Of a DNA stretch of 64,000 nucleotides, positions 1 through 64,000 are shown piece by piece. The stretch is from an uncultured Flavobacteriales bacterium (GTDB taxonomy: Bacteria > Bacteroidota > Bacteroidia > Flavobacteriales_D > Crocinitomicaceae): the NCBI GenBank assembly GCA_905478665.1, contig CAJQJL010000019.1, forward strand, positions 1 through 64,000, given 5' to 3'. The position numbers and the translations under genes were made by a program. The notes under the pieces were generated by a model, which ran no database searches, had not been told where the DNA came from, and saw only the letters and a program-made list of their open reading frames with translations. Positions within the stretch are counted from its first letter, which is position 1. Each line of letters opens with the position of its first letter.

Positions 1-1013
1 CGGCCTCGACCTAGACCATCTATAAAAGAAACTGATTCGAGTCTTTTCCCTCCTTCAGTATAAGCCACTTGATGCGACCAATTCATCCCAGAATCATATT
101 CTCTATCTAGATAAATAATGTTACTCAAGGAATGATCAGCATCAATAATTCCCGATTCCGGCGACGTCCACCCCCCATCTAGTCTGTCTTCATAATTAGT
201 GCCCGTTCTACCTATGGGTCTAATGCGGTAAATTAAATATCCATGATCAAATATATTGGGTATATGATATGAGTTTTTCGTCAATTCTATTCTTGTCGAA
301 TTCAAATAATAATCAAAAATTAAAAGACTTTGAGGAAGATATACTCCCTGAACAGTTGTGTAATCATTGATATGAACCCACTCAAGTTCATAGGACTCGG
401 CACCATAATGGTATGGCCAGTTTATTTCAATAAATTCATTGTTGGCATTGGAAAATCCAAAACCCAAGGGAATTGGAGTTGCACTTAATCCCGTCACTTG
501 AAGGTTATGCATCGTATAATAACGCTCGACCTCTATTCCAGATTCAAGAAAAAGTTTACTCACATCTAGTCCAACACTAATACTAATCACGCGAACTGAA
601 ACATAATGTGCATCCTCGAATTTATACGTGGATTGGTCCTTAACGACCTCAAATCCGTCGATGAGGTATTCTGTTGAAAGCGTTTGGATTACCACTGTCG
701 GAACAAAAACACTATTCACGGCATCCCACGTATGATAGGTTATTTCGACATCAATGGATCCAACATTATCAACGTCCTGAACAACTTTCGAATTAATCCC
801 CAGACGCACATAATTACTTACCTTGTAATTTGTAAAATTGGCGAACCAAACTGGATCCACGCTCATTTCAAAATACTTATCATCGTAAACTTCATAAGTT
901 CCTCCGGTAATTGAACTCCCTTCAATACGTTCACTATATTCTTCAATTCCAGCTTTTCCTATTAGTGAAACAAATAGTACCAATACTGTTGCGAAATACC
1001 TCATCATTTTCAT
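1..1013 (-). CDS. Rhs/DUF6443-type secreted repeat protein, N-terminal part (cut by window edge)
   Basis: The frame is open without a stop from ATG at 1013 down to base 1, so about 337 N-terminal residues are present and the rest lies outside the window. It begins with a short signal peptide (MKMMRYFATVLVLFVSLIGKA). The middle contains a fibronectin-III-like stretch (around NEFIEINWPYHYGAESYELEW). The visible end, NWSHQVAYTEGGKRL followed by SFIDGLGR, matches the junction where Bacteroidota DUF6443 proteins pass into their Rhs/YD-repeat barrel. ATG codons at 1007 and 1004 are alternative starts. It follows the 2200-residue protein by 24 bases and is the last visible gene of that operon. Rhs proteins of this kind often carry a variable toxin at the C-terminus, but that part cannot be seen here. 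Confidence 0.75.
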   Translation of the reverse strand, partial: MKMMRYFATVLVLFVSLIGKAGIEEYSERIEGSSITGGTYEVYDDKYFEMSVDPVWFANFTNYKVSNYVRLGINSKVVQDVDNVGSIDVEITYHTWDAVNSVFVPTVVIQTLSTEYLIDGFEVVKDQSTYKFEDAHYVSVRVISISVGLDVSKLFLESGIEVERYYTMHNLQVTGLSATPIPLGFGFSNANNEFIEINWPYHYGAESYELEWVHINDYTTVQGVYLPQSLLIFDYYLNSTRIELTKNSYHIPNIFDHGYLIYRIRPIGRTGTNYEDRLDGGWTSPESGIIDADHSLSNIIYLDREYDSGMNWSHQVAYTEGGKRLESVSFIDGLGRG

Positions 1014-1037
1014 AATTGGTTCGGTTTTATGCCGTTT

Positions 1038-4000
1038 TTAATATTTTTTTTGTCCACCAAATTCATTCTCAACTACGGTTCGAATTCCCTCGATTGTTTC
1101 GACTCTCACACGTACTTGATTCAGATTCTCATCATAATTATAGAAAGTGGTGAAATTGTACCCATCATGCGTAGCCAACGGTAATAGCGATTTTGGATCG
1201 TAAACCATTGTTTTCATTCCGGCCAGAAATGGATGTATTCTCAGGTCGTCAAAATAGACCACATCCGACGGGTTTTGGTTTTCCAATGTGACATTGATTG
1301 TTGATCCCGCTACTCCAGTAATCTCAAATCGTCCCTCCACACGTTGCCAACCATCAAGGATATTTCCCGTAGGGTACATATTAACTGAAGATGTTAACCC
1401 CGAACCGCTTACTACAATACGTCCTCCGGTAAGTCCCTCACCTTGTTTGATCCAGGCACCAAGAATGTATTTTCCCTGACTGGGTTCAAACGGTAAAATG
1501 CATGCGCATTCATCATCTAACAAGAAATCATCCGGTCCACTATCCACAGCGTCTAATGCTGAACATATAACCCCGACTTCTTTTCCCACCGTAACAGACA
1601 ATGTTGCTGGCACCTGCAAGGATGCCAATCCACTGTGTTTCTCATCATGGGTAACATAAATTCCTTGTCCAAGATCGATCTGTTCAGTAAAGTCAAAATG
1701 CGTTTCAGCAGGAGGACAAGTTTTGTCCGAAGCGATCAAGAAATAGGTGTAATCTTCAAACCCATCAAAGGCTATATCACTCTGCCTCGCATTTACAGCT
1801 TGAGCAACTGGTACTAATGTATATTTATTGCTGTAACCATACAAAATGGAGGAATGAACGTCTATTTGATCTTTCGACTCTAATATCTTACCGAACTTAT
1901 CAAATGTCGTTATCTCAGACAATCTTCTCCATTTTTGAAGTGGATCTGTAGTAACGTTATTCGGATGTGCAGGATTATCAATACTCACCCACCTTTCTTC
2001 AGTTGTGTTCAGATCATAAAAAGAACTATAATCTGAAAAAGCACCATCACGTCGTATACCGTGAAGATCTGCGAGATTCACACGGTCATCCTGCCACGCG
2101 AGTTGGGCATCGACAACGAGATCTCCACGAATTCCATAAACATAGGGGTTGTAAGTAGATCCGAACGTAAGTTCATTGTTGTTCCCTTGACCTTCATCGC
2201 AGGGGATTCCGCAGGCAACGTTCAGTCTATTTCTATAATTGACTGCATAACTGGAAAGAATATTTGTAGGAGGATTCAGAACATTCAGGTTCTCATCAAA
2301 AGGTGAGGTTTTCGAAACAACCTTTTGCATTGGTTCCATAAGGCGGTTGTCACGACCCGAGATCAAAATATCGACTATATATGTTCCTGCAGCAGATGTA
2401 AATTTAACACCTTGTGCATCTATAAAAAACATTTCGTCGTTCGCAGGTGCCGGATAGTTTTGAGCAACGTAAAGCGTCGGACCATTATTGAACCGAACAA
2501 AATCACCCGGAGTAATAATATCGTCCGCAGTTGGAATGAAAACACTATTTGGATCCAAGGTAACTGTCAGACCCAGATTTTCAATTTTATTTCGCTCGCG
2601 TAATTCTCTGTAACGCCAGTGAGAAGGATAGCTCATACTGAATAATTCATCATTAAACTCATCATTGAGAGATGTCAAAATGGGCTGTCCTGTGTACTTA
2701 TCGAACAGGAGGTTTTGAGCATGATTCACTGAGCCCAAATATTCTGATGTGATGCCTTTTAATACTGCTGAATAATTAATATGCTTAATTAAGGCATGCG
2801 AATAAAATCCACGTTCTCTGGAACTTCTCGAAAATCCAAAGGAAGGTGTTATACAAAAACCTGCTGGTGGAATGTACAGGAATTCCAACCCGAAATCAAT
2901 TCCATTGTACACCGTTTTATCGGAAACGAATCTGGCATCTGCATGAATGTCATATTCGATGGCAATATTCTCAGGAGTAACTATACCACGCCTGTCAACC
3001 ATTGGAACATTCTCTCCCAGCTCGAAATAGTCATAGCTACTTCTGGAAATAAGTTCTCCCTGTCCGTCATATAATCTGGTTTCCGAAGGTTTTCCATGAA
3101 AATCGTTGGTCTGCACAACATACCCTTGCGTATATCCATATAGATCGGCTGTTACGCCGCTTAGTATATTTCTTTTCTTAATATATGTATCCTTATCAAT
3201 ACCCGTACTTTCTGATTTCGTGCGGTATTTATCCTCTTTGTACGTATGGAATTCGGATTCAGAATGTCCATAATCCACTGCGCTACTAAAGTCAACTTCT
3301 ACGTGACTGTAGCCAACCAAAGGAATCGGATACAATTGTTCCGCTATTGGTGTTGGCGTAAATTTACGTTCATCGGGAAATTTTTTCTTTAGGTTTACGT
3401 ATGAATCCCAAGCATAAAGAGTGTTTTCATCGGCCCCTGATCTGCCTTCAAATGATGCTACACCAGTCTCTTCCGCACGACCATCTGTAACTTTTGTATA
3501 TTTATAATTCCAAACATATTCACTATTGTATTCGCCTGAAATTTGATCCCAGTTATCAAGGTAGCGAATTATCTTTACCCGAGCATTTCCTCCGAACTTC
3601 ACATTGTCTGGTTCGAAAAGACGCATAGTTGATAATTTACTTGCTCCGCCACCATTGGTTACTAAGTCTTGCGCATAGCCCCCATCTTTGATCATGTACT
3701 CGTACATATCCTGACCGAAGAACACTTTCCAATCTATGCTCAAATCCGTATCGCAGCCATCGCATGATCCATAAACTTTATCTAACAAAAACTGACGTGC
3801 AAACTGCATTGACATTAATTGCATAGGATTGATGACCAAACTTCCTTTCTCTACCTTATCTGCACCGTCACCCGAAACTTCTTCTCTGTCTCCGGTATTT
3901 ATCGGATCTATTATTACATAGCCGTATTCGTATTCATCGACTCCTGCCGTTTTCGGCATAACACCAATTGCCGTTACCTCGTCATTAAAATATCCATTAA

Positions 4001-7000
4001 AAAGATTGTTAAATGCATCTGGGTAATTGGATGAAATATCAGCAATTAGAGGAACGAGTTCTTCAACGACTTCATCATCCTTAATATTCACATATACCTT
4101 AAGTAATAGATCTTTCAAATATGCATTCGGATTCTCTGATGGTGCTTTGAAATAATCGTCCTTGACCATCTGATCGGCAACAGAGGATAACGTCGTTCCA
4201 GAAATTGCTTCATCCAATTTAAAGATGACTGCATTCTGCGGAACGGCCTCAAAATCAAAGGCACCGAATTTTTCCATATAATATGCCGAACCTTCCTTGA
4301 ACAGTTTTTTCTTTACATTTTTTTGCGCGCTGTTCGTCATTGCGTTTAGACCAAGCTCATTCACAAAACCGTCCAGATCTCCATATTCATGATGAAAGTT
4401 ATATTGATCGGATATGGCTGTTCCGGGATTCCATGTTGACAGTTCCTTCATTTTGAGAAGTCTGAACAAATCAACCATTCCAAAGATGTTGAAGTGGCGC
4501 ATAGCTCTTCTCTGCTGAACCGTCTCATATCGGTCAGCTTCATAGACTATTTCCAAACGTCCTCCAGCAGGATTATCCACTGCTTTTAATTTCCATGCCT
4601 GAATATTATTATTCGCCTCTGTCTCATCCTGAATGGAATACGGATACACGTCATTTGGTGTCTCAATATTGTTTGGCTTATAACAACCCCATGCATCCAC
4701 ATCGTAGTAATTGAATTGTGGGTTCTGGATACTATTTTGATCATCTCCATAGTCAAAGCTGTAGTTGCTCAGCCCTGCCTCTTTCGAGTTCCCACCGTAT
4801 ATTCTGATCTCTTTCAAGGTTAACTTGCCGGACTGTCCACCGCCGCTGTACGTGTTCGGATTCCCAGGAGAACCAGGACATAATGTATAGTCATATGTAA
4901 ATTCAATCGTTTGTATTGGTAATGGTTCATTTGCAGGATTGTCTTGGCCTTTTATCCACTCACTTCGATTGTATAAGACGATCTTTTCCAATCTCTGCAA
5001 TGGTTTATTAAGGTCGAGAATTCCGTCCTCTCCGCTCACACTATACATATCCTGACGATCACCCAAATAGAAAACAGCAATGAAGTTCTTACTCTCAACA
5101 CTGTGTGTATACCATATTTCCTTTTCACCATAGGAATAGTGTCCCATGTCATCGAGTGAAGAGCCAAGCACTCCACGGGAAAGTTTTGCCTGTGGAAATT
5201 CGGAAGGAGATGTTCCACCACTTATTGGAAAACGCCATTTATATGGATCGAAATCACTGTAGAGTCTTGTATGATTGAACTTATACCAGGTTCCCATATC
5301 ATCCAAAGTAGGGCCGTCATTGGTTCTGTCGATATAATCGGAACTGGTCATTTCGGTCAACAGAAAAGAGTGCGGATATGCAGGAACTGCTGTTTTATCA
5401 AAATAATGCGTTCGACCATGTGTATTTGCCAATGAATTGTCTCCTGCATTATAAACGACCATTCCTTCATTGGGTAAGGTAGGCAGGGCTGTAACCCCCC
5501 CTCCACTTTCGCCTACGGCAAATGAAATCTCATTACTTGAATAATTATATACTGGTATTCCATATCTATATCTTATGCCATTAGGTGTTACAACGCCAAT
5601 TGACGAAATGTGATTTGCCTGTCGAATAGATCCATCAAGACGCTGAATTGTTTCACTTGGATCAGAACTTCCCTCTCTGGGTAGACTTAAATAAGTTGAG
5701 CCCGATAAGTCCAATGCAAATTGAGGACTAAAAACAGTTGCTGAATAATTTGATTGAACGGTGCTATTAATATTCGCTCCAGGAACGGTCTGTCCACTCA
5801 CTTTGAGGTAGTCGTCTTGAGTAACCAAATCAGCCACATTGTTCACGTCATAATAATCAGGCGTATTGCCATTCATTGTATTCCACGCCGCCATATTAAC
5901 TGGTGTGTGCTCACCGACGCTTCGATAATAAACTGCTTGATCAGGATTGCTTGAAGCACCCTCAGATGCGAAGGAAAGTATATTGACACTGGTATTTTGA
6001 TTTCCTGAACGAATGTCTCCCTTGATGGTTCCCGAACCGTAACCCACACCTATACCAAACCCACTTTTCGAAGCATCTATTACAAATCCCACCGACACGT
6101 TTGTTTGGTCGTCATCTGCAAGCAATTTACTGTCTTTATTAAATGTATTATTTGCATTTGGATCGTAGTATGTCCCGTAATCTCTTCGTTGCGGGCGAAA
6201 AGTTGCTCCAACACCACTGGCATTTACGTAGAAAATATCATGGGTCTGAACGGAAAAAGGAAGATTCTTCATTTCTTCGGAAAACTCAGAATCATGACCT
6301 CTGTTAAAATCCATTACCGGAAACTTCCCCTCTGCATTATCAGCGGCTCGTTTACCAGAATGCATATAACCATATGCTGGTTGATACATTTTATAATTGG
6401 CTGTATTTATATCAAAGAAGGACGTCGACGAGTAATCTTGGTGTATGTAACCGGCTTTAAGTTTAAAGCCACCTCCAGTAGTAAGCTTAAAATAAGTGTC
6501 AAACTGAAAGTTGTCACTACTACCATTTGTTGAACTAAATTGAATTCGAGGGATCATTGTAGCCGTTCCGTAGGAGATAGAAGATGTAGCCGAGTAAGAT
6601 GCTGATCCCTTGACAGATCTAGCCGCTCTTGTTACTTTACCCAGCTCATCTTTAACAGCGCCTGATTTCCAATTATAGCCACCGCTGGCGCCCACTGAAA
6701 TTGTTTTCTGCAATAAACCATAACGTGAGTTGGTGCTCTGACCGAATGAAACTTCACCAGATGCTTGAATCCCTTCTTTTTTACCATAACCACCTGACAA
6801 ACCAATGCTTTGAGAAGTTCCTATTCCCTTTTTGGAATCGTAGTTAAAGCCCAAATGTGAGGTTAGACCAACAAAGAGTCCACCATCGCTACCGTTATTA
6901 ATTGAAAATTGCCCACCAAGACCAATATCAATTGTCTTTCCCAAGCCTAGAACAGCATCAGTATAATTTCCAAACAACAAGGTTAATTGGGCCGATCCTC

Positions 7001-7640
7001 CATAACCTGAACTGGCGCCCTGTGACCCTCCGCCTAAGCTAAGGTACCCCCCATCTTTATCTCCGTTAACGGAGTTTTCAATTTCATTGTGTGTTCGAAC
7101 AATGTCTTGTTGCCCGTTAAATTCATCAGGAATACCACGCATTTCACGTGAAATTGCTCCAACATTTAAATTCCAACCGAGACCTACCCAAGAAGCATCC
7201 TGCAGCATATTTACATTTGAATTATAACTCAGGACGATGGGATAACCTTCAACATCCATTAACGGTAAGGAATAAGAAAAATCACCTGTGAACTTGTTGA
7301 CCATTCCATCCGTCGATCCAATGGAAAACCCAGATTCAGCCTGACCTGGCCCTGTTGATGGTAACCCTGGCATTGATGGTGGAGAAAGCAAAACACCCTT
7401 CGCATCCACAACTTCCTGAGGGTCTGTCAAATCTAGCTCAGTCTCATTTGAAACAGCTTCCTCGGAAACTTCTTCGAGACGTTCAAGTCCATAGAAAGAA
7501 TATTCTATTCTTTCACTGAATTCAATATTTCCCATTGCTCGGGAAAAAGGAATCAACTCAATAAGTAAAAACGCGTATACAAGAATGACACTTAGTACTT
7601 TGTTAATTTTGGTTTTTCGACGAATTGTAATCATAGTCAA
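1038..7640 (-). CDS. Giant secreted Rhs-associated surface protein (2200 aa)
   Basis: A signal-anchor-like N-terminus (residues about 12-36) is followed by a low-complexity proline/glycine spacer. Then comes a module typical of the N-terminal partner of Bacteroidota Rhs proteins, with motifs such as GYPIVLSYNSNV and ASWVGLGWNLNVGAISREMRG near residues 130-170. Residues about 200-450 are glycine/serine-rich and beta-rich. Near residues 2080-2150 there is a carbohydrate-binding-module-like beta-sandwich ending NVTLENQNPSDVVYFDDLRI. The C-terminus (LPLATHDGYNFTTFYNYDENLN) is a YD-repeat remnant characteristic of the family. No T9SS sorting domain is evident. It begins 5 bases after the 1058-residue gene and precedes the DUF6443 gene. 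The family assignment comes from remembered motifs; the biological role is unknown, perhaps a surface or secreted partner of the Rhs protein. Confidence 0.8.
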   Translation of the reverse strand: MTMITIRRKTKINKVLSVILVYAFLLIELIPFSRAMGNIEFSERIEYSFYGLERLEEVSEEAVSNETELDLTDPQEVVDAKGVLLSPPSMPGLPSTGPGQAESGFSIGSTDGMVNKFTGDFSYSLPLMDVEGYPIVLSYNSNVNMLQDASWVGLGWNLNVGAISREMRGIPDEFNGQQDIVRTHNEIENSVNGDKDGGYLSLGGGSQGASSGYGGSAQLTLLFGNYTDAVLGLGKTIDIGLGGQFSINNGSDGGLFVGLTSHLGFNYDSKKGIGTSQSIGLSGGYGKKEGIQASGEVSFGQSTNSRYGLLQKTISVGASGGYNWKSGAVKDELGKVTRAARSVKGSASYSATSSISYGTATMIPRIQFSSTNGSSDNFQFDTYFKLTTGGGFKLKAGYIHQDYSSTSFFDINTANYKMYQPAYGYMHSGKRAADNAEGKFPVMDFNRGHDSEFSEEMKNLPFSVQTHDIFYVNASGVGATFRPQRRDYGTYYDPNANNTFNKDSKLLADDDQTNVSVGFVIDASKSGFGIGVGYGSGTIKGDIRSGNQNTSVNILSFASEGASSNPDQAVYYRSVGEHTPVNMAAWNTMNGNTPDYYDVNNVADLVTQDDYLKVSGQTVPGANINSTVQSNYSATVFSPQFALDLSGSTYLSLPREGSSDPSETIQRLDGSIRQANHISSIGVVTPNGIRYRYGIPVYNYSSNEISFAVGESGGGVTALPTLPNEGMVVYNAGDNSLANTHGRTHYFDKTAVPAYPHSFLLTEMTSSDYIDRTNDGPTLDDMGTWYKFNHTRLYSDFDPYKWRFPISGGTSPSEFPQAKLSRGVLGSSLDDMGHYSYGEKEIWYTHSVESKNFIAVFYLGDRQDMYSVSGEDGILDLNKPLQRLEKIVLYNRSEWIKGQDNPANEPLPIQTIEFTYDYTLCPGSPGNPNTYSGGGQSGKLTLKEIRIYGGNSKEAGLSNYSFDYGDDQNSIQNPQFNYYDVDAWGCYKPNNIETPNDVYPYSIQDETEANNNIQAWKLKAVDNPAGGRLEIVYEADRYETVQQRRAMRHFNIFGMVDLFRLLKMKELSTWNPGTAISDQYNFHHEYGDLDGFVNELGLNAMTNSAQKNVKKKLFKEGSAYYMEKFGAFDFEAVPQNAVIFKLDEAISGTTLSSVADQMVKDDYFKAPSENPNAYLKDLLLKVYVNIKDDEVVEELVPLIADISSNYPDAFNNLFNGYFNDEVTAIGVMPKTAGVDEYEYGYVIIDPINTGDREEVSGDGADKVEKGSLVINPMQLMSMQFARQFLLDKVYGSCDGCDTDLSIDWKVFFGQDMYEYMIKDGGYAQDLVTNGGGASKLSTMRLFEPDNVKFGGNARVKIIRYLDNWDQISGEYNSEYVWNYKYTKVTDGRAEETGVASFEGRSGADENTLYAWDSYVNLKKKFPDERKFTPTPIAEQLYPIPLVGYSHVEVDFSSAVDYGHSESEFHTYKEDKYRTKSESTGIDKDTYIKKRNILSGVTADLYGYTQGYVVQTNDFHGKPSETRLYDGQGELISRSSYDYFELGENVPMVDRRGIVTPENIAIEYDIHADARFVSDKTVYNGIDFGLEFLYIPPAGFCITPSFGFSRSSRERGFYSHALIKHINYSAVLKGITSEYLGSVNHAQNLLFDKYTGQPILTSLNDEFNDELFSMSYPSHWRYRELRERNKIENLGLTVTLDPNSVFIPTADDIITPGDFVRFNNGPTLYVAQNYPAPANDEMFFIDAQGVKFTSAAGTYIVDILISGRDNRLMEPMQKVVSKTSPFDENLNVLNPPTNILSSYAVNYRNRLNVACGIPCDEGQGNNNELTFGSTYNPYVYGIRGDLVVDAQLAWQDDRVNLADLHGIRRDGAFSDYSSFYDLNTTEERWVSIDNPAHPNNVTTDPLQKWRRLSEITTFDKFGKILESKDQIDVHSSILYGYSNKYTLVPVAQAVNARQSDIAFDGFEDYTYFLIASDKTCPPAETHFDFTEQIDLGQGIYVTHDEKHSGLASLQVPATLSVTVGKEVGVICSALDAVDSGPDDFLLDDECACILPFEPSQGKYILGAWIKQGEGLTGGRIVVSGSGLTSSVNMYPTGNILDGWQRVEGRFEITGVAGSTINVTLENQNPSDVVYFDDLRIHPFLAGMKTMVYDPKSLLPLATHDGYNFTTFYNYDENLNQVRVRVETIEGIRTVVENEFGGQKKY

Positions 7641-7645
7641 ATCAC

Positions 7646-10600
7646 TTAGTATTTATAAATAAATCTCATGTATAATTTCTCCTCTGTTGAGGTCACCACC
7701 TCAAGGATGTAATGCTCATCTGTTACTAATCCTGGAACTCCAGAAATGTCCAATATTCGCTTGTTGTCATCAAAAACATAAGGAACGCCAACAGTACCAT
7801 TCAATGAGGTACCATCAGAATTAATTTGTTCCAACAAGCTGTAGTCGTTCCCGTAAATATTTAAAGAGACAACATCTCCTGCTTGAATGTCATATTCTTC
7901 GTCAAACGTGAACTTCACTTTACCTTCAACAGCGTGTGCAAAACCACCATCCAGTTCTTTTTTCAATTCTGTATAGCCAATTGTGCTCAGTGGTTGCTTT
8001 GGAGTACAGCTGAACGAGGTAATAACATTTCTAAACCCATAGACCTGAAAAGGCGTCTGACCGCGTACAAGTCGTGTTTGGTTTGTGGCAGTTTCTATGG
8101 ACTGAAGCGCACCGTTCACCCAAATCTCTATCTGGCCTGACTGGTACTTGGTTTTTATAACTGAATTGAGGGGTATGAAGCTGAAACTAACAACGGAGTT
8201 AATTCGCCGTACAAAGATTACCCCGCTCCAGAAACGTCCAAATGCCAAGACATCTTCAGTTGGAGAAAGTGCTGTTGAAGTGATGTTCTGCGTACTCAAA
8301 CGCATATAACTATAAGCTGATGATTGATCAGTTACTGGTGTAAACTCCATCCAACCAGTTTGTGATATAGGGAGCACATTCTCTGCCCTTGCATAAGAAG
8401 TCGAGGTTCCATTAGGCAATGTTCTTAACAGTGAATATGTGTTCGGTGTCAAGTCAAAGTCAACGAAATCGAGAGGATCCCATTTTGCTTCATATCCCAG
8501 ACAAACATACTTCGTGATTGAAATTCCATTTACCGTTACCACAATTTCATAAATTCCTGCCTCCAATGGGCCACCAAGTCCGTTCGTTGTTACCGGAATT
8601 ACTGGTGATGGCTGATCGTTTATGATTCCAAAAGGCACGATCACATCTCCCGATTCTTGATGGGTAATTGTAAATGTTCCACCCATTCCATTCCATGATC
8701 CAAATGAGTTCATTGAAATTGAAAAGATCCCGTTGTTTCCATCACAACCCAAATACTGCTGAATCTTTGTGTATACTTTGAATTTCTTCTTTTGAAATTG
8801 TATTGGATACAATATGAATCCCTGAGACTTTGCCATGCCTAATGCCACCTTATATGTGTATTCTGCTGGAAGGGCGATTGATTTTAACTCTTCCTGAGCT
8901 GTTGATAGAGACAGTACTCCATCTAAGGTTTTGAAATAGAATGCTTCATTTCGTCTTACGACGGTAAAGGTTGTACTGAGTACTCCATTCTCAACGGTAA
9001 AGAGCCGCTTCTTGTCCAAATAGAATCCATACACCAAATCCTGATATTGCGTTACATTGGTTCCAGCCTCAGCATAACCAATAAAAGAAGTTCCGTTCCT
9101 TCTTACGCTTACTTTGAGTTCAGAATTTAATTCCTCATGCGTAAACATTTCCAATTCTCCATATCCAGCCTGAACAGGTGCGGATATTGTAGCTCCGCTG
9201 GCAACAAGATTCGATTGTGTTTCAAAGACAAAATCACCTTGCATATGTACTTCTTCAGCAAAAAGGCGCTTGCCATCGGAATTAAACGCTGTTACGTGAT
9301 ACGTTCCTGATTTAAGATTGTCAAAAGAATGGGTTGTTAATGACTCTGTCCCTGTATAGAAAGAAACACTATCTACATCGATTAGTATGCTGTCCTTTAT
9401 AATGCCATATACATCATCCAAATGAGGAATCGGTTCCTCACTAATCATATAATGAAACGGCCCCGTAACTCCGACAATTGAACCAAGATCAATGTTAATC
9501 GTTCCAGTCTCAGCTAAATCATCCCACGTCGTATTCACAATGGATGGCTGATTCGAAGAATAGTTTACATCTTTTAATGTTCCTGCCTTCTTCACTAAAC
9601 CAGCGATGGTTATTGCACCATTCTTCACGTATGTTGCGTCGTAAACCCGATCACCATTTTGATACCAAATTACTTTACCATCTTGATATGAAATGCGCAA
9701 AACGTCTTTGCACGTGTAATTTGTCGTGAGAACAACAGCACCTGCTTCTATTACTTGAAGGTTATCTTTTGAAATTAGAAAACCAGCTTTCAAATGTTGA
9801 ATTTTCCTAACTGTTATGGATTGATCAACAAACCCAAAAGCCTTGGCTCCACCTGTTTCTTCTTCGTTTGTGTATTCTACCCATGTTTTCGAGTTATCCG
9901 CAAAACCCGAACTGTGGATTGCAGTTCCCCACTTATTGTTTGTGTTGGGATTTGAAAGTACCGTATGCTCTGGCTCGTTGGACACGACAACTTGATCCGA
10001 ATTAGCTTGATACAAGCTCGTCCAATCTACCAATGTTCCTAAAGAATAAACACGTTGTATCTTGTTTCCAATAGCATCATAGATGGTCACCAAGTTCTGA
10101 CCCTCAACATATCGCGTTTCGACTCTTCCCTTGCTCGTTGTTGAATTTAAATCGCCATTGGCCCATGCCAATTTGTAAGGAGGATATGCCCCAGTTACCG
10201 TTAACTCAATTGTTTTTTTAGTATTATCTACAAGTGGGCTAATACAAAAAGGAGTTGTTTGATAATTGGTTGTTATGCCTGAAAATGAAGAACCGTTAGA
10301 CTTCATCTTAGCACGGATTTCTAAACTTTCCGTCACACTTACTATAACACTGTACACTTCAACACCATCAACTAAATAACGCATCACCTTATTATCGCGC
10401 TCTAAAGTAACAGCACTCATTGAATTAAAAGTCTGCGTTACTTGTCCCTCTGGAGAGAACATTTTTAGTTTATTGTTCTTACCAAATGAAAATCCGTATA
10501 CAATGACATTGTCACCGATATCAGGATCATTAATTGGTGCATATCCAATGTTTTTTATCTCTCCATTCCAAGGATCCCCAGCTGGCCCCCCTGGCGAATA

Positions 10601-10822
10601 AGAAAAATACCCTGAGTATACATTCCCTTCTCCGCGTGCAAATAGAATTTGATCGGAAGTAGCCAGACCAATACCTTTTGAACCTGTCGTTTTTGTGATC
10701 GCATTCCCATCTATATCTACATTTCGTACAGCTGCCCACGTAACGGGATATTGCAACTGAGAAATCGCTGGTAAGGCGAGTAGGGAAAAAAGGGCTATAA
10801 GTAAATTGATTCTCTTCAGCAT
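7646..10822 (-). CDS. Secreted beta-sandwich repeat protein of the Rhs operon (1058 aa)
   Basis: I do not recognise a named family. A clear signal peptide (MLKRINLLIALFSLLALPAISQ) is followed by at least four imperfect repeats, each with the pattern aromatic beta strand, a line such as VIWYQNGDRVYDATY or IEIWVNGALQSIETA, then a return strand. They lie near residues 60-200, 300-440, 540-720 and 830-980 and resemble LamG-like sandwiches. Between repeats are Ig-like segments (for example YPPYKLAWANGDLNS). The C-terminus (YILEVVTSTEEKLYMRFIYKY) does not look like a T9SS sorting signal. It sits 12 bases after the 135-residue gene and 5 bases before the giant protein, so it is almost certainly co-transcribed with them. 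Role unknown; surface display or adhesion is a guess. Confidence 0.75.
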   Translation of the reverse strand: MLKRINLLIALFSLLALPAISQLQYPVTWAAVRNVDIDGNAITKTTGSKGIGLATSDQILFARGEGNVYSGYFSYSPGGPAGDPWNGEIKNIGYAPINDPDIGDNVIVYGFSFGKNNKLKMFSPEGQVTQTFNSMSAVTLERDNKVMRYLVDGVEVYSVIVSVTESLEIRAKMKSNGSSFSGITTNYQTTPFCISPLVDNTKKTIELTVTGAYPPYKLAWANGDLNSTTSKGRVETRYVEGQNLVTIYDAIGNKIQRVYSLGTLVDWTSLYQANSDQVVVSNEPEHTVLSNPNTNNKWGTAIHSSGFADNSKTWVEYTNEEETGGAKAFGFVDQSITVRKIQHLKAGFLISKDNLQVIEAGAVVLTTNYTCKDVLRISYQDGKVIWYQNGDRVYDATYVKNGAITIAGLVKKAGTLKDVNYSSNQPSIVNTTWDDLAETGTINIDLGSIVGVTGPFHYMISEEPIPHLDDVYGIIKDSILIDVDSVSFYTGTESLTTHSFDNLKSGTYHVTAFNSDGKRLFAEEVHMQGDFVFETQSNLVASGATISAPVQAGYGELEMFTHEELNSELKVSVRRNGTSFIGYAEAGTNVTQYQDLVYGFYLDKKRLFTVENGVLSTTFTVVRRNEAFYFKTLDGVLSLSTAQEELKSIALPAEYTYKVALGMAKSQGFILYPIQFQKKKFKVYTKIQQYLGCDGNNGIFSISMNSFGSWNGMGGTFTITHQESGDVIVPFGIINDQPSPVIPVTTNGLGGPLEAGIYEIVVTVNGISITKYVCLGYEAKWDPLDFVDFDLTPNTYSLLRTLPNGTSTSYARAENVLPISQTGWMEFTPVTDQSSAYSYMRLSTQNITSTALSPTEDVLAFGRFWSGVIFVRRINSVVSFSFIPLNSVIKTKYQSGQIEIWVNGALQSIETATNQTRLVRGQTPFQVYGFRNVITSFSCTPKQPLSTIGYTELKKELDGGFAHAVEGKVKFTFDEEYDIQAGDVVSLNIYGNDYSLLEQINSDGTSLNGTVGVPYVFDDNKRILDISGVPGLVTDEHYILEVVTSTEEKLYMRFIYKY

Positions 10823-10834
10823 AAAACGCTCCTT

Positions 10835-11242
10835 TTAATTAATTATGAATTCCTCTTCTATACCTGAGGCGTGTGTTATGTTTATCACCGAATACAAGTC
10901 TTCGTCTTCGTATTTTCCAATACAGAGAATAATCGTATCATTTATTTCGTCGATTTCTAGGGTATGAAATGCTGATGGATCATCATCATCCATATTGTAT
11001 GCTCCATAAAAAACAGAAATAGTGTCGGCACCCATGATACTAAAATGCTCAATCGTGATTTCAGCTATACTATCAAGCTCTTCAGAAATTGTAAATGTTA
11101 TTTCTACCTTATCATTAAGTGTAATAATCGTATCACGAGTTACTGTTCCCTGCGCGTACGCGAAGGTGCCACACAGAAAAAAGAAGAACAAAAGCCCTGT
11201 TTTCTTGATTTTTGAAAGACCTGAAAATGTTATCATACCCAT
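10835..11242 (-). CDS. Small secreted protein, first gene of the Rhs operon
   Basis: A 135-residue protein with a hydrophobic signal peptide (core GLLFFFFLCGTFAYAQ, residues about 16-31, cleavage probably after AYA). The mature part of about 100 residues is acidic and rich in T, I, D and E with predicted beta strands. I recognise no family. It is the promoter-proximal gene of the four-gene minus-strand operon; the next gene begins 12 bases downstream. ATG at 11242 is followed by a second ATG at 11236, so the exact start could shift by two residues. Twin palindromes lie 112-156 bases upstream and are the most obvious candidates for controlling the operon. Confidence 0.65.
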   Translation of the reverse strand: MGMITFSGLSKIKKTGLLFFFFLCGTFAYAQGTVTRDTIITLNDKVEITFTISEELDSIAEITIEHFSIMGADTISVFYGAYNMDDDDPSAFHTLEIDEINDTIILCIGKYEDEDLYSVINITHASGIEEEFIIN

Positions 11243-11353
11243 CGAATTCTAAAGTTAATTCCTCAACTAATTCGCAGGACCACTCCACTGAACGGGAGTA
11301 AGTGCAATTAGTTTTAGAAGCGCAAGCTAAAGTATCTGTCCGACAAAAAAACG

Positions 11354-11398
11354 CGTATTTATACGGGGTACTTCAAAAAAAAACCACGTATAAATACG
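11354..11398. repeat. Twin palindromes in inverted orientation, candidate operators
   Basis: Two near-identical 12-base palindromes, CGTATTTATACG at 11354-11365 and CGTATAAATACG at 11387-11398. Each is CGTAT-N2-ATACG, and each is the reverse complement of the other; the similarity extends into flanking bases (about 16 of 18). Their centres are 33 bases apart, close to three helical turns. This layout suits a dimeric regulator binding twice on one DNA face. They lie 112-156 bases upstream of the first gene of the secreted Rhs operon and about 300 bases upstream of the first plus-strand oxygenase. A stem-loop in RNA is possible, but the 21-base loop and lack of a following T run argue against a terminator. 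Confidence 0.6.
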
Positions 11399-11648
11399 TG
11401 TTTCTAGGACTTAATCTGTTCATTTTTAACTATTTAAAAAACGATCCTTTTTCAATGTTTTTTTTGCACTTGACACTTTTTTTGAGAATTTCCTGCTTAT
11501 GGGAGAAAAATATTTAAGTCAGTCTTTACAAATTCGTTCAGATACCAGCTTCTTCTCATCTATTCGTTTCTTTAAACAAAAGCACCACTGTTTTTTGGGA
11601 TGTTCACTTCATTATCACAATTGGGTACGGCTGACCTCTAAAACCACA

Positions 11649-11677
11649 TTGATTCTACTGGATTTTCACTAATTTCG
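11649..11677 (+). promoter_or_regulatory. Weak Bacteroidota-type promoter for the plus-strand oxygenase pair
   Basis: TTG at 11649-11651, an 18-base spacer and TAATTTCG at 11670-11677. This matches the Bacteroidota consensus TTG / TAnnTTTG with one mismatch, and would give a leader of roughly 17 bases before the ATG at 11701. Confidence 0.35.
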
Positions 11678-11700
11678 TGTAAACCTGATCTCAACAGCGC

Positions 11701-12735
11701 ATGGTCACACTCAAAAAACAGCATTCGGACTGGAAACCACTCAAAAACAAGGTATTCAAAGATGCCAAACTTGCCGAAAAGATTCATCAAGAAGGATATG
11801 CCGTTTTGCCACTCCTATCGGATGAAATTGTTGAGCAACTAAAAGCCATTTACGCACGCGAGCACTCATTGAATGTTGAAAATGGAGGCATGTTTTATTC
11901 TGTTTATTCAACAGATAATGAATACCGCATGAGAGTTCATCAGGAAATTAAAGATGTACTGACACCAATACTGAATGAACATTTTCAAGATTACAAAAAC
12001 GTAATCAACAGCTTTGTAATTAAAGCATCTGGAAAAGAAAGTGAATTCTATGTACATCAGGACACAACGGCAGTTGACGAGTTTACTTATTCACCATTGA
12101 GTTTGTGGATCCCTCTTCAAGAAATTGACGCAACCAACGGTGCACTCACAGTCATAGAGAAAACCCATTGGTTCTTTTCACCCTATAGAGGCGTGTCTTT
12201 TGCTTTTCCCTTTTCAAAAATCGTAAATACAGTTCGCAAGTATTTAAAACCCGTCTATATGAAGTCGGGTGAAGTTCTTGTTTTTGATCCTCGCGTGATT
12301 CATAATTCTATGCAGAATAGTTCGGGCAACGACCGTATTGCCATTATTTGTGGTGTATCTAATAAGGACGCTGAGTTCATTACCTGTTACAAAGATCCCG
12401 CTGACGAAAAGAGCCCTATTGAACGGTACAAACACGAAGATGACTATCTACTCAAGTACCAAAATTTCTTTTACGATTGTCATATTCGACCGACCTCTGG
12501 AACAAAACTCGATGAGATTCCCGATATCTTCCCGGCGATGTTGAGCGAGGAATTTGAAGAATTATGCGCAATGAATAACATCACGCCTGTAAATATACTT
12601 GACGAAGAATCAAATATTCAATGTAACATGATTGCGGAACCTGACGGAATTAACAAACCCGAATTGGTGGAAAGTCATATTCCTGAACCTGTTCCACAAA
12701 AAAAAATGGGAATCTTATCTTGGTTTAAAAAGTGA
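11701..12735 (+). CDS. PhyH-family Fe(II)/2-oxoglutarate oxygenase A
   Basis: A 344-residue phytanoyl-CoA-dioxygenase-like protein. The iron triad is intact: H119-Q-D121 in FYVHQDTTAVDEF and the distal H201 in DPRVIHNS, with R212 at the position that normally holds the 2-oxoglutarate carboxylate. The N-terminus shares with its paralogues the pattern K-x-F-K-D-x-x-L, then G-Y-x-V-L-P-L-L. It has the longest C-terminal extension after the fold, about 80 residues, ending in the basic amphipathic tail KKMGILSWFKK. It is the first of two co-directional oxygenase genes (3-base gap to the next) that converge on the minus-strand cluster. Members of this fold hydroxylate, desaturate, epimerise or halogenate small molecules; the substrate here is unknown. 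Confidence 0.85.
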   Translation: MVTLKKQHSDWKPLKNKVFKDAKLAEKIHQEGYAVLPLLSDEIVEQLKAIYAREHSLNVENGGMFYSVYSTDNEYRMRVHQEIKDVLTPILNEHFQDYKNVINSFVIKASGKESEFYVHQDTTAVDEFTYSPLSLWIPLQEIDATNGALTVIEKTHWFFSPYRGVSFAFPFSKIVNTVRKYLKPVYMKSGEVLVFDPRVIHNSMQNSSGNDRIAIICGVSNKDAEFITCYKDPADEKSPIERYKHEDDYLLKYQNFFYDCHIRPTSGTKLDEIPDIFPAMLSEEFEELCAMNNITPVNILDEESNIQCNMIAEPDGINKPELVESHIPEPVPQKKMGILSWFKK

Positions 12736-12738
12736 TTC

Positions 12739-13623
12739 ATGAAAGCGTTGCTTAAAAATCAGGATCTTCAAACTCAGCTCAACGCAGATGGGTACATTTC
12801 TATGCCTTTTTTGAATGAACAAGAATTAGAGCAAGCGCGCAATTTTTACAAAGAAATTCATCCTGACGGGGAGGCGCCTGGGAAGATAGATGGCATCCAC
12901 ATGACTACCTGGTGTGAAGACTACGATTACAAAATGAAAGTAGCTCTTTTTTTAGACGAACTCTATGAGCGTGCATGCGAGGAGAATTTTAAAGACTTTC
13001 GACGCCTTAATAATGTATTCATTGTTAAATCACCAGGGGAAGGAACGACCTTCAAAGTACATCAAGATTGGAATGTTGTTGACGAAAAAGAAAACTTTGC
13101 GATCAATGTATGGGTTCCCTTGTATGACGTTGACGCTACCACTGGAGCCTTGTGGACAGTGAAGGGCAGTCATCAAATCAACCGACATGTACGTGGTTCT
13201 GCCTATTTATTCCCTGATTACAGCCCTTTTTACGATGAACTAGAACAGGTAGCGACATCGGTTAATTTAAAGGCTGGTCATGCTATCGTCTTTTACTTAA
13301 ATGTGATTCATGGTTCACCACCCAATCTTGGCGAGAAAGAACGCATTGCGACCTGTTTCTCTATTATTCCTGAAAAGGCACCACTATCGATATATTTCCA
13401 AAAGCAAGCAGGAGATGCTCTAGAACTACACGAACCTGCCGATGACTTTATGTATCAGTATAAAAGCTTACGCACCGATACTTTCGAGTTTGCGCCAACA
13501 AAAGAGCCTGTTGAGCTACTTCCTTCGTACGAAAACAAGCCTATTACGCGAGAAGAATTGGAATTTTGTTTGAAAAAAGAACAAAAATCAACTTGGCTAA
13601 CGCGTTTCCTTAAGAAAAACTAA
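12739..13623 (+). CDS. PhyH-family Fe(II)/2-oxoglutarate oxygenase B
   Basis: 294 residues. The triad is H108-Q-D110 (FKVHQDWNVVDEK) and H191 (NVIHGSPPN), with R202 as the 2-oxoglutarate anchor. The paralogue N-terminal signature is present (ALLKNQDLQTQLNADGY, then MPFLNEQEL). The conserved post-fold helix (ITREELEFCLKKE) leads straight into the tail STWLTRFLKKN, basic and amphipathic as in its relatives. The start ATG is three bases after the stop of oxygenase A, so translation is probably coupled. Its last four bases overlap the end of the convergent gene at 13620. The fold is clear; the substrate is unknown. Confidence 0.87.
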   Translation: MKALLKNQDLQTQLNADGYISMPFLNEQELEQARNFYKEIHPDGEAPGKIDGIHMTTWCEDYDYKMKVALFLDELYERACEENFKDFRRLNNVFIVKSPGEGTTFKVHQDWNVVDEKENFAINVWVPLYDVDATTGALWTVKGSHQINRHVRGSAYLFPDYSPFYDELEQVATSVNLKAGHAIVFYLNVIHGSPPNLGEKERIATCFSIIPEKAPLSIYFQKQAGDALELHEPADDFMYQYKSLRTDTFEFAPTKEPVELLPSYENKPITREELEFCLKKEQKSTWLTRFLKKN

Positions 13624-14492
13624 GACCACACATACAAAGTATCTTCTTCGTTTCTTCCTTTACTAAGGAATCCTCCAAACGTAACCCTGTTTTTATCGCC
13701 CGCAACAGATTCTACCGAGTGCCAAAGTTGACCGCCTGGAAAAATAATAAGGTCTCCAGTCTGCATGTCAATTTTCAGATTGCCAATTGGAGATTTTTTG
13801 TCATCAAGATTGATCGCTTCACCCGTGGTCAATAACACCGAATTTGTACGTGATTTAGCATTTTTTTTCGCGCGATCCCAATCAACATTGTAAAGGATCA
13901 ATCGCCCTCCTTCTGATGGCTCTTTCAACATGATGAAAAAACTCAACGAATCATAAATGTCGGTCATCGTCGATAAATATGCACAGTGTTCATCAAATAT
14001 TTCACGCAATTGATTCTCACAGTGTGCATACATCACAACGTCATTCGGTGGTAGAGAACGAAATGTTGTGGGTTGGTAATACCCATTCTCCTCACCCGGT
14101 GGTATTTTGATGTTTACATTAGCATTGACAGACTTCAATAAATCAAATAACCTCTGATGCACATCCAAACCATAAGTTGAAGGGAATTCATCGATGTAAT
14201 CTTTGGCGAGCTGAAAATACTTTTCGTCTACATTCTCATTCCTTATTTGATAAAAATTAGGTGGATAAATTACTGGAGTTTCTGGGTCTTTGTTATACCC
14301 CACTTTACCGTAAAAATTACCAACGAGTTTGTCGCATTCTTCCTTCGATAAAAACTGGCGATGGATGTAGCCGTCCAACCTTCTACTGAACAAATCATTT
14401 AGCAATTCAGACCCAACCTCGACAGTGTCAGCTGTGTCCAGAATATTGAACTTTGCTTTCTTTCTTTTAAATAAATTTCCTAAAATTCCCAT
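13620..14492 (-). CDS. Prolyl-4-hydroxylase-like 2OG-Fe(II) oxygenase with HxE motif
   Basis: Start chosen at ATG 14492 (about 290 residues), eight bases after the upstream stop; the upstream in-frame TTG at 14510 is less likely. With this start the protein opens with the amphipathic basic segment MGILGNLFKRKKAK, similar to the C-terminal tails of the PhyH paralogues. The double-stranded beta-helix core shows YAHCENQL (H157, E159), LKEPSEGGRLILYNVDWD, and GGQLWHSVESV (H258) followed by R269 in NRVTFGGF. The usual HxD reads HxE here, so a carboxylate ligand is retained. Its closest relative is the next gene upstream, which reads HxG. It is the last gene of the minus-strand oxygenase operon. 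Substrate unknown. Confidence 0.78.
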   Translation of the reverse strand: MGILGNLFKRKKAKFNILDTADTVEVGSELLNDLFSRRLDGYIHRQFLSKEECDKLVGNFYGKVGYNKDPETPVIYPPNFYQIRNENVDEKYFQLAKDYIDEFPSTYGLDVHQRLFDLLKSVNANVNIKIPPGEENGYYQPTTFRSLPPNDVVMYAHCENQLREIFDEHCAYLSTMTDIYDSLSFFIMLKEPSEGGRLILYNVDWDRAKKNAKSRTNSVLLTTGEAINLDDKKSPIGNLKIDMQTGDLIIFPGGQLWHSVESVAGDKNRVTFGGFLSKGRNEEDTLYVWS

Positions 14493-14500
14493 AATTGCAT

Positions 14501-15409
14501 TTACGACCAAAAGTAGAGTGTTTTGTCATCCTTAGATCGTGACATAAATCCTCCAATTGTAAACCGCGATTTTGATCCTTCAATAAACTCCACTTTATGC
14601 CAAATTTGGCCCCCTGCAAAAGTGATCATGTCTCCAGGTCCAGGTGCTAATTTTTTTCGAGTTACTTGCCGTTCATCTAACAAATCATACGTATTCCCCT
14701 GCATGTCTTCCAACACTGTATCTCCGTGAAGGCGTTTTTGAACATTATCCCACTCTATGTCGTAGAGCGTTAACTCTCCTCCGCTTTCAGGTGGCGAAAG
14801 CATGATGAAATAACTCATTTGGTTATGGATAACGGAAGTTTCCATTAAATGACCAAAAAAGGTAGGAAACTCTTTATGAAAAAGGTTTCCACAATGTGCT
14901 TTGAGCTCTCCTTTACCTGGTTTTAATTCTTTTATAGTTGCAGGATTGTAAATCCCTTCTCCATCCACACCTTTTGGAATTTCAATGGCTCTACCATCCC
15001 CTATTTTCGCTAACGTATCCTTAATTCGTCCAACAAAATCAACACCAAATCGCTCTGGAAATTCCTTCCAAAATCTTTCTGCTTCCTGATAATATTCCTT
15101 TAATAGTTCCCTTGAATTATGACTGTTTTGATCTAATTGAGCAAAGGCTTGTGGCAAAAAATAAAGCCAATCATTGATCTTTCTTCTTTCTTCAATAGGG
15201 GTTGCTAAGAAGGCCTTTGTAATTTTATCGACCTCTTCCTTTGAAAATACATTTCGCACAAGAAATCCATCAATTTCACGATTTTTGATTTTCGTGATAC
15301 CATCCTTGTAGTCATCAAGTTGTGAAGCATGTATTTCAACAAAATTGTAATCAGCGGAACGCGGTGCGACAGCTGGTTTTTTCTTAAATAATCTTTTCAA
15401 TAATGTCAT
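14501..15409 (-). CDS. Prolyl-4-hydroxylase-like 2OG oxygenase with HxG in place of HxD
   Basis: 302 residues, beginning with the basic amphipathic segment MTLLKRLFKKKPAV. The core parallels the gene downstream: LKAHCGNLFHKEF (H172, G174), LSPPESGGELTLYDIEWDN, GGQIWHKVEFI (H271) and R282 in SRFTIGGF, ending TLYFWS. If H172 is the proximal ligand, the carboxylate of the 2-His-1-carboxylate triad is replaced by glycine. That arrangement is known from Fe/2-oxoglutarate radical halogenases such as WelO5 (HxG) and SyrB2 (HxA), where chloride takes the open site. It could instead be an inactive homologue or find its ligand elsewhere. It lies between wzt (9-base gap) and the HxE paralogue. Confidence 0.78.
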   Translation of the reverse strand: MTLLKRLFKKKPAVAPRSADYNFVEIHASQLDDYKDGITKIKNREIDGFLVRNVFSKEEVDKITKAFLATPIEERRKINDWLYFLPQAFAQLDQNSHNSRELLKEYYQEAERFWKEFPERFGVDFVGRIKDTLAKIGDGRAIEIPKGVDGEGIYNPATIKELKPGKGELKAHCGNLFHKEFPTFFGHLMETSVIHNQMSYFIMLSPPESGGELTLYDIEWDNVQKRLHGDTVLEDMQGNTYDLLDERQVTRKKLAPGPGDMITFAGGQIWHKVEFIEGSKSRFTIGGFMSRSKDDKTLYFWS

Positions 15410-15418
15410 TTCTTCTTT

Positions 15419-16663
15419 TTATTTGGTAGAAATTTGTTGAACGTCCCACTTTAGTTTGGGTCGAATGATACTACTAATTTTATCATCTAATTTTGTCCTT
15501 TTTAATGTGTCTACTTTGAATTTGGCAATGTTTTCAAATTCTTTAATGACTTCGCCATTCTTACAGAGTATTAGGCCCAAAGTAAAAATACCTCGGTTCA
15601 ACAAATTGCTCGGAATTACACATTTTATTCTGTATTTCCCTTCGGACATTTGTTGGTTTTCCAGATCATAATTATCGTGCAATCCATACGTATCGAGTAA
15701 TACACGAACGCCATTCATATTGATCAAGTAATAAACAACTTCTAACCCGCCTTCTGGATACTTTTTGTCGCATTCGATATCGAGGGTCAATTCATCATTC
15801 ATTTGAATGCTCTTAGCATTGCTTTGATTATTGACTAATATTTCAAAATTATTCAGTCGGATGAGTTCGTTTTCAAAGCGGAGGAATTCAGTATTATATT
15901 TAATCGTATCGACTATGGGTAACTGTTCTCCAAAGGCTTTGTCAATTGGTGCATCTGATTGATCGTCCATGTTTTGCATATAAACTTCAACCACATCCAA
16001 TGGTGTCCCGATGGAGTGTATTTTTCCGCTATTTATAAGAATACATCGATCACAAAATTCCAAAATAGGCTCAAGAAAATGGCTCACCAGAATGATGGAT
16101 ACTCCTTCATCTTTTAGTGATCGAATTCGATTATAGCATTTCCTTCGGAAGTCAACATCTCCCACAGCAATGATCTCATCCAGTACCAATATATCGATTT
16201 TGGCATGAAAGGCTATTGAAAACGCCAAACGCAAATACATTCCGCTTGAGTAGTGTTTCACAGGCATGTACATGTACTCGTTCAGTCCACTGAACTCAAC
16301 AATTTCTTCATACATTTCCTCAATTTCCTGACGCTTAAACCCTAACAAAGATGCGCTCAGATACAAATTTTCTTTCCCCGATAAGTCTGGGTGGAATCCT
16401 GTACCGATTTCAATAATCGAAGTAAGTACTCCGTCATATATAACCTCTCCGCTTGTTGGAGCCGTAATCTGACTCAAGATCTTAAGCAGCGTACTCTTTC
16501 CTGCACCGTTACGACCAATCACACCTAAAATCTCACCTCTCTTTAACTCGAACGAGACATCCTTCAACGCCCAAAATTTGGAACCTCCTCGACCAGCCTT
16601 CACGTACTGTTTGGAAAGCTTATTTACGGACATTGCTATTTCAGCTGTTTTCAATTCAGGCAT
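15419..16663 (-). CDS. wzt: Wzt-type polysaccharide ABC exporter, ATP-binding subunit with C-terminal recognition domain
   Basis: ATG at 16663 (about 414 residues) lies one base after the methyltransferase stop and matches the family N-terminus; a longer upstream frame would overlap the methyltransferase by about 150 bases and lacks family similarity. Walker A is GRNGAGKST (residues 50-58), the signature region is YSSGM (138-142), Walker B is ILVLDEIIAVGD (158-169) and the H-loop is in VSHFLE. The region from about residue 265 to the end is a beta-sandwich resembling the Wzt C-terminal domain, which in O-antigen systems binds the modified non-reducing end of the glycan. With Wzm at 22303 it forms the exporter. 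The adjacent methyltransferase recalls systems in which a terminal cap is recognised before export; that link is inference. Confidence 0.88.
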   Translation of the reverse strand: MPELKTAEIAMSVNKLSKQYVKAGRGGSKFWALKDVSFELKRGEILGVIGRNGAGKSTLLKILSQITAPTSGEVIYDGVLTSIIEIGTGFHPDLSGKENLYLSASLLGFKRQEIEEMYEEIVEFSGLNEYMYMPVKHYSSGMYLRLAFSIAFHAKIDILVLDEIIAVGDVDFRRKCYNRIRSLKDEGVSIILVSHFLEPILEFCDRCILINSGKIHSIGTPLDVVEVYMQNMDDQSDAPIDKAFGEQLPIVDTIKYNTEFLRFENELIRLNNFEILVNNQSNAKSIQMNDELTLDIECDKKYPEGGLEVVYYLINMNGVRVLLDTYGLHDNYDLENQQMSEGKYRIKCVIPSNLLNRGIFTLGLILCKNGEVIKEFENIAKFKVDTLKRTKLDDKISSIIRPKLKWDVQQISTK

Positions 16664-16664
16664 G

Positions 16665-17639
16665 TTAGAGTTCTTCTTGCTTTCTGTTATGCACTTGCAT
16701 ATAGTACAAATTCTGGAGGAAATATCTACTGTTTCCGTATTCCAATGCGTTCCACGGCTTGTAACATTTGATTTCAAAGAAATCAACTGGGAATACATAT
16801 TCCTGTAGATTTTCAATTTTGTTTATTCCCGTCAACTCCTGAAAATCATTGGAAATTGTTAAGTTTTCAAAATCCTCCAATGGGAGATCTATCGTCTTTA
16901 CACTCGAAAGAATATATCCCTTTTTACGGATGAAATGCAACACCTCATAGAAATCTGCAACGTTGTAATGATATGCCTTGTTGATATTTTGAATTTCCCT
17001 TTCAATGTCCTTTTCAAGTGATGGAATTGCCGCTTCTTTCCGAAACAAATCCTTGATGTAAAGCGTTCCGCCTGGTTTCAACATTCCCCAAGCCGAGTTG
17101 ATTACTTCCTCGTGATCTTTTGCATGTCCAAAAGACTCTAAGAAATAGACTGCATCAAAACTATCCGACTCATAATAGTTATCCAAATGATGGTAGTCGC
17201 CATACGTTACATTCACTTTTCCTTCCAACCCTTCTTCGGCAATGTACTTTTTAGACTTCTCTACCTGATCCTTTGAAATTGTAATTGCTTCCACCGTAAC
17301 ATCTGCATTCTTTGCAAAGTATCTTGCAGGTCCACAAACTCCACATCCAGCATCAAGTACTCGTTGTCCCTTCTCAAATCCTATACTTTCAATTTGATAG
17401 TCCAATAACTTGGAAACATCCGTTGTTCGAAATGCCTGAATTACTTCTCCGTATACCTTCAGGAAATTATTCGTCTGTTCATCGTAGAAATCACCGACAT
17501 CCTTCGCATCGTGTTTTGCCAGCGTGCTAGTTCTCTCCAAAGACTTGTTTCGCTTTCGCGAAATCACCAATGCAAACAATACCACATGAGCCAGTAAAAG
17601 CCAAATAATTACAATATAGAAGACAACAGAATCGCTCAT
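16665..17639 (-). CDS. Membrane-anchored SAM-dependent methyltransferase
   Basis: ATG at 17639 gives 324 residues; a GTG at 17648, overlapping the upstream stop, is the alternative. Residues about 6-26 form one transmembrane helix followed by SRKRNK, so the catalytic domain should face the cytoplasm at the membrane. The class I methyltransferase fold shows motif I VLDAGCGVCGPARYF (94-108), an acidic motif near EAITIS, and AVYFLESFGHAKDH followed by LKPGGTLYIKD. These resemble the UbiE/sterol/tocopherol group of small-molecule O- or C-methyltransferases. It sits between a PhyH gene and wzt with almost no gaps. Likely role: methylation of the exported molecule or its lipid carrier; the substrate is unknown. 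Confidence 0.82.
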   Translation of the reverse strand: MSDSVVFYIVIIWLLLAHVVLFALVISRKRNKSLERTSTLAKHDAKDVGDFYDEQTNNFLKVYGEVIQAFRTTDVSKLLDYQIESIGFEKGQRVLDAGCGVCGPARYFAKNADVTVEAITISKDQVEKSKKYIAEEGLEGKVNVTYGDYHHLDNYYESDSFDAVYFLESFGHAKDHEEVINSAWGMLKPGGTLYIKDLFRKEAAIPSLEKDIEREIQNINKAYHYNVADFYEVLHFIRKKGYILSSVKTIDLPLEDFENLTISNDFQELTGINKIENLQEYVFPVDFFEIKCYKPWNALEYGNSRYFLQNLYYMQVHNRKQEEL

Positions 17640-17644
17640 TGATT

Positions 17645-18508
17645 TCACTTATTTTTTCGTTTCAAGAAACTAAAGATGGCACTTTCTTTTTTCTGTGGTG
17701 GCTTTCTTCCCAAATAGATCTTCTCAAATTCCTCTTTGTTCAACATCTTGTTCTCGAAATCAAACTCCTTGTTCTTCTCCAAAACCTTTGGTCCATCTTC
17801 TGGATCGTAATCAAAGAAAAAATTGGGCTTCGAGTTGTATTCTTCTATGACGCTCCCTTTCTGGTAATAAAATTTCATCTGTGCCCCTTGAGGAATTGTC
17901 CCGAAAACGATCGCCAACCTTAACACCTCAGTTTGATTCATTGGGGAGGAATGCCACAACGCATGATCGTACAGCAGAGCTTCACCAGCTTTCATGTTTA
18001 AAGAAATCATGTACTGATCCACTTCTTCACTGATTGGATACAACACTGGAGGCAAGTTGGGTCCACGATAGGTCTCCTGCTTCCGATGGCTTCTTTCCAG
18101 TATTCGCATTGCCCCATTATGCTCATTCACATCTACGAGCGGAATCCAAAGATTATACGATCTAGCTTCTTTTTCATCAACAATGTTCCAATCTTGGTGC
18201 AACGGTAAAATGCCTTTTTCACCAGGTGCTTTCGAAATAAATGCTCCTCCCAAAAGATGAATATTTTCAAATAGAGGCTCCGCACGCTTTTGGATAGTTT
18301 TTATAATCTCATCACTCACCTGCTTTCTCCATGCCTTATCCTTCGCATGGGTAGTTGCATAAAACCCTTCTGGAAACTCAGCGTGAAGTTCTTCAAACGA
18401 TTTCTTCAGTTCTTGAATTTCATCTGCATTCAGTAAAGGAAAGACAACTTTGCCTTCTGTTTCCAACTCAGCCGTGAGGACCGTATCCTTAAATCGTACT
18501 ATGTTCAT
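17645..18508 (-). CDS. PhyH-family Fe(II)/2-oxoglutarate oxygenase C
   Basis: 287 residues. The triad is H104-Q-D106 (LPLHQDWNIVDEK) and H186 (DHALWHSSP), with R197 in LRLAIVFG. The N-terminal paralogue signature is RFKDTVLTAELETEGK, then VFPLL. After the fold come the conserved helix LNKEEFEKIYLG and the basic tail AIFSFLKRKNK. Its start overlaps the upstream oxygenase stop by four bases (ATGA), and its stop abuts the methyltransferase start. It appears catalytically competent as a hydroxylase. Substrate unknown. Confidence 0.87.
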   Translation of the reverse strand: MNIVRFKDTVLTAELETEGKVVFPLLNADEIQELKKSFEELHAEFPEGFYATTHAKDKAWRKQVSDEIIKTIQKRAEPLFENIHLLGGAFISKAPGEKGILPLHQDWNIVDEKEARSYNLWIPLVDVNEHNGAMRILERSHRKQETYRGPNLPPVLYPISEEVDQYMISLNMKAGEALLYDHALWHSSPMNQTEVLRLAIVFGTIPQGAQMKFYYQKGSVIEEYNSKPNFFFDYDPEDGPKVLEKNKEFDFENKMLNKEEFEKIYLGRKPPQKKESAIFSFLKRKNK

Positions 18509-19377
18509 CTTCTTCCAAAAATTCGAGCGATAAACCCAGGTTTTTCTTTCTCAGCACCTACTAATTCGGTGAGTTCCGCTTCGCTCATTTTTGGCGCCGA
18601 ATATTCCATCATCCCCAAGCTTTCTCCCATTCTCGGTCGTTCATAAATGGCCTCATGAAAATTTTCAAATCGCAGTAGGAAGTCGTCTTTTTGAGCAAAT
18701 AATTCCACTTGATTTGGAGATTCTTTGTTCCAATAATGAAATCTCAAGGGTGCCTCCTTGCTGATCAGTCCACATGTTATCGCTGGGCGAAGGGCATTGC
18801 TTAAATTAGGTTTTGAATAGTGGATTACTGCTTGATTCAGCACAACTACGTCGCCAATGGTTGCATCAATTGCTGTCAAATTAGGTCGAATACGCTCTTG
18901 AAATCCTTCGAAATAAAAAGGAAGAGTCGGTGCGCGAAGTGCTTTGTTCCAATTTTGGCTTCCCTTTAAAACTTCAATTGTTCCGTTTGATTCAGTAGTC
19001 TCGGTAAGTGGAATCCAAACGTTTGCCGCGAAATAGTTGGATTCGTCGACAATGGTCCAATCCTGATGCATGGGCATTTCACTATTTTCACCTACTCCCT
19101 TCACTAGAAATGCTGCCCCGATTAACCGATAATTCACAAATTGATCCTTCACCTTTTCTTCAATGAGCGCGGCTATTTTATTACTCATTTCTGACTTCAA
19201 CTCAAAATCATCCAAATAGCTCGATGAAAAAAATGCCTGAACATCATCAGGAATATATGCTTGGAATAGATCATTGAGACCCTGAATTTCCTCCGTATCA
19301 AACAATCTCAGCTTGGCAAAACCATCACGTTCAAATTGCGCTTGGATTTCCTCGTTTTTAAAAATTGCTTCCTTCAT
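18505..19377 (-). CDS. PhyH-family Fe(II)/2-oxoglutarate oxygenase D
   Basis: 290 residues. The triad is H104-Q-D106 (MPMHQDWTIVDES) and H186 (AVIHYSKPN), with R197 in LRPAITCG. The N-terminal signature is IFKNEEIQAQFERDGF. The end consists of the helix MSEAELTELVG, a short linker and the tail PGFIARIFGRR. It is six bases downstream of the next paralogue and overlaps oxygenase C by four bases, so all appear to be translated from one message. All three iron ligands are present. The divergence from its neighbours suggests a distinct substrate position rather than a recent duplicate. Confidence 0.87.
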   Translation of the reverse strand: MKEAIFKNEEIQAQFERDGFAKLRLFDTEEIQGLNDLFQAYIPDDVQAFFSSSYLDDFELKSEMSNKIAALIEEKVKDQFVNYRLIGAAFLVKGVGENSEMPMHQDWTIVDESNYFAANVWIPLTETTESNGTIEVLKGSQNWNKALRAPTLPFYFEGFQERIRPNLTAIDATIGDVVVLNQAVIHYSKPNLSNALRPAITCGLISKEAPLRFHYWNKESPNQVELFAQKDDFLLRFENFHEAIYERPRMGESLGMMEYSAPKMSEAELTELVGAEKEKPGFIARIFGRR

Positions 19378-19383
19378 TTCGTT

Positions 19384-20289
19384 CTATTTTGCAAAAAGAC
19401 GCTTTAGCCAAGATGGTTTTGGAGTTTCCTGCTTGATAGGTAATGAAACCTTGTACTCTTTCTCAATCATCTCCCTAGTCAATTTAGGGAATTTATAGTG
19501 GAAATGTCCCAAACTCTTGCCGAGCGTTGGACGATTAAAAATATTGTGTCCGAACTGTTCGAACTGCTCAAGAAAATCATCCTCCTGCTCAAAAATTTCA
19601 ATTTCATCTTTTCCACTTTCCTTATCCCAATAGCAGATTTTGATTCGAGCATCTTGATGTGCAACGAAAGTATTGATCACTGGACGCTCCTCCTCTGATA
19701 AATTCGGTGGTGAATAGTGAATGACGCTTTGATCAAAAATAATTGCTTCACCAGCCTTCAACTTACATGATTGCATGACCGTTTTCAATTCAGGAACCAG
19801 ACCGTCATAAATATCGGGGATCGATGATCCTCTGAATGTTGAATAAAAGCGGTGACTTCTGGGCAAAATTTCAATTGCGCCATTCTTATCGTTCAAATCT
19901 ACCAATGGACACCAAATGTTGATTCCAGTGTAGGTTCGTTCATCAACGAGAGTCATATCTTGATGCATAATCAGCTCGCTATCCTTTCCAGGTGCTTTCA
20001 CAATGAAACTTGAAAATAGAATTTTATAATTCTCGAATAATTCATCAATGCGTTTCAAACAAAGTTCACGAATGGAGTGATTTACACCTTCGCGGTGCTC
20101 TACATCATTGGCGAATGTTGTCGTAAAAAACCCTTTGACTCCATCTGGATAGTACTTCTGATAAACCTTCAAAATCTCATCGACTTGTTCTACCTCGAGA
20201 AAAGGGACAACCACAAAGCCATCTTTCTGAAATTTCGCGGTTAGATCTGCATCTTTAAAAATCGATATTTTATGAGAGAAGTCTAACAT
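19384..20289 (-). CDS. PhyH-family Fe(II)/2-oxoglutarate oxygenase E
   Basis: 301 residues. The triad is H109-Q-D111 (LIMHQDMTLVDER) and H191 (SVIHYSPPN), with R202 in ERPVINTF. The residue after HQD is Met, where most siblings have Trp, which probably shapes the pocket. The N-terminal signature is IFKDADLTAKFQKDGF. The C-terminal helix LTREMIEKEYKV is followed by the tail PKPSWLKRLFAK. The start codon overlaps the preceding stop by one base. It is one of five consecutive PhyH genes between wzm and the methyltransferase gene. Confidence 0.87.
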   Translation of the reverse strand: MLDFSHKISIFKDADLTAKFQKDGFVVVPFLEVEQVDEILKVYQKYYPDGVKGFFTTTFANDVEHREGVNHSIRELCLKRIDELFENYKILFSSFIVKAPGKDSELIMHQDMTLVDERTYTGINIWCPLVDLNDKNGAIEILPRSHRFYSTFRGSSIPDIYDGLVPELKTVMQSCKLKAGEAIIFDQSVIHYSPPNLSEEERPVINTFVAHQDARIKICYWDKESGKDEIEIFEQEDDFLEQFEQFGHNIFNRPTLGKSLGHFHYKFPKLTREMIEKEYKVSLPIKQETPKPSWLKRLFAK

Positions 20290-21215
20290 TATGCGTTCGT
20301 TGATTTCCTCTTCAATCTATCCCAAAAGGATTTTTTTCGAACCTCATCAAACCGTGGTCCTCTCAACTGTTTCTCAAATTGTTCAATTGTCAATGAAAAT
20401 GGCACATACTTAAATGACTTCACCCGTTTTACCGTTTCCTCTGGCTTTTTCCAAGGATTGAATTTCATATAAAACCCTTTGTCCACTTCCAAAACCTCCA
20501 CTTTACTGCGGTCTTTAGCCAAATCCATATGATAATGAATGGATGGTTCCTCCTTTGGAATCAGAATTAATTGGATCGTCAATCGAAGCGAGTCAGTTTG
20601 ATTTGGAGAAGAATAATGCACTAGACTATCGTCAAGAATGACAGCATCTCCCGCCTTAGTAACCAAGGGAACCATGTGCTTATCAATAATCTCCTTTTTA
20701 ATGTCCTCTAATTCCGATTTAATCATTGGCCCACGAACTTCACCAAAACGCTTATGACTACCAGGTACGACTTCGAGCGTCCCGTTTTCTTTGTTGCTAT
20801 CCACTAGTGGACACCAAATGGAGACGGTAGCACATTTGTGCTCATCAGCGAATGCCCAATTCTGATGAAGTGGAACCTCTCCTCCATCTGTTTTCTTTCG
20901 AATGAAATTTGCAATAATTGGTTCATAATCCGCTAAATACTCAGCATATCTATCCTTGAAAGTCGTTGCTATTTTGTCAAAAACTTTTTCCTTATAATCG
21001 ATATTTTTATCAATGAAGGTGAAATCATAAGTTACTTGAAGCGATGCATTGTACTTCTCATCTTCTGGACCAATATGTCCACCACTCTCGTCCAATGTAT
21101 CGAAATAATACCCTTTCAATTCCTCTACCTCTTCCTCTGTTAGAAAAGGAATTCGAACATATCCATCTTTTTGAAATTGTTCCTCTAAAGCTGGGTCAAT
21201 AAGTGTTCTTCTCAT
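20289..21215 (-). CDS. PhyH-family oxygenase F with HxN in place of HxD
   Basis: 308 residues. The fold and context are the same as in its siblings, but the proximal motif reads H117-Q-N119 (VPLHQNWAFADEH; codon AAT), so the carboxylate iron ligand is an amide. The distal H200 (SLVHYSSPN) and R211 (LRLTIQL) are kept, as is the paralogue N-terminus (LIDPALEEQFQKDGYV). The conserved helix LTIEQFEKQLRG and the basic tail SFWDRLKRKSTNA follow. The loop around residues 42-75 is longer than in the others. Possible meanings: a reduced-activity or non-hydroxylating enzyme, a partner subunit of another paralogue, or altered metal chemistry. The frame is intact, so it is not a pseudogene. Confidence 0.84.
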   Translation of the reverse strand: MRRTLIDPALEEQFQKDGYVRIPFLTEEEVEELKGYYFDTLDESGGHIGPEDEKYNASLQVTYDFTFIDKNIDYKEKVFDKIATTFKDRYAEYLADYEPIIANFIRKKTDGGEVPLHQNWAFADEHKCATVSIWCPLVDSNKENGTLEVVPGSHKRFGEVRGPMIKSELEDIKKEIIDKHMVPLVTKAGDAVILDDSLVHYSSPNQTDSLRLTIQLILIPKEEPSIHYHMDLAKDRSKVEVLEVDKGFYMKFNPWKKPEETVKRVKSFKYVPFSLTIEQFEKQLRGPRFDEVRKKSFWDRLKRKSTNA

Positions 21216-21219
21216 AGCT

Positions 21220-22266
21220 TCATTGTTTTCTTCCCTTCAAACGCCACTGAATTTCGCGCAAGATATTTCCAGGTGTGTACTTTTGAAAGAAGGTTCGTTT
21301 GTCCTCTGTATTATCGGTATCAGCATTTTGCTTTTTCGTCTCTTTTTCTGGACTGTAATTGAATAGTTTTGCCAATTTATCCATCAAAGGTTGATTCACT
21401 TTTACGCCATCCAACGTCAGTACTAATTCTTCCATTTCACTTTTCGACAGGTCAGGAACAAGGCGTTCTATACGATCTACTTTTTTCAAATCTTGAGGTA
21501 TCTTCCCTTTGTCATAAATTTCAGAGAGGCGCGCATTGTTGTACCACGTATAAAACTCTTTTTCCACCTCGTATACCTCCAACTGCGCAGGCTCACTATT
21601 CGGGACGTGATAATAATGACGCAACTGAGCCTCTTCCTGCGTCACACCAATACCAACTGCGATACGCGATTGATCTGAGAGATTCGGTGGTGAAGCGTGG
21701 ATTAATTTATTGTTGAAGATCAAGGTCTCCCCTGCTTTCATTTCCACAATTTCGACGTAAGGGAAAAGCGTAAAAATATGATCTGCAAGTGGTGATTTCG
21801 ATTGTGGAGATGGAGAAGAACGGTGGTGATTGAATAAGTTTTGACTCCCCTTAATTATACCTAGTGCTCCATTGTTCTCTGTCACATCTACAAGTGGCGT
21901 CCAAACAGTCACAGAACAAAATTCATTTTCATCCACAAAGCTCCAATCCTGATGTGGCGGCACAATGTTTTGCAATCCAGGTTCCTTAATCACGTAGCTT
22001 GCCGTAAACACTTGACCTCGATCAAAAATGTCTGTCGTTTTCGGAACAAGTACACTTTTTATTTTCTCGCCTACTGCCGTTACCAACTCTTGATTTTGGT
22101 TATCTAAGCTAATGTGAAAACCATCGTCTATTTTGTTGTCGAAATTTTGATCCCGATAGAAACTGAGTAAGGTTTCAACCTCTTCTTTATTCAATAGTGG
22201 AAGTTTCACAAAACCTTGTGATTCAAATTGCTGCTGTAACTCTGGATTTTTGAATAGCGCTCTCAT
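21220..22266 (-). CDS. PhyH-family Fe(II)/2-oxoglutarate oxygenase G
   Basis: 348 residues, the longest of the family. The triad is H105-Q-D107 (VPPHQDWSFVDEN) and H190 (KLIHASPPN), with R201 in SRIAVGIG. The N-terminal signature ALFKNPELQQQFESQGF closely parallels oxygenases B and D. After the helix LSKSEMEELVLTL there is a polar linker (residues about 300-322, rich in K, N, D, T) and then the tail PGNILREIQWRLKGRKQ. It follows wzm by 36 bases and starts the run of five PhyH genes. It looks catalytically intact; substrate unknown. Confidence 0.87.
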   Translation of the reverse strand: MRALFKNPELQQQFESQGFVKLPLLNKEEVETLLSFYRDQNFDNKIDDGFHISLDNQNQELVTAVGEKIKSVLVPKTTDIFDRGQVFTASYVIKEPGLQNIVPPHQDWSFVDENEFCSVTVWTPLVDVTENNGALGIIKGSQNLFNHHRSSPSPQSKSPLADHIFTLFPYVEIVEMKAGETLIFNNKLIHASPPNLSDQSRIAVGIGVTQEEAQLRHYYHVPNSEPAQLEVYEVEKEFYTWYNNARLSEIYDKGKIPQDLKKVDRIERLVPDLSKSEMEELVLTLDGVKVNQPLMDKLAKLFNYSPEKETKKQNADTDNTEDKRTFFQKYTPGNILREIQWRLKGRKQ

Positions 22267-22302
22267 AGTGCTGTGTATTACGATTTTGCAGGCGACTCAA
22301 AT

Positions 22303-23118
22303 TTACACATAATCGGCGATGTTCCTTTCTGTTTTCTTGAAAAGATAAACGCCCGCAATAAAGAAAACGAACACACCAACGAAGGAGATACAATAGAACC
22401 ATTCGAATGGAGTTCCGAAAGTCGCTGAACGGAACATTTCAATCGCTGTAGCAACAGGATTGAGGTAATAAATCCATTCCGTGTATGGCGCTGGGATGAT
22501 CGTGGACGGATAAAACACTGGCGTTAACCAGATCCCATAATTGACCATGTAGGGAATCAAATGTTGGAAATCTCTGCGCTTTACCGTGAAAGCATTCAAC
22601 CAGAGCGAAATCGTCAAGCCGGTAAATGTCACCAGCAAAATAATGAGCGGAATAAAAAGGATAGAAACATGTATTTCCGTCTTCCAAAGAAATGCCAATC
22701 CCACGAAAATCAGAAAGGCGATCCCAAACTCAAACAGTCCGACCAACGCTTTATACAAAGGCAAAATTATTTTGGGGAAATAGACCTTTTTAATCAAGTC
22801 TTGATGCGAGATCAACGCATTACCCGATTGGCGAACTGTACTCGAGAAATAATACCAAATTATCATTCCACTAAATGCAAAAACAGGATACGCGATATCG
22901 CCTGTTTCTAGGTGAATCAATCCATCAAAGAATACAGAAAAGATCACAAGCGCAATCAAGGGTTGAATCACAGCCCAAAGAATTCCTAGTGCTGTCTGTG
23001 CGTACTTCGCTTTTAGATCGCGTTTGATAAGGGTAAGAATCAACGAGCGGTATTGATATACACTTTTCATGTATTCAACAATTCCTATTGGCTGATTATT
23101 TATTACTTTCCTCGGCAT
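22303..23118 (-). CDS. wzm: Wzm/ABC-2-type polysaccharide exporter permease
   Basis: 271 residues with about six transmembrane helices. The amphipathic N-terminal region with LTLIKRDLKAKYAQTALGILWAVIQPL is the ABC-2 (Wzm, TagG, KpsM, RfbA) signature. The C-terminal IYYLNPVATAIEMFRSATFG is also typical. It is the first gene of a ten-gene minus-strand run ending at 13620 and would pair with Wzt at 15419-16663, seven genes away; exporter genes of this type usually sit side by side. A TATCTTTA-like -7 element lies at 23174-23181 upstream. The exported substrate is inferred to be a lipid-linked glycan. Confidence 0.88.
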   Translation of the reverse strand: MPRKVINNQPIGIVEYMKSVYQYRSLILTLIKRDLKAKYAQTALGILWAVIQPLIALVIFSVFFDGLIHLETGDIAYPVFAFSGMIIWYYFSSTVRQSGNALISHQDLIKKVYFPKIILPLYKALVGLFEFGIAFLIFVGLAFLWKTEIHVSILFIPLIILLVTFTGLTISLWLNAFTVKRRDFQHLIPYMVNYGIWLTPVFYPSTIIPAPYTEWIYYLNPVATAIEMFRSATFGTPFEWFYCISFVGVFVFFIAGVYLFKKTERNIADYV

Positions 23119-23224
23119 GTATATCTGTTGAAGACCTATCGATCATTCAACATGAGTTAGGTATTTACACCCGTAAAGATAGGAATTAAAGACGCGAAGG
23201 AATCAGCCCTTTCTAAATGAATTG

Positions 23225-23232
23225 TATTTTTG
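23225..23232 (+). promoter_or_regulatory. -7 promoter element upstream of the glycosyltransferase-like gene
   Basis: TATTTTTG matches TAnnTTTG. A transcript would begin only a few bases before the inferred start at 23246, implying a very short or absent leader. No convincing -33 TTG is visible. Confidence 0.35.
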
Positions 23233-23245
23233 AATAAAAATTGCC

Positions 23246-24124
23246 CTGAGAAAAATTGCGCATATAATTAATCCTTTCCATGCAAAACCGTCCTCGGATT
23301 TGTACACAGCGCAACCCATAACTTTTGCGTCTATGATTGCCGCAAAAGAAGAAGCAGAAGGAAAGGTAGAAGTTGAACTGCTCACTGCACAATTTCCTGA
23401 AGACCGATCAATGGTTCCTACCGAATTTAAAGCCACCGAAGATCTTTCACGTTCCGTGTTGGATTTGGGAGACTTTAAGTTGCAGATGAAACTCCCAATA
23501 TTGGCGGATATTCTTGAGCGCATGTACACCGAAAGTGATGCCGAATATTTGATCTACACCAACGTCGATATTGGACTTTATCCCGAATTTTACGCCAAGG
23601 TTAATCGCATCATCGAAAGTGGCTTGGACGCATTTATCATCAACCGTCGTCGTCTCTCGGCTGATTACACATCAGTAGATGATCTAGCAGACATCTACAC
23701 AGACAAGGGCAAAAAGCACCCAGGGTTTGATTGCTTTGTTTTTCATCGTGATTTGTTTCCGCAGCTGGTTTTGAAAGAAGTTTGTATCGGCGTACCATTT
23801 ATCGGGATCACCCTCTCTCAGAATCTTTTTGCCCTCTCGAAAAATTTCGAATTATTTGAAAATGAAATCCTAACTTTTCATATTGGAATGGAAATCATAA
23901 AAGGAAGGGCACCGCGTGAATATTTCAAGTACAATCAAGCGCAATTTTGGAGTGCCATGAATTCACCTCTCCGTGAGCATCTTTCTTCCAAGAAACTTCC
24001 GTACAGTGAACTCCTGTTGCCTTTTCGCATGATCAAATGGGGACTTCAGCCAAGCATTCCAATTCGACTCGTGCTTCGCTTGGAACTTGAACGTTTGACC
24101 GGTTATTTCCGCAAAAACAAGTAG
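23246..24124 (+). CDS. Glycosyltransferase-like protein (GT-A type suspected), non-ATG start
   Basis: The reading frame has no ATG near its N-terminus. Coding character extends upstream of the TTG at 23300 to a stop at 23231: the stretch LRKIAHIINPFHAKPSSDLYTAQPITF looks genuine (two overlapping parts of a conserved-looking N-terminus). CTG at 23246 would give MRKIAHIINP, while ATA 23234 or ATT 23240 are alternatives. The body of about 290 residues has LIYTNVDIGLYPEFY, where NVD-I recalls a DxD-like nucleotide-sugar site, and a basic C-terminus (RLELERLTGYFRKNK). It converges on the GNAT gene with a 22-base overlap. A glycosyltransferase role is suggested by that motif and the setting, not proven. 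Confidence 0.65.
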   Translation: MRKIAHIINPFHAKPSSDLYTAQPITFASMIAAKEEAEGKVEVELLTAQFPEDRSMVPTEFKATEDLSRSVLDLGDFKLQMKLPILADILERMYTESDAEYLIYTNVDIGLYPEFYAKVNRIIESGLDAFIINRRRLSADYTSVDDLADIYTDKGKKHPGFDCFVFHRDLFPQLVLKEVCIGVPFIGITLSQNLFALSKNFELFENEILTFHIGMEIIKGRAPREYFKYNQAQFWSAMNSPLREHLSSKKLPYSELLLPFRMIKWGLQPSIPIRLVLRLELERLTGYFRKNK

Positions 24125-24687
24125 GAGCTCTCCAGTTGAGAAAAAGTGTTTTTCTTTTCTTCAGAATCAAACTTCGCCAGAACGTTTTTTAATAGCATTT
24201 TCTTCTTTTGATAATCCTCAGGTGAAACTGACAATAGGTAATGGTCCGAATATTCCTTTTGGATCAGATATCCCAAATCTTGGTTGAAATTCAATGCATT
24301 TTCATTGTCCTTTCGAACACGCGCTGTGAGTTGAGTAAATTGACATTCGTTAAAAAACACATCCATCAAACAATAGACAGCCAACATCGGGACGTAAGAA
24401 TTGCGGTAATCTTCATCACCAATTAAGATTCCCGCTTCACCTGATCGCTCTTCCCAATTGATGTTTCGGACGTTGATTAGTCCAATTTGAGCTTCGCGGT
24501 AAACAATCAATAAATAGATCATCGAATCATCCAGTTTTGCGAACCATGTTTTCTGATCTGTACTAGAAATCTCCTCTTGAAAAAGCATTCGTTCGCGCAC
24601 AAAATCATCATTGCGCCAGCTGCGAATGAGCTCCAGATCATCTTCTGTTAATGAATGTAACTCTACGCCGTACTTACGAAGAATCAT
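24103..24687 (-). CDS. GNAT-family N-acyltransferase
   Basis: 194 residues. Motifs typical of GNAT acyltransferases are visible: LTEDDLELIRSWRND at residues 17-31, the beta-4 strand IGLINVRNINWEERSGEAGI, and RVRKDNENALNFNQDLGYL, which resembles the motif B region of PseH/RimJ-like enzymes. It shares a one-base start/stop overlap with the glycosyltransferase gene upstream, in an operon beginning with an acyl carrier protein and a ketoacyl synthase. With the divergent WecE-like aminotransferase nearby, the natural guess is acylation of a 4-amino sugar, using either acetyl-CoA (as WecD) or an acyl-ACP made by the neighbouring KAS III; this is inference. Confidence 0.8.
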   Translation of the reverse strand: MILRKYGVELHSLTEDDLELIRSWRNDDFVRERMLFQEEISSTDQKTWFAKLDDSMIYLLIVYREAQIGLINVRNINWEERSGEAGILIGDEDYRNSYVPMLAVYCLMDVFFNECQFTQLTARVRKDNENALNFNQDLGYLIQKEYSDHYLLSVSPEDYQKKKMLLKNVLAKFDSEEKKNTFSQLESSYLFLRK

Positions 24688-25601
24688 TAGAGCTTTATTT
24701 TGATTGCGTAGTTAGGCTTTTTGACACGTGCCGAATAAATTCGATTGATATACACCCCAAAGACACTAATACTAGCAGAAATCATAGCCATTGCAATGAG
24801 GACTGTAATCATAAAGATGTCGATGCTTATGCCAGCTTCCAATTGGTAGTAAATGTAATACGCCGTAAGTCCGAGAATTCCGAATGCTGCCATGATGCTC
24901 AAGAAGATCATAATTTTCAAAGGGATGCTTGTATAGTATATGATCAACCTCAAAGAAAGCGTAATTAATTTCCAGAGTGAGTATCCAGACTTTCCTTCCT
25001 GACGCGGATTGTGCTCTACTTCAATTTGTTGAATATCATTCGTATACCATGTAACCACCTGATTGATAAATAGGTGATCCTGCGAATGATTTTTAAGGAG
25101 CTCAATCATGTTAGTGTTGATCAATCGAAAGGCTGAACCAATGGATGAACTGTCTCTTTTTCCACCAAAAATTCGTTTAACCACACGACTACCAAAATTC
25201 CGAATCCACGAATTTTTCTGCTTTGGAAAAATGCCATAAACAACATCGGCCTCCGTAGCTTTCTGATGCGCGATCACCTTCTTTATTTCTTGTGGTAACA
25301 CCTGCAAATCATCATCCAGAGTAATGATTTTCATGCCAGATGCTTCATCAATCCCACAAAGCGTCGCTCCATTTTGACCAAAATTTTTGGCCAAGCGGAT
25401 AATCTTCATATTCTCAGGATGCATTTTTTTCAAGCGCAAGAGTTCTTGCCAACTCGCACTACCACTGTTGTCTTCAATAAAAATGACTTCAAATGATTTC
25501 ACTAGTTCATCCATTATCGCTTTGACACCATCAAAGATGGGCTCCAGTGTTTCGACACTGCGATAGACAGGAATTACTATTGAAAAATCTACTCGATTCA
25601 C
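24687..25601 (-). CDS. GT2 family glycosyltransferase, ArnC/GtrB-like, membrane-anchored
   Basis: 304 residues. The GT2 fold starts FSIVIPVYRSVETL, has the metal-binding motif ITLDDDLQ (about residues 92-99), and ends in two transmembrane helices (roughly residues 225-247 and 258-285). This is the architecture of polyprenyl-phosphate sugar transferases such as ArnC, GtrB and DPM1. Expected reaction: nucleotide sugar plus undecaprenyl phosphate gives a lipid-linked monosaccharide at the inner membrane. It begins one base after the KAS III stop, so it belongs to the acyl-sugar operon. The sugar could be the 4-amino-4,6-dideoxyhexose suggested by the WecE-like gene. Confidence 0.86.
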   Translation of the reverse strand: MNRVDFSIVIPVYRSVETLEPIFDGVKAIMDELVKSFEVIFIEDNSGSASWQELLRLKKMHPENMKIIRLAKNFGQNGATLCGIDEASGMKIITLDDDLQVLPQEIKKVIAHQKATEADVVYGIFPKQKNSWIRNFGSRVVKRIFGGKRDSSSIGSAFRLINTNMIELLKNHSQDHLFINQVVTWYTNDIQQIEVEHNPRQEGKSGYSLWKLITLSLRLIIYYTSIPLKIMIFLSIMAAFGILGLTAYYIYYQLEAGISIDIFMITVLIAMAMISASISVFGVYINRIYSARVKKPNYAIKIKL

Positions 25602-25602
25602 T

Positions 25603-26613
25603 TTACATCTCTATTAATTCAGGGCAAACGATTTCATCCAAATTTACCATTGCCGAACCCCATGACAAACCTACACCAAAACCCGACAACACAAGCTGTG
25701 ATTCTTTCGTTTTTATGCGCTCTGCTATCTCACTTACTATGGTAACTGGAATAGTCGCGCAACTTGTATTTCCAAATTTCGCTATGGTCGTCGGCACCTT
25801 TTCAGGATCAACCCCCACCTTCTTGCGAATGGATTCATTCAAAAGCCGATTTGCCTGATGGAAGACAAAATAGTCAATTCTATCTTTATTTGTGTGGCAA
25901 AACTCAAGTAAAGCGTGAATATTTGGAGCTACTTCTTTCAATCCGAAAGCAAAAATATCGTGCCCGTGCATTGTCATATAAGCATCCTCCTTTGAAGGAT
26001 TCCTCGCACCACCTTTTTCAACTGTTATCGCATCGTGCTTGGCACCATCCGTTTGCAAATTAAAGTGCATTGGTTTTGCGTCGTTTGAAAATTCAATAGC
26101 CGTTGCTGATCCTGCATCAGAAAAAATGGGCGTCGTACTGTTATCCTCTTTATCTATGATTTTCGTAATCGTATCTCCTACCAATAGTAGCCCTTTTTTC
26201 ATTCCAGAAGAACTCATCAAACCAGAAATAACAGAAAGACCATACACATATCCAGCGCAACCTTGATTGATATCAAAGGCAAGACATGATGTTGGTAATT
26301 CCAATTTCTGTTGCAAAAGCATACTGTTTCCAGGAACTTGAAAGTCGGGCGTTTGGGTTACAAAAATCAACACATCGATTTCCTCTTTGTTCCAATTCAG
26401 TTCGCTCAGGAGCTTTTCTGCGGCCGCCAAACATAAATCAGACGCGCATGTAGTTTCGTCGGCCAATCTTCTATTTTCAATGCCTGTTGTTGTAATCAAG
26501 AGCTCAATTTCTTGCGCCGACAATCCTTTCAAATCTCTATTCGAAACTGCCCGTTTAGGCAGTGCCGCGGAAATACCCGCAATTCGTGTATTGGAAATGG
26601 AAAACTGAGCCAT
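25603..26613 (-). CDS. 3-Oxoacyl-ACP synthase III (KAS III/FabH-like)
   Basis: 336 residues with a complete Cys-His-Asn triad: C119 in NQGCAGYVYG, His in VFHQANRLLN and Asn in KFGNTSCATIP. It condenses an acyl-CoA (usually acetyl-CoA) with malonyl-ACP. It lies one base after a dedicated acyl carrier protein and one base before a glycosyltransferase, rather than in a fatty-acid operon. That suggests a short acyl group for a surface sugar or lipid, for example a 3-oxo- or 3-hydroxybutyryl substituent; a reductase is not encoded nearby. The synthase assignment is firm and the pathway is inferred. Confidence 0.88.
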   Translation of the reverse strand: MAQFSISNTRIAGISAALPKRAVSNRDLKGLSAQEIELLITTTGIENRRLADETTCASDLCLAAAEKLLSELNWNKEEIDVLIFVTQTPDFQVPGNSMLLQQKLELPTSCLAFDINQGCAGYVYGLSVISGLMSSSGMKKGLLLVGDTITKIIDKEDNSTTPIFSDAGSATAIEFSNDAKPMHFNLQTDGAKHDAITVEKGGARNPSKEDAYMTMHGHDIFAFGLKEVAPNIHALLEFCHTNKDRIDYFVFHQANRLLNESIRKKVGVDPEKVPTTIAKFGNTSCATIPVTIVSEIAERIKTKESQLVLSGFGVGLSWGSAMVNLDEIVCPELIEM

Positions 26614-26614
26614 A

Positions 26615-26836
26615 TCAAACTACTTTACTTACCACACGTTCATACAGTTCTTTCACCGAACTGCACGCTTTCAGTTCTTCGTAGGCAATCACAACATCAT
26701 AATGCTCGTCGATTGCGCTCACGACAATTAGTGTCTGCATAGAAGTCCATGTATCCACACGTTCGTAATCTGCCGTGAAATTTGGATCCAATAGACTCTT
26801 TATTAAAGAATTGAATTCAGAATAACTTTTGTTCAT
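26615..26836 (-). CDS. Acyl carrier protein-like protein
   Basis: 73 residues, helical. The phosphopantetheine serine is probably S32 in DTWTSMQTL, where canonical ACPs have DSL; the helix after it (AIDEHYDVVIAYEEL) and the C-terminal VKELYERV match the four-helix fold. The Asp before the serine is replaced by Thr, so recognition by the standard holo-ACP synthase may differ. It is the first gene of the minus-strand operon ACP, KAS III, GT2, GNAT, and stands one base before the synthase. Confidence 0.78.
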   Translation of the reverse strand: MNKSYSEFNSLIKSLLDPNFTADYERVDTWTSMQTLIVVSAIDEHYDVVIAYEELKACSSVKELYERVVSKVV

Positions 26837-26867
26837 TGCGCAGTGAACTCTATTTATTTAGGTCGAT

Positions 26868-26875
26868 CAAAGATA
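26868..26875 (-). promoter_or_regulatory. -7 element for the ACP/KAS III/GT2/GNAT operon
   Basis: TATCTTTG on the minus strand, a perfect TAnnTTTG, 32 bases upstream of the ACP start. No clear -33 TTG at the right distance. It is divergent to the element for the WecE-like gene. Confidence 0.45.
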
Positions 26876-26898
26876 GCGGAATTTGACCGATTTTATGG

Positions 26899-26906
26899 TA
26901 TTTTTG
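26899..26906 (+). promoter_or_regulatory. -7 element for the WecE-like aminotransferase gene
   Basis: TATTTTTG fits TAnnTTTG and lies 26 bases before the ATG at 26933. The nearest TTG upstream is too close (13 bases) to be a good -33 element. Confidence 0.4.
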
Positions 26907-26932
26907 AGCAAAGTTAGAAAGCCCAACTGATC

Positions 26933-28063
26933 ATGATTCCATTCAACAAACCATATTTGACAGGGAATGAAGGCAAGTTCATTGACACTGCATTCCAAAA
27001 AGGTAAGTTCTCTGGAAACGGTTACTTCACGCAGAAATGCCATACTTTTTTTGAAGAATCGTATGATTTTGGCCGTTGCTTTCTTACCAATAGTGCAACG
27101 AATGCACTTGAGATGGCTGCAATTCTCTGTGAAATTTCGGAAGGAGATGAAGTAATTCTTCCTTCTTATACATTTGTATCAACAGCGACACCTTTTGCGA
27201 TGCGCGGAGCCGCTATCGTCTTCTGCGATAATTCTAAAAATAATCCTAACATAGATGCTCAGCAAATTGAGTTACTGATTACGGAAAAGACAAAAGCAAT
27301 TGTCATTGTACATTATGCTGGTATGGCCTGTGATATGGACGTGATCATGGAATTGGCAAATAGTCATGGGATTATTGTTATTGAAGATGCAGCTCATGCC
27401 ATCACATCAAAACATAAGGACAACTACCTCGGTTCTATTGGGCACCTTGCAGCTCTTTCCTTTCACGAAACGAAGAACGTTAGTTGCGGTCAGGGAGGCA
27501 TGTTAATAGTGAACGATGAAACATTTTGTGAACGTGCAGAGGTCGTTTGGGCGAAAGGTACCAACCGCTTGGATATGGAACGAGGAAAGGTCTCCAAATA
27601 CGAATGGGTAGATTATGGCTCGAATTTTTATCCTTCTGAAATTAGCGCTGCCCTTCTCTACGCACAATTGGAAAAAATAGATTTCATTCAGGAACGACGA
27701 AAGGCAATTTGGGAGGTCTATCAAACCGCTTTAGCAAAGCTTGAAGAAAAAGAACTGATTGAACTTCCAAAACAATTGCCCTACCAAACAAACAACTATC
27801 ACATTTTCTATTTTTTGTGTCAATCGAATGAAGTGCGCGACCAACTTCTTGAATATTTAAAGACCAATGGCGCACTAGCGGTTTTTCACTATTTACCATT
27901 GCACAGAAGTCCTTTCATTGAAGAAAATAACCCAAGTACGAAAACATTTCCAAATGCTGATAAATTTGCCGAACGAACAGTGCGGCTTCCTCTTTATGTT
28001 GATCTTGAAATAGAGCAGGTAGAAAAGATCTCTGAATTCGTTCTGGCTTTCTTTGGGGTCTGA
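26933..28063 (+). CDS. wecE: WecE-like dTDP-4-amino-4,6-dideoxyhexose transaminase
   Basis: 376 residues, DegT/DnrJ/EryC1 aminotransferase family. Similarity to enterobacterial WecE is strong by eye: the start MIPFNKPYLTGNE, GDEVILPSYTFVSTATPFAMRG in the first third, IVIEDAAHA (D152 for the pyridine nitrogen) and SFHETKN with the PLP lysine K181. The C-terminal MAVFHYIPLH of WecE corresponds here to LAVFHYLPLHRSP. Expected reaction: dTDP-4-keto-6-deoxyglucose plus glutamate gives dTDP-4-amino-4,6-dideoxygalactose. It is divergent from the ACP/KAS III/GT2/GNAT operon, which contains a plausible acylase and polyprenyl-phosphate transferase for the product. It ends directly against murI. Confidence 0.9.
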   Translation: MIPFNKPYLTGNEGKFIDTAFQKGKFSGNGYFTQKCHTFFEESYDFGRCFLTNSATNALEMAAILCEISEGDEVILPSYTFVSTATPFAMRGAAIVFCDNSKNNPNIDAQQIELLITEKTKAIVIVHYAGMACDMDVIMELANSHGIIVIEDAAHAITSKHKDNYLGSIGHLAALSFHETKNVSCGQGGMLIVNDETFCERAEVVWAKGTNRLDMERGKVSKYEWVDYGSNFYPSEISAALLYAQLEKIDFIQERRKAIWEVYQTALAKLEEKELIELPKQLPYQTNNYHIFYFLCQSNEVRDQLLEYLKTNGALAVFHYLPLHRSPFIEENNPSTKTFPNADKFAERTVRLPLYVDLEIEQVEKISEFVLAFFGV

Positions 28064-28882
28064 TTACCCCAGCTTAATATGTTCTGAGCTAATCGTTTCT
28101 CCGATATAGCTGCTTGCATTTCCGTCAAACTCCTCTTTGCTTTCGGTTGTCAGGTAGTGAACTTCACCATTCTTTGTACATATCTCAGAAAACTCACTGT
28201 GCCTATTTAGATAATCTTCCAGGCGCTCTGCAACAATTTTACCCTGTGCGATCACTTTAACGTTCTCAGGCACGATGGAACTAATAAAATCTTTCACGAT
28301 TGGATAATGCGTGCATCCCAAAATGATCACATCAATGTCCTCGTCCTGCGCCAAGAGACTTTCGACATCCTCACGAATGAATTTTTTTCCAGCCTCAGAG
28401 CTGTACTTATTACTTTCTATCATCGGGACCCACATCGGGCAGGCTTGCTGATAGACTTTCGTTTCAGGAGAGAATTTGCCTATTTCAATCGGGTAAGAAT
28501 TCGAACTCACTGTACCTTCTGTAGCAAGAATACCGACTCTTCCAGTCGTTGATAGATCACCAATAATCTCTGTGCTCGGTCTGATTACACCCAAAACGCG
28601 TTTATTTCCTTCAATGTTCTTTAAATCTTCCTGCTGAATCGTCCTAAGTGCTTTCGCTGAAGCAGTATTGCATGCCAGAATCACCAATTCACATCCCCGA
28701 TCAAACAACTCCTTTACGGCCTCCAAAGTGAACTCATGAACAATGTCGAAAGACCGTGTTCCATAAGGTGCCCGTGCATTATCACCCAAATACAAAAAAT
28801 CGTATTCAGGAAGTCGCTCGCGGATATCGCGCAAAATGGTTAAGCCACCGTATCCAGAATCAAAAACACCTATTGGTCCCAT
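28064..28882 (-). CDS. murI: Glutamate racemase
   Basis: 272 residues, normal length. Makes D-glutamate for peptidoglycan. Catalytic pair: Cys in LACNTASAKAL (first half) and Cys in LGCTHYPIVKD (second half), with IGVFDSGYGGLT at the N-terminus contributing Asp and Ser. It sits downstream of the uppS-bamA-skp-skp genes, as is common in Bacteroidota, but a terminator at 28959-28993 separates it from them, so it probably has its own promoter. Convergent with the WecE-like gene, with no bases between stops. Confidence 0.95.
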   Translation of the reverse strand: MGPIGVFDSGYGGLTILRDIRERLPEYDFLYLGDNARAPYGTRSFDIVHEFTLEAVKELFDRGCELVILACNTASAKALRTIQQEDLKNIEGNKRVLGVIRPSTEIIGDLSTTGRVGILATEGTVSSNSYPIEIGKFSPETKVYQQACPMWVPMIESNKYSSEAGKKFIREDVESLLAQDEDIDVIILGCTHYPIVKDFISSIVPENVKVIAQGKIVAERLEDYLNRHSEFSEICTKNGEVHYLTTESKEEFDGNASSYIGETISSEHIKLG

Positions 28883-28958
28883 AGTATTGTAAAAGTAAGA
28901 AATTGGAAATTAGATATTACACTTCTACTTCGATCAGTGTACAGATGTTTTATGTTTT

Positions 28959-28993
28959 AAAAAAAGGGTACTCATCAATGATGAATACCCTTT
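28959..28993 (-). terminator. Rho-independent terminator after the skp genes
   Basis: On the minus strand AAAGGGTA and TACCCTTT pair in an eight-base stem (28963-28970 with 28986-28993), with a further TCATCA/TGATGA pairing inside the loop, followed by seven T residues. It lies 21 bases after the stop of the OmpH/Skp gene at 29014. Confidence 0.8.
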
Positions 28994-29013
28994 ACATTAT
29001 TTTGTTTTAAGAC

Positions 29014-29520
29014 TTACTGTGCTGCCTCCATCTTCTGCAACTCAACAATCACCTCATTGGTGATGTCGGTTCCACCTGCGAAGTACAACGTCACTGATTC
29101 GTCAATAACATAATTCAATTTTCTGCGCTCTGAGACAACTGATACGGCTTTCTGTACCATTTCTAGAATTGGTTGATTCAATTCGTTTGAATACGCTTGC
29201 ATCTCAGCATTTAAGGACTGCTCTCTTTCTTGCAATGCCTGTTGCTTCTTCATCAATTTCTCTTCTTCAATCTTGATGATAACTGGCGACATATTTGGAC
29301 GATCACGCTCATACTTTGCTATTGCCTCATTGAGATCAGTTTCCATTTCCTGTAGCTCTGCTACTCCATTCTTTTCAAATTCCTGCAACTTTTGAATAGC
29401 CAACTTACGTGAAGTTAATGTATCTAAAAGCTGTTGTGAATTAACATGAGCAACTTTTGATTGCGCCATTAAAGATCCAGCACTAATTACCAATACAATT
29501 GCGAGTAATAACTTTTTCAT
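29014..29520 (-). CDS. OmpH/Skp-family periplasmic chaperone
   Basis: 168 residues with a signal peptide (MKKLLLAIVLVISAGSLMAQ). The mature protein has an N-terminal strand (KVAHVNSQQLLDTL), a long coiled-coil arm (residues about 45-115, rich in K, E, Q) and a C-terminal strand YVIDESVTLYFAGG, as in Skp, which holds unfolded outer-membrane proteins in the periplasm. It is the second of two tandem Skp-like genes behind bamA. The two are only moderately similar, which is usual in this phylum. Confidence 0.88.
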   Translation of the reverse strand: MKKLLLAIVLVISAGSLMAQSKVAHVNSQQLLDTLTSRKLAIQKLQEFEKNGVAELQEMETDLNEAIAKYERDRPNMSPVIIKIEEEKLMKKQQALQEREQSLNAEMQAYSNELNQPILEMVQKAVSVVSERRKLNYVIDESVTLYFAGGTDITNEVIVELQKMEAAQ

Positions 29521-29591
29521 CTTCCTTTTTTTAAATTTTTCAGAACTTCCGTTCTGCTTTTGTTGCGCTAAGCAACCTGGTTTTACATCTA

Positions 29592-30107
29592 CTAATTTAT
29601 CGAGAGTCCCATTTCTTTGAGGACACTTTTGCTTATATCGTATTTGGAATCGGCATAAATCAGATTGCTCTGGTTTGCTTTGTCAAATACAAAACTGTAA
29701 TTTCTCTTTGAAGCAACTTGCTGCATTGCATCGTAAATTTGATCCTGAATAGGCTTAATCAACTCTTGACGTTTTTGGAAATAATCACCCTTCACACCAA
29801 AACGCAATTTCTGCATTTGCATCGCTTCCAATTCCAATTGATCGATTTCTTCTTTACGCTTCTTCTTTTCCTCTTTCGGTAAAAGAACTTCTTCACGTGC
29901 AAAGTTATCCTTCTTCATCTTCAGCACCTCATATCGTTTTTCAATATCCTTCGTCCAACGATCGGCGAGTTTATCCAGTTTTTCTTTAGCCTCTGTATAT
30001 GCTGGAACGTTTTCCAGAATAAAATCAGAGTCTATGTATGCATACTTCTGAGCATTGACAAACCCTGTGCCAAAAATCAATGCTAGTGCTAAAACAAGTG
30101 TTTTCAT
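29592..30107 (-). CDS. OmpH/Skp-family periplasmic chaperone
   Basis: 171 residues with a signal peptide (MKTLVLALALIFGTGFVNAQ). KYAYIDSDFILENVPAY starts the Skp fold, followed by a coiled-coil arm with the KK.KEEIDQLE pattern and the closing strand YSFVFDKANQSNLIYAD. It lies 58 bases after bamA and 71 bases before the second Skp gene. A periplasmic holdase for outer-membrane proteins handed to BamA. Confidence 0.88.
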   Translation of the reverse strand: MKTLVLALALIFGTGFVNAQKYAYIDSDFILENVPAYTEAKEKLDKLADRWTKDIEKRYEVLKMKKDNFAREEVLLPKEEKKKRKEEIDQLELEAMQMQKLRFGVKGDYFQKRQELIKPIQDQIYDAMQQVASKRNYSFVFDKANQSNLIYADSKYDISKSVLKEMGLSIN

Positions 30108-30165
30108 ATAATCAACTTTGCTTGCCGAACGACGAAATTAATACTTTTATTGTGATTACCTTGAA

Positions 30166-32721
30166 TTATAGCTCTCCTAGATTCATTCCAATCGTGAAAT
30201 GTATTTGACCATAGTAGCCTTTATCGCTAATGCTTTGATCAGAAACGCCTTGATATCCACTTGACCAAGGATCAAGTTTATCGAAGCCAATTCCATAATC
30301 AAGTCCAAGCATTCCAAACATTGGAAGGAATACACGAATACCTGCTCCTACCGAACGTTTTACGTTGAACGGATTAAAATCTTTGAAAGTTGGGAAGGAA
30401 TTTCCCGCTTCTGCAAATGCAAGTACATAAAATGTTGCTTGTGGATTTAATGAAATTGGGTAACGCAATTCAAGTGTATACTTTGCAATCAATGGATCTC
30501 CAACCGCAGAGTTAATTGAGTTGTCATCATATCCTCTCAAGGCGATGATTTCCTTACCTCCAATTTGACTTACACCCGTTAGACCACTACCTCCAAGGTT
30601 AAATCGTTCAAATGGTGTAACTCCTTTTGACGCTGAATAGGCTCCCATGAATCCAAACCCGAAGCGTGGCATTAAAACCAGCTTCTTATCCTGTGTAAGC
30701 GGGAAATACCACTCTCCAGTAAATTTAACCTTGTAGTATTCAAGGTACTTGTAACGCTCCTGATTTGTTTGTCCAGAATAATCATCAACACCGTCAAAAA
30801 ATGAATACGGGAGTGTCGTTTTCGCAGTAAACTTTAGGTTTGATCCATCTTGTGGATAGATCGGAGAACTTACAGAACTTCTTTGCAAGACATACTTAAA
30901 AGCAATATCGTTAGCATACCCATTATCGAAAATTCCGAAACGTGCATCATCTACTACATCGTAGTATTGGTAACTAAGTTCATAATACGCCTGGAAGTAA
31001 TCATCTGGGAATTTCTTTCTTCGACCAAGTCCAACACCAACACCCGTAATACCTAATCCAGCGTACAACTCATTTGACGGAAGGTATCCATTCCCCAATG
31101 CTGTATGATTCATCCAAATAGACAAAGAGTTTGGCTTCTTACCTCCCAACCATGGTTCTGTAAACGAGAAATTATATCCCTGATAGTAACGTCCATTTGT
31201 TTGCGCACGAATAGAAAGTCGCTGACCGTCTCCACCTGGAAGCGGGGTCCATGTTCCTTCCTTGAACATATTCTTTAAACTGAAATTGTTAAAGGTCAAC
31301 CCCAGTGTTCCAATGATTCGTCCTTTACCATCGATTCCAGTACCACCATAACCACCTGATAATTCAATCTGATCTGAAGATTTTTCCTCAACAACGTATT
31401 CAATGTCTACCGTACCGTCTTGTGGATTTGGAATTGGATTAACTTGAAATGCTTGTTCATCAAAATAACCTAATTGTGCTAATTCTCTTTGTGTACGGAT
31501 GATGTCATTTCTATTGAACAAATCTCCTGGTTTCGTACGAATCTCTCTTCGAATAACGTAATCATTCGTTTTTGTATTTCCACGAATAATGATACGCTTG
31601 ATACGTGCTTCCTTACCTTCAATGATTCTCATTTGGTAGTTGATGTGGTTATCAACCACACTTGTCTCTACTGGAATTACTTGGAAGAACAAATATCCTC
31701 TATCCATATAAAGCGAGGAAACATCACGTCCATCCTGACTCATAAAGAGGCGTTGTTCAAGTAGCGGCTTATTGTATACATCACCCTTTTTTACACCTAA
31801 AATGGTATCCAAAAATGACGATCTAAATTTTGAATTTCCAATCCATTCAATATCACCGAAGAAGTATTTCTCTCCTTCATCGATGGTGATCTGAATGTGT
31901 AGATTTTTCTGGTTTGCAAGAAAGACGGTGTCAAAGCTGATTTCTGCATCACGCAGTCCTTTCGCTCCAAACTTCGTCATCATTGCAGCCTTATCTCTCT
32001 TGTATGCCGTTTCAGAGAATTTTGATCGTTTCCAAACACGCCAGATTGTTTTCTTCTTCGTGTCCTTCATTGCCATCTTTAACTTCCATTTGGGAATCGT
32101 TTCGTTTCCAACAATGTCGAGTTTACCAATTTTAACGCGCTTATTCTTTTTGATGTTGATGACAAAGATTTCAGAATTGTTCATCAAGGTATCCACTGAT
32201 TGCTTGATATCCACCCTAACGGAATAGAATCCTTTCTCACGGAAATATCCTTTTATTTGACTTTTCGTAGCAAAGACAAGGTTCTCTGTAATTGTCTTCC
32301 CTGAAAACAGGCTAATTTCTTCTCTAATCTTATCTGCTTCTCGCTTGCTTACACCGACGAATTTAAAGCGCGACAACTTTGGTCTAGGCTTCAATTTGAT
32401 TACCAAATAGACAACCCCAGCAACTTCTTTTTCAGCCAATATTTCAACATCTGAAAACAACCCTTCATCCCACAAGTTTTTAACCGCTTTCGTGATTTTT
32501 TCTCCTGGAATCGTAATGGACTGTCCTTGTCTCAATCCTGCTAACAGTTTGATCGAATTGTGGTCGTAGTTATCGGCTCCTTCAACACGGATTGGTCCAA
32601 TCTCATACGTTTTGGGCTTTCGGTAGTCAATATCAACTCCTCCTATCGTAACTGGCTGCGAAAAAGCAGCACTCGCCAATAGCAAAAAAGTGAATAATGG
32701 TAGTAATCGGTTCAATATCAT
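30166..32721 (-). CDS. bamA: Outer-membrane protein assembly factor BamA
   Basis: 851 residues: signal peptide (residues 1-21), POTRA domains over roughly residues 35-450 (for example RIKRIIIRGNTKTNDYVIRRE), and a C-terminal 16-strand barrel ending YGQIHFTIGMNLGEL. The barrel contains GGSGLTGVSQIGGKEIIALRGY, where the lid-loop VRGF/Y motif of Omp85 proteins appears as ALRGY. It inserts beta-barrel proteins into the outer membrane. The start overlaps the uppS stop by four bases, and two Skp chaperone genes follow. Confidence 0.95.
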   Translation of the reverse strand: MILNRLLPLFTFLLLASAAFSQPVTIGGVDIDYRKPKTYEIGPIRVEGADNYDHNSIKLLAGLRQGQSITIPGEKITKAVKNLWDEGLFSDVEILAEKEVAGVVYLVIKLKPRPKLSRFKFVGVSKREADKIREEISLFSGKTITENLVFATKSQIKGYFREKGFYSVRVDIKQSVDTLMNNSEIFVINIKKNKRVKIGKLDIVGNETIPKWKLKMAMKDTKKKTIWRVWKRSKFSETAYKRDKAAMMTKFGAKGLRDAEISFDTVFLANQKNLHIQITIDEGEKYFFGDIEWIGNSKFRSSFLDTILGVKKGDVYNKPLLEQRLFMSQDGRDVSSLYMDRGYLFFQVIPVETSVVDNHINYQMRIIEGKEARIKRIIIRGNTKTNDYVIRREIRTKPGDLFNRNDIIRTQRELAQLGYFDEQAFQVNPIPNPQDGTVDIEYVVEEKSSDQIELSGGYGGTGIDGKGRIIGTLGLTFNNFSLKNMFKEGTWTPLPGGDGQRLSIRAQTNGRYYQGYNFSFTEPWLGGKKPNSLSIWMNHTALGNGYLPSNELYAGLGITGVGVGLGRRKKFPDDYFQAYYELSYQYYDVVDDARFGIFDNGYANDIAFKYVLQRSSVSSPIYPQDGSNLKFTAKTTLPYSFFDGVDDYSGQTNQERYKYLEYYKVKFTGEWYFPLTQDKKLVLMPRFGFGFMGAYSASKGVTPFERFNLGGSGLTGVSQIGGKEIIALRGYDDNSINSAVGDPLIAKYTLELRYPISLNPQATFYVLAFAEAGNSFPTFKDFNPFNVKRSVGAGIRVFLPMFGMLGLDYGIGFDKLDPWSSGYQGVSDQSISDKGYYGQIHFTIGMNLGEL

Positions 32722-33467
32722 GCGTTCTTTTCTATTTGTTCTGAGACCATCCCAAACCGTCGTTCTCGCGACTGGTAATCCAGAATTGCTTCAAATAAAT
32801 CTTCTTCTTTAAAATCTGGCCACAAAACTTCCGTAAAGTGAAACTCTGAATACGCAATTTGCCACAACAAGAAATTACTCACTCGGTGCTCACCACTTGT
32901 GCGGATTAGTAGTTCCGGATCAGGGATTTGGCAAGTTGTTAATTCACCAATAATTGCGTCTTCATCAATGTCTTCAGGTGTTAATTCATTTGACTGAATT
33001 TTACCTGCAATTTTCTTCATAGCATTTACCAACTCCCAACGTGCACTATAGTTTAACGCCAAAATAAGGTTAACACCCGTATTATCTTTTGTTCTTTCGT
33101 AAGCTGACTTTAACTCTGCCTGACAAAATTCAGGGAGCCCATCCATATCACCGATGGTCAGGATACGAACATTGCTTTTATTCAATTCCTCTACTTCATT
33201 CCCAAGGCTTCGAACCAACAAATCCATCAATCCATCCACTTCTTCCTTCGGACGATTCCAGTTCTCTGTCGAAAATGCGTAGAGCGTCAAATACTTGACA
33301 TTTGCTTTTTGTGCAGCTTTGAGCGTTTCACGAACAGACTCCACACCAAAGTTATGCCCGAACAAACGGTCATGCCCCTGTTTTTGTGCCCATCGTCCAT
33401 TACCATCCATAATGATAGCGATGTGATCAGGCGTGTTGTTTACGTCTATTTTTTCCAGAATACTCAT
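32718..33467 (-). CDS. uppS: Di-trans,poly-cis-undecaprenyl-diphosphate synthase (UppS)
   Basis: 249 residues, normal for the family. The pyrophosphate site is IAIIMDGNGRWA with catalytic D21; also RLFGHNFGVESVRE, TLYAFSTENWNRP and PDPELLIRTSGEHRVSNFLLWQ, all signature blocks of cis-prenyltransferases. It makes the C55 lipid carrier for peptidoglycan and surface glycans, including any made by the 11.7-28 kb region. It is the first gene of the bamA operon. Confidence 0.95.
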   Translation of the reverse strand: MSILEKIDVNNTPDHIAIIMDGNGRWAQKQGHDRLFGHNFGVESVRETLKAAQKANVKYLTLYAFSTENWNRPKEEVDGLMDLLVRSLGNEVEELNKSNVRILTIGDMDGLPEFCQAELKSAYERTKDNTGVNLILALNYSARWELVNAMKKIAGKIQSNELTPEDIDEDAIIGELTTCQIPDPELLIRTSGEHRVSNFLLWQIAYSEFHFTEVLWPDFKEEDLFEAILDYQSRERRFGMVSEQIEKNA

Positions 33468-33549
33468 AGTCTATTGGAATAATTAACGAAAATACGGAAA
33501 CTATCGTATTCCCGCGTCATTATTGGTGCTACACTTAACGTACTTTAAC

Positions 33550-33584
33550 AAAAAAAGAGGGAAATGGTCTCCCACATCCCTCTT
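33550..33584 (-). terminator. Rho-independent terminator after atpDC
   Basis: On the minus strand AAGAGGGA and TCCCTCTT form an eight-base stem (33555-33562 with 33577-33584), followed by a T run. It is 24 bases after the atpC stop. Confidence 0.8.
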
Positions 33585-33607
33585 ACGAATTTTTATATCA
33601 CTACCGA

Positions 33608-33898
33608 TTACTCGGCAAGAACAATGACCTTATCATTAAGCATCTCCATCACTCCACCTTTAATGCTCACGCGAATAACATTCTTATTTGCGTTATCACT
33701 TTGGACTAGACTGTTTGTGTCTTCCTCCACAGTGAAAGGTTTCGTAAGGTCAACTTTAACATTCCCTTCGGCAAGAGCAGAAATGATTGCGGCGTGTCCA
33801 TTTAATACCTGAAATGACCCATCCAATCCAGGGAACTGAACTGCTTCAGCTTCTCCTTCAAAGATTTTCGCTTCTGGTGTTATGATTTCTACTTGCAT
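33608..33898 (-). CDS. atpC: F1-ATPase epsilon subunit
   Basis: 96 residues: only the N-terminal beta-sandwich (MQVEIITPEAKIFEGEAEAVQFPGLDG in two overlapping signature parts, then GSFQVLNGHAAIISAL). The C-terminal helical hairpin of longer epsilon subunits is absent, as is common in Bacteroidota. It is 25 bases after atpD. Other ATP synthase genes are not in the window. Confidence 0.93.
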   Translation of the reverse strand: MQVEIITPEAKIFEGEAEAVQFPGLDGSFQVLNGHAAIISALAEGNVKVDLTKPFTVEEDTNSLVQSDNANKNVIRVSIKGGVMEMLNDKVIVLAE

Positions 33899-33923
33899 AG
33901 TTAACTTTTTCTCGGTTTGTCAA

Positions 33924-35450
<1,527 letters not shown>

Positions 35451-35471
35451 TTAACTGCTCAATTTTCGGTG

Positions 35472-35479
35472 CAAATATA
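35472..35479 (-). promoter_or_regulatory. -7 promoter element for atpDC
   Basis: TATATTTG on the minus strand matches TAnnTTTG, 43 bases upstream of the atpD ATG. A -33 TTG at standard spacing is not evident. Confidence 0.45.
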
Positions 35480-35556
35480 TGGCTTTTAAGTCAATTAGAC
35501 ACCATCCAGAAAAGAAATTTAATTAACAACTTATACCGCCATTTTTTTTCGGCTGA

Positions 35557-36777
35557 TTATTTAGAAATCGTGATGTTCTTTCGAATTAAATATTTCACGG
35601 GGAAGAATGAAAAGAGAACACTAAGAGCAGAAACAAGGGACAAAATTAAAACTCCATCAGCCAATGAAATACTCATCGGAAAGGCTTCACCACCTGAATT
35701 AGGCATGGTTATCAATCCAAAATTCATTTGTATTATACATATAGTATACCCCAAAACTGCACCAATAGCGATCCCTTTTCCCGCAATTAACAGTCCTTCG
35801 AAAAAGAAAATTCGGAAGACAAAAGTTCGGTTGGCGCCAAAACTTACCATTGTGGTCAGGTTTTCCAACTTTTCAACAAAGAGCATTGTGAGTGAAGCCA
35901 CTAAATTGAATGCGGCTAGAATAAAAATGAACAGAAGGATAATGAGTACAATTATCTTCTCTGACTTACTTGTTTTGTAAATCAATTCATTCTTCTCGTA
36001 ATTGGTTTTGACAACAAAATCGTTCCCTAACTGTTTAATAATGGCAGATTTGACTTCCTCCTTATCCATCTCATCATCACAATCAACATATACGGCAGAT
36101 ATTTGATTCTCATAGCCCATAAGGCTCTGGCTCGTTTTCAATGGCACAATAAAGCTTTGCGCATTCACCTCCCTGTTATAATTAATCCTTCCTGAAATTT
36201 TTATCACCTCCATTTTGAATGGATTTTTTCCAAGGCGGATTCTCATATTACGTTTTGGAACATAGCAGATAATACTTTCGTGCCCGACATTTTGCGGGAT
36301 ATATCCATCTAACTTGTCGAGCAAAGTAGCACCAATAATCCCAAAGACATCATCACCCGAATTCAGCAAAGGACGACCATCTACCATGTGTTCTTGCATC
36401 TTTGCCATCGTCAAAAAAGAAGAATCAACACCAACCATATCAGCGTTCACCCATTTTTTTTCATGCTTCAAAATGACAACCTCCTCAACGGCACGACTGT
36501 AATTAACAACGCCCTCTATTGCCTGTAAAGCATCCAAATCAACTCTCTCTTGATTAAATGTTTTTCCCTGAGCAGCACGAATAGTTATATCAGAATCATA
36601 TTCAGAGTATAGTCGCTCGATCATCAATTCGATTCCGTTAAACGCCGATAAAAGAATAATGAGTGCGGCCGTAATCACGGAAATACCGATTACCGAAATA
36701 CGCGTAATCAGATTGATTACATTTTTCTTTCGCTTTGCAGAAAGGTACCGGCGCGCTATAAAGTAGGGAACGTTAAT
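35557..36777 (-). CDS. LolC/LolE/FtsX-family ABC permease, apparent ATT start
   Basis: The family-conserved N-terminus is in frame from 36777: ATT AAC GTT then PYFIARRYLSAKRKKNVINL, followed by the first transmembrane helix. The first standard start codon is GTG at 36678, which would delete that region. ATT at 36777 lies four bases after the rbfA stop, and the frame is closed by TAA at 36792, leaving no ATG, GTG or TTG. The resulting 406 residues match the usual length. Four transmembrane helices (one N-terminal, three near residues 275-400) flank a periplasmic MacB-like domain. Probable role: lipoprotein release from the inner membrane; the ATPase partner is not nearby. Confidence 0.82.
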   Translation of the reverse strand: MNVPYFIARRYLSAKRKKNVINLITRISVIGISVITAALIILLSAFNGIELMIERLYSEYDSDITIRAAQGKTFNQERVDLDALQAIEGVVNYSRAVEEVVILKHEKKWVNADMVGVDSSFLTMAKMQEHMVDGRPLLNSGDDVFGIIGATLLDKLDGYIPQNVGHESIICYVPKRNMRIRLGKNPFKMEVIKISGRINYNREVNAQSFIVPLKTSQSLMGYENQISAVYVDCDDEMDKEEVKSAIIKQLGNDFVVKTNYEKNELIYKTSKSEKIIVLIILLFIFILAAFNLVASLTMLFVEKLENLTTMVSFGANRTFVFRIFFFEGLLIAGKGIAIGAVLGYTICIIQMNFGLITMPNSGGEAFPMSISLADGVLILSLVSALSVLFSFFPVKYLIRKNITISK

Positions 36778-36781
36778 AAAC

Positions 36782-37117
36782 CTACTTTTTTAGAAGTTCA
36801 TCAATTTCACTCGCATAATCGATAGAATCGTCAATGAAAAATGCAAGGTTTGGAATATGCTTCATATTCTTAAGTCTTTTTCCAACTTCTCCACGAATTG
36901 CTTTCGCATTCACTTCTATATTCTTCAACACCTCATCTTTTGGAGGGCCAGCAAAAATGCTCAAATAACATCTCGCCAGTGATAAATCAGGTGTCACACG
37001 CACTACTGTCACAGACACCATTGCCCCTTGACAGATTCCTCTTGCATTTCGTTGAAAAAACATGGAAAGTTCTTCCTGAATTACTCCTTCGATTCTGCTT
37101 TGTCTTATTGAACTCAT
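36782..37117 (-). CDS. rbfA: Ribosome-binding factor A
   Basis: Start chosen at ATG 37117 (MSSIRQSRIEGVIQEELSMFF), giving 111 residues; an upstream ATG at 37168 adds 17 residues without similarity and would run back towards the divergent promoter. KH-like fold with VSVTVVRVTPDLSLARCYLSI and the C-terminal PNLAFFIDDSIDYASEID. Needed for late 30S subunit maturation. Divergent from the MsbA-like gene and directly upstream of the LolC/E-like permease. Confidence 0.9.
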   Translation of the reverse strand: MSSIRQSRIEGVIQEELSMFFQRNARGICQGAMVSVTVVRVTPDLSLARCYLSIFAGPPKDEVLKNIEVNAKAIRGEVGKRLKNMKHIPNLAFFIDDSIDYASEIDELLKK

Positions 37118-37152
37118 GGCACAAAAGTAAGAATTGTTAACGCGGTAATCTA

Positions 37153-37180
37153 TTGGCATGAAAAACAAAATATATCTTTG
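37153..37180 (+). promoter_or_regulatory. Promoter for the MsbA-like exporter gene
   Basis: TTG at 37153-37155, a 17-base spacer and TATCTTTG at 37173-37180. Both elements match the Bacteroidota consensus; the ATG at 37190 follows nine bases later, so the leader is very short. Confidence 0.55.
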
Positions 37181-37189
37181 TGAGTTCCT

Positions 37190-39028
37190 ATGAAGAAAAT
37201 TTTAGAAATCTATAGATACACATTTGCTTACCGAGGGCTGGCTTTGCTTGTCATTTTCTGCAATCTAATCTATGTTATTTTTAACTTGATTTCGCTTGCT
37301 CTTTTCATACCATTTTTAGAGATCCTATTTGTTAAAGTTGAAGAAGTTGCTATCCTGCCAATCAATGAAGGTGGTTTTTTTAATTACTTTAAATACAACG
37401 CTGAGCTTTTCAATTACAAGATGCACACCTTTGCTCAATCTGATCCTGAGAAGGCACTCTTGATAGCAGTTCTATCAATTGGAATCTCTTTCTTTCTGAA
37501 GAATTTTTTTAGATACGGTGCCATTTGGTTTCAATCGCAATTGCGCATGACGGTCGTTCGAGATGTTCGGGACAGGCTATTTGAAAAAGCAATGAAGCTT
37601 CCAATTTCCTACTACACAGATGAACGGAAAGGCGATTTAATGGCGCGCATGCAAAGTGATGTTGGCGAAATTGAAAATGCCGTCATCTCCATGCTAGAGC
37701 TATTTTTCCGAGAACCCATTTCTATCGCGATAAATCTAGCTGTGCTTATTTATCTAAGTCCAGAGCTAACAATGTTCTCATTAATTCTTCTTCCATTTAC
37801 AGCGCTAATTATTGTGGTTATCGGGAAAAGCCTGAAAAGAACGGCTAAACAAGGACAAGAACAAATGGGCACACTTTATTCCGCAATGGATGAAGGGTTG
37901 GGAGGAATTCGCATTATCAAAGCATTTAACGCCATATCTCAGGTTTTGAAGTCTTTTAAACATGAAAATTTAAAACATCAACGTTTAATTACGAAAGCAT
38001 TCCGAAAAAGAGATTTGTCCCAACCATTGAATGAGTTCATTGTAACGATCGTAATGTTAATCATTGTATGGTACGGTGGACTTTTGGTTCTTAACCCTTC
38101 CGCTGAAGCAAGTATGACGGGACCTGAGTTCCTTGGTTTCATCCTCATCTTTTCTCAGCTTACGCGTCCAATTTCTGGAATTGCAAAATCCGTTGCAAAT
38201 CTCAACAAAGCGGGAGCATCACAAGATCGAATAAATGAAATATTGAATGCTGATGAAAAGATTTACGAATCTGAATCTCCAATATCTATCAAAGCATTAA
38301 CTGGCTCAATCCGCTACAAAGATATTTACTTCAGCTACAAAGGTGAAAACGTTCTAAAGAATGTCTCATTTGAAATTCCTCTAGGCAAAACCACTGCCCT
38401 TGTTGGAGAATCTGGGAGTGGTAAATCGACACTAGCAGATTTGCTTCCTCGCTTTTACGATGTACAAGAAGGTGGTATTTTCTTTGATGATGTCAACATC
38501 AAAGATGTGTCCATTGTAGATTTAAGAGATCAAATTGGAATTGTTTCTCAAGAGTCTATTTTGTTCAATACAACAGTCCGTGAAAATATTGCATTTGGAA
38601 GCCCAGATGCGAGTGAAGAAGAAATCATTCGCGCTGCGAAAATTGCGAATGCACACAACTTTATCATCGAATTAGAGAATGGCTACGACACCAATATTGG
38701 CGAGCGAGGGAATAAGCTTTCGGGTGGTCAAAAGCAACGTGTAAGCATCGCTCGGGCTGTATTAAAAAATCCACCAATATTAATTCTAGACGAAGCAACT
38801 TCCGCATTGGACACAGAATCTGAAAAACTCGTTCAAGACGCCCTTGAAAAACTGATGGAGAATAGAACAAGCCTTGTCATTGCTCACCGTTTGAGCACAA
38901 TTAAGAAGGCCGACAACATCATTGTCCTATCGAAGGGTGAAATTATGGAGCAAGGAACGCACGATGCACTAATGGAAAACAAAGGCATTTACCACAAGCT
39001 CTCCTCAATGCAAGGGATTAACGCTTAA
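37190..39028 (+). CDS. MsbA-like ABC exporter (membrane and ATPase domains fused)
   Basis: 612 residues. An N-terminal six-helix domain (residues about 15-330) with YYTDERKGDLMARMQSDVGE, the coupling-helix region typical of type IV exporters, then an ATPase domain with Walker A GESGSGKST, signature LSGGQKQR, Walker B ILILDEATSALD and H-loop IAHRLST. Half-transporter acting as a homodimer. MsbA-like lipid or lipopolysaccharide flippase is the usual annotation; drug or peptide export cannot be excluded. The N-terminal extension between helices 1 and 2 (residues about 45-90) is long. Its 3' end overlaps the convergent peptidase gene by 11 bases. Confidence 0.88.
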   Translation: MKKILEIYRYTFAYRGLALLVIFCNLIYVIFNLISLALFIPFLEILFVKVEEVAILPINEGGFFNYFKYNAELFNYKMHTFAQSDPEKALLIAVLSIGISFFLKNFFRYGAIWFQSQLRMTVVRDVRDRLFEKAMKLPISYYTDERKGDLMARMQSDVGEIENAVISMLELFFREPISIAINLAVLIYLSPELTMFSLILLPFTALIIVVIGKSLKRTAKQGQEQMGTLYSAMDEGLGGIRIIKAFNAISQVLKSFKHENLKHQRLITKAFRKRDLSQPLNEFIVTIVMLIIVWYGGLLVLNPSAEASMTGPEFLGFILIFSQLTRPISGIAKSVANLNKAGASQDRINEILNADEKIYESESPISIKALTGSIRYKDIYFSYKGENVLKNVSFEIPLGKTTALVGESGSGKSTLADLLPRFYDVQEGGIFFDDVNIKDVSIVDLRDQIGIVSQESILFNTTVRENIAFGSPDASEEEIIRAAKIANAHNFIIELENGYDTNIGERGNKLSGGQKQRVSIARAVLKNPPILILDEATSALDTESEKLVQDALEKLMENRTSLVIAHRLSTIKKADNIIVLSKGEIMEQGTHDALMENKGIYHKLSSMQGINA

Positions 39029-39860
39029 AATTTATGTAATCAGCTGGATTGACAGGACTTTGATCGTACCAAAGTTCAAAGTGTAAATGAGGTCCATTTG
39101 AATTCTCCCCAGTACTTCCAACAATAGAAATAGGATCTCCCAATTGAACTTTAGCACCTGCTTTTTTCAACACACGTTTGTTGTGTTTGTATACCGATAT
39201 GTATTTGTTTCCATGGTCAACGATAAGAATGTACCCATCTTTTCTCGTGTATCCTGAATAAACAACAGTGCCCGAAAAACAAGCTTTCACCGCTCTGTCC
39301 TTTTCCGTCACCACATCAATTCCTGGATGCGTCTTCTTATCAAACTCCTGACTTACAACTCCAACAACTGGACTTCCAAACAACGTTATTGCCGATTTCT
39401 TGTCGATCGTCGTTGACATGTCATGCTTAATCTTTTCTGACAACTCGCGTTCAGCTTCTGTCTCATTCGAATTGAGCGAATCAATATTAATCCCCGCATT
39501 GGAAGGCGGAACACTATCAAGTGGAGTATCAATTGGCACCTCTCCGTTTAAAATTCGTTGAATATTTAGAATATAATTTTCCTGCGCTTGGATTTTCTCC
39601 GACAAGGCCATAATTTCTTTGTTCTGGTCTTCTAATTCCTCGCGTTCAATGGAAACGTCTCCACTTGAAAAATAACTAGAATTCGAACTGAAAAGTAGAG
39701 AAATTGGGATACTAAGAATTAAAATGAGAATCAGACTCAAGCTGATTACACGGATACCATTGCTGTTAAAGCTCCAAACCTCTTCAAAGCTCTCAGGATT
39801 TGAAATTGAAAACTTCAAATTTTTGCGCAGTCCACGATATATTCTCCTTAGGAATTTCAC
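39018..39860 (-). CDS. Membrane-anchored LytM/M23-family peptidase
   Basis: 280 residues. One transmembrane helix (about residues 36-54), a coiled-coil stretch (IEREELEDQNKEIMALSEKI), then an M23 domain over residues 155-280 with SQEFDKKTHPGIDVVT (His and Asp ligands), IVDHGNKYISVYKHNK and PHLHFELWYDQ (His ligand). The zinc ligands appear intact, so it is either a peptidoglycan endopeptidase or an EnvC-like activator. Convergent with the MsbA-like gene. Confidence 0.87.
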   Translation of the reverse strand: MKFLRRIYRGLRKNLKFSISNPESFEEVWSFNSNGIRVISLSLILILILSIPISLLFSSNSSYFSSGDVSIEREELEDQNKEIMALSEKIQAQENYILNIQRILNGEVPIDTPLDSVPPSNAGINIDSLNSNETEAERELSEKIKHDMSTTIDKKSAITLFGSPVVGVVSQEFDKKTHPGIDVVTEKDRAVKACFSGTVVYSGYTRKDGYILIVDHGNKYISVYKHNKRVLKKAGAKVQLGDPISIVGSTGENSNGPHLHFELWYDQSPVNPADYINFKR

Positions 39861-39953
39861 TACTCACAAAACTGGTTATTTTCTGGTGATTCAGCAAATA
39901 AAACCGCGGACTGAACGTTAACAATCTATAAATAACCAATATTGGTACGACTT

Positions 39954-39986
39954 TTGGATATTGAGCAAACGTTTTCGCTAATTTTG
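39954..39986 (+). promoter_or_regulatory. Promoter for the choice-of-anchor L surface protein gene
   Basis: TTG at 39954-39956, a 22-base spacer and TAATTTTG at 39979-39986, a perfect TAnnTTTG. A second TTG at 39961 is closer (15 bases). The ATG is at 40004. Confidence 0.5.
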
Positions 39987-40003
39987 CGTCTATTATTATA
40001 TAC

Positions 40004-42367
40004 ATGAAAATTTTAACTCTAATAGCACTTGCTCTTTTACCACTTCTCTCTATGGGACAATTGGTAACTACGGCTTCTCCAGCGGCCTCGCTGGTTCAAA
40101 ATGTGTTATTGGGTTCGGGAGTTACCGTTTCGAACATCAATTACAATGGTGCTCCAATAGCGATCGGAAGTTTCACAGCCAATGTCAACAATTTTGGACT
40201 AAGTAGTGGGGTAGTCCTTACAACAGGTACCGTATACAATTCTGGAGATGGTCCTCACGGACCGAACAATGATGGTGGTTCTGGTCTAGACAATAACGTC
40301 GGAGGATACTCTGCGCTTTCTAATTTAATTGGTGGAATTCCAACGTATAACGCTGCAATTCTAGAATTTGACTTTGTTCCTTATTCGGACTCCGTTCGAT
40401 TCAATTATATATTTGGATCAGAAGAGTACCCAGAGTATGTGGGGTCACAGTTTAATGATGTTTTTGCCTTCTTCATTTCGGGGCCTGGAATTTCAGGTTT
40501 ACAGAACATCGCAAAACTTCCGAACGGACAAGCTGTTGCCATAAACAATGTCAATGCAGGAGCAAATCAAGCTTTCTATGTATACAACGGAGATGGAAAT
40601 AATGGTCCATACAACGCCTCAGCAAATTACATCCAATACGATGGTTTCACTAAAGTACTAACGGCAGAATCACAAGTACAGTGTGGACAAACGTATCACT
40701 TGATTATCGCAATTGCAGATGCTGGTGATGGAATTTTAGACTCTGGAATTTTCCTAGAAGCGAACAGTCTTTCCTCGAACACACCTGTTGAAATGACGCA
40801 TGTGATCTCTCCTGACGTCTTCAACGATCAAACGATCATGGCTGAGGGATGTGTTACAACTACAGTGACTTTGGAACGAGGAATAAACGACCTTTCATCG
40901 CCAATGACAATTCCTATCAATCTGTCAGGAACAGCCACTGAAGGAGTTGATTACTCCAATATTCCAAACTCTATAACATTTCCAGCTGGCGTGCAAACAG
41001 TAACTTTTTCGTTTGACGCATTTGAAGATGGCCTCACCGAGGGATCCGAGACAGTTATTATTACACTCCCAATCATAGACCCATGTGGTAATCTAAATCC
41101 ATTAGAGCTTGAACTCACTATCCAGGATATAGAACCTGTGGATGTCGAAATTATCGGTGGAACAATTACCTGCCCCGGCGAAGAGATCGAGCTAATTGCG
41201 AATGCTACTGGCGGGGCACCACCCTACACTTATTTATGGAGTACAGGCGAAACAACACAGTCCATTTTTGTTTCACCAGGAGCAACGCAAACATTCTCTG
41301 TTACAGTAACAGATGATTGTTTGAACGATTCTGCAACAGATGACTATGAAGTTGTGGTTCCTATCATTCCCCCGCTTGTTTTAAATGAAACAGCAGACAT
41401 CACAGAGATATGCCCATACATTCCTGCAACCTTAGAAGCGAACGCTTCAGGTGGAGCACCTCCATATTCATACCAATGGTCGTCAAATTTTGATTCGAAC
41501 CTAGGAACAGGCAGTACTTTAAATGTCATCCCTTGGACGACAACAACATACACAGTAATTGTGACTGATAATTGTGGAAATACTACAACAGCAAATGTGG
41601 TTTACACAATTACGAGTCCTCCACTGGTATTGACTATGAGTCCAGCAATTGAAATTTGCCCTGGCGACTCAGCCTTTATATCTGTATCGTCTGTTGGAGG
41701 GTATGGTCAACACTATTATAATTGGCTGCATAGCGGTGAAAGTACCCCTGGTGTTTGGGTACACCCTAGCACAACGACATCTTACACGGTTAGTGTTTCG
41801 GATGAATGCCAAACATTCACTGTTGAAGGAAGCACTCAGATCATTGTGATTAAACCGACTGCTGATTTCACCACAACGAGCACAGTCTTTTTCAATGACC
41901 TACCGATTACATTTTTGAATCTCTCGCAGAATGCTGTTGAGTACGAATGGGATTTCGGTGATGGAAACACAGACACATTTACGCATCCAAGCAATACGTA
42001 CGATGAACCAGGGCTATACTATATAACGCTTGTTGCAATCGACGAGAAAGGATGTACAGATACGATCACTAAGCCCATCAACATTGAAGAGGAATGGTAC
42101 ATCTATGTACCTAATACTTTTACACCAGATGGGGATCGTAACAACAATGATTTTAGAGTTGTCACTGTAGGCATCAGAGAGTTAGAAATCCAGATCTACA
42201 ACAGATGGGGAGAACGTATTTTTGATGCAAGCGACAAGCGATTTATCTGGGATGGCACTTATAATGGAACATACGTGAACGATGGTACTTACACCTACTC
42301 CATTGACTTCATTACTAACTCGGGGAGAGATAAGACGATTCAAGGTCACATCAATGTCCTGAAATAA
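40004..42367 (+). CDS. T9SS-secreted surface protein: choice-of-anchor L, PKD-like repeats, gliding-type sorting domain
   Basis: 787 residues. A signal peptide (MKILTLIALALLPLLSMGQ) is followed by a choice-of-anchor L domain (residues about 30-265, with VRFNYIFGSEEYPEYVGSQF), a Calx-beta-like segment (TEGVDYSNIPNSITF) and three SprB-like repeats built on GGAPPYTYLWSTGE or GGAPPYSYQWSS. A PKD domain follows (EYEWDFGDGNTDTF). The C-terminus is a gliding-motility-associated (type B) sorting domain: YVPNTFTPDGDRNNNDF, IYNRWGERIF, DGTYTYSIDF. It should cross the outer membrane through T9SS and be displayed on or released from the surface, perhaps as an adhesin. Its last 17 bases overlap a convergent lipoprotein gene. 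Confidence 0.9.
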   Translation: MKILTLIALALLPLLSMGQLVTTASPAASLVQNVLLGSGVTVSNINYNGAPIAIGSFTANVNNFGLSSGVVLTTGTVYNSGDGPHGPNNDGGSGLDNNVGGYSALSNLIGGIPTYNAAILEFDFVPYSDSVRFNYIFGSEEYPEYVGSQFNDVFAFFISGPGISGLQNIAKLPNGQAVAINNVNAGANQAFYVYNGDGNNGPYNASANYIQYDGFTKVLTAESQVQCGQTYHLIIAIADAGDGILDSGIFLEANSLSSNTPVEMTHVISPDVFNDQTIMAEGCVTTTVTLERGINDLSSPMTIPINLSGTATEGVDYSNIPNSITFPAGVQTVTFSFDAFEDGLTEGSETVIITLPIIDPCGNLNPLELELTIQDIEPVDVEIIGGTITCPGEEIELIANATGGAPPYTYLWSTGETTQSIFVSPGATQTFSVTVTDDCLNDSATDDYEVVVPIIPPLVLNETADITEICPYIPATLEANASGGAPPYSYQWSSNFDSNLGTGSTLNVIPWTTTTYTVIVTDNCGNTTTANVVYTITSPPLVLTMSPAIEICPGDSAFISVSSVGGYGQHYYNWLHSGESTPGVWVHPSTTTSYTVSVSDECQTFTVEGSTQIIVIKPTADFTTTSTVFFNDLPITFLNLSQNAVEYEWDFGDGNTDTFTHPSNTYDEPGLYYITLVAIDEKGCTDTITKPINIEEEWYIYVPNTFTPDGDRNNNDFRVVTVGIRELEIQIYNRWGERIFDASDKRFIWDGTYNGTYVNDGTYTYSIDFITNSGRDKTIQGHINVLK

Positions 42368-42770
42368 GTTTTCGATCAACAAACAATCGTAACCGTTTCC
42401 CAGGACTCTTCCATTCTGCAATCAGATCATTTTCGGCGCAGTAAACACAACAACTAAACTGACTGGTATCGTATTCCTCTAACGGGAAGTTATACGAAAG
42501 CACATCGTCTAACCCTGCATTGAAAGGATTGTTTATCATCATTATAGAAAAAGAATGTTTCTTATCATCCACATTGAAATCACCTTTAAAAAGATACCTA
42601 AACGCGCCGTCCGAAAACTGAATGGAATCTACTGAAGCTTTCTGCATTTCCAATTGAGAAGAACTATTCAAGATCTGATCCTGTACACATCTATTCGCAT
42701 TTCTATCCTTGCTTTGACCACATCCTACTAAAAGAACAGATGAAAAAGCCAAGAAGAAATGCCAGTGCAT
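42351..42770 (-). CDS. Putative lipoprotein of unknown function
   Basis: 139 residues with a lipoprotein signal: hydrophobic FFLAFSSVLLVGCGQSKDRN, lipobox LVGC with Cys17. The mature part has no family I recognise; four further cysteines (residues 28, 106, 107 and 110) stand out, three of them clustered in FSCCVYCAEND. Its start overlaps the SDR stop by one base (TAATG), so it is translationally coupled to that gene. Its end overlaps the convergent T9SS cargo gene. Confidence 0.65.
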   Translation of the reverse strand: MHWHFFLAFSSVLLVGCGQSKDRNANRCVQDQILNSSSQLEMQKASVDSIQFSDGAFRYLFKGDFNVDDKKHSFSIMMINNPFNAGLDDVLSYNFPLEEYDTSQFSCCVYCAENDLIAEWKSPGKRLRLFVDRKLISGH

Positions 42771-43552
42771 TATAGAGATTTGGTTCGACCTCCGTCTACA
42801 GGAACGTTAATCCCATTGATGTAAGACGCTCTTTCAGAAGCAAGGAATGCAATTGCCTCAGCAACCTCTTCAGGCTCTGCAATTCGTTGCATGGGCGATT
42901 GTTCAGCCATACCACTAAAAACATCTTCAACAGACTGATTTGTCTTACCAGCCTTCGCTTCTGCAATGCTCTTCAAGCGCCCAGTGTTTGTCGCTCCAGG
43001 CAACACGTTGTTTACAGTAATATTATGTTGCCCCAACTCATTCGCCAAAGTTTTACTCCAATTTGCGACTGCCCCACGAATAGTATTTGAAACACCCAAA
43101 TTAGCCAAAGGCTGTTTTACACTTGTAGAAATGACATTGATGATTCGTCCATATCCATTCTCAATCATTTTAGGATAGATGGCTTGAACCATTATATGAT
43201 TGCAGATCAAGTGTTGATTGAACGCATCCAAAAATTCACTAGGCGCAGCGTCCTTTATTGGTCCACCTTTTGGTCCACCCGTATTATTAATCAGGATATG
43301 TGGAGCCTTCCCTTGTGCTATGTAATTCTCAATTATTTCTTTTAATTCTTCAGGCTTCGAAAAATCAGCGACTAAATAACCGTGCGTTTGTCCATCCGAA
43401 TTATCAAGAGATTCTATGGCCAACTTCAATTTCTCTTCATTACGTGCCACCAAAGTCACCGAAGCACCTCTTTCTGCCATCAATTTTGCTGATGCCAAGC
43501 CAATTCCCTGAGTACTACCACAAACGACCGCTTGTTTACCTGATAATTCCAT
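42770..43552 (-). CDS. SDR-family oxidoreductase lacking the usual Tyr-Lys pair
   Basis: 260 residues, Rossmann fold: cofactor loop VCGSTQGIGLAS at residues 10-21, then LINNTGGPKGG in place of NNAG, and the C-terminal SERASYINGINVPVDGGR typical of FabG-like enzymes. The active-site segment reads ISTSVKQPLANLGVSNTIRGAV, where classical SDRs have Ser then YxxxK; here Tyr and Lys appear replaced (SNTIR). I recall a subgroup annotated as 3-oxoacyl-ACP-reductase-like with the same pattern. Reaction uncertain. In an operon with a small lipoprotein. Confidence 0.82.
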   Translation of the reverse strand: MELSGKQAVVCGSTQGIGLASAKLMAERGASVTLVARNEEKLKLAIESLDNSDGQTHGYLVADFSKPEELKEIIENYIAQGKAPHILINNTGGPKGGPIKDAAPSEFLDAFNQHLICNHIMVQAIYPKMIENGYGRIINVISTSVKQPLANLGVSNTIRGAVANWSKTLANELGQHNITVNNVLPGATNTGRLKSIAEAKAGKTNQSVEDVFSGMAEQSPMQRIAEPEEVAEAIAFLASERASYINGINVPVDGGRTKSL

Positions 43553-43560
43553 AATTCATC

Positions 43561-43749
43561 ATTTTTTTGACGAATATACTTCAATCGATTGTAAGGAATA
43601 ATATTTTGGTAAAGAATGTCGCGTGGCATACCTAGCTCAATGAACTTTCTTTGAAGAGAAACAAATCGCTAGCCATCATTTTATTCGTTTTCCATCATCT
43701 TTTCGACCAAGTGATTTCTAGCTTCGATCAACTCATAAGTAATACGCAT
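43561..43749 (-). pseudogene. Possible degraded small gene with two in-frame stops
   Basis: Reading the minus strand from ATG 43749 gives MRITYELIEARNHLVEKMM, then a stop at 43683, NDG, a stop at 43671, and the same frame continues RFVSLQRKFIELGMPRDIL and YQNIIPYNRLKYIRQKNDEL into the SDR start. Both pieces have protein-like composition in one frame, unlike random intergenic DNA. It could be a decayed gene or chance. The rest of the 43553-43963 gap holds the promoter at 43899-43929 and nothing else I can name. Confidence 0.2.
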
Positions 43750-43898
43750 ACAAACTCTAAATCAATCGATAACCACTCAACACACGTTCGATAAACGCTC
43801 AATTATTATAGATTAAACCCCTTTATTTGTTTAAATTCTAACCAAAACAAGTTATTTAGTAAAATTATGTCCGTAAACTTTCATTCATACAATCTCTA

Positions 43899-43929
43899 TT
43901 GCGCTGGACACCATTTTGGCGTAACTTTG
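43899..43929 (+). promoter_or_regulatory. Consensus promoter for the large T9SS surface protein gene
   Basis: TTG at 43899-43901, a 20-base spacer and TAACTTTG at 43922-43929: one of the best matches to the Bacteroidota TTG / TAnnTTTG consensus in the window. The start codon is 34 bases downstream. Confidence 0.65.
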
Positions 43930-43963
43930 CCTCGATTTTAACTATTAATTTAAATTACTATTT

Positions 43964-46900
43964 ATGAAACGATTATTACTTTCCTCCCTTTTCTTTCTGG
44001 GTGGTATAGGAATATCTCTTGGACAATGTCCATTGGGTTCTCAGTACCAAGGAGCAGCCGCCCCTACACCAGGGAATAGTGTCACTATGACTACTTGTGC
44101 ATATGCTGGCGAATACCAGGCAGTTACTGCTGTAGTGGCTGGTGATGACTATACACTTGATTATACAGGTGGAGTTAGCAACTATATTACTATTTATGAC
44201 GCATCCTTTACAGCAATAGCTTGGGGTGTATCTCCACTTGCTTGGACAGCACCATCTTCTGGAACATTTTACTCTCAGCCCAATCTTAATGATGGGCTTT
44301 GTGGTACAGATTTTTCATGTCATACTGGTATCTGGACAAACACTTCACCTCCACCTGCGTGCCCACCTGAAGTGGCTCCATGGCTAGAGACGTTTACAAC
44401 AACTGTTGATCCTACTTGCTGGTCACAATCAGCTACGACTGGTGGACCATGGATCTACACAGGAAGTCCTGACTTTGGGAACAACCCTGGAAACATTATG
44501 GATCATACTTCTGGTGTATTAAACAATTACGCATGGATGGATCAATCATCAACGGATGTTGGAGTTATTCTTCAAACTCCTGAGATTGATGTTACAGCTT
44601 TGACTGTACCTGAATTACGTTTTTGGATAATGAGTCATAACATCACTGGTTCTATTTCTACATACAACGATATATTTGTTGAAGCATCTGATGGTGCTGG
44701 TGGATGGACTGCTGTTTCTACAATTAACGGTGACTTCGGTTTCCAGTGGGAAGAGTTTACTTACATAGCTACACCATATATCTATGGTGCGAACTTGGTT
44801 CAATTCAGATTTAGAGCTGAATCAGGAGGTGACATTAATGATTACGATAACGATATGTTATTGGATGACGTTGAAGTGAGAGAAGCTCCTACATGTCCTC
44901 AACCAACTGCTTTGGCAGTTATTGGGTCCGATGCAACATCAATAACAGTTGAATGGACTCCTCAGGGATCTGAGACTGAATGGTCAATAGAATGGGGCGC
45001 TCCTGGATTTACTCCTGGAACTGGAATGACGGCATTAGCGTCTCCAACAGGACCTTATACATACACTATTACACCATTGGCATCTAACTCTTTTTACGAA
45101 GTATACGTTAGAGCTGCTTGTACACCTGGAGATACTTCTTTCTACGAAGGTCCAGTTACAGGAAACACATACAACCAACCATTGTACATGGATTGGAACA
45201 CAGATTGTCCAACTTCTGGATTCATTGACATTTCTGCAACTGGTGTAAACAACCAATTAGGAGATGACGGTGAAGTAGGTGTTGCATTGCCATTTGCATT
45301 TCTTTACCAAGGAGTATTGATGAATGATGTTACAATTGGAAGTAATGGAGGTCTTATTCTTGGAACACAGACTGCTCAACTTGGGTGGACTAACGGAAAC
45401 ATGAGTGCTGCTGCAGACGGATTCTATCCTTTCTGGGATGATATGGGACCTGAAGATGCTGGTCAGAATGAAGGTGTTTTCTATGAAACAATTGGAACAG
45501 CTCCAAACCAACAGTTCATTGTTCAATGGAACAAAGATCGATTGGGTGGTGACGGAACTTACATATTCGAAGCTATCATTGACGAGGCATCAGGTGAAAT
45601 CTGGTTCGTTTACGATGTAGTTGACGTTGCAGAGCCTGGAAATGATTATGGTATCGGAGCTACAATTGGTATCGCTGGTCCTTCTCAAGATCTTGAGGTT
45701 TCTTTTAACGATGCGCAGTACTTGACAGATAACTCATGTGCACACTTCTTCTACACAGATTGCCCTTCTCCAATTGGTTATACTGTAGTTTACACTACAA
45801 ATGACGAAGGCGCAATTACTTGGGGTGCTGGTTTAGCTGGTGAAACTAACTGGACAGTTATTTACGGTCCTGAAGGATTCGATCCACTAACAGGTGGAAC
45901 GACAATTAACGTTACGAACCCTACAGCTACTTTCCCAGGTTTGGATGACATCACAACTTACGATGTTTATATCTACGCGGATTGTACACCAGGTGTTCTT
46001 CAAAGTACTCCAGCAACAGGTCAGTTTACAACATTACCAAACTGTTCAGATGTATCAGGTATTACAGCACTTACTGCTGTTGATTCTGTATTCTCTGCTT
46101 GGTCATGGACTGAAAGTTCAGGTATTGGTACTTATCCATCAACTGGATTTAACATTCAGTACGGAACAAACGGTTTTGGTCTATACGACGGAACTGAAAC
46201 AATTGTAAATGCAGATAACAACTACACAGATACTACTGATAATACAGCGTTTGTTGCAGGTGGTGTTTACGACTTGTATGTTCAGGCGGCTTGTAGCTCA
46301 GACACATCTAACTGGGTTGGACCAATTACATTCATTATGCCACTGACAAATGACACAACGTGTTTTGCAGAGCCATTGATGGCTGACGGTTCAGTTTATG
46401 TTCTTAACAATGCTGGCGCAACAACAGATGCTGGAGAAGCAGCAATTGCTCCACCAGCGACTGGATTCCAAACAACTGATGGATGGGGTAACTCAAGCAT
46501 TAACTTCACTACATGGTTTACATTTGATGCACCTGCATCAGGTAACATCAGAATTAGTGGTGAGGATGTAGGATTCGATGGTCAGGTAGCTATCTATGAA
46601 GTAACTGATTGTGGTGACTTTAACACATACACGCTTCTTGGAGCGAATGATGATGGAGAACCTGGAAGTGCTGGATTCGCTCCAAACCTTTCTCTTTGTG
46701 GATTGACACCAGGTAACACTTACTACTTGATGCATGATTCATGGAGTACTGTTACAACTGGAAACTACTCACTTAGCTTGACTCCGATTGACCTTGAAGC
46801 AGGTACTTCAAATGGAATCATCAATGTTTGTACTGGTGATACAGTGGATTTATTCACAGGTATTACTGGATATGACATGGGTGGAATATGGACAGAAGAA

Positions 46901-47548
46901 ATTGCAACTGCAAACTTCGCTGATCCTAACTTCCCATCTGCTGGTCTTGCTTACCAGGTGTTCAACTTCGAATACAGAGTAATTGACGGATGTGCTTTCG
47001 ATTCAATCGTACAGCAAGTTGAAATCTACGGACCTTCAAGTGCAGGTACAGACGGATCTATTGATGTTTGTATGAACCAACCAGTTGATTTATTATCTGG
47101 ATTGGGTGGAAATGTTGACTTAGGAGGTACATGGTACGACCCACAGAACAACACTACTGCATCTGCGATTACAGCAGCGAGCATCCCTGGACAATTCAAC
47201 TACGATTACATAACAAGTAACGGAGTTTGTCCTGAAGATACAGCAAACGTAATTGTAAACGTTCTTGCAACATGTGACTACTTGAACATTGATGAAATGG
47301 TATTTGGTAACATCAACATGTATCCAAACCCAACAAACGGTTCAGTATTCATTACGAACAATGGTTCAATTGAAGTATTTGATTTCGAATTGACAGATGT
47401 AAAAGGTAAAGTAATTGCTAGTCGTACGGCTGCAATCAACGGAACTGAAACTACTGAAGTTAGCTTAGAGAATCTTGAAACAGGTTTCTACCTAATTCGA
47501 GTATTCAATGATAATGCTGAGAAAACTTTCAGAATTATTAAAGAGTAA
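43964..47548 (+). CDS. Large T9SS type A cargo protein with fibronectin III and jelly-roll domains
   Basis: 1194 residues. Signal peptide MKRLLLSSLFFLGGIGISLG. An N-terminal beta domain (residues 20-120); a cleaved-adhesin/MAM-like jelly roll (about 140-310) with FTTTVDPTCWSQSATTGG; fibronectin III modules near 313-410, 600-690 and 690-790 (WTPQGSETEWSIEWGAPGF and YDVYIYADCTPG are typical); a CUB-like region near 800-940; and SAGTDG-type Ig repeats. The C-terminal type A sorting domain contains MYPNPTNGSVFI and GFYLIRVFNDNAEKTFRI. Its own consensus promoter, its terminator and strongly uniform codon choice suggest an abundant monocistronic surface or secreted protein. Confidence 0.9.
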   Translation: MKRLLLSSLFFLGGIGISLGQCPLGSQYQGAAAPTPGNSVTMTTCAYAGEYQAVTAVVAGDDYTLDYTGGVSNYITIYDASFTAIAWGVSPLAWTAPSSGTFYSQPNLNDGLCGTDFSCHTGIWTNTSPPPACPPEVAPWLETFTTTVDPTCWSQSATTGGPWIYTGSPDFGNNPGNIMDHTSGVLNNYAWMDQSSTDVGVILQTPEIDVTALTVPELRFWIMSHNITGSISTYNDIFVEASDGAGGWTAVSTINGDFGFQWEEFTYIATPYIYGANLVQFRFRAESGGDINDYDNDMLLDDVEVREAPTCPQPTALAVIGSDATSITVEWTPQGSETEWSIEWGAPGFTPGTGMTALASPTGPYTYTITPLASNSFYEVYVRAACTPGDTSFYEGPVTGNTYNQPLYMDWNTDCPTSGFIDISATGVNNQLGDDGEVGVALPFAFLYQGVLMNDVTIGSNGGLILGTQTAQLGWTNGNMSAAADGFYPFWDDMGPEDAGQNEGVFYETIGTAPNQQFIVQWNKDRLGGDGTYIFEAIIDEASGEIWFVYDVVDVAEPGNDYGIGATIGIAGPSQDLEVSFNDAQYLTDNSCAHFFYTDCPSPIGYTVVYTTNDEGAITWGAGLAGETNWTVIYGPEGFDPLTGGTTINVTNPTATFPGLDDITTYDVYIYADCTPGVLQSTPATGQFTTLPNCSDVSGITALTAVDSVFSAWSWTESSGIGTYPSTGFNIQYGTNGFGLYDGTETIVNADNNYTDTTDNTAFVAGGVYDLYVQAACSSDTSNWVGPITFIMPLTNDTTCFAEPLMADGSVYVLNNAGATTDAGEAAIAPPATGFQTTDGWGNSSINFTTWFTFDAPASGNIRISGEDVGFDGQVAIYEVTDCGDFNTYTLLGANDDGEPGSAGFAPNLSLCGLTPGNTYYLMHDSWSTVTTGNYSLSLTPIDLEAGTSNGIINVCTGDTVDLFTGITGYDMGGIWTEEIATANFADPNFPSAGLAYQVFNFEYRVIDGCAFDSIVQQVEIYGPSSAGTDGSIDVCMNQPVDLLSGLGGNVDLGGTWYDPQNNTTASAITAASIPGQFNYDYITSNGVCPEDTANVIVNVLATCDYLNIDEMVFGNINMYPNPTNGSVFITNNGSIEVFDFELTDVKGKVIASRTAAINGTETTEVSLENLETGFYLIRVFNDNAEKTFRIIKE

Positions 47549-47568
47549 TTCTGACGATAATCATAGGA

Positions 47569-47595
47569 AAGGGAGACTTAGGTCTCCCTTTTTTT
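47569..47595 (+). terminator. Rho-independent terminator of the large T9SS cargo gene
   Basis: AAGGGAGAC (47569-47577) pairs with GTCTCCCTT (47582-47590) around a four-base loop and is followed by a T run. It is 20 bases after the stop codon. Confidence 0.88.
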
Positions 47596-47608
47596 ATGTC
47601 CAATGATT

Positions 47609-47616
47609 TATCTTTG
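47609..47616 (+). promoter_or_regulatory. -7 element for the carotene hydroxylase gene
   Basis: TATCTTTG matches TAnnTTTG, 23 bases before the GTG start. No TTG at standard distance is visible. Confidence 0.4.
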
Positions 47617-47639
47617 CGTCAATCAAGACACTCAAAGAC

Positions 47640-48128
47640 GTGATTTATTTTATCAATACTTGCATCGTACTGGGAACAATCGTTGCCATGGAAGGTATAG
47701 CTTGGGGGCTTCATAAGTACATCTTGCACGGTTTCCTCTGGTTTATTCACGAGGATCATCACAGACCGAGAAAAGGAAAGTTTGAAAAAAACGATCTCGT
47801 TGCATTTGTGTTTGCCATTCCCAGTTGGTTATGTATGATGTATGGAATTATTCATGGACTTGACTTCAAGCTTTACATTGGTATTGGCATCGCTATCTAT
47901 GGTCTATTTTACGTACTCTTTCATGACGGTCTAATACACGGCAGAATAAAGGTTTTTCAGAACCCTAAGAGCGTTTATCTGTTAGGGTGCAAAATTGGAC
48001 ATCATGCTCATCACATGCATGACAAAAGTCCTGACTATAACAAAGACAATGATGTTGCATGGGGAATGCTTTGGGTCCCAAGAGTATACTTTAAGAAAGC
48101 CCGAACAATACTGGATAAGGAAAAGTAA
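47640..48128 (+). CDS. crtZ: Beta-carotene hydroxylase (CrtZ-type fatty acid hydroxylase family)
   Basis: 162 residues with four hydrophobic segments and the di-iron histidine clusters of CrtZ: HKYILHGFLWFIHEDHH, HDGLIHGRI and GHHAHHMHD. Converts beta-carotene to zeaxanthin in the membrane. The start is GTG at 47640, since the first ATG (residue 17) would remove most of the first membrane helix. No other carotenoid gene is in the window, so it is an isolated member of the pathway. It is followed after 79 bases by the 3-hydroxyanthranilate dioxygenase gene. Confidence 0.88.
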   Translation: MIYFINTCIVLGTIVAMEGIAWGLHKYILHGFLWFIHEDHHRPRKGKFEKNDLVAFVFAIPSWLCMMYGIIHGLDFKLYIGIGIAIYGLFYVLFHDGLIHGRIKVFQNPKSVYLLGCKIGHHAHHMHDKSPDYNKDNDVAWGMLWVPRVYFKKARTILDKEK

Positions 48129-48207
48129 GATCGTCGGTCAGTTTTCGACCGTAGACTTTGCCTTTCATTTTTTGATACTTTTTCTAACTTTACTAAAAAA
48201 AGAAATT

Positions 48208-48732
48208 ATGCTTGCTCCTTTTAACCTTCAGAAGTGGATTGACGATAACCGTGACTTGTTGAAACCACCAGTTAGCAACAAAAATTTATACGTTGAAGCA
48301 GGTGACTTTATTGTAATGATTGTCGGTGGTCCTAACGCCCGTAAAGACTATCATTTTAATGAAAGTGAGGAGTTGTTTTATCAAATAGAAGGTGATATTA
48401 CCGTTACTGTTCAACTGGACGGTAAACCAAAAAAGGTAGAAATCAGAGAAGGAGATATTTTCTTACTTCCTCCAAATATTCCTCATAATCCAGTTCGTGG
48501 TGCCAATACGGTTGGTCTAGTTGTAGAACGCGTGCGTAAGGGAACTGATTTATCGGATGGTTTAATGTGGTTTTGTGATGAGTGCAACCATAAACTGCAT
48601 GAGTTTAGATTTCCTTTGGAAGATATAGAGCACGACTTCTTATCGCGATTCAGAGAATTTTATGGTTCCGAAGAACTTCGAACATGTGATAATTGTAATC
48701 ATGTAATGGAAGTAGACGAACGGTTCGTATAG
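48208..48732 (+). CDS. nbaC: 3-Hydroxyanthranilate 3,4-dioxygenase
   Basis: ATG at 48208 gives 174 residues, the bacterial length; a longer frame from 47995 overlaps crtZ and has no similarity. Cupin fold with iron ligands H49 and E55 (DYHFNESEELFYQ) and H93 (PPNIPHNPVR). The C-terminus carries two CxxC pairs (CDECNHK and CDNCNH), the rubredoxin-like second metal site of bacterial enzymes. Opens 3-hydroxyanthranilate towards quinolinate in tryptophan-to-NAD synthesis or tryptophan breakdown. Other kynurenine genes are not in the window. Confidence 0.94.
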   Translation: MLAPFNLQKWIDDNRDLLKPPVSNKNLYVEAGDFIVMIVGGPNARKDYHFNESEELFYQIEGDITVTVQLDGKPKKVEIREGDIFLLPPNIPHNPVRGANTVGLVVERVRKGTDLSDGLMWFCDECNHKLHEFRFPLEDIEHDFLSRFREFYGSEELRTCDNCNHVMEVDERFV

Positions 48733-48761
48733 CATATAGAATTTAGATTAGACCATAATTT

Positions 48762-48796
48762 AGCCTTTACGCTTCGATAAGCTCAGTTTGGAGGCT
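48762..48796. repeat. Nested inverted repeat between convergent genes
   Basis: AGCCT (48762-48766) pairs with AGGCT (48792-48796), and inside lies GCTTCGATAAGC, followed by TCAG. The segment CTTCGATAAGCTCAG resembles a dispersed intergenic palindrome family (CTTCGACAAGCTCAG-like) that I recall from many genomes. There is no T run, so it is not an obvious terminator. Confidence 0.4.
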
Positions 48797-48804
48797 TTAG
48801 AAAT

Positions 48805-51800
48805 CTATCGAATTAGATTGACATGGCCTACATGGTCTTGTTCGTCGTCTTCAAAGTCCGACAACTTGATTTTCCATATATAAGTTCCATCTTGGCAATC
48901 GTTGCCTTCGAATGTTCCATCCCATCCAATACTGATATCGTTGCTTGTAAAAATCAATTCTCCCCAACGATCAAAAATTAGCATTTCGAAAGTTTTTATG
49001 TTTCCTCCTTCGGCCTTGAAGAAAGGATTCATAGAATTTCCATCTGGCGTAAAAGTGTTGGGAACATACAATATTGGATCGTAGAAGATATAAACACTGT
49101 CACTTGCTGTACATCCGTTATCATCAGTATAAGTCACCATATATCCATAATTCTGATCAGGTGTTGCTATTGGCTCTATACATGCAACACAACTCAAATA
49201 TTCTGCAGGTGACCAAATGAATGGGCCTGATGTAGTACTTGTCGCCCAGAGCTGAACCTCATCACCATAAAAAGCATAAACATCTGGAGAAGCCTGAATA
49301 AATGCTTGAGGATATAAATCAACCCAAACTGAGTCGCCATTGGAACAACCGTATTGATCGGTGCCAACTACGTAATACATTGTTGGGATGCTTGGTGTTG
49401 CTGTCACAAGTGAAGTAACATTTGAACTCAACGAACCCGAAGGCCACCAAATATAACTCACTCCTCCTGTCGCCCATAAATTAACCGATTGACCAGGACA
49501 AATAATTGTATCCGTTCCAGCCGTTATTGACGCCACAATGATATTGACTTGAATACTGTCCCTTACGGTTCCACAAGCATTCGTGAAATCACAATAATAC
49601 AACATATCATTCTGCGGACTAACCGTTACAACAGGCCCTGTGATTGGTGTAATATCAACATTAGGTGACCACTGATAAGTCTCACCACCCGAAACGGAAA
49701 TTTGTCCACTTGAACCAGCACAGAGGTTCAATTCATCTGGCATTACTGGGATTGGCGGCGTATAATAAACCGAAACAAGTACAGAATCTTCCAGTATACA
49801 TCCTTCAGGAGTAGTGATTTCTACGCTGTATTCGATTGTTTGATCAGGCGTACTGGTTGGACTCGCCACAGAAACATCATCTAAATACGTTGGTGGTGAC
49901 CAGGAATAACTAATACCTCCAAAGGCAAAAAGTTGAACACTGTTCCCAAAGCAAATACTCGTATCGTTGGAAATATTTGCTGACCCTCCATACACTTCGA
50001 GGGTGACATATGCAGTATCAATTCCACATGTATCTGAAATAATGACCATAAAATCCGTTGCAACATCAATCGTCGCCATTGGTGTTGCACTTGTTGGATC
50101 GTCCAAGTACTGTGGAGGTGACCATTCGTAAACAGTTCCACCATAAGCTTCCAGTCCATAAGGCGTCCCAGGACAAACAGGCTCTGTCGGTTGAATTGCT
50201 CCTCCCTGAAAATCGCCAATAAAGACTTCGAATTGAACCGAATCAGCCGAAAAACATCCATTGGTGTCCGAAACAACTAGATTTACAAGGTACGTCCCAG
50301 GTCCAGGATAGACATGAGTAGGATTAACGTCTGTAGAAAAAGTATTGTCTCCGAAGTCCCAGTAGAAGGAATTCCCATTGGCACTGTTATTATTAAAAAT
50401 TACTGGATCCGGTAAACACACCACAGTATTCGGTGTACTAACGAGTGCATCAATGGTACTCAATTCAAACTTAAAGGCTGCCAAATTACAGTTCGAACTA
50501 GGATTTACTGTTGACCAAACACCAGGAGTTGTCGTAAATCCATTTGCATTTCCACCACAAGCGGCACAAACGGCATGATAAATACGCCCATTTTTGTCAA
50601 AGCGACTTGTTCCTCCATCTACATGATTTGGACTCCCTGTGGACATTCCTCCCATAAAAGTTCCGTATTTCAGTTGATTTGCATCTTGCCCCAACACAGC
50701 TATGTAAAAATTACTTCCTGTAGTTGTTGCCTGATACGGACTTCCAATAACTGGAAAACCATTTGTTGATGAAAAAACCGCTTGACTAACACTTGCATTT
50801 GCGTTAAGCGTTCCTCCCCAGCCTGACATATAAATATCGTAACAATCAGAAACCAAAAAGGCCGTAGGCGATATTTCCACATGTCCCGATCCTGCCCCGA
50901 TCATTGTACCCCATTCCATTGCAGTAAGGTCCGCATTGTATTTACGAATGAACTGACCCGAATTACTAATTCCATATTTACCTGGAGTGACCCCCAAATT
51001 ACTTTCTGTTTGTCCCAACACATAGACATTATCATCTATATCCAACTGGACAAAATATGCTTGATCATATTCATTCACCCCAATGTACAGCCCTGACAAT
51101 GCCGCTCCTGTGGCTCCGTTCAATCTAGCGACATACGCATCAGAACCTCCGTCATAAATCAAATCAAGCCCTGTATTGAACGGCATCGATGAAGAAGTTG
51201 TTCCTCCAGCTACATATACATTCCCGTTCGATGCAATCTGAACCGAATTTCCTGTTTCAATACCAGTTCCGCCGAAAAATGTAGACCAAACCATACTGTT
51301 CAGAGCAATCGGCATTTTAAATATTACAGCATCCTGACCTCCGCTTAACGCACCCTGCGCTCCAAGCACAGTTGGAAAGTCTGATGATTGTGTCATTGAT
51401 GCGACGTAGACAAATCCATTTCCGTCCAAAATAATTTCCCCACGAAACTGATCGCCATAATTGTATTTAAGCGCTGAGGTATTCAATCCGTCATTGTTGG
51501 TCCCACCAACAAAAGTAGAAGCGATCAACGTTGATCCATCTGCACTCAATCTCGCAATGTACAAGTCAGACCCTTCTGTGAATCCTAGTCCATTTGAATT
51601 TGCTGACATACTTGGTCCACCATTGTAACTTGCATCAAATGGATTTCCTGCCATCGGAAAATCAAGAGATGAAGTTATTCCGAAAATAAATAATTCGCCA
51701 TTTGGTGCGCAAATCATACTGTTGGTAGTCTCTGAACCTACCCCACCAATGTATGTTGAATACATGAGTGCCGTTCCGTCGGCGGTGAATTTTGTAATTC

Positions 51801-52689
51801 CAGCGTCCACTGTTCCTCCGTTAAACGAGGCATCGTATGCACCACTTGAAATAGGGTAACCCGTACCAAAGACAGTTCCACCTCCAAATACGTTTGCATC
51901 GCTATCAGGTGTCGCAGACATCCCCCAATTATCAGCTGTTGAGCCAGTAAAAGTTGAGAAAGTTAAGCTTGGATCAATTACCAGTTTCTTTGTGTTGTCA
52001 TACCCATTTGGAAAATCAAAACTGACCTTCGTTCCTTCAATCATAAAATCAATGTCGACAAATTCTCGACCATGCTCCGACTCTACCCAAGCAACAGGCG
52101 TCTCTTCAATAATTTCCCCAAAACGATTGGTGATGTGTAGGTTTCCTTCTTCATCTAGAAAAAGTTTATCGTATCCATCGTAATTCATAACAATTTGAGA
52201 AGGATCAATACCTGCTTTTAATTCCAAAGAATACTTCAATTGACCATGGCGACCGTCGAGTACTAAATCAATTCCTTGGTAATAATCAAGCATTGAGATT
52301 CGGCTATAACTGTATAAAAAGCTAGCCCATTTCGATTGATCATTTCCCAAAATATAGTTTGAATAATGCGTTGAGGAATCCAACTTTTCAACTTTTCCTT
52401 TCCACGAAGATCCTTGAAATTTTGACCTGATTACCTGAGCTCGAAAACTGTCAGGCGTCTCATGGTCTGCTTCCCCTTCATCATGCGTATGCCGCATTGT
52501 CTGGGCCGCATCATTTAGGAAAAAGGTAAATCCATCTTTCTCTACGAGCATTTCACCCATCTGCAAATCTACCTTGTACTCAATTCGTTCGTCCCATTGA
52601 CCACCATTTGGAATCATCCATACCTCCTGAGCCCGTGATAAAAGGCTCATAAAGAGTATAATAAAAGTGATTAAGACAGGTCTTAGCAT
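48805..52689 (-). CDS. T9SS-secreted protein with SBBP-type repeats, PKD and Ig-like domains, gliding-type sorting domain
   Basis: ATG 52689 (1294 residues) gives the better signal peptide MLRPVLITFIILFMSLLSRAQ; ATG 52710 adds seven residues. After a DUF7948-like N-terminal domain (WMIPNGGQWDERIEYKVDLQ) comes a beta-propeller-like SBBP region (residues about 250-730) with repeated TFVGGTNNDG, TFFGGTGIETGNSV and YVAGGTTSS motifs. Next are a PKD domain (FYWDFGDNTFSTDVNPTHVY), several Ig-like repeats with SYSWSPPTYLDD, and a type B sorting domain (YVPNTFTPDGNSMNPFF, IFDRWGELIF). Expected to be secreted by T9SS. Function unknown beyond surface display. Confidence 0.9.
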   Translation of the reverse strand: MLRPVLITFIILFMSLLSRAQEVWMIPNGGQWDERIEYKVDLQMGEMLVEKDGFTFFLNDAAQTMRHTHDEGEADHETPDSFRAQVIRSKFQGSSWKGKVEKLDSSTHYSNYILGNDQSKWASFLYSYSRISMLDYYQGIDLVLDGRHGQLKYSLELKAGIDPSQIVMNYDGYDKLFLDEEGNLHITNRFGEIIEETPVAWVESEHGREFVDIDFMIEGTKVSFDFPNGYDNTKKLVIDPSLTFSTFTGSTADNWGMSATPDSDANVFGGGTVFGTGYPISSGAYDASFNGGTVDAGITKFTADGTALMYSTYIGGVGSETTNSMICAPNGELFIFGITSSLDFPMAGNPFDASYNGGPSMSANSNGLGFTEGSDLYIARLSADGSTLIASTFVGGTNNDGLNTSALKYNYGDQFRGEIILDGNGFVYVASMTQSSDFPTVLGAQGALSGGQDAVIFKMPIALNSMVWSTFFGGTGIETGNSVQIASNGNVYVAGGTTSSSMPFNTGLDLIYDGGSDAYVARLNGATGAALSGLYIGVNEYDQAYFVQLDIDDNVYVLGQTESNLGVTPGKYGISNSGQFIRKYNADLTAMEWGTMIGAGSGHVEISPTAFLVSDCYDIYMSGWGGTLNANASVSQAVFSSTNGFPVIGSPYQATTTGSNFYIAVLGQDANQLKYGTFMGGMSTGSPNHVDGGTSRFDKNGRIYHAVCAACGGNANGFTTTPGVWSTVNPSSNCNLAAFKFELSTIDALVSTPNTVVCLPDPVIFNNNSANGNSFYWDFGDNTFSTDVNPTHVYPGPGTYLVNLVVSDTNGCFSADSVQFEVFIGDFQGGAIQPTEPVCPGTPYGLEAYGGTVYEWSPPQYLDDPTSATPMATIDVATDFMVIISDTCGIDTAYVTLEVYGGSANISNDTSICFGNSVQLFAFGGISYSWSPPTYLDDVSVASPTSTPDQTIEYSVEITTPEGCILEDSVLVSVYYTPPIPVMPDELNLCAGSSGQISVSGGETYQWSPNVDITPITGPVVTVSPQNDMLYYCDFTNACGTVRDSIQVNIIVASITAGTDTIICPGQSVNLWATGGVSYIWWPSGSLSSNVTSLVTATPSIPTMYYVVGTDQYGCSNGDSVWVDLYPQAFIQASPDVYAFYGDEVQLWATSTTSGPFIWSPAEYLSCVACIEPIATPDQNYGYMVTYTDDNGCTASDSVYIFYDPILYVPNTFTPDGNSMNPFFKAEGGNIKTFEMLIFDRWGELIFTSNDISIGWDGTFEGNDCQDGTYIWKIKLSDFEDDEQDHVGHVNLIR

Positions 52690-52936
52690 AAGTACCGAAA
52701 AATACAACAAATTCGTTACATAGAAGTTCTATTCAATATTTATAACGAGGTGTTATTCAATTCCTTACTAGCAATACGTTTGAAGTAAGTAAATGGTTGC
52801 TCCAAATCAAGTTAAATTGTACGATTCTGAGGAATTGAAAATTTAAGATTTCAACAATTCAAATCTTTAAATCCCCTATTTTACTAATCATCTTTCTTTA
52901 TCCCATTTCTTCTATAGTCAATTCATCTTATATGTG

Positions 52937-52944
52937 TAAATTTG
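52937..52944 (+). promoter_or_regulatory. -7 promoter element for purF
   Basis: TAAATTTG matches TAnnTTTG, 24 bases before the purF ATG. The 258-base gap upstream shows no other element or gene that I can support. Confidence 0.45.
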
Positions 52945-52968
52945 CACTGAATTTATATCGTTCGTGCC

Positions 52969-54870
52969 ATGAGTGATCCGATAAAACACGAGTGCGGAAT
53001 AGCACTATTACGTTTAAAACAACCTCTTCAATACTATCTTGACAAATACGGAACGGCCTTTTATGGGCTGAATAAGCTGCATCTTTTGATGGAAAAGCAG
53101 CACAACCGTGGACAAGATGGAGCAGGTGTTGCAAACATTAAATTTGACATGTCACCTGGTGAACGATACATTTCGCGCTACCGATCAATTGACAGCAAAC
53201 CAATTCAGGAAATTTTTGATTATATCAACGGTAAATTTGAGAAAATCAAAGAGCAAAACCCTGACTTATTAAAGGATGTTGACTACTTAAAGAGAAATTC
53301 AGGATTTACTGGAGAACTTTTTCTTGGTCATTTGCGCTACGGTACTTTCGGACGAAACTCTATTGAAAGTTGTCATCCGTTCTTACGCCAAAACAATTGG
53401 ATCACCCGAAATTTAGTCGTTGCTGGAAACTTTAACTTGACAAATGTCGATGAGTTATTTGACGTTCTCTTGCACGTTGGACAGCATCCAAAGGAAAAAT
53501 CAGATACAGTAACTGTACTTGAGAAGATTGGACACTTCCTTGACATGGAAAATGATGAAATCTACAAGGAATTGAAGCCTCAAGGGTATTCAAATGCCGA
53601 GGTATATGCCAAGATTTCAAAAAACATGGACATTGAAGGGATTCTGAAAAGAGCTTCTGAAGATTGGGACGGTGGGTACGCAATGGCTGGACTTCTTGGA
53701 CATGGTGACGCATTCGTTTTACGCGATCCTTCTGGAATTCGACCTGCGTATTGGTACGAAGATGATGAAGTTTGTGTTGTTACTTCCGAAAGACCCGTTA
53801 TTCAGACTGCCTTTAACTTGAAGGCCGAGCAAGTTCATGAGTTGAAACCAGGGCACGCATTGATTATCAAAAAAGATGGAAACATCTCTGAGACATTGAT
53901 CAATGAGCCAAAAGAAGAATTAAAATGTTCTTTTGAACGCATCTACTTCTCGCGAGGTAGTGATAAAGACATCTACAACGAACGAAAGCAATTGGGGAAA
54001 AATATTGTTCCTCAAATAATGAAGTCAATTGACAATGACCTTGACAATTCGGTATTCTCGTTTATTCCAAATACAGCTGAAGTTTCATTTTACGGAATGA
54101 TCAAGGGTCTTGAAGATCACTTGAACGAAGAAAAAATAGAGAACATCCTGGCCTTGGGAGCAAATCCTGATCAAGAAAAAGTTCGTGAAATTCTTTTGAA
54201 GCGAGCACGGATTGAAAAAATAGCCATTAAAGATGCAAAGTTGAGAACCTTTATTACGCAGGATGATTCCCGTGATGATTTGGTTGCTCACGTATATGAC
54301 ATCACCTATGGTAGTGTGAAACCAAATGAAGATAATCTTGTCATTATTGACGATAGTATCGTACGAGGAACAACGTTGAAGCAATCTATTTTACGAATTC
54401 TAGACAGGTTGGACCCAAAGAAAATTGTCGTTGTTTCTTCAGCACCTCAAATTCGCTACCCCGATTGTTATGGAATTGACATGGCAAAAATGGGTGATTT
54501 TATTGCCTTCGAAGCAGCAATTTCCCTGCTACATGATCGTAATATGATTTACGTGATCGATAGTGTTTACAAGAAGTGTAAAGAGCAAGAAAACCTACCG
54601 AAAGAGCAGATCAAGAACTATGTTCAAGAGATCTACACTCCTTTTTCTGACGAAGAAATTTCAGCCAAAATAAGTGAATTACTCACACCCCCAACGATCA
54701 ACTCGAAAGTAGAAATCATCTACCAAACCGTTGAAAATCTGCACAAAGCGTGTCCAAATCACAAAGGAGATTGGTATTTTACAGGAAACTATCCAACTTC
54801 AGGAGGAAACAAAGTAGTAAATAAGGCATTCATTAATTGGAAAGAAGGGAATAACGTACGTGCCTATTAG
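52969..54870 (+). CDS. purF: Amidophosphoribosyltransferase (long Bacteroidota form)
   Basis: 633 residues, about 130 more than the classical enzyme, as is usual in this phylum. First step of purine synthesis: glutamine plus PRPP gives phosphoribosylamine. The Ntn-glutaminase domain starts HECGIALLRL, with C9 as the nucleophile after removal of the short leader, and has NRGQDGAGVA. The phosphoribosyltransferase half carries LVIIDDSIVRGTTLKQS as the PRPP loop. Eleven bases separate it from the histidine kinase gene. Confidence 0.93.
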   Translation: MSDPIKHECGIALLRLKQPLQYYLDKYGTAFYGLNKLHLLMEKQHNRGQDGAGVANIKFDMSPGERYISRYRSIDSKPIQEIFDYINGKFEKIKEQNPDLLKDVDYLKRNSGFTGELFLGHLRYGTFGRNSIESCHPFLRQNNWITRNLVVAGNFNLTNVDELFDVLLHVGQHPKEKSDTVTVLEKIGHFLDMENDEIYKELKPQGYSNAEVYAKISKNMDIEGILKRASEDWDGGYAMAGLLGHGDAFVLRDPSGIRPAYWYEDDEVCVVTSERPVIQTAFNLKAEQVHELKPGHALIIKKDGNISETLINEPKEELKCSFERIYFSRGSDKDIYNERKQLGKNIVPQIMKSIDNDLDNSVFSFIPNTAEVSFYGMIKGLEDHLNEEKIENILALGANPDQEKVREILLKRARIEKIAIKDAKLRTFITQDDSRDDLVAHVYDITYGSVKPNEDNLVIIDDSIVRGTTLKQSILRILDRLDPKKIVVVSSAPQIRYPDCYGIDMAKMGDFIAFEAAISLLHDRNMIYVIDSVYKKCKEQENLPKEQIKNYVQEIYTPFSDEEISAKISELLTPPTINSKVEIIYQTVENLHKACPNHKGDWYFTGNYPTSGGNKVVNKAFINWKEGNNVRAY

Positions 54871-54881
54871 AAAATGATCGT

Positions 54882-55781
54882 ATGAAAAGACGTACCGCAC
54901 TCATATTTTATATTCTTAGTGTATACGTCTTTGTGCAGTTTATCTGGTGGGGATATCATTTGATTGAACTCACCGAAGAAGTTTCCCACGCCTCTGAAGA
55001 CGTTTCCAAAAGAGTAATTATGATTCTCGGTGAAGGCGCAGTCTTCTTAGTTTTACTGGTTACTGGTATCTGGCAAATCCATCGTTCGATTGGAAAGGAA
55101 CTTAAACTTTCAGAACGTCAAAACAACTTCTTGCTTTCCGTTACCCACGAATTGAAAACTCCATTGGCGGCCAACAAATTATACCTGCAAACGGTAACAA
55201 AGCGTGATCTTTCGAAAGAGCAGCAAAATGAATTGATTAAAAAGGCTATCGAAGAAAACACACGACTTGAGCGCATGATTGACAACATTCTGAATGCCTC
55301 ACGTCTAGAAAACAACGCCTTAAAACTGGGCAAAGAGAGTTTTGATTTGACATTGTTAATGCAAAATATCGCCAGTAGATTCAATACGATGCTCGAAAAA
55401 GAAACGGTTGAACTGGAAAACAAGGAGCCAATTTCAATTAGTGCTGACAAATTTTTAATTGAAACAATTCTGAATAACCTCGTTGACAACGCCCTCAAAT
55501 ATGCAGGTAACGAATCTCCCGTTGTACTCTACGCAATTCGAACGAATGGAGGTATCAGTTTTGGTGTGAAAGACAACGGCCCAGGCATTTCTAACGACTA
55601 TAAATCGGAGATCTTTAAAAAATTCTTTCGCATTGGGAACGAAGAAATTCGCACACAGAAAGGTTCAGGACTAGGTCTATTCATTGTCTCTCAATTGGTA
55701 AAAATGCATGGTGGAACAGTCGAGTGCCTCGACAATCAGCCAAAAGGAACTAATTTCAAAATTACATTACGTGATGACTAA
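54882..55781 (+). CDS. Orphan membrane sensor histidine kinase
   Basis: 299 residues. Two transmembrane helices (about residues 6-28 and 46-67) enclose only a 17-residue periplasmic loop, so there is no extracellular sensor domain and no HAMP domain. HisKA box SVTHELKTPLAAN (H89), N box NNLVDNALKY, G1 DNGPGI, F box FKKFFRIG and G2 GSGLGLFI are all intact. No response regulator lies in the window. It overlaps gpmI by eight bases and follows purF closely, so it seems to be co-transcribed with metabolic genes. Confidence 0.88.
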   Translation: MKRRTALIFYILSVYVFVQFIWWGYHLIELTEEVSHASEDVSKRVIMILGEGAVFLVLLVTGIWQIHRSIGKELKLSERQNNFLLSVTHELKTPLAANKLYLQTVTKRDLSKEQQNELIKKAIEENTRLERMIDNILNASRLENNALKLGKESFDLTLLMQNIASRFNTMLEKETVELENKEPISISADKFLIETILNNLVDNALKYAGNESPVVLYAIRTNGGISFGVKDNGPGISNDYKSEIFKKFFRIGNEEIRTQKGSGLGLFIVSQLVKMHGGTVECLDNQPKGTNFKITLRDD

Positions 55782-57303
55782 AAACTTCGGATTGATCATA
55801 TTGGATGGCTGGGGAATAGGTGATCGATCAAAATCGGACGCTATCTACAATGCCAACACACCATTTATGGATAGTTTACTCCGTGATTTTCCAAATGCAA
55901 CACTGCTTACAAGTGGAGAAAATGTTGGATTGCCAGATGGTCAAATGGGAAATTCTGAAGTTGGACATTTGAATATCGGCGCTGGTCGCGTTGTATATCA
56001 AGAACTAACACGCATCAATAAATCCATACGTGAAGGTGACTTTTTTGAGAATGAGGTATTGAAAGAAGCATTCCAAAAAGCAAAGGACAATAACGTTAAT
56101 CTTCATTTGTTCGGACTCGTATCAAAAGGTGGTGTTCACAGTTCACAAGAACACTTGTATGCACTAAGTAAAATGGCTGAGAAATCTGGAATTAAAAATG
56201 CCTTCATTCACGCTTTTACAGATGGCCGAGATTGTGACCCAAAAAGTGGCTTACATTTTATCGAGGAATTGGAGAATGAAATCAAAGACACCAACGTACG
56301 CATTGCATCGGTTATCGGACGCTATTTCGCCATGGATAGAGATAACCGCTGGGAACGCGTAAAGAAAGCCTACGCTTTGATGGTAAACGGAACAGGAAAT
56401 CAATTTTCTTCAGCTATTGAAGCCATTGAAGCATCGTATACCGAGAATGTCACAGATGAATTTATTGAGCCTTCCGTAATTACCGAAAATGGAGAAGCGA
56501 TTGGTCAACTCAAAAATGGCGATGTTGCCATCTGTTTCAATTTCAGAACGGATCGACCTCGAGAAATATCCATTGCACTAACGCAGAAAGATTTGCATGA
56601 ATACAACATGTCTGCATTGGATTTGGATTATTACACGATGACCAATTACGATACGACATTCAAAAATGTCAATGTCATTTTTGAAAAAGAGAACTTGACA
56701 AAAACGCTTGGCGAAGTTCTGGCAGACCACTCAAAAACGCAGGTTCGGATTGCAGAGACAGAGAAGTATCCGCACGTAACCTTCTTCTTTAATGGAGGGC
56801 GTGAATCTGTATTTGAAAATGAGCGACGCATTCTCGTTAACTCTCCCAAGGTGGCTACCTACGATTTACAGCCAGAAATGAGCGCATTAGAGGTTCGAGA
56901 TCGCATCGTTGAAGATATTCATACTAACACGCCAAATTTCATTTGCCTTAACTTCGCAAATCCTGACATGGTAGGACACACCGGCGTTTATTCAGCCATC
57001 ACAAAAGCTGTAGAAACGGTAGATGGTTGTCTGAAAGACGTTATCGAAGCAGGAATTGAAAAGGGCTATGAGTTTTTAGTTATTGCAGATCATGGAAACG
57101 CAGATTTTGCAATTAACGCAGATGGAAGTCCAAACACTGCGCATTCTTTAAATCCAGTTCCAGTTGTTTTCGTAACGAAGGAAACGGAATATAAAATTGC
57201 AGATGGCGTTCTGGCAGATGTCGCACCAACTATTCTTCATCGAATGAACGTTGAACAGCCAAAAGAAATGACGGGCCAATCATTGGTTTACGTTAGCTTA
57301 TAA
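55774..57303 (+). CDS. gpmI: 2,3-Bisphosphoglycerate-independent phosphoglycerate mutase
   Basis: ATG 55774 (509 residues) starts MTKNFGLIILDGWGIGDRS, the family N-terminus; the upstream ATG at 55708 lies inside the kinase gene. Alkaline-phosphatase fold with the phosphoserine site GQMGNSEVGHLNIGAGR, FTDGRDCDP, and the metal ligands in NFANPDMVGHTG and IADHGNAD. Interconverts 3- and 2-phosphoglycerate and needs manganese. Overlaps the kinase by ATGACTAA. Confidence 0.95.
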   Translation: MTKNFGLIILDGWGIGDRSKSDAIYNANTPFMDSLLRDFPNATLLTSGENVGLPDGQMGNSEVGHLNIGAGRVVYQELTRINKSIREGDFFENEVLKEAFQKAKDNNVNLHLFGLVSKGGVHSSQEHLYALSKMAEKSGIKNAFIHAFTDGRDCDPKSGLHFIEELENEIKDTNVRIASVIGRYFAMDRDNRWERVKKAYALMVNGTGNQFSSAIEAIEASYTENVTDEFIEPSVITENGEAIGQLKNGDVAICFNFRTDRPREISIALTQKDLHEYNMSALDLDYYTMTNYDTTFKNVNVIFEKENLTKTLGEVLADHSKTQVRIAETEKYPHVTFFFNGGRESVFENERRILVNSPKVATYDLQPEMSALEVRDRIVEDIHTNTPNFICLNFANPDMVGHTGVYSAITKAVETVDGCLKDVIEAGIEKGYEFLVIADHGNADFAINADGSPNTAHSLNPVPVVFVTKETEYKIADGVLADVAPTILHRMNVEQPKEMTGQSLVYVSL

Positions 57304-57330
57304 GCGCGCAGGAGTAGCCCCAACAACAAA

Positions 57331-57855
57331 TTAATTTTGATTTAACTTCTCAATAATGGCAGTCGTTGAAAAACCCTCCACTAAAGGAATTGCTTTGACT
57401 TCTCCTCCGTTGGATTTAACGATGTCCGAACCGACGATGTATTTCTTCGAAGATGAATCCGTTTCTTCAGGATCGTAATCTGCACCCTTCACAAGCACAT
57501 CTGGCTCGAGAAGTTTAATAAGCTCAACAGGCGTGTCCTCATCGAAAAAGACAACCATGTCTACACTTCCGATTGCAGCTATAACTGTTGCTCGTGCATC
57601 TTCATTATTTACAGGGCGATCATCTCCCTTTCCCTGGCGCTTGACAGAACTATCCGTGTTCAATGCCACTACCAGTCGATTACCCAAAGCAGTAGCTTCT
57701 GCCAAATAAGAAACGTGCCCCGTATGAAGAATATCGAAGCATCCATTTGTAAACACAATCTTGTCGCCTTTCATTTTCCAGATAGAAATCCGTTTCAAGG
57801 CATTTTGATGATCTACAATTTTATTCTGAAGGTGTTCTAGACGGCTATTATTCAT
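57331..57855 (-). CDS. rfaE2: D-glycero-beta-D-manno-heptose 1-phosphate adenylyltransferase
   Basis: 174 residues: only the nucleotidyltransferase half of HldE, with IVFTNGCFDILHTGHVSYL holding the HxGH site, NTDSSVKRQGKGDDRP and KGADYDPEE. Makes ADP-heptose for lipopolysaccharide or other surface glycans. The kinase half is not adjacent, as is usual in this phylum. Last gene of the panC-panD-flippase-rfaE2 run. Confidence 0.92.
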   Translation of the reverse strand: MNNSRLEHLQNKIVDHQNALKRISIWKMKGDKIVFTNGCFDILHTGHVSYLAEATALGNRLVVALNTDSSVKRQGKGDDRPVNNEDARATVIAAIGSVDMVVFFDEDTPVELIKLLEPDVLVKGADYDPEETDSSSKKYIVGSDIVKSNGGEVKAIPLVEGFSTTAIIEKLNQN

Positions 57856-57865
57856 AGCAGTAAAG

Positions 57866-58843
57866 TTAAGACTTTTCCACTTCGGCCAACTTCGGTTGAC
57901 GTTGAATTAAGAACAATGATATCAAACCTAAGGTCACAAGTAAGACTGTTTGAATGACCCAAACAAAAATTCCGTAAGCAGCGAATTCAATATTGTAAAT
58001 CGCCAATACAGCTGTAATCCAAACAGGATACGCACCAATTCCACCAGGTAAAAGCGCTATAGCGGCTGCACCCACAACAAATGCTGCGAATACACATCCT
58101 GCCGACATACCTGCTGTTTCAGGAAATGCCTGCGCAAAAATCCAGATTCCTCCAACATAACAGATCCAAATAAAGAGCGTATGCACAACGAATGCCCATT
58201 TTTTCTTCATCGTCCAAATTGATTTCAATCCTTCCCAGAAACCGCGAAGTTTCTCATTGCAGAAGGCTCTGAACTTAGCGTGCTTTAAGTATACAATCAA
58301 CCCCGCAATTCCGAACAACGCCATCCCACCTAGGATATATATGATCCACATCTTCGATCCGCCTTCGCCCGATTTTGTAATCTCGCTAATTTCATCTGAA
58401 TTCGCCTGCAGAAGTCCAGAGATGAAAACGACGATCGCCAACATGATCACATCAATAACACGTTCAATAACAATGGTCGCAAATCCCTTTTCGAATGGAA
58501 CTTTTTCATAACTGGTCAATAAGCCAGCACGTGCAATCTCTCCAGAACGCGGAACTGTGAAGTTAATCACATATCCAGCCATTACAGCGTGGTATGAGTT
58601 CTTCAGTTTTGGTTTGTAGCCCAAAGGCTCTAGTAAAAACAACCAGCGGTATGCTCTGCTCAAATGACTAAAAAAAGAAACAACGACCCCAAGAATGATC
58701 CAGAAATAATTCGCTTCAAAAAATGCATTCTTCGTTTGCTGAATTTCCTCCTCACTTAAACCACTAAAAAAATACCATGTAAGGTAGATTCCAATGCCAA
58801 TAGGCAAAACAATCTTTAGGATTTTAAGGAGTTGGCTCTTCAA
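57866..58843 (-). CDS. MprF/AglD-like flippase domain membrane protein (UPF0104)
   Basis: 325 residues with about eight transmembrane helices. The family marks are SRAYRWLFLLEPLGYKPKL, AVMAGYVINFTVPRSGEIARAGLL and ALLPGGIGAYP, as in the lysylphosphatidylglycerol synthase transmembrane (UPF0104) family. The substrate is not known; lipid translocation is the general idea. Four bases after panD and ten before rfaE2. Confidence 0.85.
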   Translation of the reverse strand: MKSQLLKILKIVLPIGIGIYLTWYFFSGLSEEEIQQTKNAFFEANYFWIILGVVVSFFSHLSRAYRWLFLLEPLGYKPKLKNSYHAVMAGYVINFTVPRSGEIARAGLLTSYEKVPFEKGFATIVIERVIDVIMLAIVVFISGLLQANSDEISEITKSGEGGSKMWIIYILGGMALFGIAGLIVYLKHAKFRAFCNEKLRGFWEGLKSIWTMKKKWAFVVHTLFIWICYVGGIWIFAQAFPETAGMSAGCVFAAFVVGAAAIALLPGGIGAYPVWITAVLAIYNIEFAAYGIFVWVIQTVLLVTLGLISLFLIQRQPKLAEVEKS

Positions 58844-58847
58844 CTAG

Positions 58848-59198
58848 TTAGTCGATTAAATTGGTTTCTTCATTTGGGAAAACCAGTGAAGGCTTAAATG
58901 TCTTAGCTTCTTCCATGTCCATAAATCCGTACCCAATGATAATAATGCTATCTCCAACCGCTACCCGTCTTGCAGCAGCACCATTCAAACAAATAACTCC
59001 TGAGTTTTCTTCCCCCTTAATTATATAGGTTTCAATACGTTCTCCATTGTTATTATTCACAATCTGAACTCGTTCTCCTTCTACAAAATTTGCAGCCTTC
59101 ATCAAGGCCTCGTCAACGGTAATACTGCCTATATAGTGCAAGTCCGCTTGAGTAACACGAGCCCGATGAATTTTTGATTTTACTACTTGTATCAACAT
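58848..59198 (-). CDS. panD: Aspartate 1-decarboxylase
   Basis: 116 residues. Pyruvoyl enzyme made by self-cleavage at G24-S25 ([14 protein letters not shown]). K9 and the region [23 protein letters not shown] also match. Makes beta-alanine for pantothenate. It follows panC by 38 bases. Confidence 0.95.
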
Positions 59199-59236
59199 TA
59201 TCTAATCTGATTATTGCACAAAGTTAGCCTATTTTT

Positions 59237-60097
59237 TCAAGAAATAAAGCTGTTTTCAATAAGCTCACTATTGTCAATTAAACGGACTTTACCGCACATT
59301 GTTGCAATGCAAATGCGTGCACCTGGAACCCAATTAGGTATGGAATCTAATGATTTTGGGTCAACAATCTCAAGGTATTCTATTTCCAATGGTGACTTAC
59401 TAAAAAATTCAAGCGCCATTTTTTGCACTTCAGTTGGCTCCTTTTCCGCGACCAATGAACGGGCATACTCCATCGTTTTATAGATGATCTCCGCTTCAAC
59501 TTTCTCTTGTTCCGACAATCTGAAATTTCGACTGCTACTTGCCAATCCTGAAGGTTCTCTGACGGTTTCGCAACCAACCACTTGAACTGACAACTTAAAA
59601 TGCTCCACCATAAACTCTATAACTGCAAGCTGTTGGAAGTCTTTTAAACCAAAAAGAGCATAGGTAGGATTAATGATATCAAAGAACCGTTTTACAACAT
59701 TCACGACCCCTTTAAAATGCCCAGGTCTGAATTCTCCTTCCATTACATGTTCTAATTTGCCCAAATTCAGATCAATGTCGACATAATCCTTCGGATAAAC
59801 TTCATCAACTGTTGGTGCAAACACGATCACATCACCTACCGTCTTAAGTAACTTCAAATCCTCATCCAACAATCGTGGATAATTCTCCAAATCTTCTTTT
59901 TTGTTGAATTGTGTTGGGTTTACAAAAATACTGACAACCACTGTGTCAGCCAGTGTGAAGGCCTTTTTGACCAACTCCAAATGTCCGTGATGTAGAGCGC
60001 CCATCGTCGCCACAAAACTCACTTGTGTTTCTTTACCCAACGAATGCAATCTTTCCTGTAACGATTTTACCGTCGAAAACACCTTGTAATCCTCCAT
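59237..60097 (-). CDS. panC: Pantothenate synthetase
   Basis: 286 residues. ATP-dependent ligation of pantoate and beta-alanine. VATMGALHHGHLELVKKA carries the HxGH nucleotide site, IFVNPTQFNKKEDLENYPR follows, and REPSGLASSSRN is the KMSKS-equivalent loop. First gene of the minus-strand run with panD; divergent from the GT5 gene. Confidence 0.95.
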   Translation of the reverse strand: MEDYKVFSTVKSLQERLHSLGKETQVSFVATMGALHHGHLELVKKAFTLADTVVVSIFVNPTQFNKKEDLENYPRLLDEDLKLLKTVGDVIVFAPTVDEVYPKDYVDIDLNLGKLEHVMEGEFRPGHFKGVVNVVKRFFDIINPTYALFGLKDFQQLAVIEFMVEHFKLSVQVVGCETVREPSGLASSSRNFRLSEQEKVEAEIIYKTMEYARSLVAEKEPTEVQKMALEFFSKSPLEIEYLEIVDPKSLDSIPNWVPGARICIATMCGKVRLIDNSELIENSFIS

Positions 60098-60118
60098 TTA
60101 CCAATGAATTGAAAGAAA

Positions 60119-60126
60119 CAAAACTA
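60119..60126 (-). promoter_or_regulatory. -7 promoter element for panC
   Basis: TAGTTTTG on the minus strand matches TAnnTTTG, 22 bases before the panC start. No clear -33 TTG. Confidence 0.4.
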
Positions 60127-60136
60127 TCCGTTTTTG

Positions 60137-60167
60137 TTGAAGTTCCGCTTTTTTTTCTATATTTTTG
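60137..60167 (+). promoter_or_regulatory. Promoter for the GT5-DUF4270-glmS operon
   Basis: TTG at 60137-60139, a 20-base spacer and TATTTTTG at 60160-60167, a full consensus match. It places transcription start near 60174, which supports ATG 60194 and excludes the in-frame start at 60134. Confidence 0.6.
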
Positions 60168-60193
60168 TAATCGTTTTTATCAATAAACTTTTC

Positions 60194-61015
60194 ATGGAGA
60201 AAAAGAAAGTACTTTTTATCTCTCAGGAGATATCACCATTTTTACCGAAATCTGAAGTTTCTACTACAGCTAGAAGCTTGGCGCAGGGGGTTCAAGAAGG
60301 AGGAAAAGAGATTCGCGTATTTATGCCGCGTTTTGGAGTAATAAATGAGAGAAGACATCAGCTGCATGAAGTTATTCGTCTATCAGGGATGAATTTAATC
60401 ATCGACGATACGGATCACCCACTAATTATAAAGGTAGCTTCTATTTCTGCTGCTCGTATGCAGGTATACTTCATCGATAATGAAGAGTACTTCAAGCGTA
60501 AGAACACAGTTGCAGATGACAAGGACAAGGAGCACGCTGACAATGATGAGCGATCAATGTTCTTCTGTCGAGGCGTTCTTGAAACCGTAAAAAAATTAGG
60601 ATGGCAACCAGATGTAATTCACTGTAATGGTTGGATGACGTCATTGATGCCATTATACATCAAGAAATTGTATAAAGATGACCCACATTTTGCAAACACG
60701 AAAGTTGTTTACAACATGTACAATGATGGGTTTAACAATAATTGGGACGAGCGACTAGCCGAAAAACTTAAATTTGATGGCTTCGACGAAGATGTTACAA
60801 AAGACTTTGCAGAACCTAGTTTTGAAAACATTTCAAAGGTCGCAACAAAATATGTTGACGGTCTTAGCGTTGGAAGTGAAGATTTAAGCCCGGAATTAAG
60901 AGCAATTTTTGACGGTGCAGAATGTGAGAAATTGGATTTTGTAGCTGAAGAGAATCAAGTTAAAGAAGTTTCGGAATTTTTGGATAAAGTAATTGACGCA
61001 GAAGTTCTCATATAA
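60194..61015 (+). CDS. Stand-alone GT5 (glycogen/starch synthase N-terminal domain) protein
   Basis: 273 residues from ATG 60194. KVLFISQEISPFLPKSEVS, VFMPRFGVINERR and DVIHCNGWMTSLMPLYIK match the N-terminal Rossmann domain of ADP-glucose glycogen synthases (GT5), but KTGGL reads KSEVS and the whole second, nucleotide-sugar-binding domain is missing. It is therefore unlikely to polymerise glucan by itself. It is linked in a one-base gap to the DUF4270 lipoprotein gene and to glmS, an arrangement I recall as conserved in Bacteroidota, so it may have a regulatory or envelope-related role. Confidence 0.8.
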   Translation: MEKKKVLFISQEISPFLPKSEVSTTARSLAQGVQEGGKEIRVFMPRFGVINERRHQLHEVIRLSGMNLIIDDTDHPLIIKVASISAARMQVYFIDNEEYFKRKNTVADDKDKEHADNDERSMFFCRGVLETVKKLGWQPDVIHCNGWMTSLMPLYIKKLYKDDPHFANTKVVYNMYNDGFNNNWDERLAEKLKFDGFDEDVTKDFAEPSFENISKVATKYVDGLSVGSEDLSPELRAIFDGAECEKLDFVAEENQVKEVSEFLDKVIDAEVLI

Positions 61016-61016
61016 C

Positions 61017-62342
61017 ATGAATCATATTAAACCATTTATGTGGCGGAAAGGTGTAACTCTTTCCGCTACTTTTTTATTCAGTCTTTTCCTCATTGTAGCT
61101 TGTAAGAAGAAAGAAAATCTAATCGGGCAGAATACAATCGATCAGAATGAACTATTGGTTTCAGGAGGCATTGACACATTCACACTGTTTACGTCTTCGT
61201 ATCACCCCGACTCCATTATTTCTGACAATGCTGCTTTCGGAATCCTCGGTTCATACGTTGATCCTGTTTTCGGAACATACAACTCGGAAATCTACACACA
61301 ATTTCGCCTCTCAGGTTTAAACCCTGATTTTGGACTCATTAAAGCCATTGATATCGACTCATTCGTTTTGGCACTTGAATATGTTGGCTCTTATGGTGAT
61401 GCGGGTATTCAAACAGTTGAGGTACATCAATTGACTGAAGATCTTTCAATTGATTCTACATACTATTCATTCACAACAAAAACAGTGGATGAAACGTACG
61501 GTTCTAACTTCGGAGACTTGGTTGAACCTGGTAAGAATGACGTGTACATGGATCCATACGCGATGAGTGTTGTTGGTGGAGATACGCTTAATTCACCACA
61601 ATTGAGAATTCGTTTGAATAAATTCAAGGCCATTGACATGTTGGAAGACGCATCATCAGGTAATGGTTATTTTACCGACAATGATGCCTTTTTAGATTAC
61701 TTCAAAGGCTTGCGAATTCGCACAAAGAATACAGGACAGATGTCAGGTGAAGGTGGAGCATTCTACTTCAACCTAAATGATCCTGCATCGAAACTTACGA
61801 TTTATTATACACAGGATGGAGAACATAAAGAATTTGATTTCTTAATCAATTCGAGTTGTGCAGACTTCAACCATGTAGATGTTGACACCTTGGGACAAAT
61901 TCCAATGACAGATTCAATTGCTGGATTATCGACGTTCTATGCACAATCTTTTGGAATGCGTGGCATTGTAAAAATCCCAGGTCTAAGTGACATTCCAAAG
62001 AATGCCGTCGTACACAAAGCAATCATCGAGCTTCCTGTAGAATATCATACTAGCACGAAATATACACCTGGATTTGACATTTCCGTTGCCACAATTTTGG
62101 AAGAAGGAGCATCTCAACTATTTAGTGTGAATACCATTGGAGTCTACGCCGATTATCGGAAAAGTTTTCAAGTTGATATTCGCAACTACGTTCAAGCAAT
62201 CGTCAATGACGAATTGGAAAATACACGATTGATATTTTCTCCTACGTTACACAATACTTCTGCTGAACGCATCATATTTAACGGAGCGCAATCTCTGAAT
62301 AAAGCGCAACCGAAATTGTATATCCTTTACACTGAATTCTAA
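61017..62342 (+). CDS. DUF4270 family lipoprotein
   Basis: ATG 61017 (441 residues), one base after the GT5 stop; an upstream start at 60993 would overlap it. Signal peptide with lipobox LIVACKKKENLIGQ. YVDPVFGTYNSEIYTQFRLS and KLTIYYTQDGEHKEFDFL are typical of DUF4270, a surface-lipoprotein-like family of Bacteroidota. Function unknown. Located between a GT5 domain protein and glmS. Confidence 0.86.
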   Translation: MNHIKPFMWRKGVTLSATFLFSLFLIVACKKKENLIGQNTIDQNELLVSGGIDTFTLFTSSYHPDSIISDNAAFGILGSYVDPVFGTYNSEIYTQFRLSGLNPDFGLIKAIDIDSFVLALEYVGSYGDAGIQTVEVHQLTEDLSIDSTYYSFTTKTVDETYGSNFGDLVEPGKNDVYMDPYAMSVVGGDTLNSPQLRIRLNKFKAIDMLEDASSGNGYFTDNDAFLDYFKGLRIRTKNTGQMSGEGGAFYFNLNDPASKLTIYYTQDGEHKEFDFLINSSCADFNHVDVDTLGQIPMTDSIAGLSTFYAQSFGMRGIVKIPGLSDIPKNAVVHKAIIELPVEYHTSTKYTPGFDISVATILEEGASQLFSVNTIGVYADYRKSFQVDIRNYVQAIVNDELENTRLIFSPTLHNTSAERIIFNGAQSLNKAQPKLYILYTEF

Positions 62343-62352
62343 TTGATCTATT

Positions 62353-64000
62353 ATGTGTGGAATCGTAGCCTATATTGGACATAAAGAAGCATATCCTATT
62401 ATTATCAAAGGTTTAAAGAGACTTGAATACCGTGGGTATGACAGTGCTGGAATCGCCCTATTAAATGATGGTTCACTTAATGTTTACAAGAAGCAGGGAA
62501 AGGTAGCCAACCTTGAAGAGTATTCAAGTGATAAAGATCGTGGTGGACACTCAGGTATTGGACATACACGCTGGGCTACACACGGTGAACCGAATGACAT
62601 TAATGCACATCCGCATCTTTCTGAAGATGAAGATTTGGCTATCATCCACAATGGAATTATTGAGAATTACGATTCCATTAAAAAAGAACTTCTTAGCAAA
62701 GGATATACATTTAAAAGCGATACAGATACTGAAGTCCTGTGCTATTTGATCAATGATATCCGAAAGAATACAGGAACTAAATTAGGGGAAGCCGTTCGAT
62801 TGGCACTGCAACAAGTTATTGGAGCATATGCAATTGTGGTCATTTCAAAAAGTGAACCTGATAAAATTATTGCCGCTCGAAAAAGTAGTCCTTTGGTTGT
62901 TGGAATTGGACACGAAGGAGATTTTTACTTAGCATCTGATGCAACTCCAATCGTTGAATACACAAAGAGAGTTGTGTATATGAATGACGAAGAAATTGCT
63001 GTACTTCGTGCTGGTGAAGAAATGAAACTTTACGGCATTGATGATGTAGAGAAGACTCCTTATGTTCAGGAATTGGAGCTCCATCTCGAAGCGTTGGAAA
63101 AAGGTGGTTACGACCATTTTATGTTGAAGGAGATTCATGAACAACCTCGATCAATCGAAGATTGTTTCAGAGGGAGAATGAATGCAGAGAAAGGATGGGT
63201 TTCGCTTGGAGGAATTAAGGAGTACGAGCAGAAAATGGTCAATGCAAATCGCATTATCATGATTGCTTGTGGAACTTCATGGCATGCTTGCTTAGTTGGC
63301 GAGTATTTGTTTGAGGATTTAGCGCGCATCAACGTTGAAGTTGAATACGCAAGTGAATTCCGTTATAGAAATCCAATCATCACTGAAAATGATGTTGTCA
63401 TTGCTGTTTCGCAATCAGGGGAAACTGCAGATACACTTGCAGCTCTCGAATTGGCTAAATCTAAGGGAGCAACCATTCTTGGAATTTGCAACGTTGTTGG
63501 CTCATCTATTTCACGAATAACAGATGCCGGTTCTTATACACATGCTGGTCCTGAAATCGGAGTGGCATCGACAAAAGCATTTACTGCGCAGGTTACAGTC
63601 CTCACGTTAATGGCACTTTCTCTTGCCAAGCGCAAAGGAACTATCAGTGAGTCTGAATTTAGAACCAAACTCTCTGAATTGGAAGCTATTCCACAAAAGG
63701 TTCAGCAGATTCTAGAGAAAAACGACAAGATAAAATACATTGCAGCGCAATATCAAAATGCATCAAATGCACTCTATTTGGGAAGAGGAAGCTCATTCCC
63801 TGTTGCACTTGAAGGCGCATTGAAATTAAAAGAAATTTCATACATCCACGCTGAAGGATACCCTGCAGCGGAAATGAAGCACGGACCTATCGCTCTTATT
63901 GATGAGGAGATGCCCGTATTTGTCATCGCAACGAAAGGAACTTCTTATGAAAAAGTGGTAAGCAATATCCAAGAGGTGAAGGCCCGAAAAGGAAAAATCA
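62353..64000 (+). CDS. glmS: Glutamine-fructose-6-phosphate aminotransferase (cut by window edge)
   Basis: About 549 residues are visible and the frame runs off the right edge; the family is about 610 long. N-terminal glutaminase: MCGIVAYIGHKEAYP with catalytic C2, then GIGHTRWATHGEP. SIS domains: IIMIACGTSWHACLVGE, AVSQSGETADTLAAL, EIGVASTKAFTAQ, LGRGSSFPVALEGALKLKE and HAEGYPAAEMKHGPIAL. Makes glucosamine-6-phosphate for peptidoglycan, lipid A and surface glycans. Ten bases after the DUF4270 gene. Confidence 0.96.
   Translation, partial: MCGIVAYIGHKEAYPIIIKGLKRLEYRGYDSAGIALLNDGSLNVYKKQGKVANLEEYSSDKDRGGHSGIGHTRWATHGEPNDINAHPHLSEDEDLAIIHNGIIENYDSIKKELLSKGYTFKSDTDTEVLCYLINDIRKNTGTKLGEAVRLALQQVIGAYAIVVISKSEPDKIIAARKSSPLVVGIGHEGDFYLASDATPIVEYTKRVVYMNDEEIAVLRAGEEMKLYGIDDVEKTPYVQELELHLEALEKGGYDHFMLKEIHEQPRSIEDCFRGRMNAEKGWVSLGGIKEYEQKMVNANRIIMIACGTSWHACLVGEYLFEDLARINVEVEYASEFRYRNPIITENDVVIAVSQSGETADTLAALELAKSKGATILGICNVVGSSISRITDAGSYTHAGPEIGVASTKAFTAQVTVLTLMALSLAKRKGTISESEFRTKLSELEAIPQKVQQILEKNDKIKYIAAQYQNASNALYLGRGSSFPVALEGALKLKEISYIHAEGYPAAEMKHGPIALIDEEMPVFVIATKGTSYEKVVSNIQEVKARKGKI

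Follow-up and report, generated by a model that had tools for sequence, protein, structure and literature searches.

A cluster of Fe/2OG oxygenases with a candidate WelO5-type halogenase beside a Wzm/Wzt exporter in an uncultured Flavobacteriales bacterium

The locus described here is on balance likely to encode an oxidative, probably halogenating, tailoring line at the inner membrane, which would act on a lipid-linked surface glycan and have its own Wzm/Wzt exporter. It was found in an uncultured Flavobacteriales bacterium (GCA_905478665.1, contig CAJQJL010000019.1, positions 1-64,000; this whole stretch of 64,000 nucleotides is the window). The region 11701-23118 contains twelve ORFs encoding seven PhyH proteins, two WelO5-family proteins, one methyltransferase (MT), Wzm and Wzt. 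The minus-strand run has the order wzm, phy7, phy6, phy5, phy4, phy3, MT, wzt, wel2, wel1, and phy1 and phy2 lie beside it on the plus strand. The coordinates and strands of the twelve genes, and the placement of wzm as the first and wzt as the eighth gene of the run, agree with the initial annotation. With the chosen starts, the spacing between genes ranges from a 4-base overlap to a 36-base gap. The assembly (3.9 Mb, 89% complete) yielded seven PhyH and two WelO5-family matches in genome profile searches, all in this locus, and thus the clustering is not a matter of chance.

Oxygenases, methyltransferase and exporter

All seven PhyH genes exceed the PF05721 cut-off of 22 bits (57-84.5 bits), as the initial annotation had proposed. 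The variable module contains phy1 (11701..12735, plus strand, 57 bits) and phy2 (12739..13623, plus strand, 69.9 bits). The core module, on the minus strand, contains phy3 (17645..18508, 65.1 bits), phy4 (18505..19377, 59.8 bits), phy5 (19384..20289, 58.6 bits), phy6 (20289..21215, 84.5 bits) and phy7 (21220..22266, 72.8 bits). The Pfam scan took in ten of the twelve genes, all but phy4 and phy5, and named all ten; the PhyH search of the genome recovered all seven PhyH genes, these two included. The iron site HxD...H, in the form HQD, is present in six of the seven (phy1-phy5 and phy7). In phy6 it is replaced by HxN (HQNWAFADE), with the histidine and asparagine identical in all 11 sequences that were aligned, and this protein may be inactive or have another role. 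As a candidate SpoChoClust 2OG oxygenase phy1 was rejected, scoring 24.2 bits against a cut-off of 150 (TIGR04324) and 21.1 against 200 (TIGR04436); phy6, the other PhyH gene scanned, had no match to either model.

The two remaining oxygenases had been described as P4H-like. This assignment fails, as they score 20.8 and 21.1 bits with 2OG-FeII_Oxy_3, below its cut-off of 27, and their best match is PF22814 (cut-off 27). The gene wel1 (13620..14492, minus strand, start ATG 14492 with TTG 14510 as a possible alternative) scores 174.5 bits and matches WelO5 in PDB with E 2e-17. Its metal motif is HxE (AHCEN), and the halogenase-type H-x-G...H site is absent. The gene wel2 (14501..15409, minus strand) scores 238.1 bits and matches WelO5 with E 2e-32. 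Its metal site consists of HxG (AHCGN) and a second histidine (WH), without a carboxylate, and is thus of the halogenase type; HCGN aligns with HVGN of WelO5. The fold check covered wel2 only: its AlphaFold model (pLDDT 83.5) matches WelO5 with Z 31.9, at 2.2 A over 260 residues with 30% identity, and the ten top structure entries are all of the WelO5 type (Z 31.9-29.7), the next entry having Z 16.9.

Thus wel2 is probably a halogenase, although the HxG site alone is no proof. A somewhat unlikely alternative is that the WelO5-type proteins are hydroxylases, or non-catalytic binding proteins lacking the carboxylate, and that the locus performs hydroxylation only. Indeed, loss of the metal carboxylate can equally mean loss of activity, and HxE members other than wel1 exist in the family. 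However, HxG is found in 9 of 9 WelO5-type genes of the genus mates and in 31 of 35 distinct genes aligned over the whole site, a set that came in part from a scan favouring HCG. The second histidine is retained, and a serine equivalent to S189 of WelO5 is present in most aligned genes. In A1, Ser199, at the place of S189 (own numbering), and the arginine at the 2OG-binding place are both invariant. Decayed enzymes rarely retain the full set of these residues. A QM/MM study is cited as crediting S189 with blocking OH rebound (PMC13244439). The initial proposal of hydroxylation at several positions is therefore incomplete, because two of the nine oxygenases belong to the WelO5 family and one of them has a halogenase-type site.

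The gene mt (16665..17648, minus strand, start GTG 17648 or ATG 17639) encodes a class I methyltransferase (CMAS, 62.7 bits; Methyltransf_11, 57 bits) with full-length orthologues of 76-79% identity in six genus mates. The N-terminus is hydrophobic in the window and in the genus orthologues, and the protein is probably membrane-anchored. Some orthologues carry MLKNLFKKK or a similar peptide in place of the hydrophobic helix, and no clear anchor was seen in those of L024 and L033.

Similar short peptides occur in the oxygenases. The N-terminal tails of wel1 and wel2 are MGILGNLFKRKK and MTLLKRLFKKK, respectively. At the C-terminus, phy1 has the basic tail ...GILSWFKK, and the tails of phy2-phy6 are ...STWLTRFLKKN, ...IFSFLKRKNK, ...GFIARIFGRR, ...SWLKRLFAK and ...SFWDRLKRKS; the C-terminal peptide of phy7 is ...YTPGNILREIQWRLKG. 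With a regular expression composed after inspection of the tails, basic tails were found in 40 of 50 PhyH proteins of the window and genus, compared with 2 of 19 control PhyH proteins, and in only 53 of 100 from distant clusters. The tails would bind the membrane.

The permease gene wzm (22303..23118, minus strand) has 66.1 bits with ABC2_membrane. The gene wzt (15419..16663, minus strand, ATG start) encodes an ABC ATPase (ABC_tran) with a C-terminal domain of the carbohydrate-binding type, and matches Wzm-Wzt of A. aeolicus with E 1e-61. The Wzt_C match of this domain is under the Pfam cut-off (16.8 against 30.4 bits). In structure comparison of its model, the best solved matches are carbohydrate-binding domains of Wzt (Z 12.1-10.7, the top one being 6o14 with Z 12.1), and the predicted fold thus matches the type that binds glycan caps. 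By analogy with such exporters, the exported product would be a lipid-linked glycan. A second Wzm/Wzt pair lies on contig C30 of the same genome, beside DegT-like and GDP-mannose-dehydratase-like ORFs (named by eye), and therefore the pair of the window looks dedicated.

The syntenic genes continue past 23118, which the initial annotation had missed. A conserved 274-aa ORF (23300..24124, plus strand) has no Pfam match, is glycosyltransferase-like by eye only, and occupies the corresponding position in relatives, G328, G455 and G251. It is followed on the minus strand by genes for a syntenic GNAT acyltransferase (24103..24687; PF13302, 48.8 bits), a syntenic GT2 transferase (24687..25601; Glycos_transf_2, 79.9 bits) and a syntenic FabH-like KAS III (25603..26613; ACP_syn_III; PRK09352, 257.8 bits, above the cut-off of 249). 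The GT2 protein resembles ArnC-type undecaprenyl-phosphate sugar transferases (E 1.6e-35 with the ArnC model, under the model cut-off). A WecE-type dTDP-4-amino-4,6-dideoxygalactose transaminase gene (26933..28063, plus strand; PRK11706, 503.5 bits, cut-off 375) is a neighbour in some relatives too.

Conservation and variation of the locus in relatives

Orthologues of Wzm and PhyH in near-identical order were found in Fluviicola relatives and in two other families of Bacteroidia, and parts of the locus in two more. Six genomes, from two families, share the order wzm-phy6-(X+phy7)-phy5-phy4; phy3 follows in five of them and MT in four. Position clades join the window with other families for phy3 (UFBoot/aLRT 100/97), phy4 (99/97), phy5 (99/96), phy6 (99/98) and phy7 (100/100), that is, with support of 99-100/96-100. 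phy2 forms a clade with a gene of G328 (100/100). The orthology groups phy3-phy7 keep their places across families, the order check that had been suggested, and this supports the proposal that divergence of the paralogues reflects different roles.

In the sample of the class, 11 genomes exceed the PF22814 cut-off; at least three PhyH domains are nearby in 10 and wzt in 9 of these. A single 718-aa ORF in L047 (10819-12975) contains PhyH, ABC ATPase and Wzt_C domains, each over its cut-off. A similar-looking 693-aa candidate PhyH-Wzt fusion was found by inspection, outside the Pfam scan, in its genus mate L051. WelO5-type genes are optional in such loci: G007 lacks them although it has the PhyH core, and in G201, G247, G431 and G455 of the class sample multi-PhyH clusters adjoin wzm or wzt with no WelO5-type gene. 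PhyH is absent from 5 and wzt from 13 of the 29 scanned loci, in the stretches examined, and a WelO5-type HxG gene in L044 has no PhyH or exporter gene in the 20.8 kb examined. Occurrence of the PhyH set apart from an exporter had been named as evidence against the proposed line, and here the outcome is mixed, as multi-PhyH clusters exist both with and without an exporter gene. L050, L053, L056, L057, L092 and L094 have none in the stretches examined, some of which end at contig ends; a wzt lies some 14 kb from the L092 cluster on its G320 contig.

Among the genus mates, Wzm, one core PhyH protein and MT are conserved, and Wzt, most of all in its C-domain, varies together with the neighbouring oxygenase cassette. 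Between cassette types A and B, identity is 78-92% for Wzm, 86-90% for MT, 58-66% for the ATPase part of Wzt, and only 28-36% for its C-domain; the difference between the types extends beyond the C-domain to the whole of Wzt. Orthologues of phy1 are 54-55% identical in five type A relatives, and the WelO5-type genes differ strongly within type A (36-90%). The variable module of two relatives contains a sulfotransferase. The split into constant and variable modules rests on the relatives, because Wzm of the window (49-51% identical to its orthologues in six relatives) is as divergent as the rest of the exporter. Such covariation would be predicted if Wzt reads a mark written by the variable oxygenases, and recombination or phylogeny could be the source of part of it.

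Possible substrates and mechanism

Synteny, the PhyH-Wzt fusion and the fold of the Wzt C-domain strongly support the link between the oxygenases and the exporter. Of the initially proposed tailoring line, the exporter link and the different roles of the paralogues are supported, and the account of its chemistry is incomplete. In the favoured mechanism, the constant module (wzm, phy7-phy3, MT) would introduce Fe/2OG oxidations and a methylation into a conserved portion of the substrate. Terminal marks would come from the variable module (phy1, phy2 and the WelO5-type enzymes), and C-H halogenation by wel2 would probably be among them. Short basic amphipathic tails, at the C-terminus in PhyH and at the N-terminus in WelO5-like proteins, would hold most oxygenases at the cytoplasmic face, and MT would be held there by a hydrophobic helix or a comparable tail. 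The C-domain of Wzt would read the terminal mark and license export.

The modified moiety would presumably be the glycan rather than its lipid. It is unlikely that the target of the oxygenases is an acyl or lipid moiety and not the sugar carbons, either an N-acyl chain added by KAS III and GNAT or the lipid carrier, and that Wzm/Wzt exports the resulting glycolipid. In Fluviicola relatives, G328, G455 and G251, synteny with the core includes KAS III and GNAT, the founding members of PhyH hydroxylate acyl-CoA, the tails would place the enzymes at the membrane, and aliphatic chains offer many C-H sites. However, among the distant loci compared, no KAS III was found in the stretches examined of L024, L033, L042 and L079, glycosyltransferase or UbiA-type genes occur instead of it in some distant loci, and the predicted glycan-binding fold of the Wzt C-domain points to a sugar.

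Export of a secreted small molecule, an oligosaccharide or alkaloid-like compound in the manner of everninomicin or the hapalindoles, is quite improbable. Comparison of the PhyH profile with PDB gave MysH, SnoK and EvdO2 (E 2e-10 for the latter) among the closest solved structures, and the substrate of WelO5 is a free alkaloid (PMC8407142). However, Wzm and Wzt form an ABC pair of O-antigen type with a predicted cap-binding fold, and the neighbours that can be named are sugar or acyl-transfer genes. Finally, surface-glycan loci are hotspots collecting unrelated genes and some multi-PhyH stretches have no exporter gene as far as examined, but mere co-location of an oxygenase island and an exporter with separate substrates at a variable chromosomal site is hardly credible given the compact interleaved gene run, the order kept across families, the PhyH-Wzt fusion and the covariation of Wzt with the cassette.

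As the oxygenases adjoin the exporter in an arrangement common to distant relatives, the locus suggests that in some bacteria surface glycans are oxidised, and perhaps also chlorinated, ahead of export. A bolder and tentative reading, which we consider possible, is that this family of Bacteroidota loci uses an ordered series of tethered PhyH enzymes and WelO5-type halogenases to write an oxidised, halogenated cap, with the Wzt domain co-evolving as its reader; these would be the first halogenated bacterial surface glycans and a writer-reader code for export. If true, oxidation and C-H halogenation would be added to the chemistry of bacterial surface glycans, with many new candidates for carrier-independent halogenases and a natural test of the writing and reading of export caps. 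Both the HxG/HxE pair, encoded in a single operon, and the PhyH protein with its conserved HxN site provide natural experiments on the choice between halogenation and hydroxylation.

Comparison with known systems

No description of such an oxygenase/halogenase-exporter system was found in the open-access literature. The proteins of SpoChoClust_2/3 (TIGR04324, TIGR04436) are also 2OG oxygenases of carbohydrate clusters, but phy1 is far below their cut-offs. The orthosomycin oxygenases EvdO1, EvdO2 and HygX are PhyH-like Fe/2OG enzymes with oligosaccharide substrates; they belong to an antibiotic pathway of Actinobacteria that is not known to include Wzm/Wzt, and by score EvdO2 is no closer to the PhyH proteins of the window than several other PhyH enzymes. 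The lipopolysaccharide hydroxylases KdoO and LpxO are likewise Fe/2OG enzymes, with lipid-linked glycans as substrates, and they work at the inner membrane. To our knowledge, these are single enzymes of other subfamilies and do not form an exporter-coupled series.

Wzm-Wzt of A. aeolicus and WbdD/Wzt of E. coli O9a share with the locus Wzm, Wzt, a C-domain of the cap-binding fold and a methyltransferase in the operon. The caps given for ABC-dependent O-antigens in PMC9445017 are methyl, (methyl)phosphate or Kdo, and the O9a cap enzyme WbdD is treated in PMC3482155. In contrast to these systems, the window locus has seven PhyH and two WelO5-family enzymes built in, and one genus has fused PhyH with Wzt. 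The halogenases WelO5, AmbO5 and Wi-WelO15 of the hapalindole pathway, which are carrier-independent Fe/2OG enzymes, resemble wel2 in family, fold, HxG and the positions of Ser189 and Arg. Descriptions of WelO5-type halogenases come from cyanobacterial alkaloid pathways (PMC8407142), whereas the genes seen here are from Bacteroidota and often lie in exporter loci, next to PhyH sets, with a basic N-terminal tail in the window and genus and with an HxE sister enzyme in the operon of wel2.

Gene content and the WelO5-type oxygenases

The locus at 11701-23118 is one compact run of twelve genes, as the initial annotation proposed. Every ORF was found in the window; neighbouring genes overlap by up to 4 bases or are separated by up to 36. 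Pfam and genome searches also confirm the seven PhyH genes (phy1-phy7), an ABC-2 permease (Wzm), a Wzt-type ATPase and a class I methyltransferase (MT). The remaining two genes, wel1 and wel2, had been described as P4H-like. This identity should be rejected: the P4H score is under the cut-off, whereas the profile of the WelO5 family (PF22814) fits far better, with 174.5 and 238.1 bits at a cut-off of 27. By this profile, both are members of the WelO5 family of carrier-independent Fe/2OG halogenases. In the 3.9-Mb assembly, no PhyH gene beyond these seven and no WelO5-type gene beyond these two was found. As all of them sit in this locus, chance clustering can be dismissed. Beside the locus, at 1038-10822, there are two exceptionally long ORFs (2200 and 1058 aa) with no Pfam match at E 0.001.

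In wel2 (14501-15409), the motif AHCGN is aligned to HVGN of WelO5, with glycine in place of the iron-binding carboxylate. According to PMC8407142, glycine at the position of the hydroxylases' iron-binding carboxylate is the arrangement that lets halide bind. The corresponding motif of wel1 (13620-14492) is AHCEN, and thus the carboxylate is present. The alignment of these two genes with eight relatives has three invariant positions: the second histidine, a serine at the place of WelO5 S189, and an arginine at the place of the 2OG-binding arginine. The correspondence to S189 was obtained by counting along the WelO5 numbering in the alignment of wel2 with WelO5. QM/MM work, as cited in PMC13244439, credits S189 with prevention of OH rebound. 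WelO5 structures score Z 31.9-29.7 against the model of wel2 (pLDDT 83.5), and the best other fold scores Z 16.9.

The whole metal site could be aligned in 36 of 42 rows, the other six being gene pieces; two rows represent one gene. Among the resulting 35 distinct genes, 31 have HxG (HGH), four have HxE (HEH) and none has Asp, but the genome-contig pattern scan behind most of them contained HCG, and thus HxG members are favoured in this count. The HMM samples (199 relatives and the class sample) are free of this bias. In locus L055 (4196-8965), wzm and wzt occur together with three tandem WelO5-type genes with the metal motif HNG, and no PhyH gene was found in the 19-kb locus. In genome G006 (L008/L012 and L022:9124-10071), a WelO5-type gene is spread over two reading frames that overlap, and a stop interrupts phy6, which indicates decay or assembly error.

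Conserved order of the core genes

PF22814 is present in eight of the 199 relatives searched, including the genome of the window (G000). All eight belong to the same genus, in which Fluviicola MAGs are among the named members. The order wzm-phy7-phy6-phy5-phy4-phy3-mt-wzt is identical in G019, G028, G032 and G006, the last with the interrupted phy6. G022 keeps this order except for phy6, which it lacks; in G007 the order is divided between two contigs, and there is no WelO5-type gene. The order wzm-phy6-(X+phy7)-phy5-phy4 recurs in two other families (G201, G247, G346; G251, G287, G455). It is followed by phy3 in five of these six genomes and by MT in four; phy3 was not seen in G287, nor MT in G287 and G346. 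In G251 and G455, phy5 and phy4 are fused and there is an extra phy3-like gene. Incomplete stretches from two more families (G239, G328) contain parts of the order.

The phylogeny agrees with the gene order. In the maximum likelihood tree of 70 sequences, each position from phy3 to phy7 forms a clade joining the window to the other families (UFBoot/aLRT 100/97 for phy3, 99/97 for phy4, 99/96 for phy5, 99/98 for phy6, 100/100 for phy7). Thus the paralogue orthology groups keep their order, a point that the initial annotation had proposed to check. All cluster PhyH proteins are separate from eight control PhyH proteins (99/95; the control side has long branches). The HQD motif is retained in six of the seven window PhyH proteins. 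The exception is phy6, which has HQN; an alignment of 11 phy6 sequences drawn from three families has this H and N without exception. The phy6 group (window 20289-21215 and orthologues), with HxN for HxD, also has the highest identity of the core PhyH proteins to other families in the loci compared (52-62%). The PhyH core is rare in the phylum sample, as among its 395 genomes only G000 has a match to the phy6 alignment at 1e-50.

The function of individual PhyH enzymes is not indicated by the PDB search, whose matches are scattered over PHYHD1, MysH, PhyH, SnoK, EvdO2, SyrB2 and others. Membership of phy1 in SpoChoClust is ruled out by scores below the curated cut-offs.

A block of KAS III, ArnC-like GT2 and GNAT genes and a 274-aa ORF is syntenic with the core in Fluviicola relatives, G328, G455 and G251. 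In the distant loci L024, L042 and L033, genes of the UbiA family resembling polyprenyl-phosphoribose synthases are found near the methyltransferase, one in L033 being fused to a glycosyltransferase. Radical SAM genes also recur in these loci.

Exporter genes and the variable cassette

An alignment search for the WelO5 family in GTDB genomes yielded 29 loci, with at least one PhyH in 24, at least three PhyH domains in 18 and wzt in 16. PhyH is absent from L031, L044, L052, L054 and L055, three of which are contigs of one genome. The clear miss is L044, where neither PhyH nor exporter was found in 20.8 kb. Of the 395 genomes in the class-wide HMM sample, 11 (G000 included) are over the PF22814 cut-off. 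This number includes two doubtful hits, G320 (83 bits, with an unresolved metal motif) and G515 (HQD-like by regular expression). Nearby, at least three PhyH domains occur in ten of the 11 and wzt in nine. The locus and class-sample counts are interdependent, as the two sets overlap (e.g. G415 is L047, G346 is L045, G350 is L033, G389 is L051) and several of the genomes are congeneric. The exceptions are G515 (43.5 bits), with neither PhyH nor wzt, and G346, with no wzt on a 7.2-kb contig. G202, G278 and G281 are below the cut-off and were excluded from the class count; neither PhyH nor wzt was found in the neighbourhood of G281. Neighbouring genes outside the Pfam scans were called with HMMs made from the window and its relatives. 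The converse association is looser: among the matches listed in the PF05721 class sample, where about seven candidates at most were scored per genome, multi-PhyH clusters beside wzm or wzt occur without a WelO5 match in G201, G247, G431 and G455. PhyH and Wzt can also share a polypeptide. In L047, a single 718-aa ORF contains PhyH, ABC ATPase and Wzt_C domains, each over the cut-off, and in L051, from a genus mate, a 693-aa ORF appears to have the same make-up.

The core is well conserved among the genus mates. With the window excluded, identities among six genomes are 77-92% for Wzm, 86-91% for MT and 77-92% for phy5; the matrices with the window cover seven genomes for these proteins and nine for Wzt. 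The Wzt proteins of eight genus mates are of two types, tracking the neighbouring oxygenase cassette. In type A (G019, G013, G022, G012, G007), the cassette consists of phy1/phy2 and two, one or no WelO5 genes. Type B (G028, G006, G032) has a different set of PhyH, double-PhyH and WelO5 genes. Between the types, the Wzt C-domains are 28-36% identical and the ATPase parts 58-66%, the respective values being 45-72% and 79-89% within A and 40-55% and 69-72% within B. For instance, G022 (A) and G032 (B) have 92% identical Wzm and 30% identical Wzt C-domains. The WelO5-type genes are 30-37% identical between A and B, and within type A they are also strongly divergent (36-90%). The window stands apart: its cassette (phy1, phy2, wel1, wel2) is its own, and both its Wzm (49-51%) and its Wzt are divergent. 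A sulfotransferase gene (PF03567, by Pfam scan on L007) directly follows a WelO5-type gene in L007 (829-1455) and L019 (2248-2871), with 69% mutual identity, and sits in the cassette varying with Wzt.

Such covariation of Wzt and cassette is the pattern expected of a writer-reader pair. As the genomes are few and recombination is possible, we propose this coupling as a hypothesis. The window Wzt is closest to the Wzm-Wzt of A. aeolicus. The top matches to the model of its C-domain (pLDDT 80) are Wzt carbohydrate-binding domains (Z 12.1-10.7; next 8.7), which, according to PMC9445017, recognise a chemical cap at the growing glycan end. A second Wzm/Wzt pair occurs in the same genome, on contig C30 (L120:8489-10647), with Wzm 33% identical and Wzt_C over the cut-off. 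It adjoins ORFs resembling, by eye, DegT, GDP-mannose dehydratase and MBOAT genes. Since the genome has this second pair beside sugar-nucleotide-like ORFs, the first pair is apparently dedicated to the oxygenase locus.

Terminal tails and the proposed pathway

The window PhyH proteins have short basic C-terminal stretches, most with an aromatic residue. A similar stretch is located at the N-terminus of wel1 and wel2, and residues 1-16 of the wel2 model have very low confidence. By a rule framed after the window tails had been seen, the tail is present in five of seven PhyH proteins of the window, 35 of 43 of the genus, 53 of 100 of distant clusters and two of 19 controls (PhyH ORFs from 20 fetched stretches), the enrichment over controls being p 1.6e-7 for window and genus together and p 7e-4 for distant clusters. 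A scan of the fetched loci, the window excluded, found a second C-terminal peptide, YTPxNIxxEIKxRLxG, in 22 ORFs representing 20 genes (two seen twice), all PhyH and always 3-6 residues from the end. Within one locus, PhyH paralogues that are otherwise divergent have this peptide in common (L087, L088, L082, L089 and others). At the N-terminus of the MT orthologues, some families have a hydrophobic helix and others a start similar to MLKNLFKKK or VLKQLKDFF; in L024 and L033 neither form is clear. This alternation of helix and tail-like start suggests, at the sequence level, that the basic tails may replace a membrane anchor.

On balance, the most likely reading is a tailoring and export pathway. 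The analysis shows its gene families, metal sites, gene order, fusion, fold and covariation, from which we infer the substrate, halogenation, tethering and cap reading by Wzt. A lipid-linked glycan would be assembled at the inner membrane, and its conserved part would be oxidised and methylated by the tethered PhyH enzymes and the methyltransferase. The cassette enzymes, among them the two WelO5-family proteins (wel2 as a probable halogenase, wel1 as a probable hydroxylase), would add lineage-variable marks. Finally, the Wzt C-domain would recognise the finished end, and the Wzm/Wzt pair would export the glycan.

A full-text search of the open-access literature found no account of glycan-exporter loci that contain PhyH or WelO5-type genes, and none of halogenated bacterial surface glycans. 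Every part of the system is of a known kind. As far as could be seen, it is their recurring combination within ABC-dependent glycan tailoring that is new.
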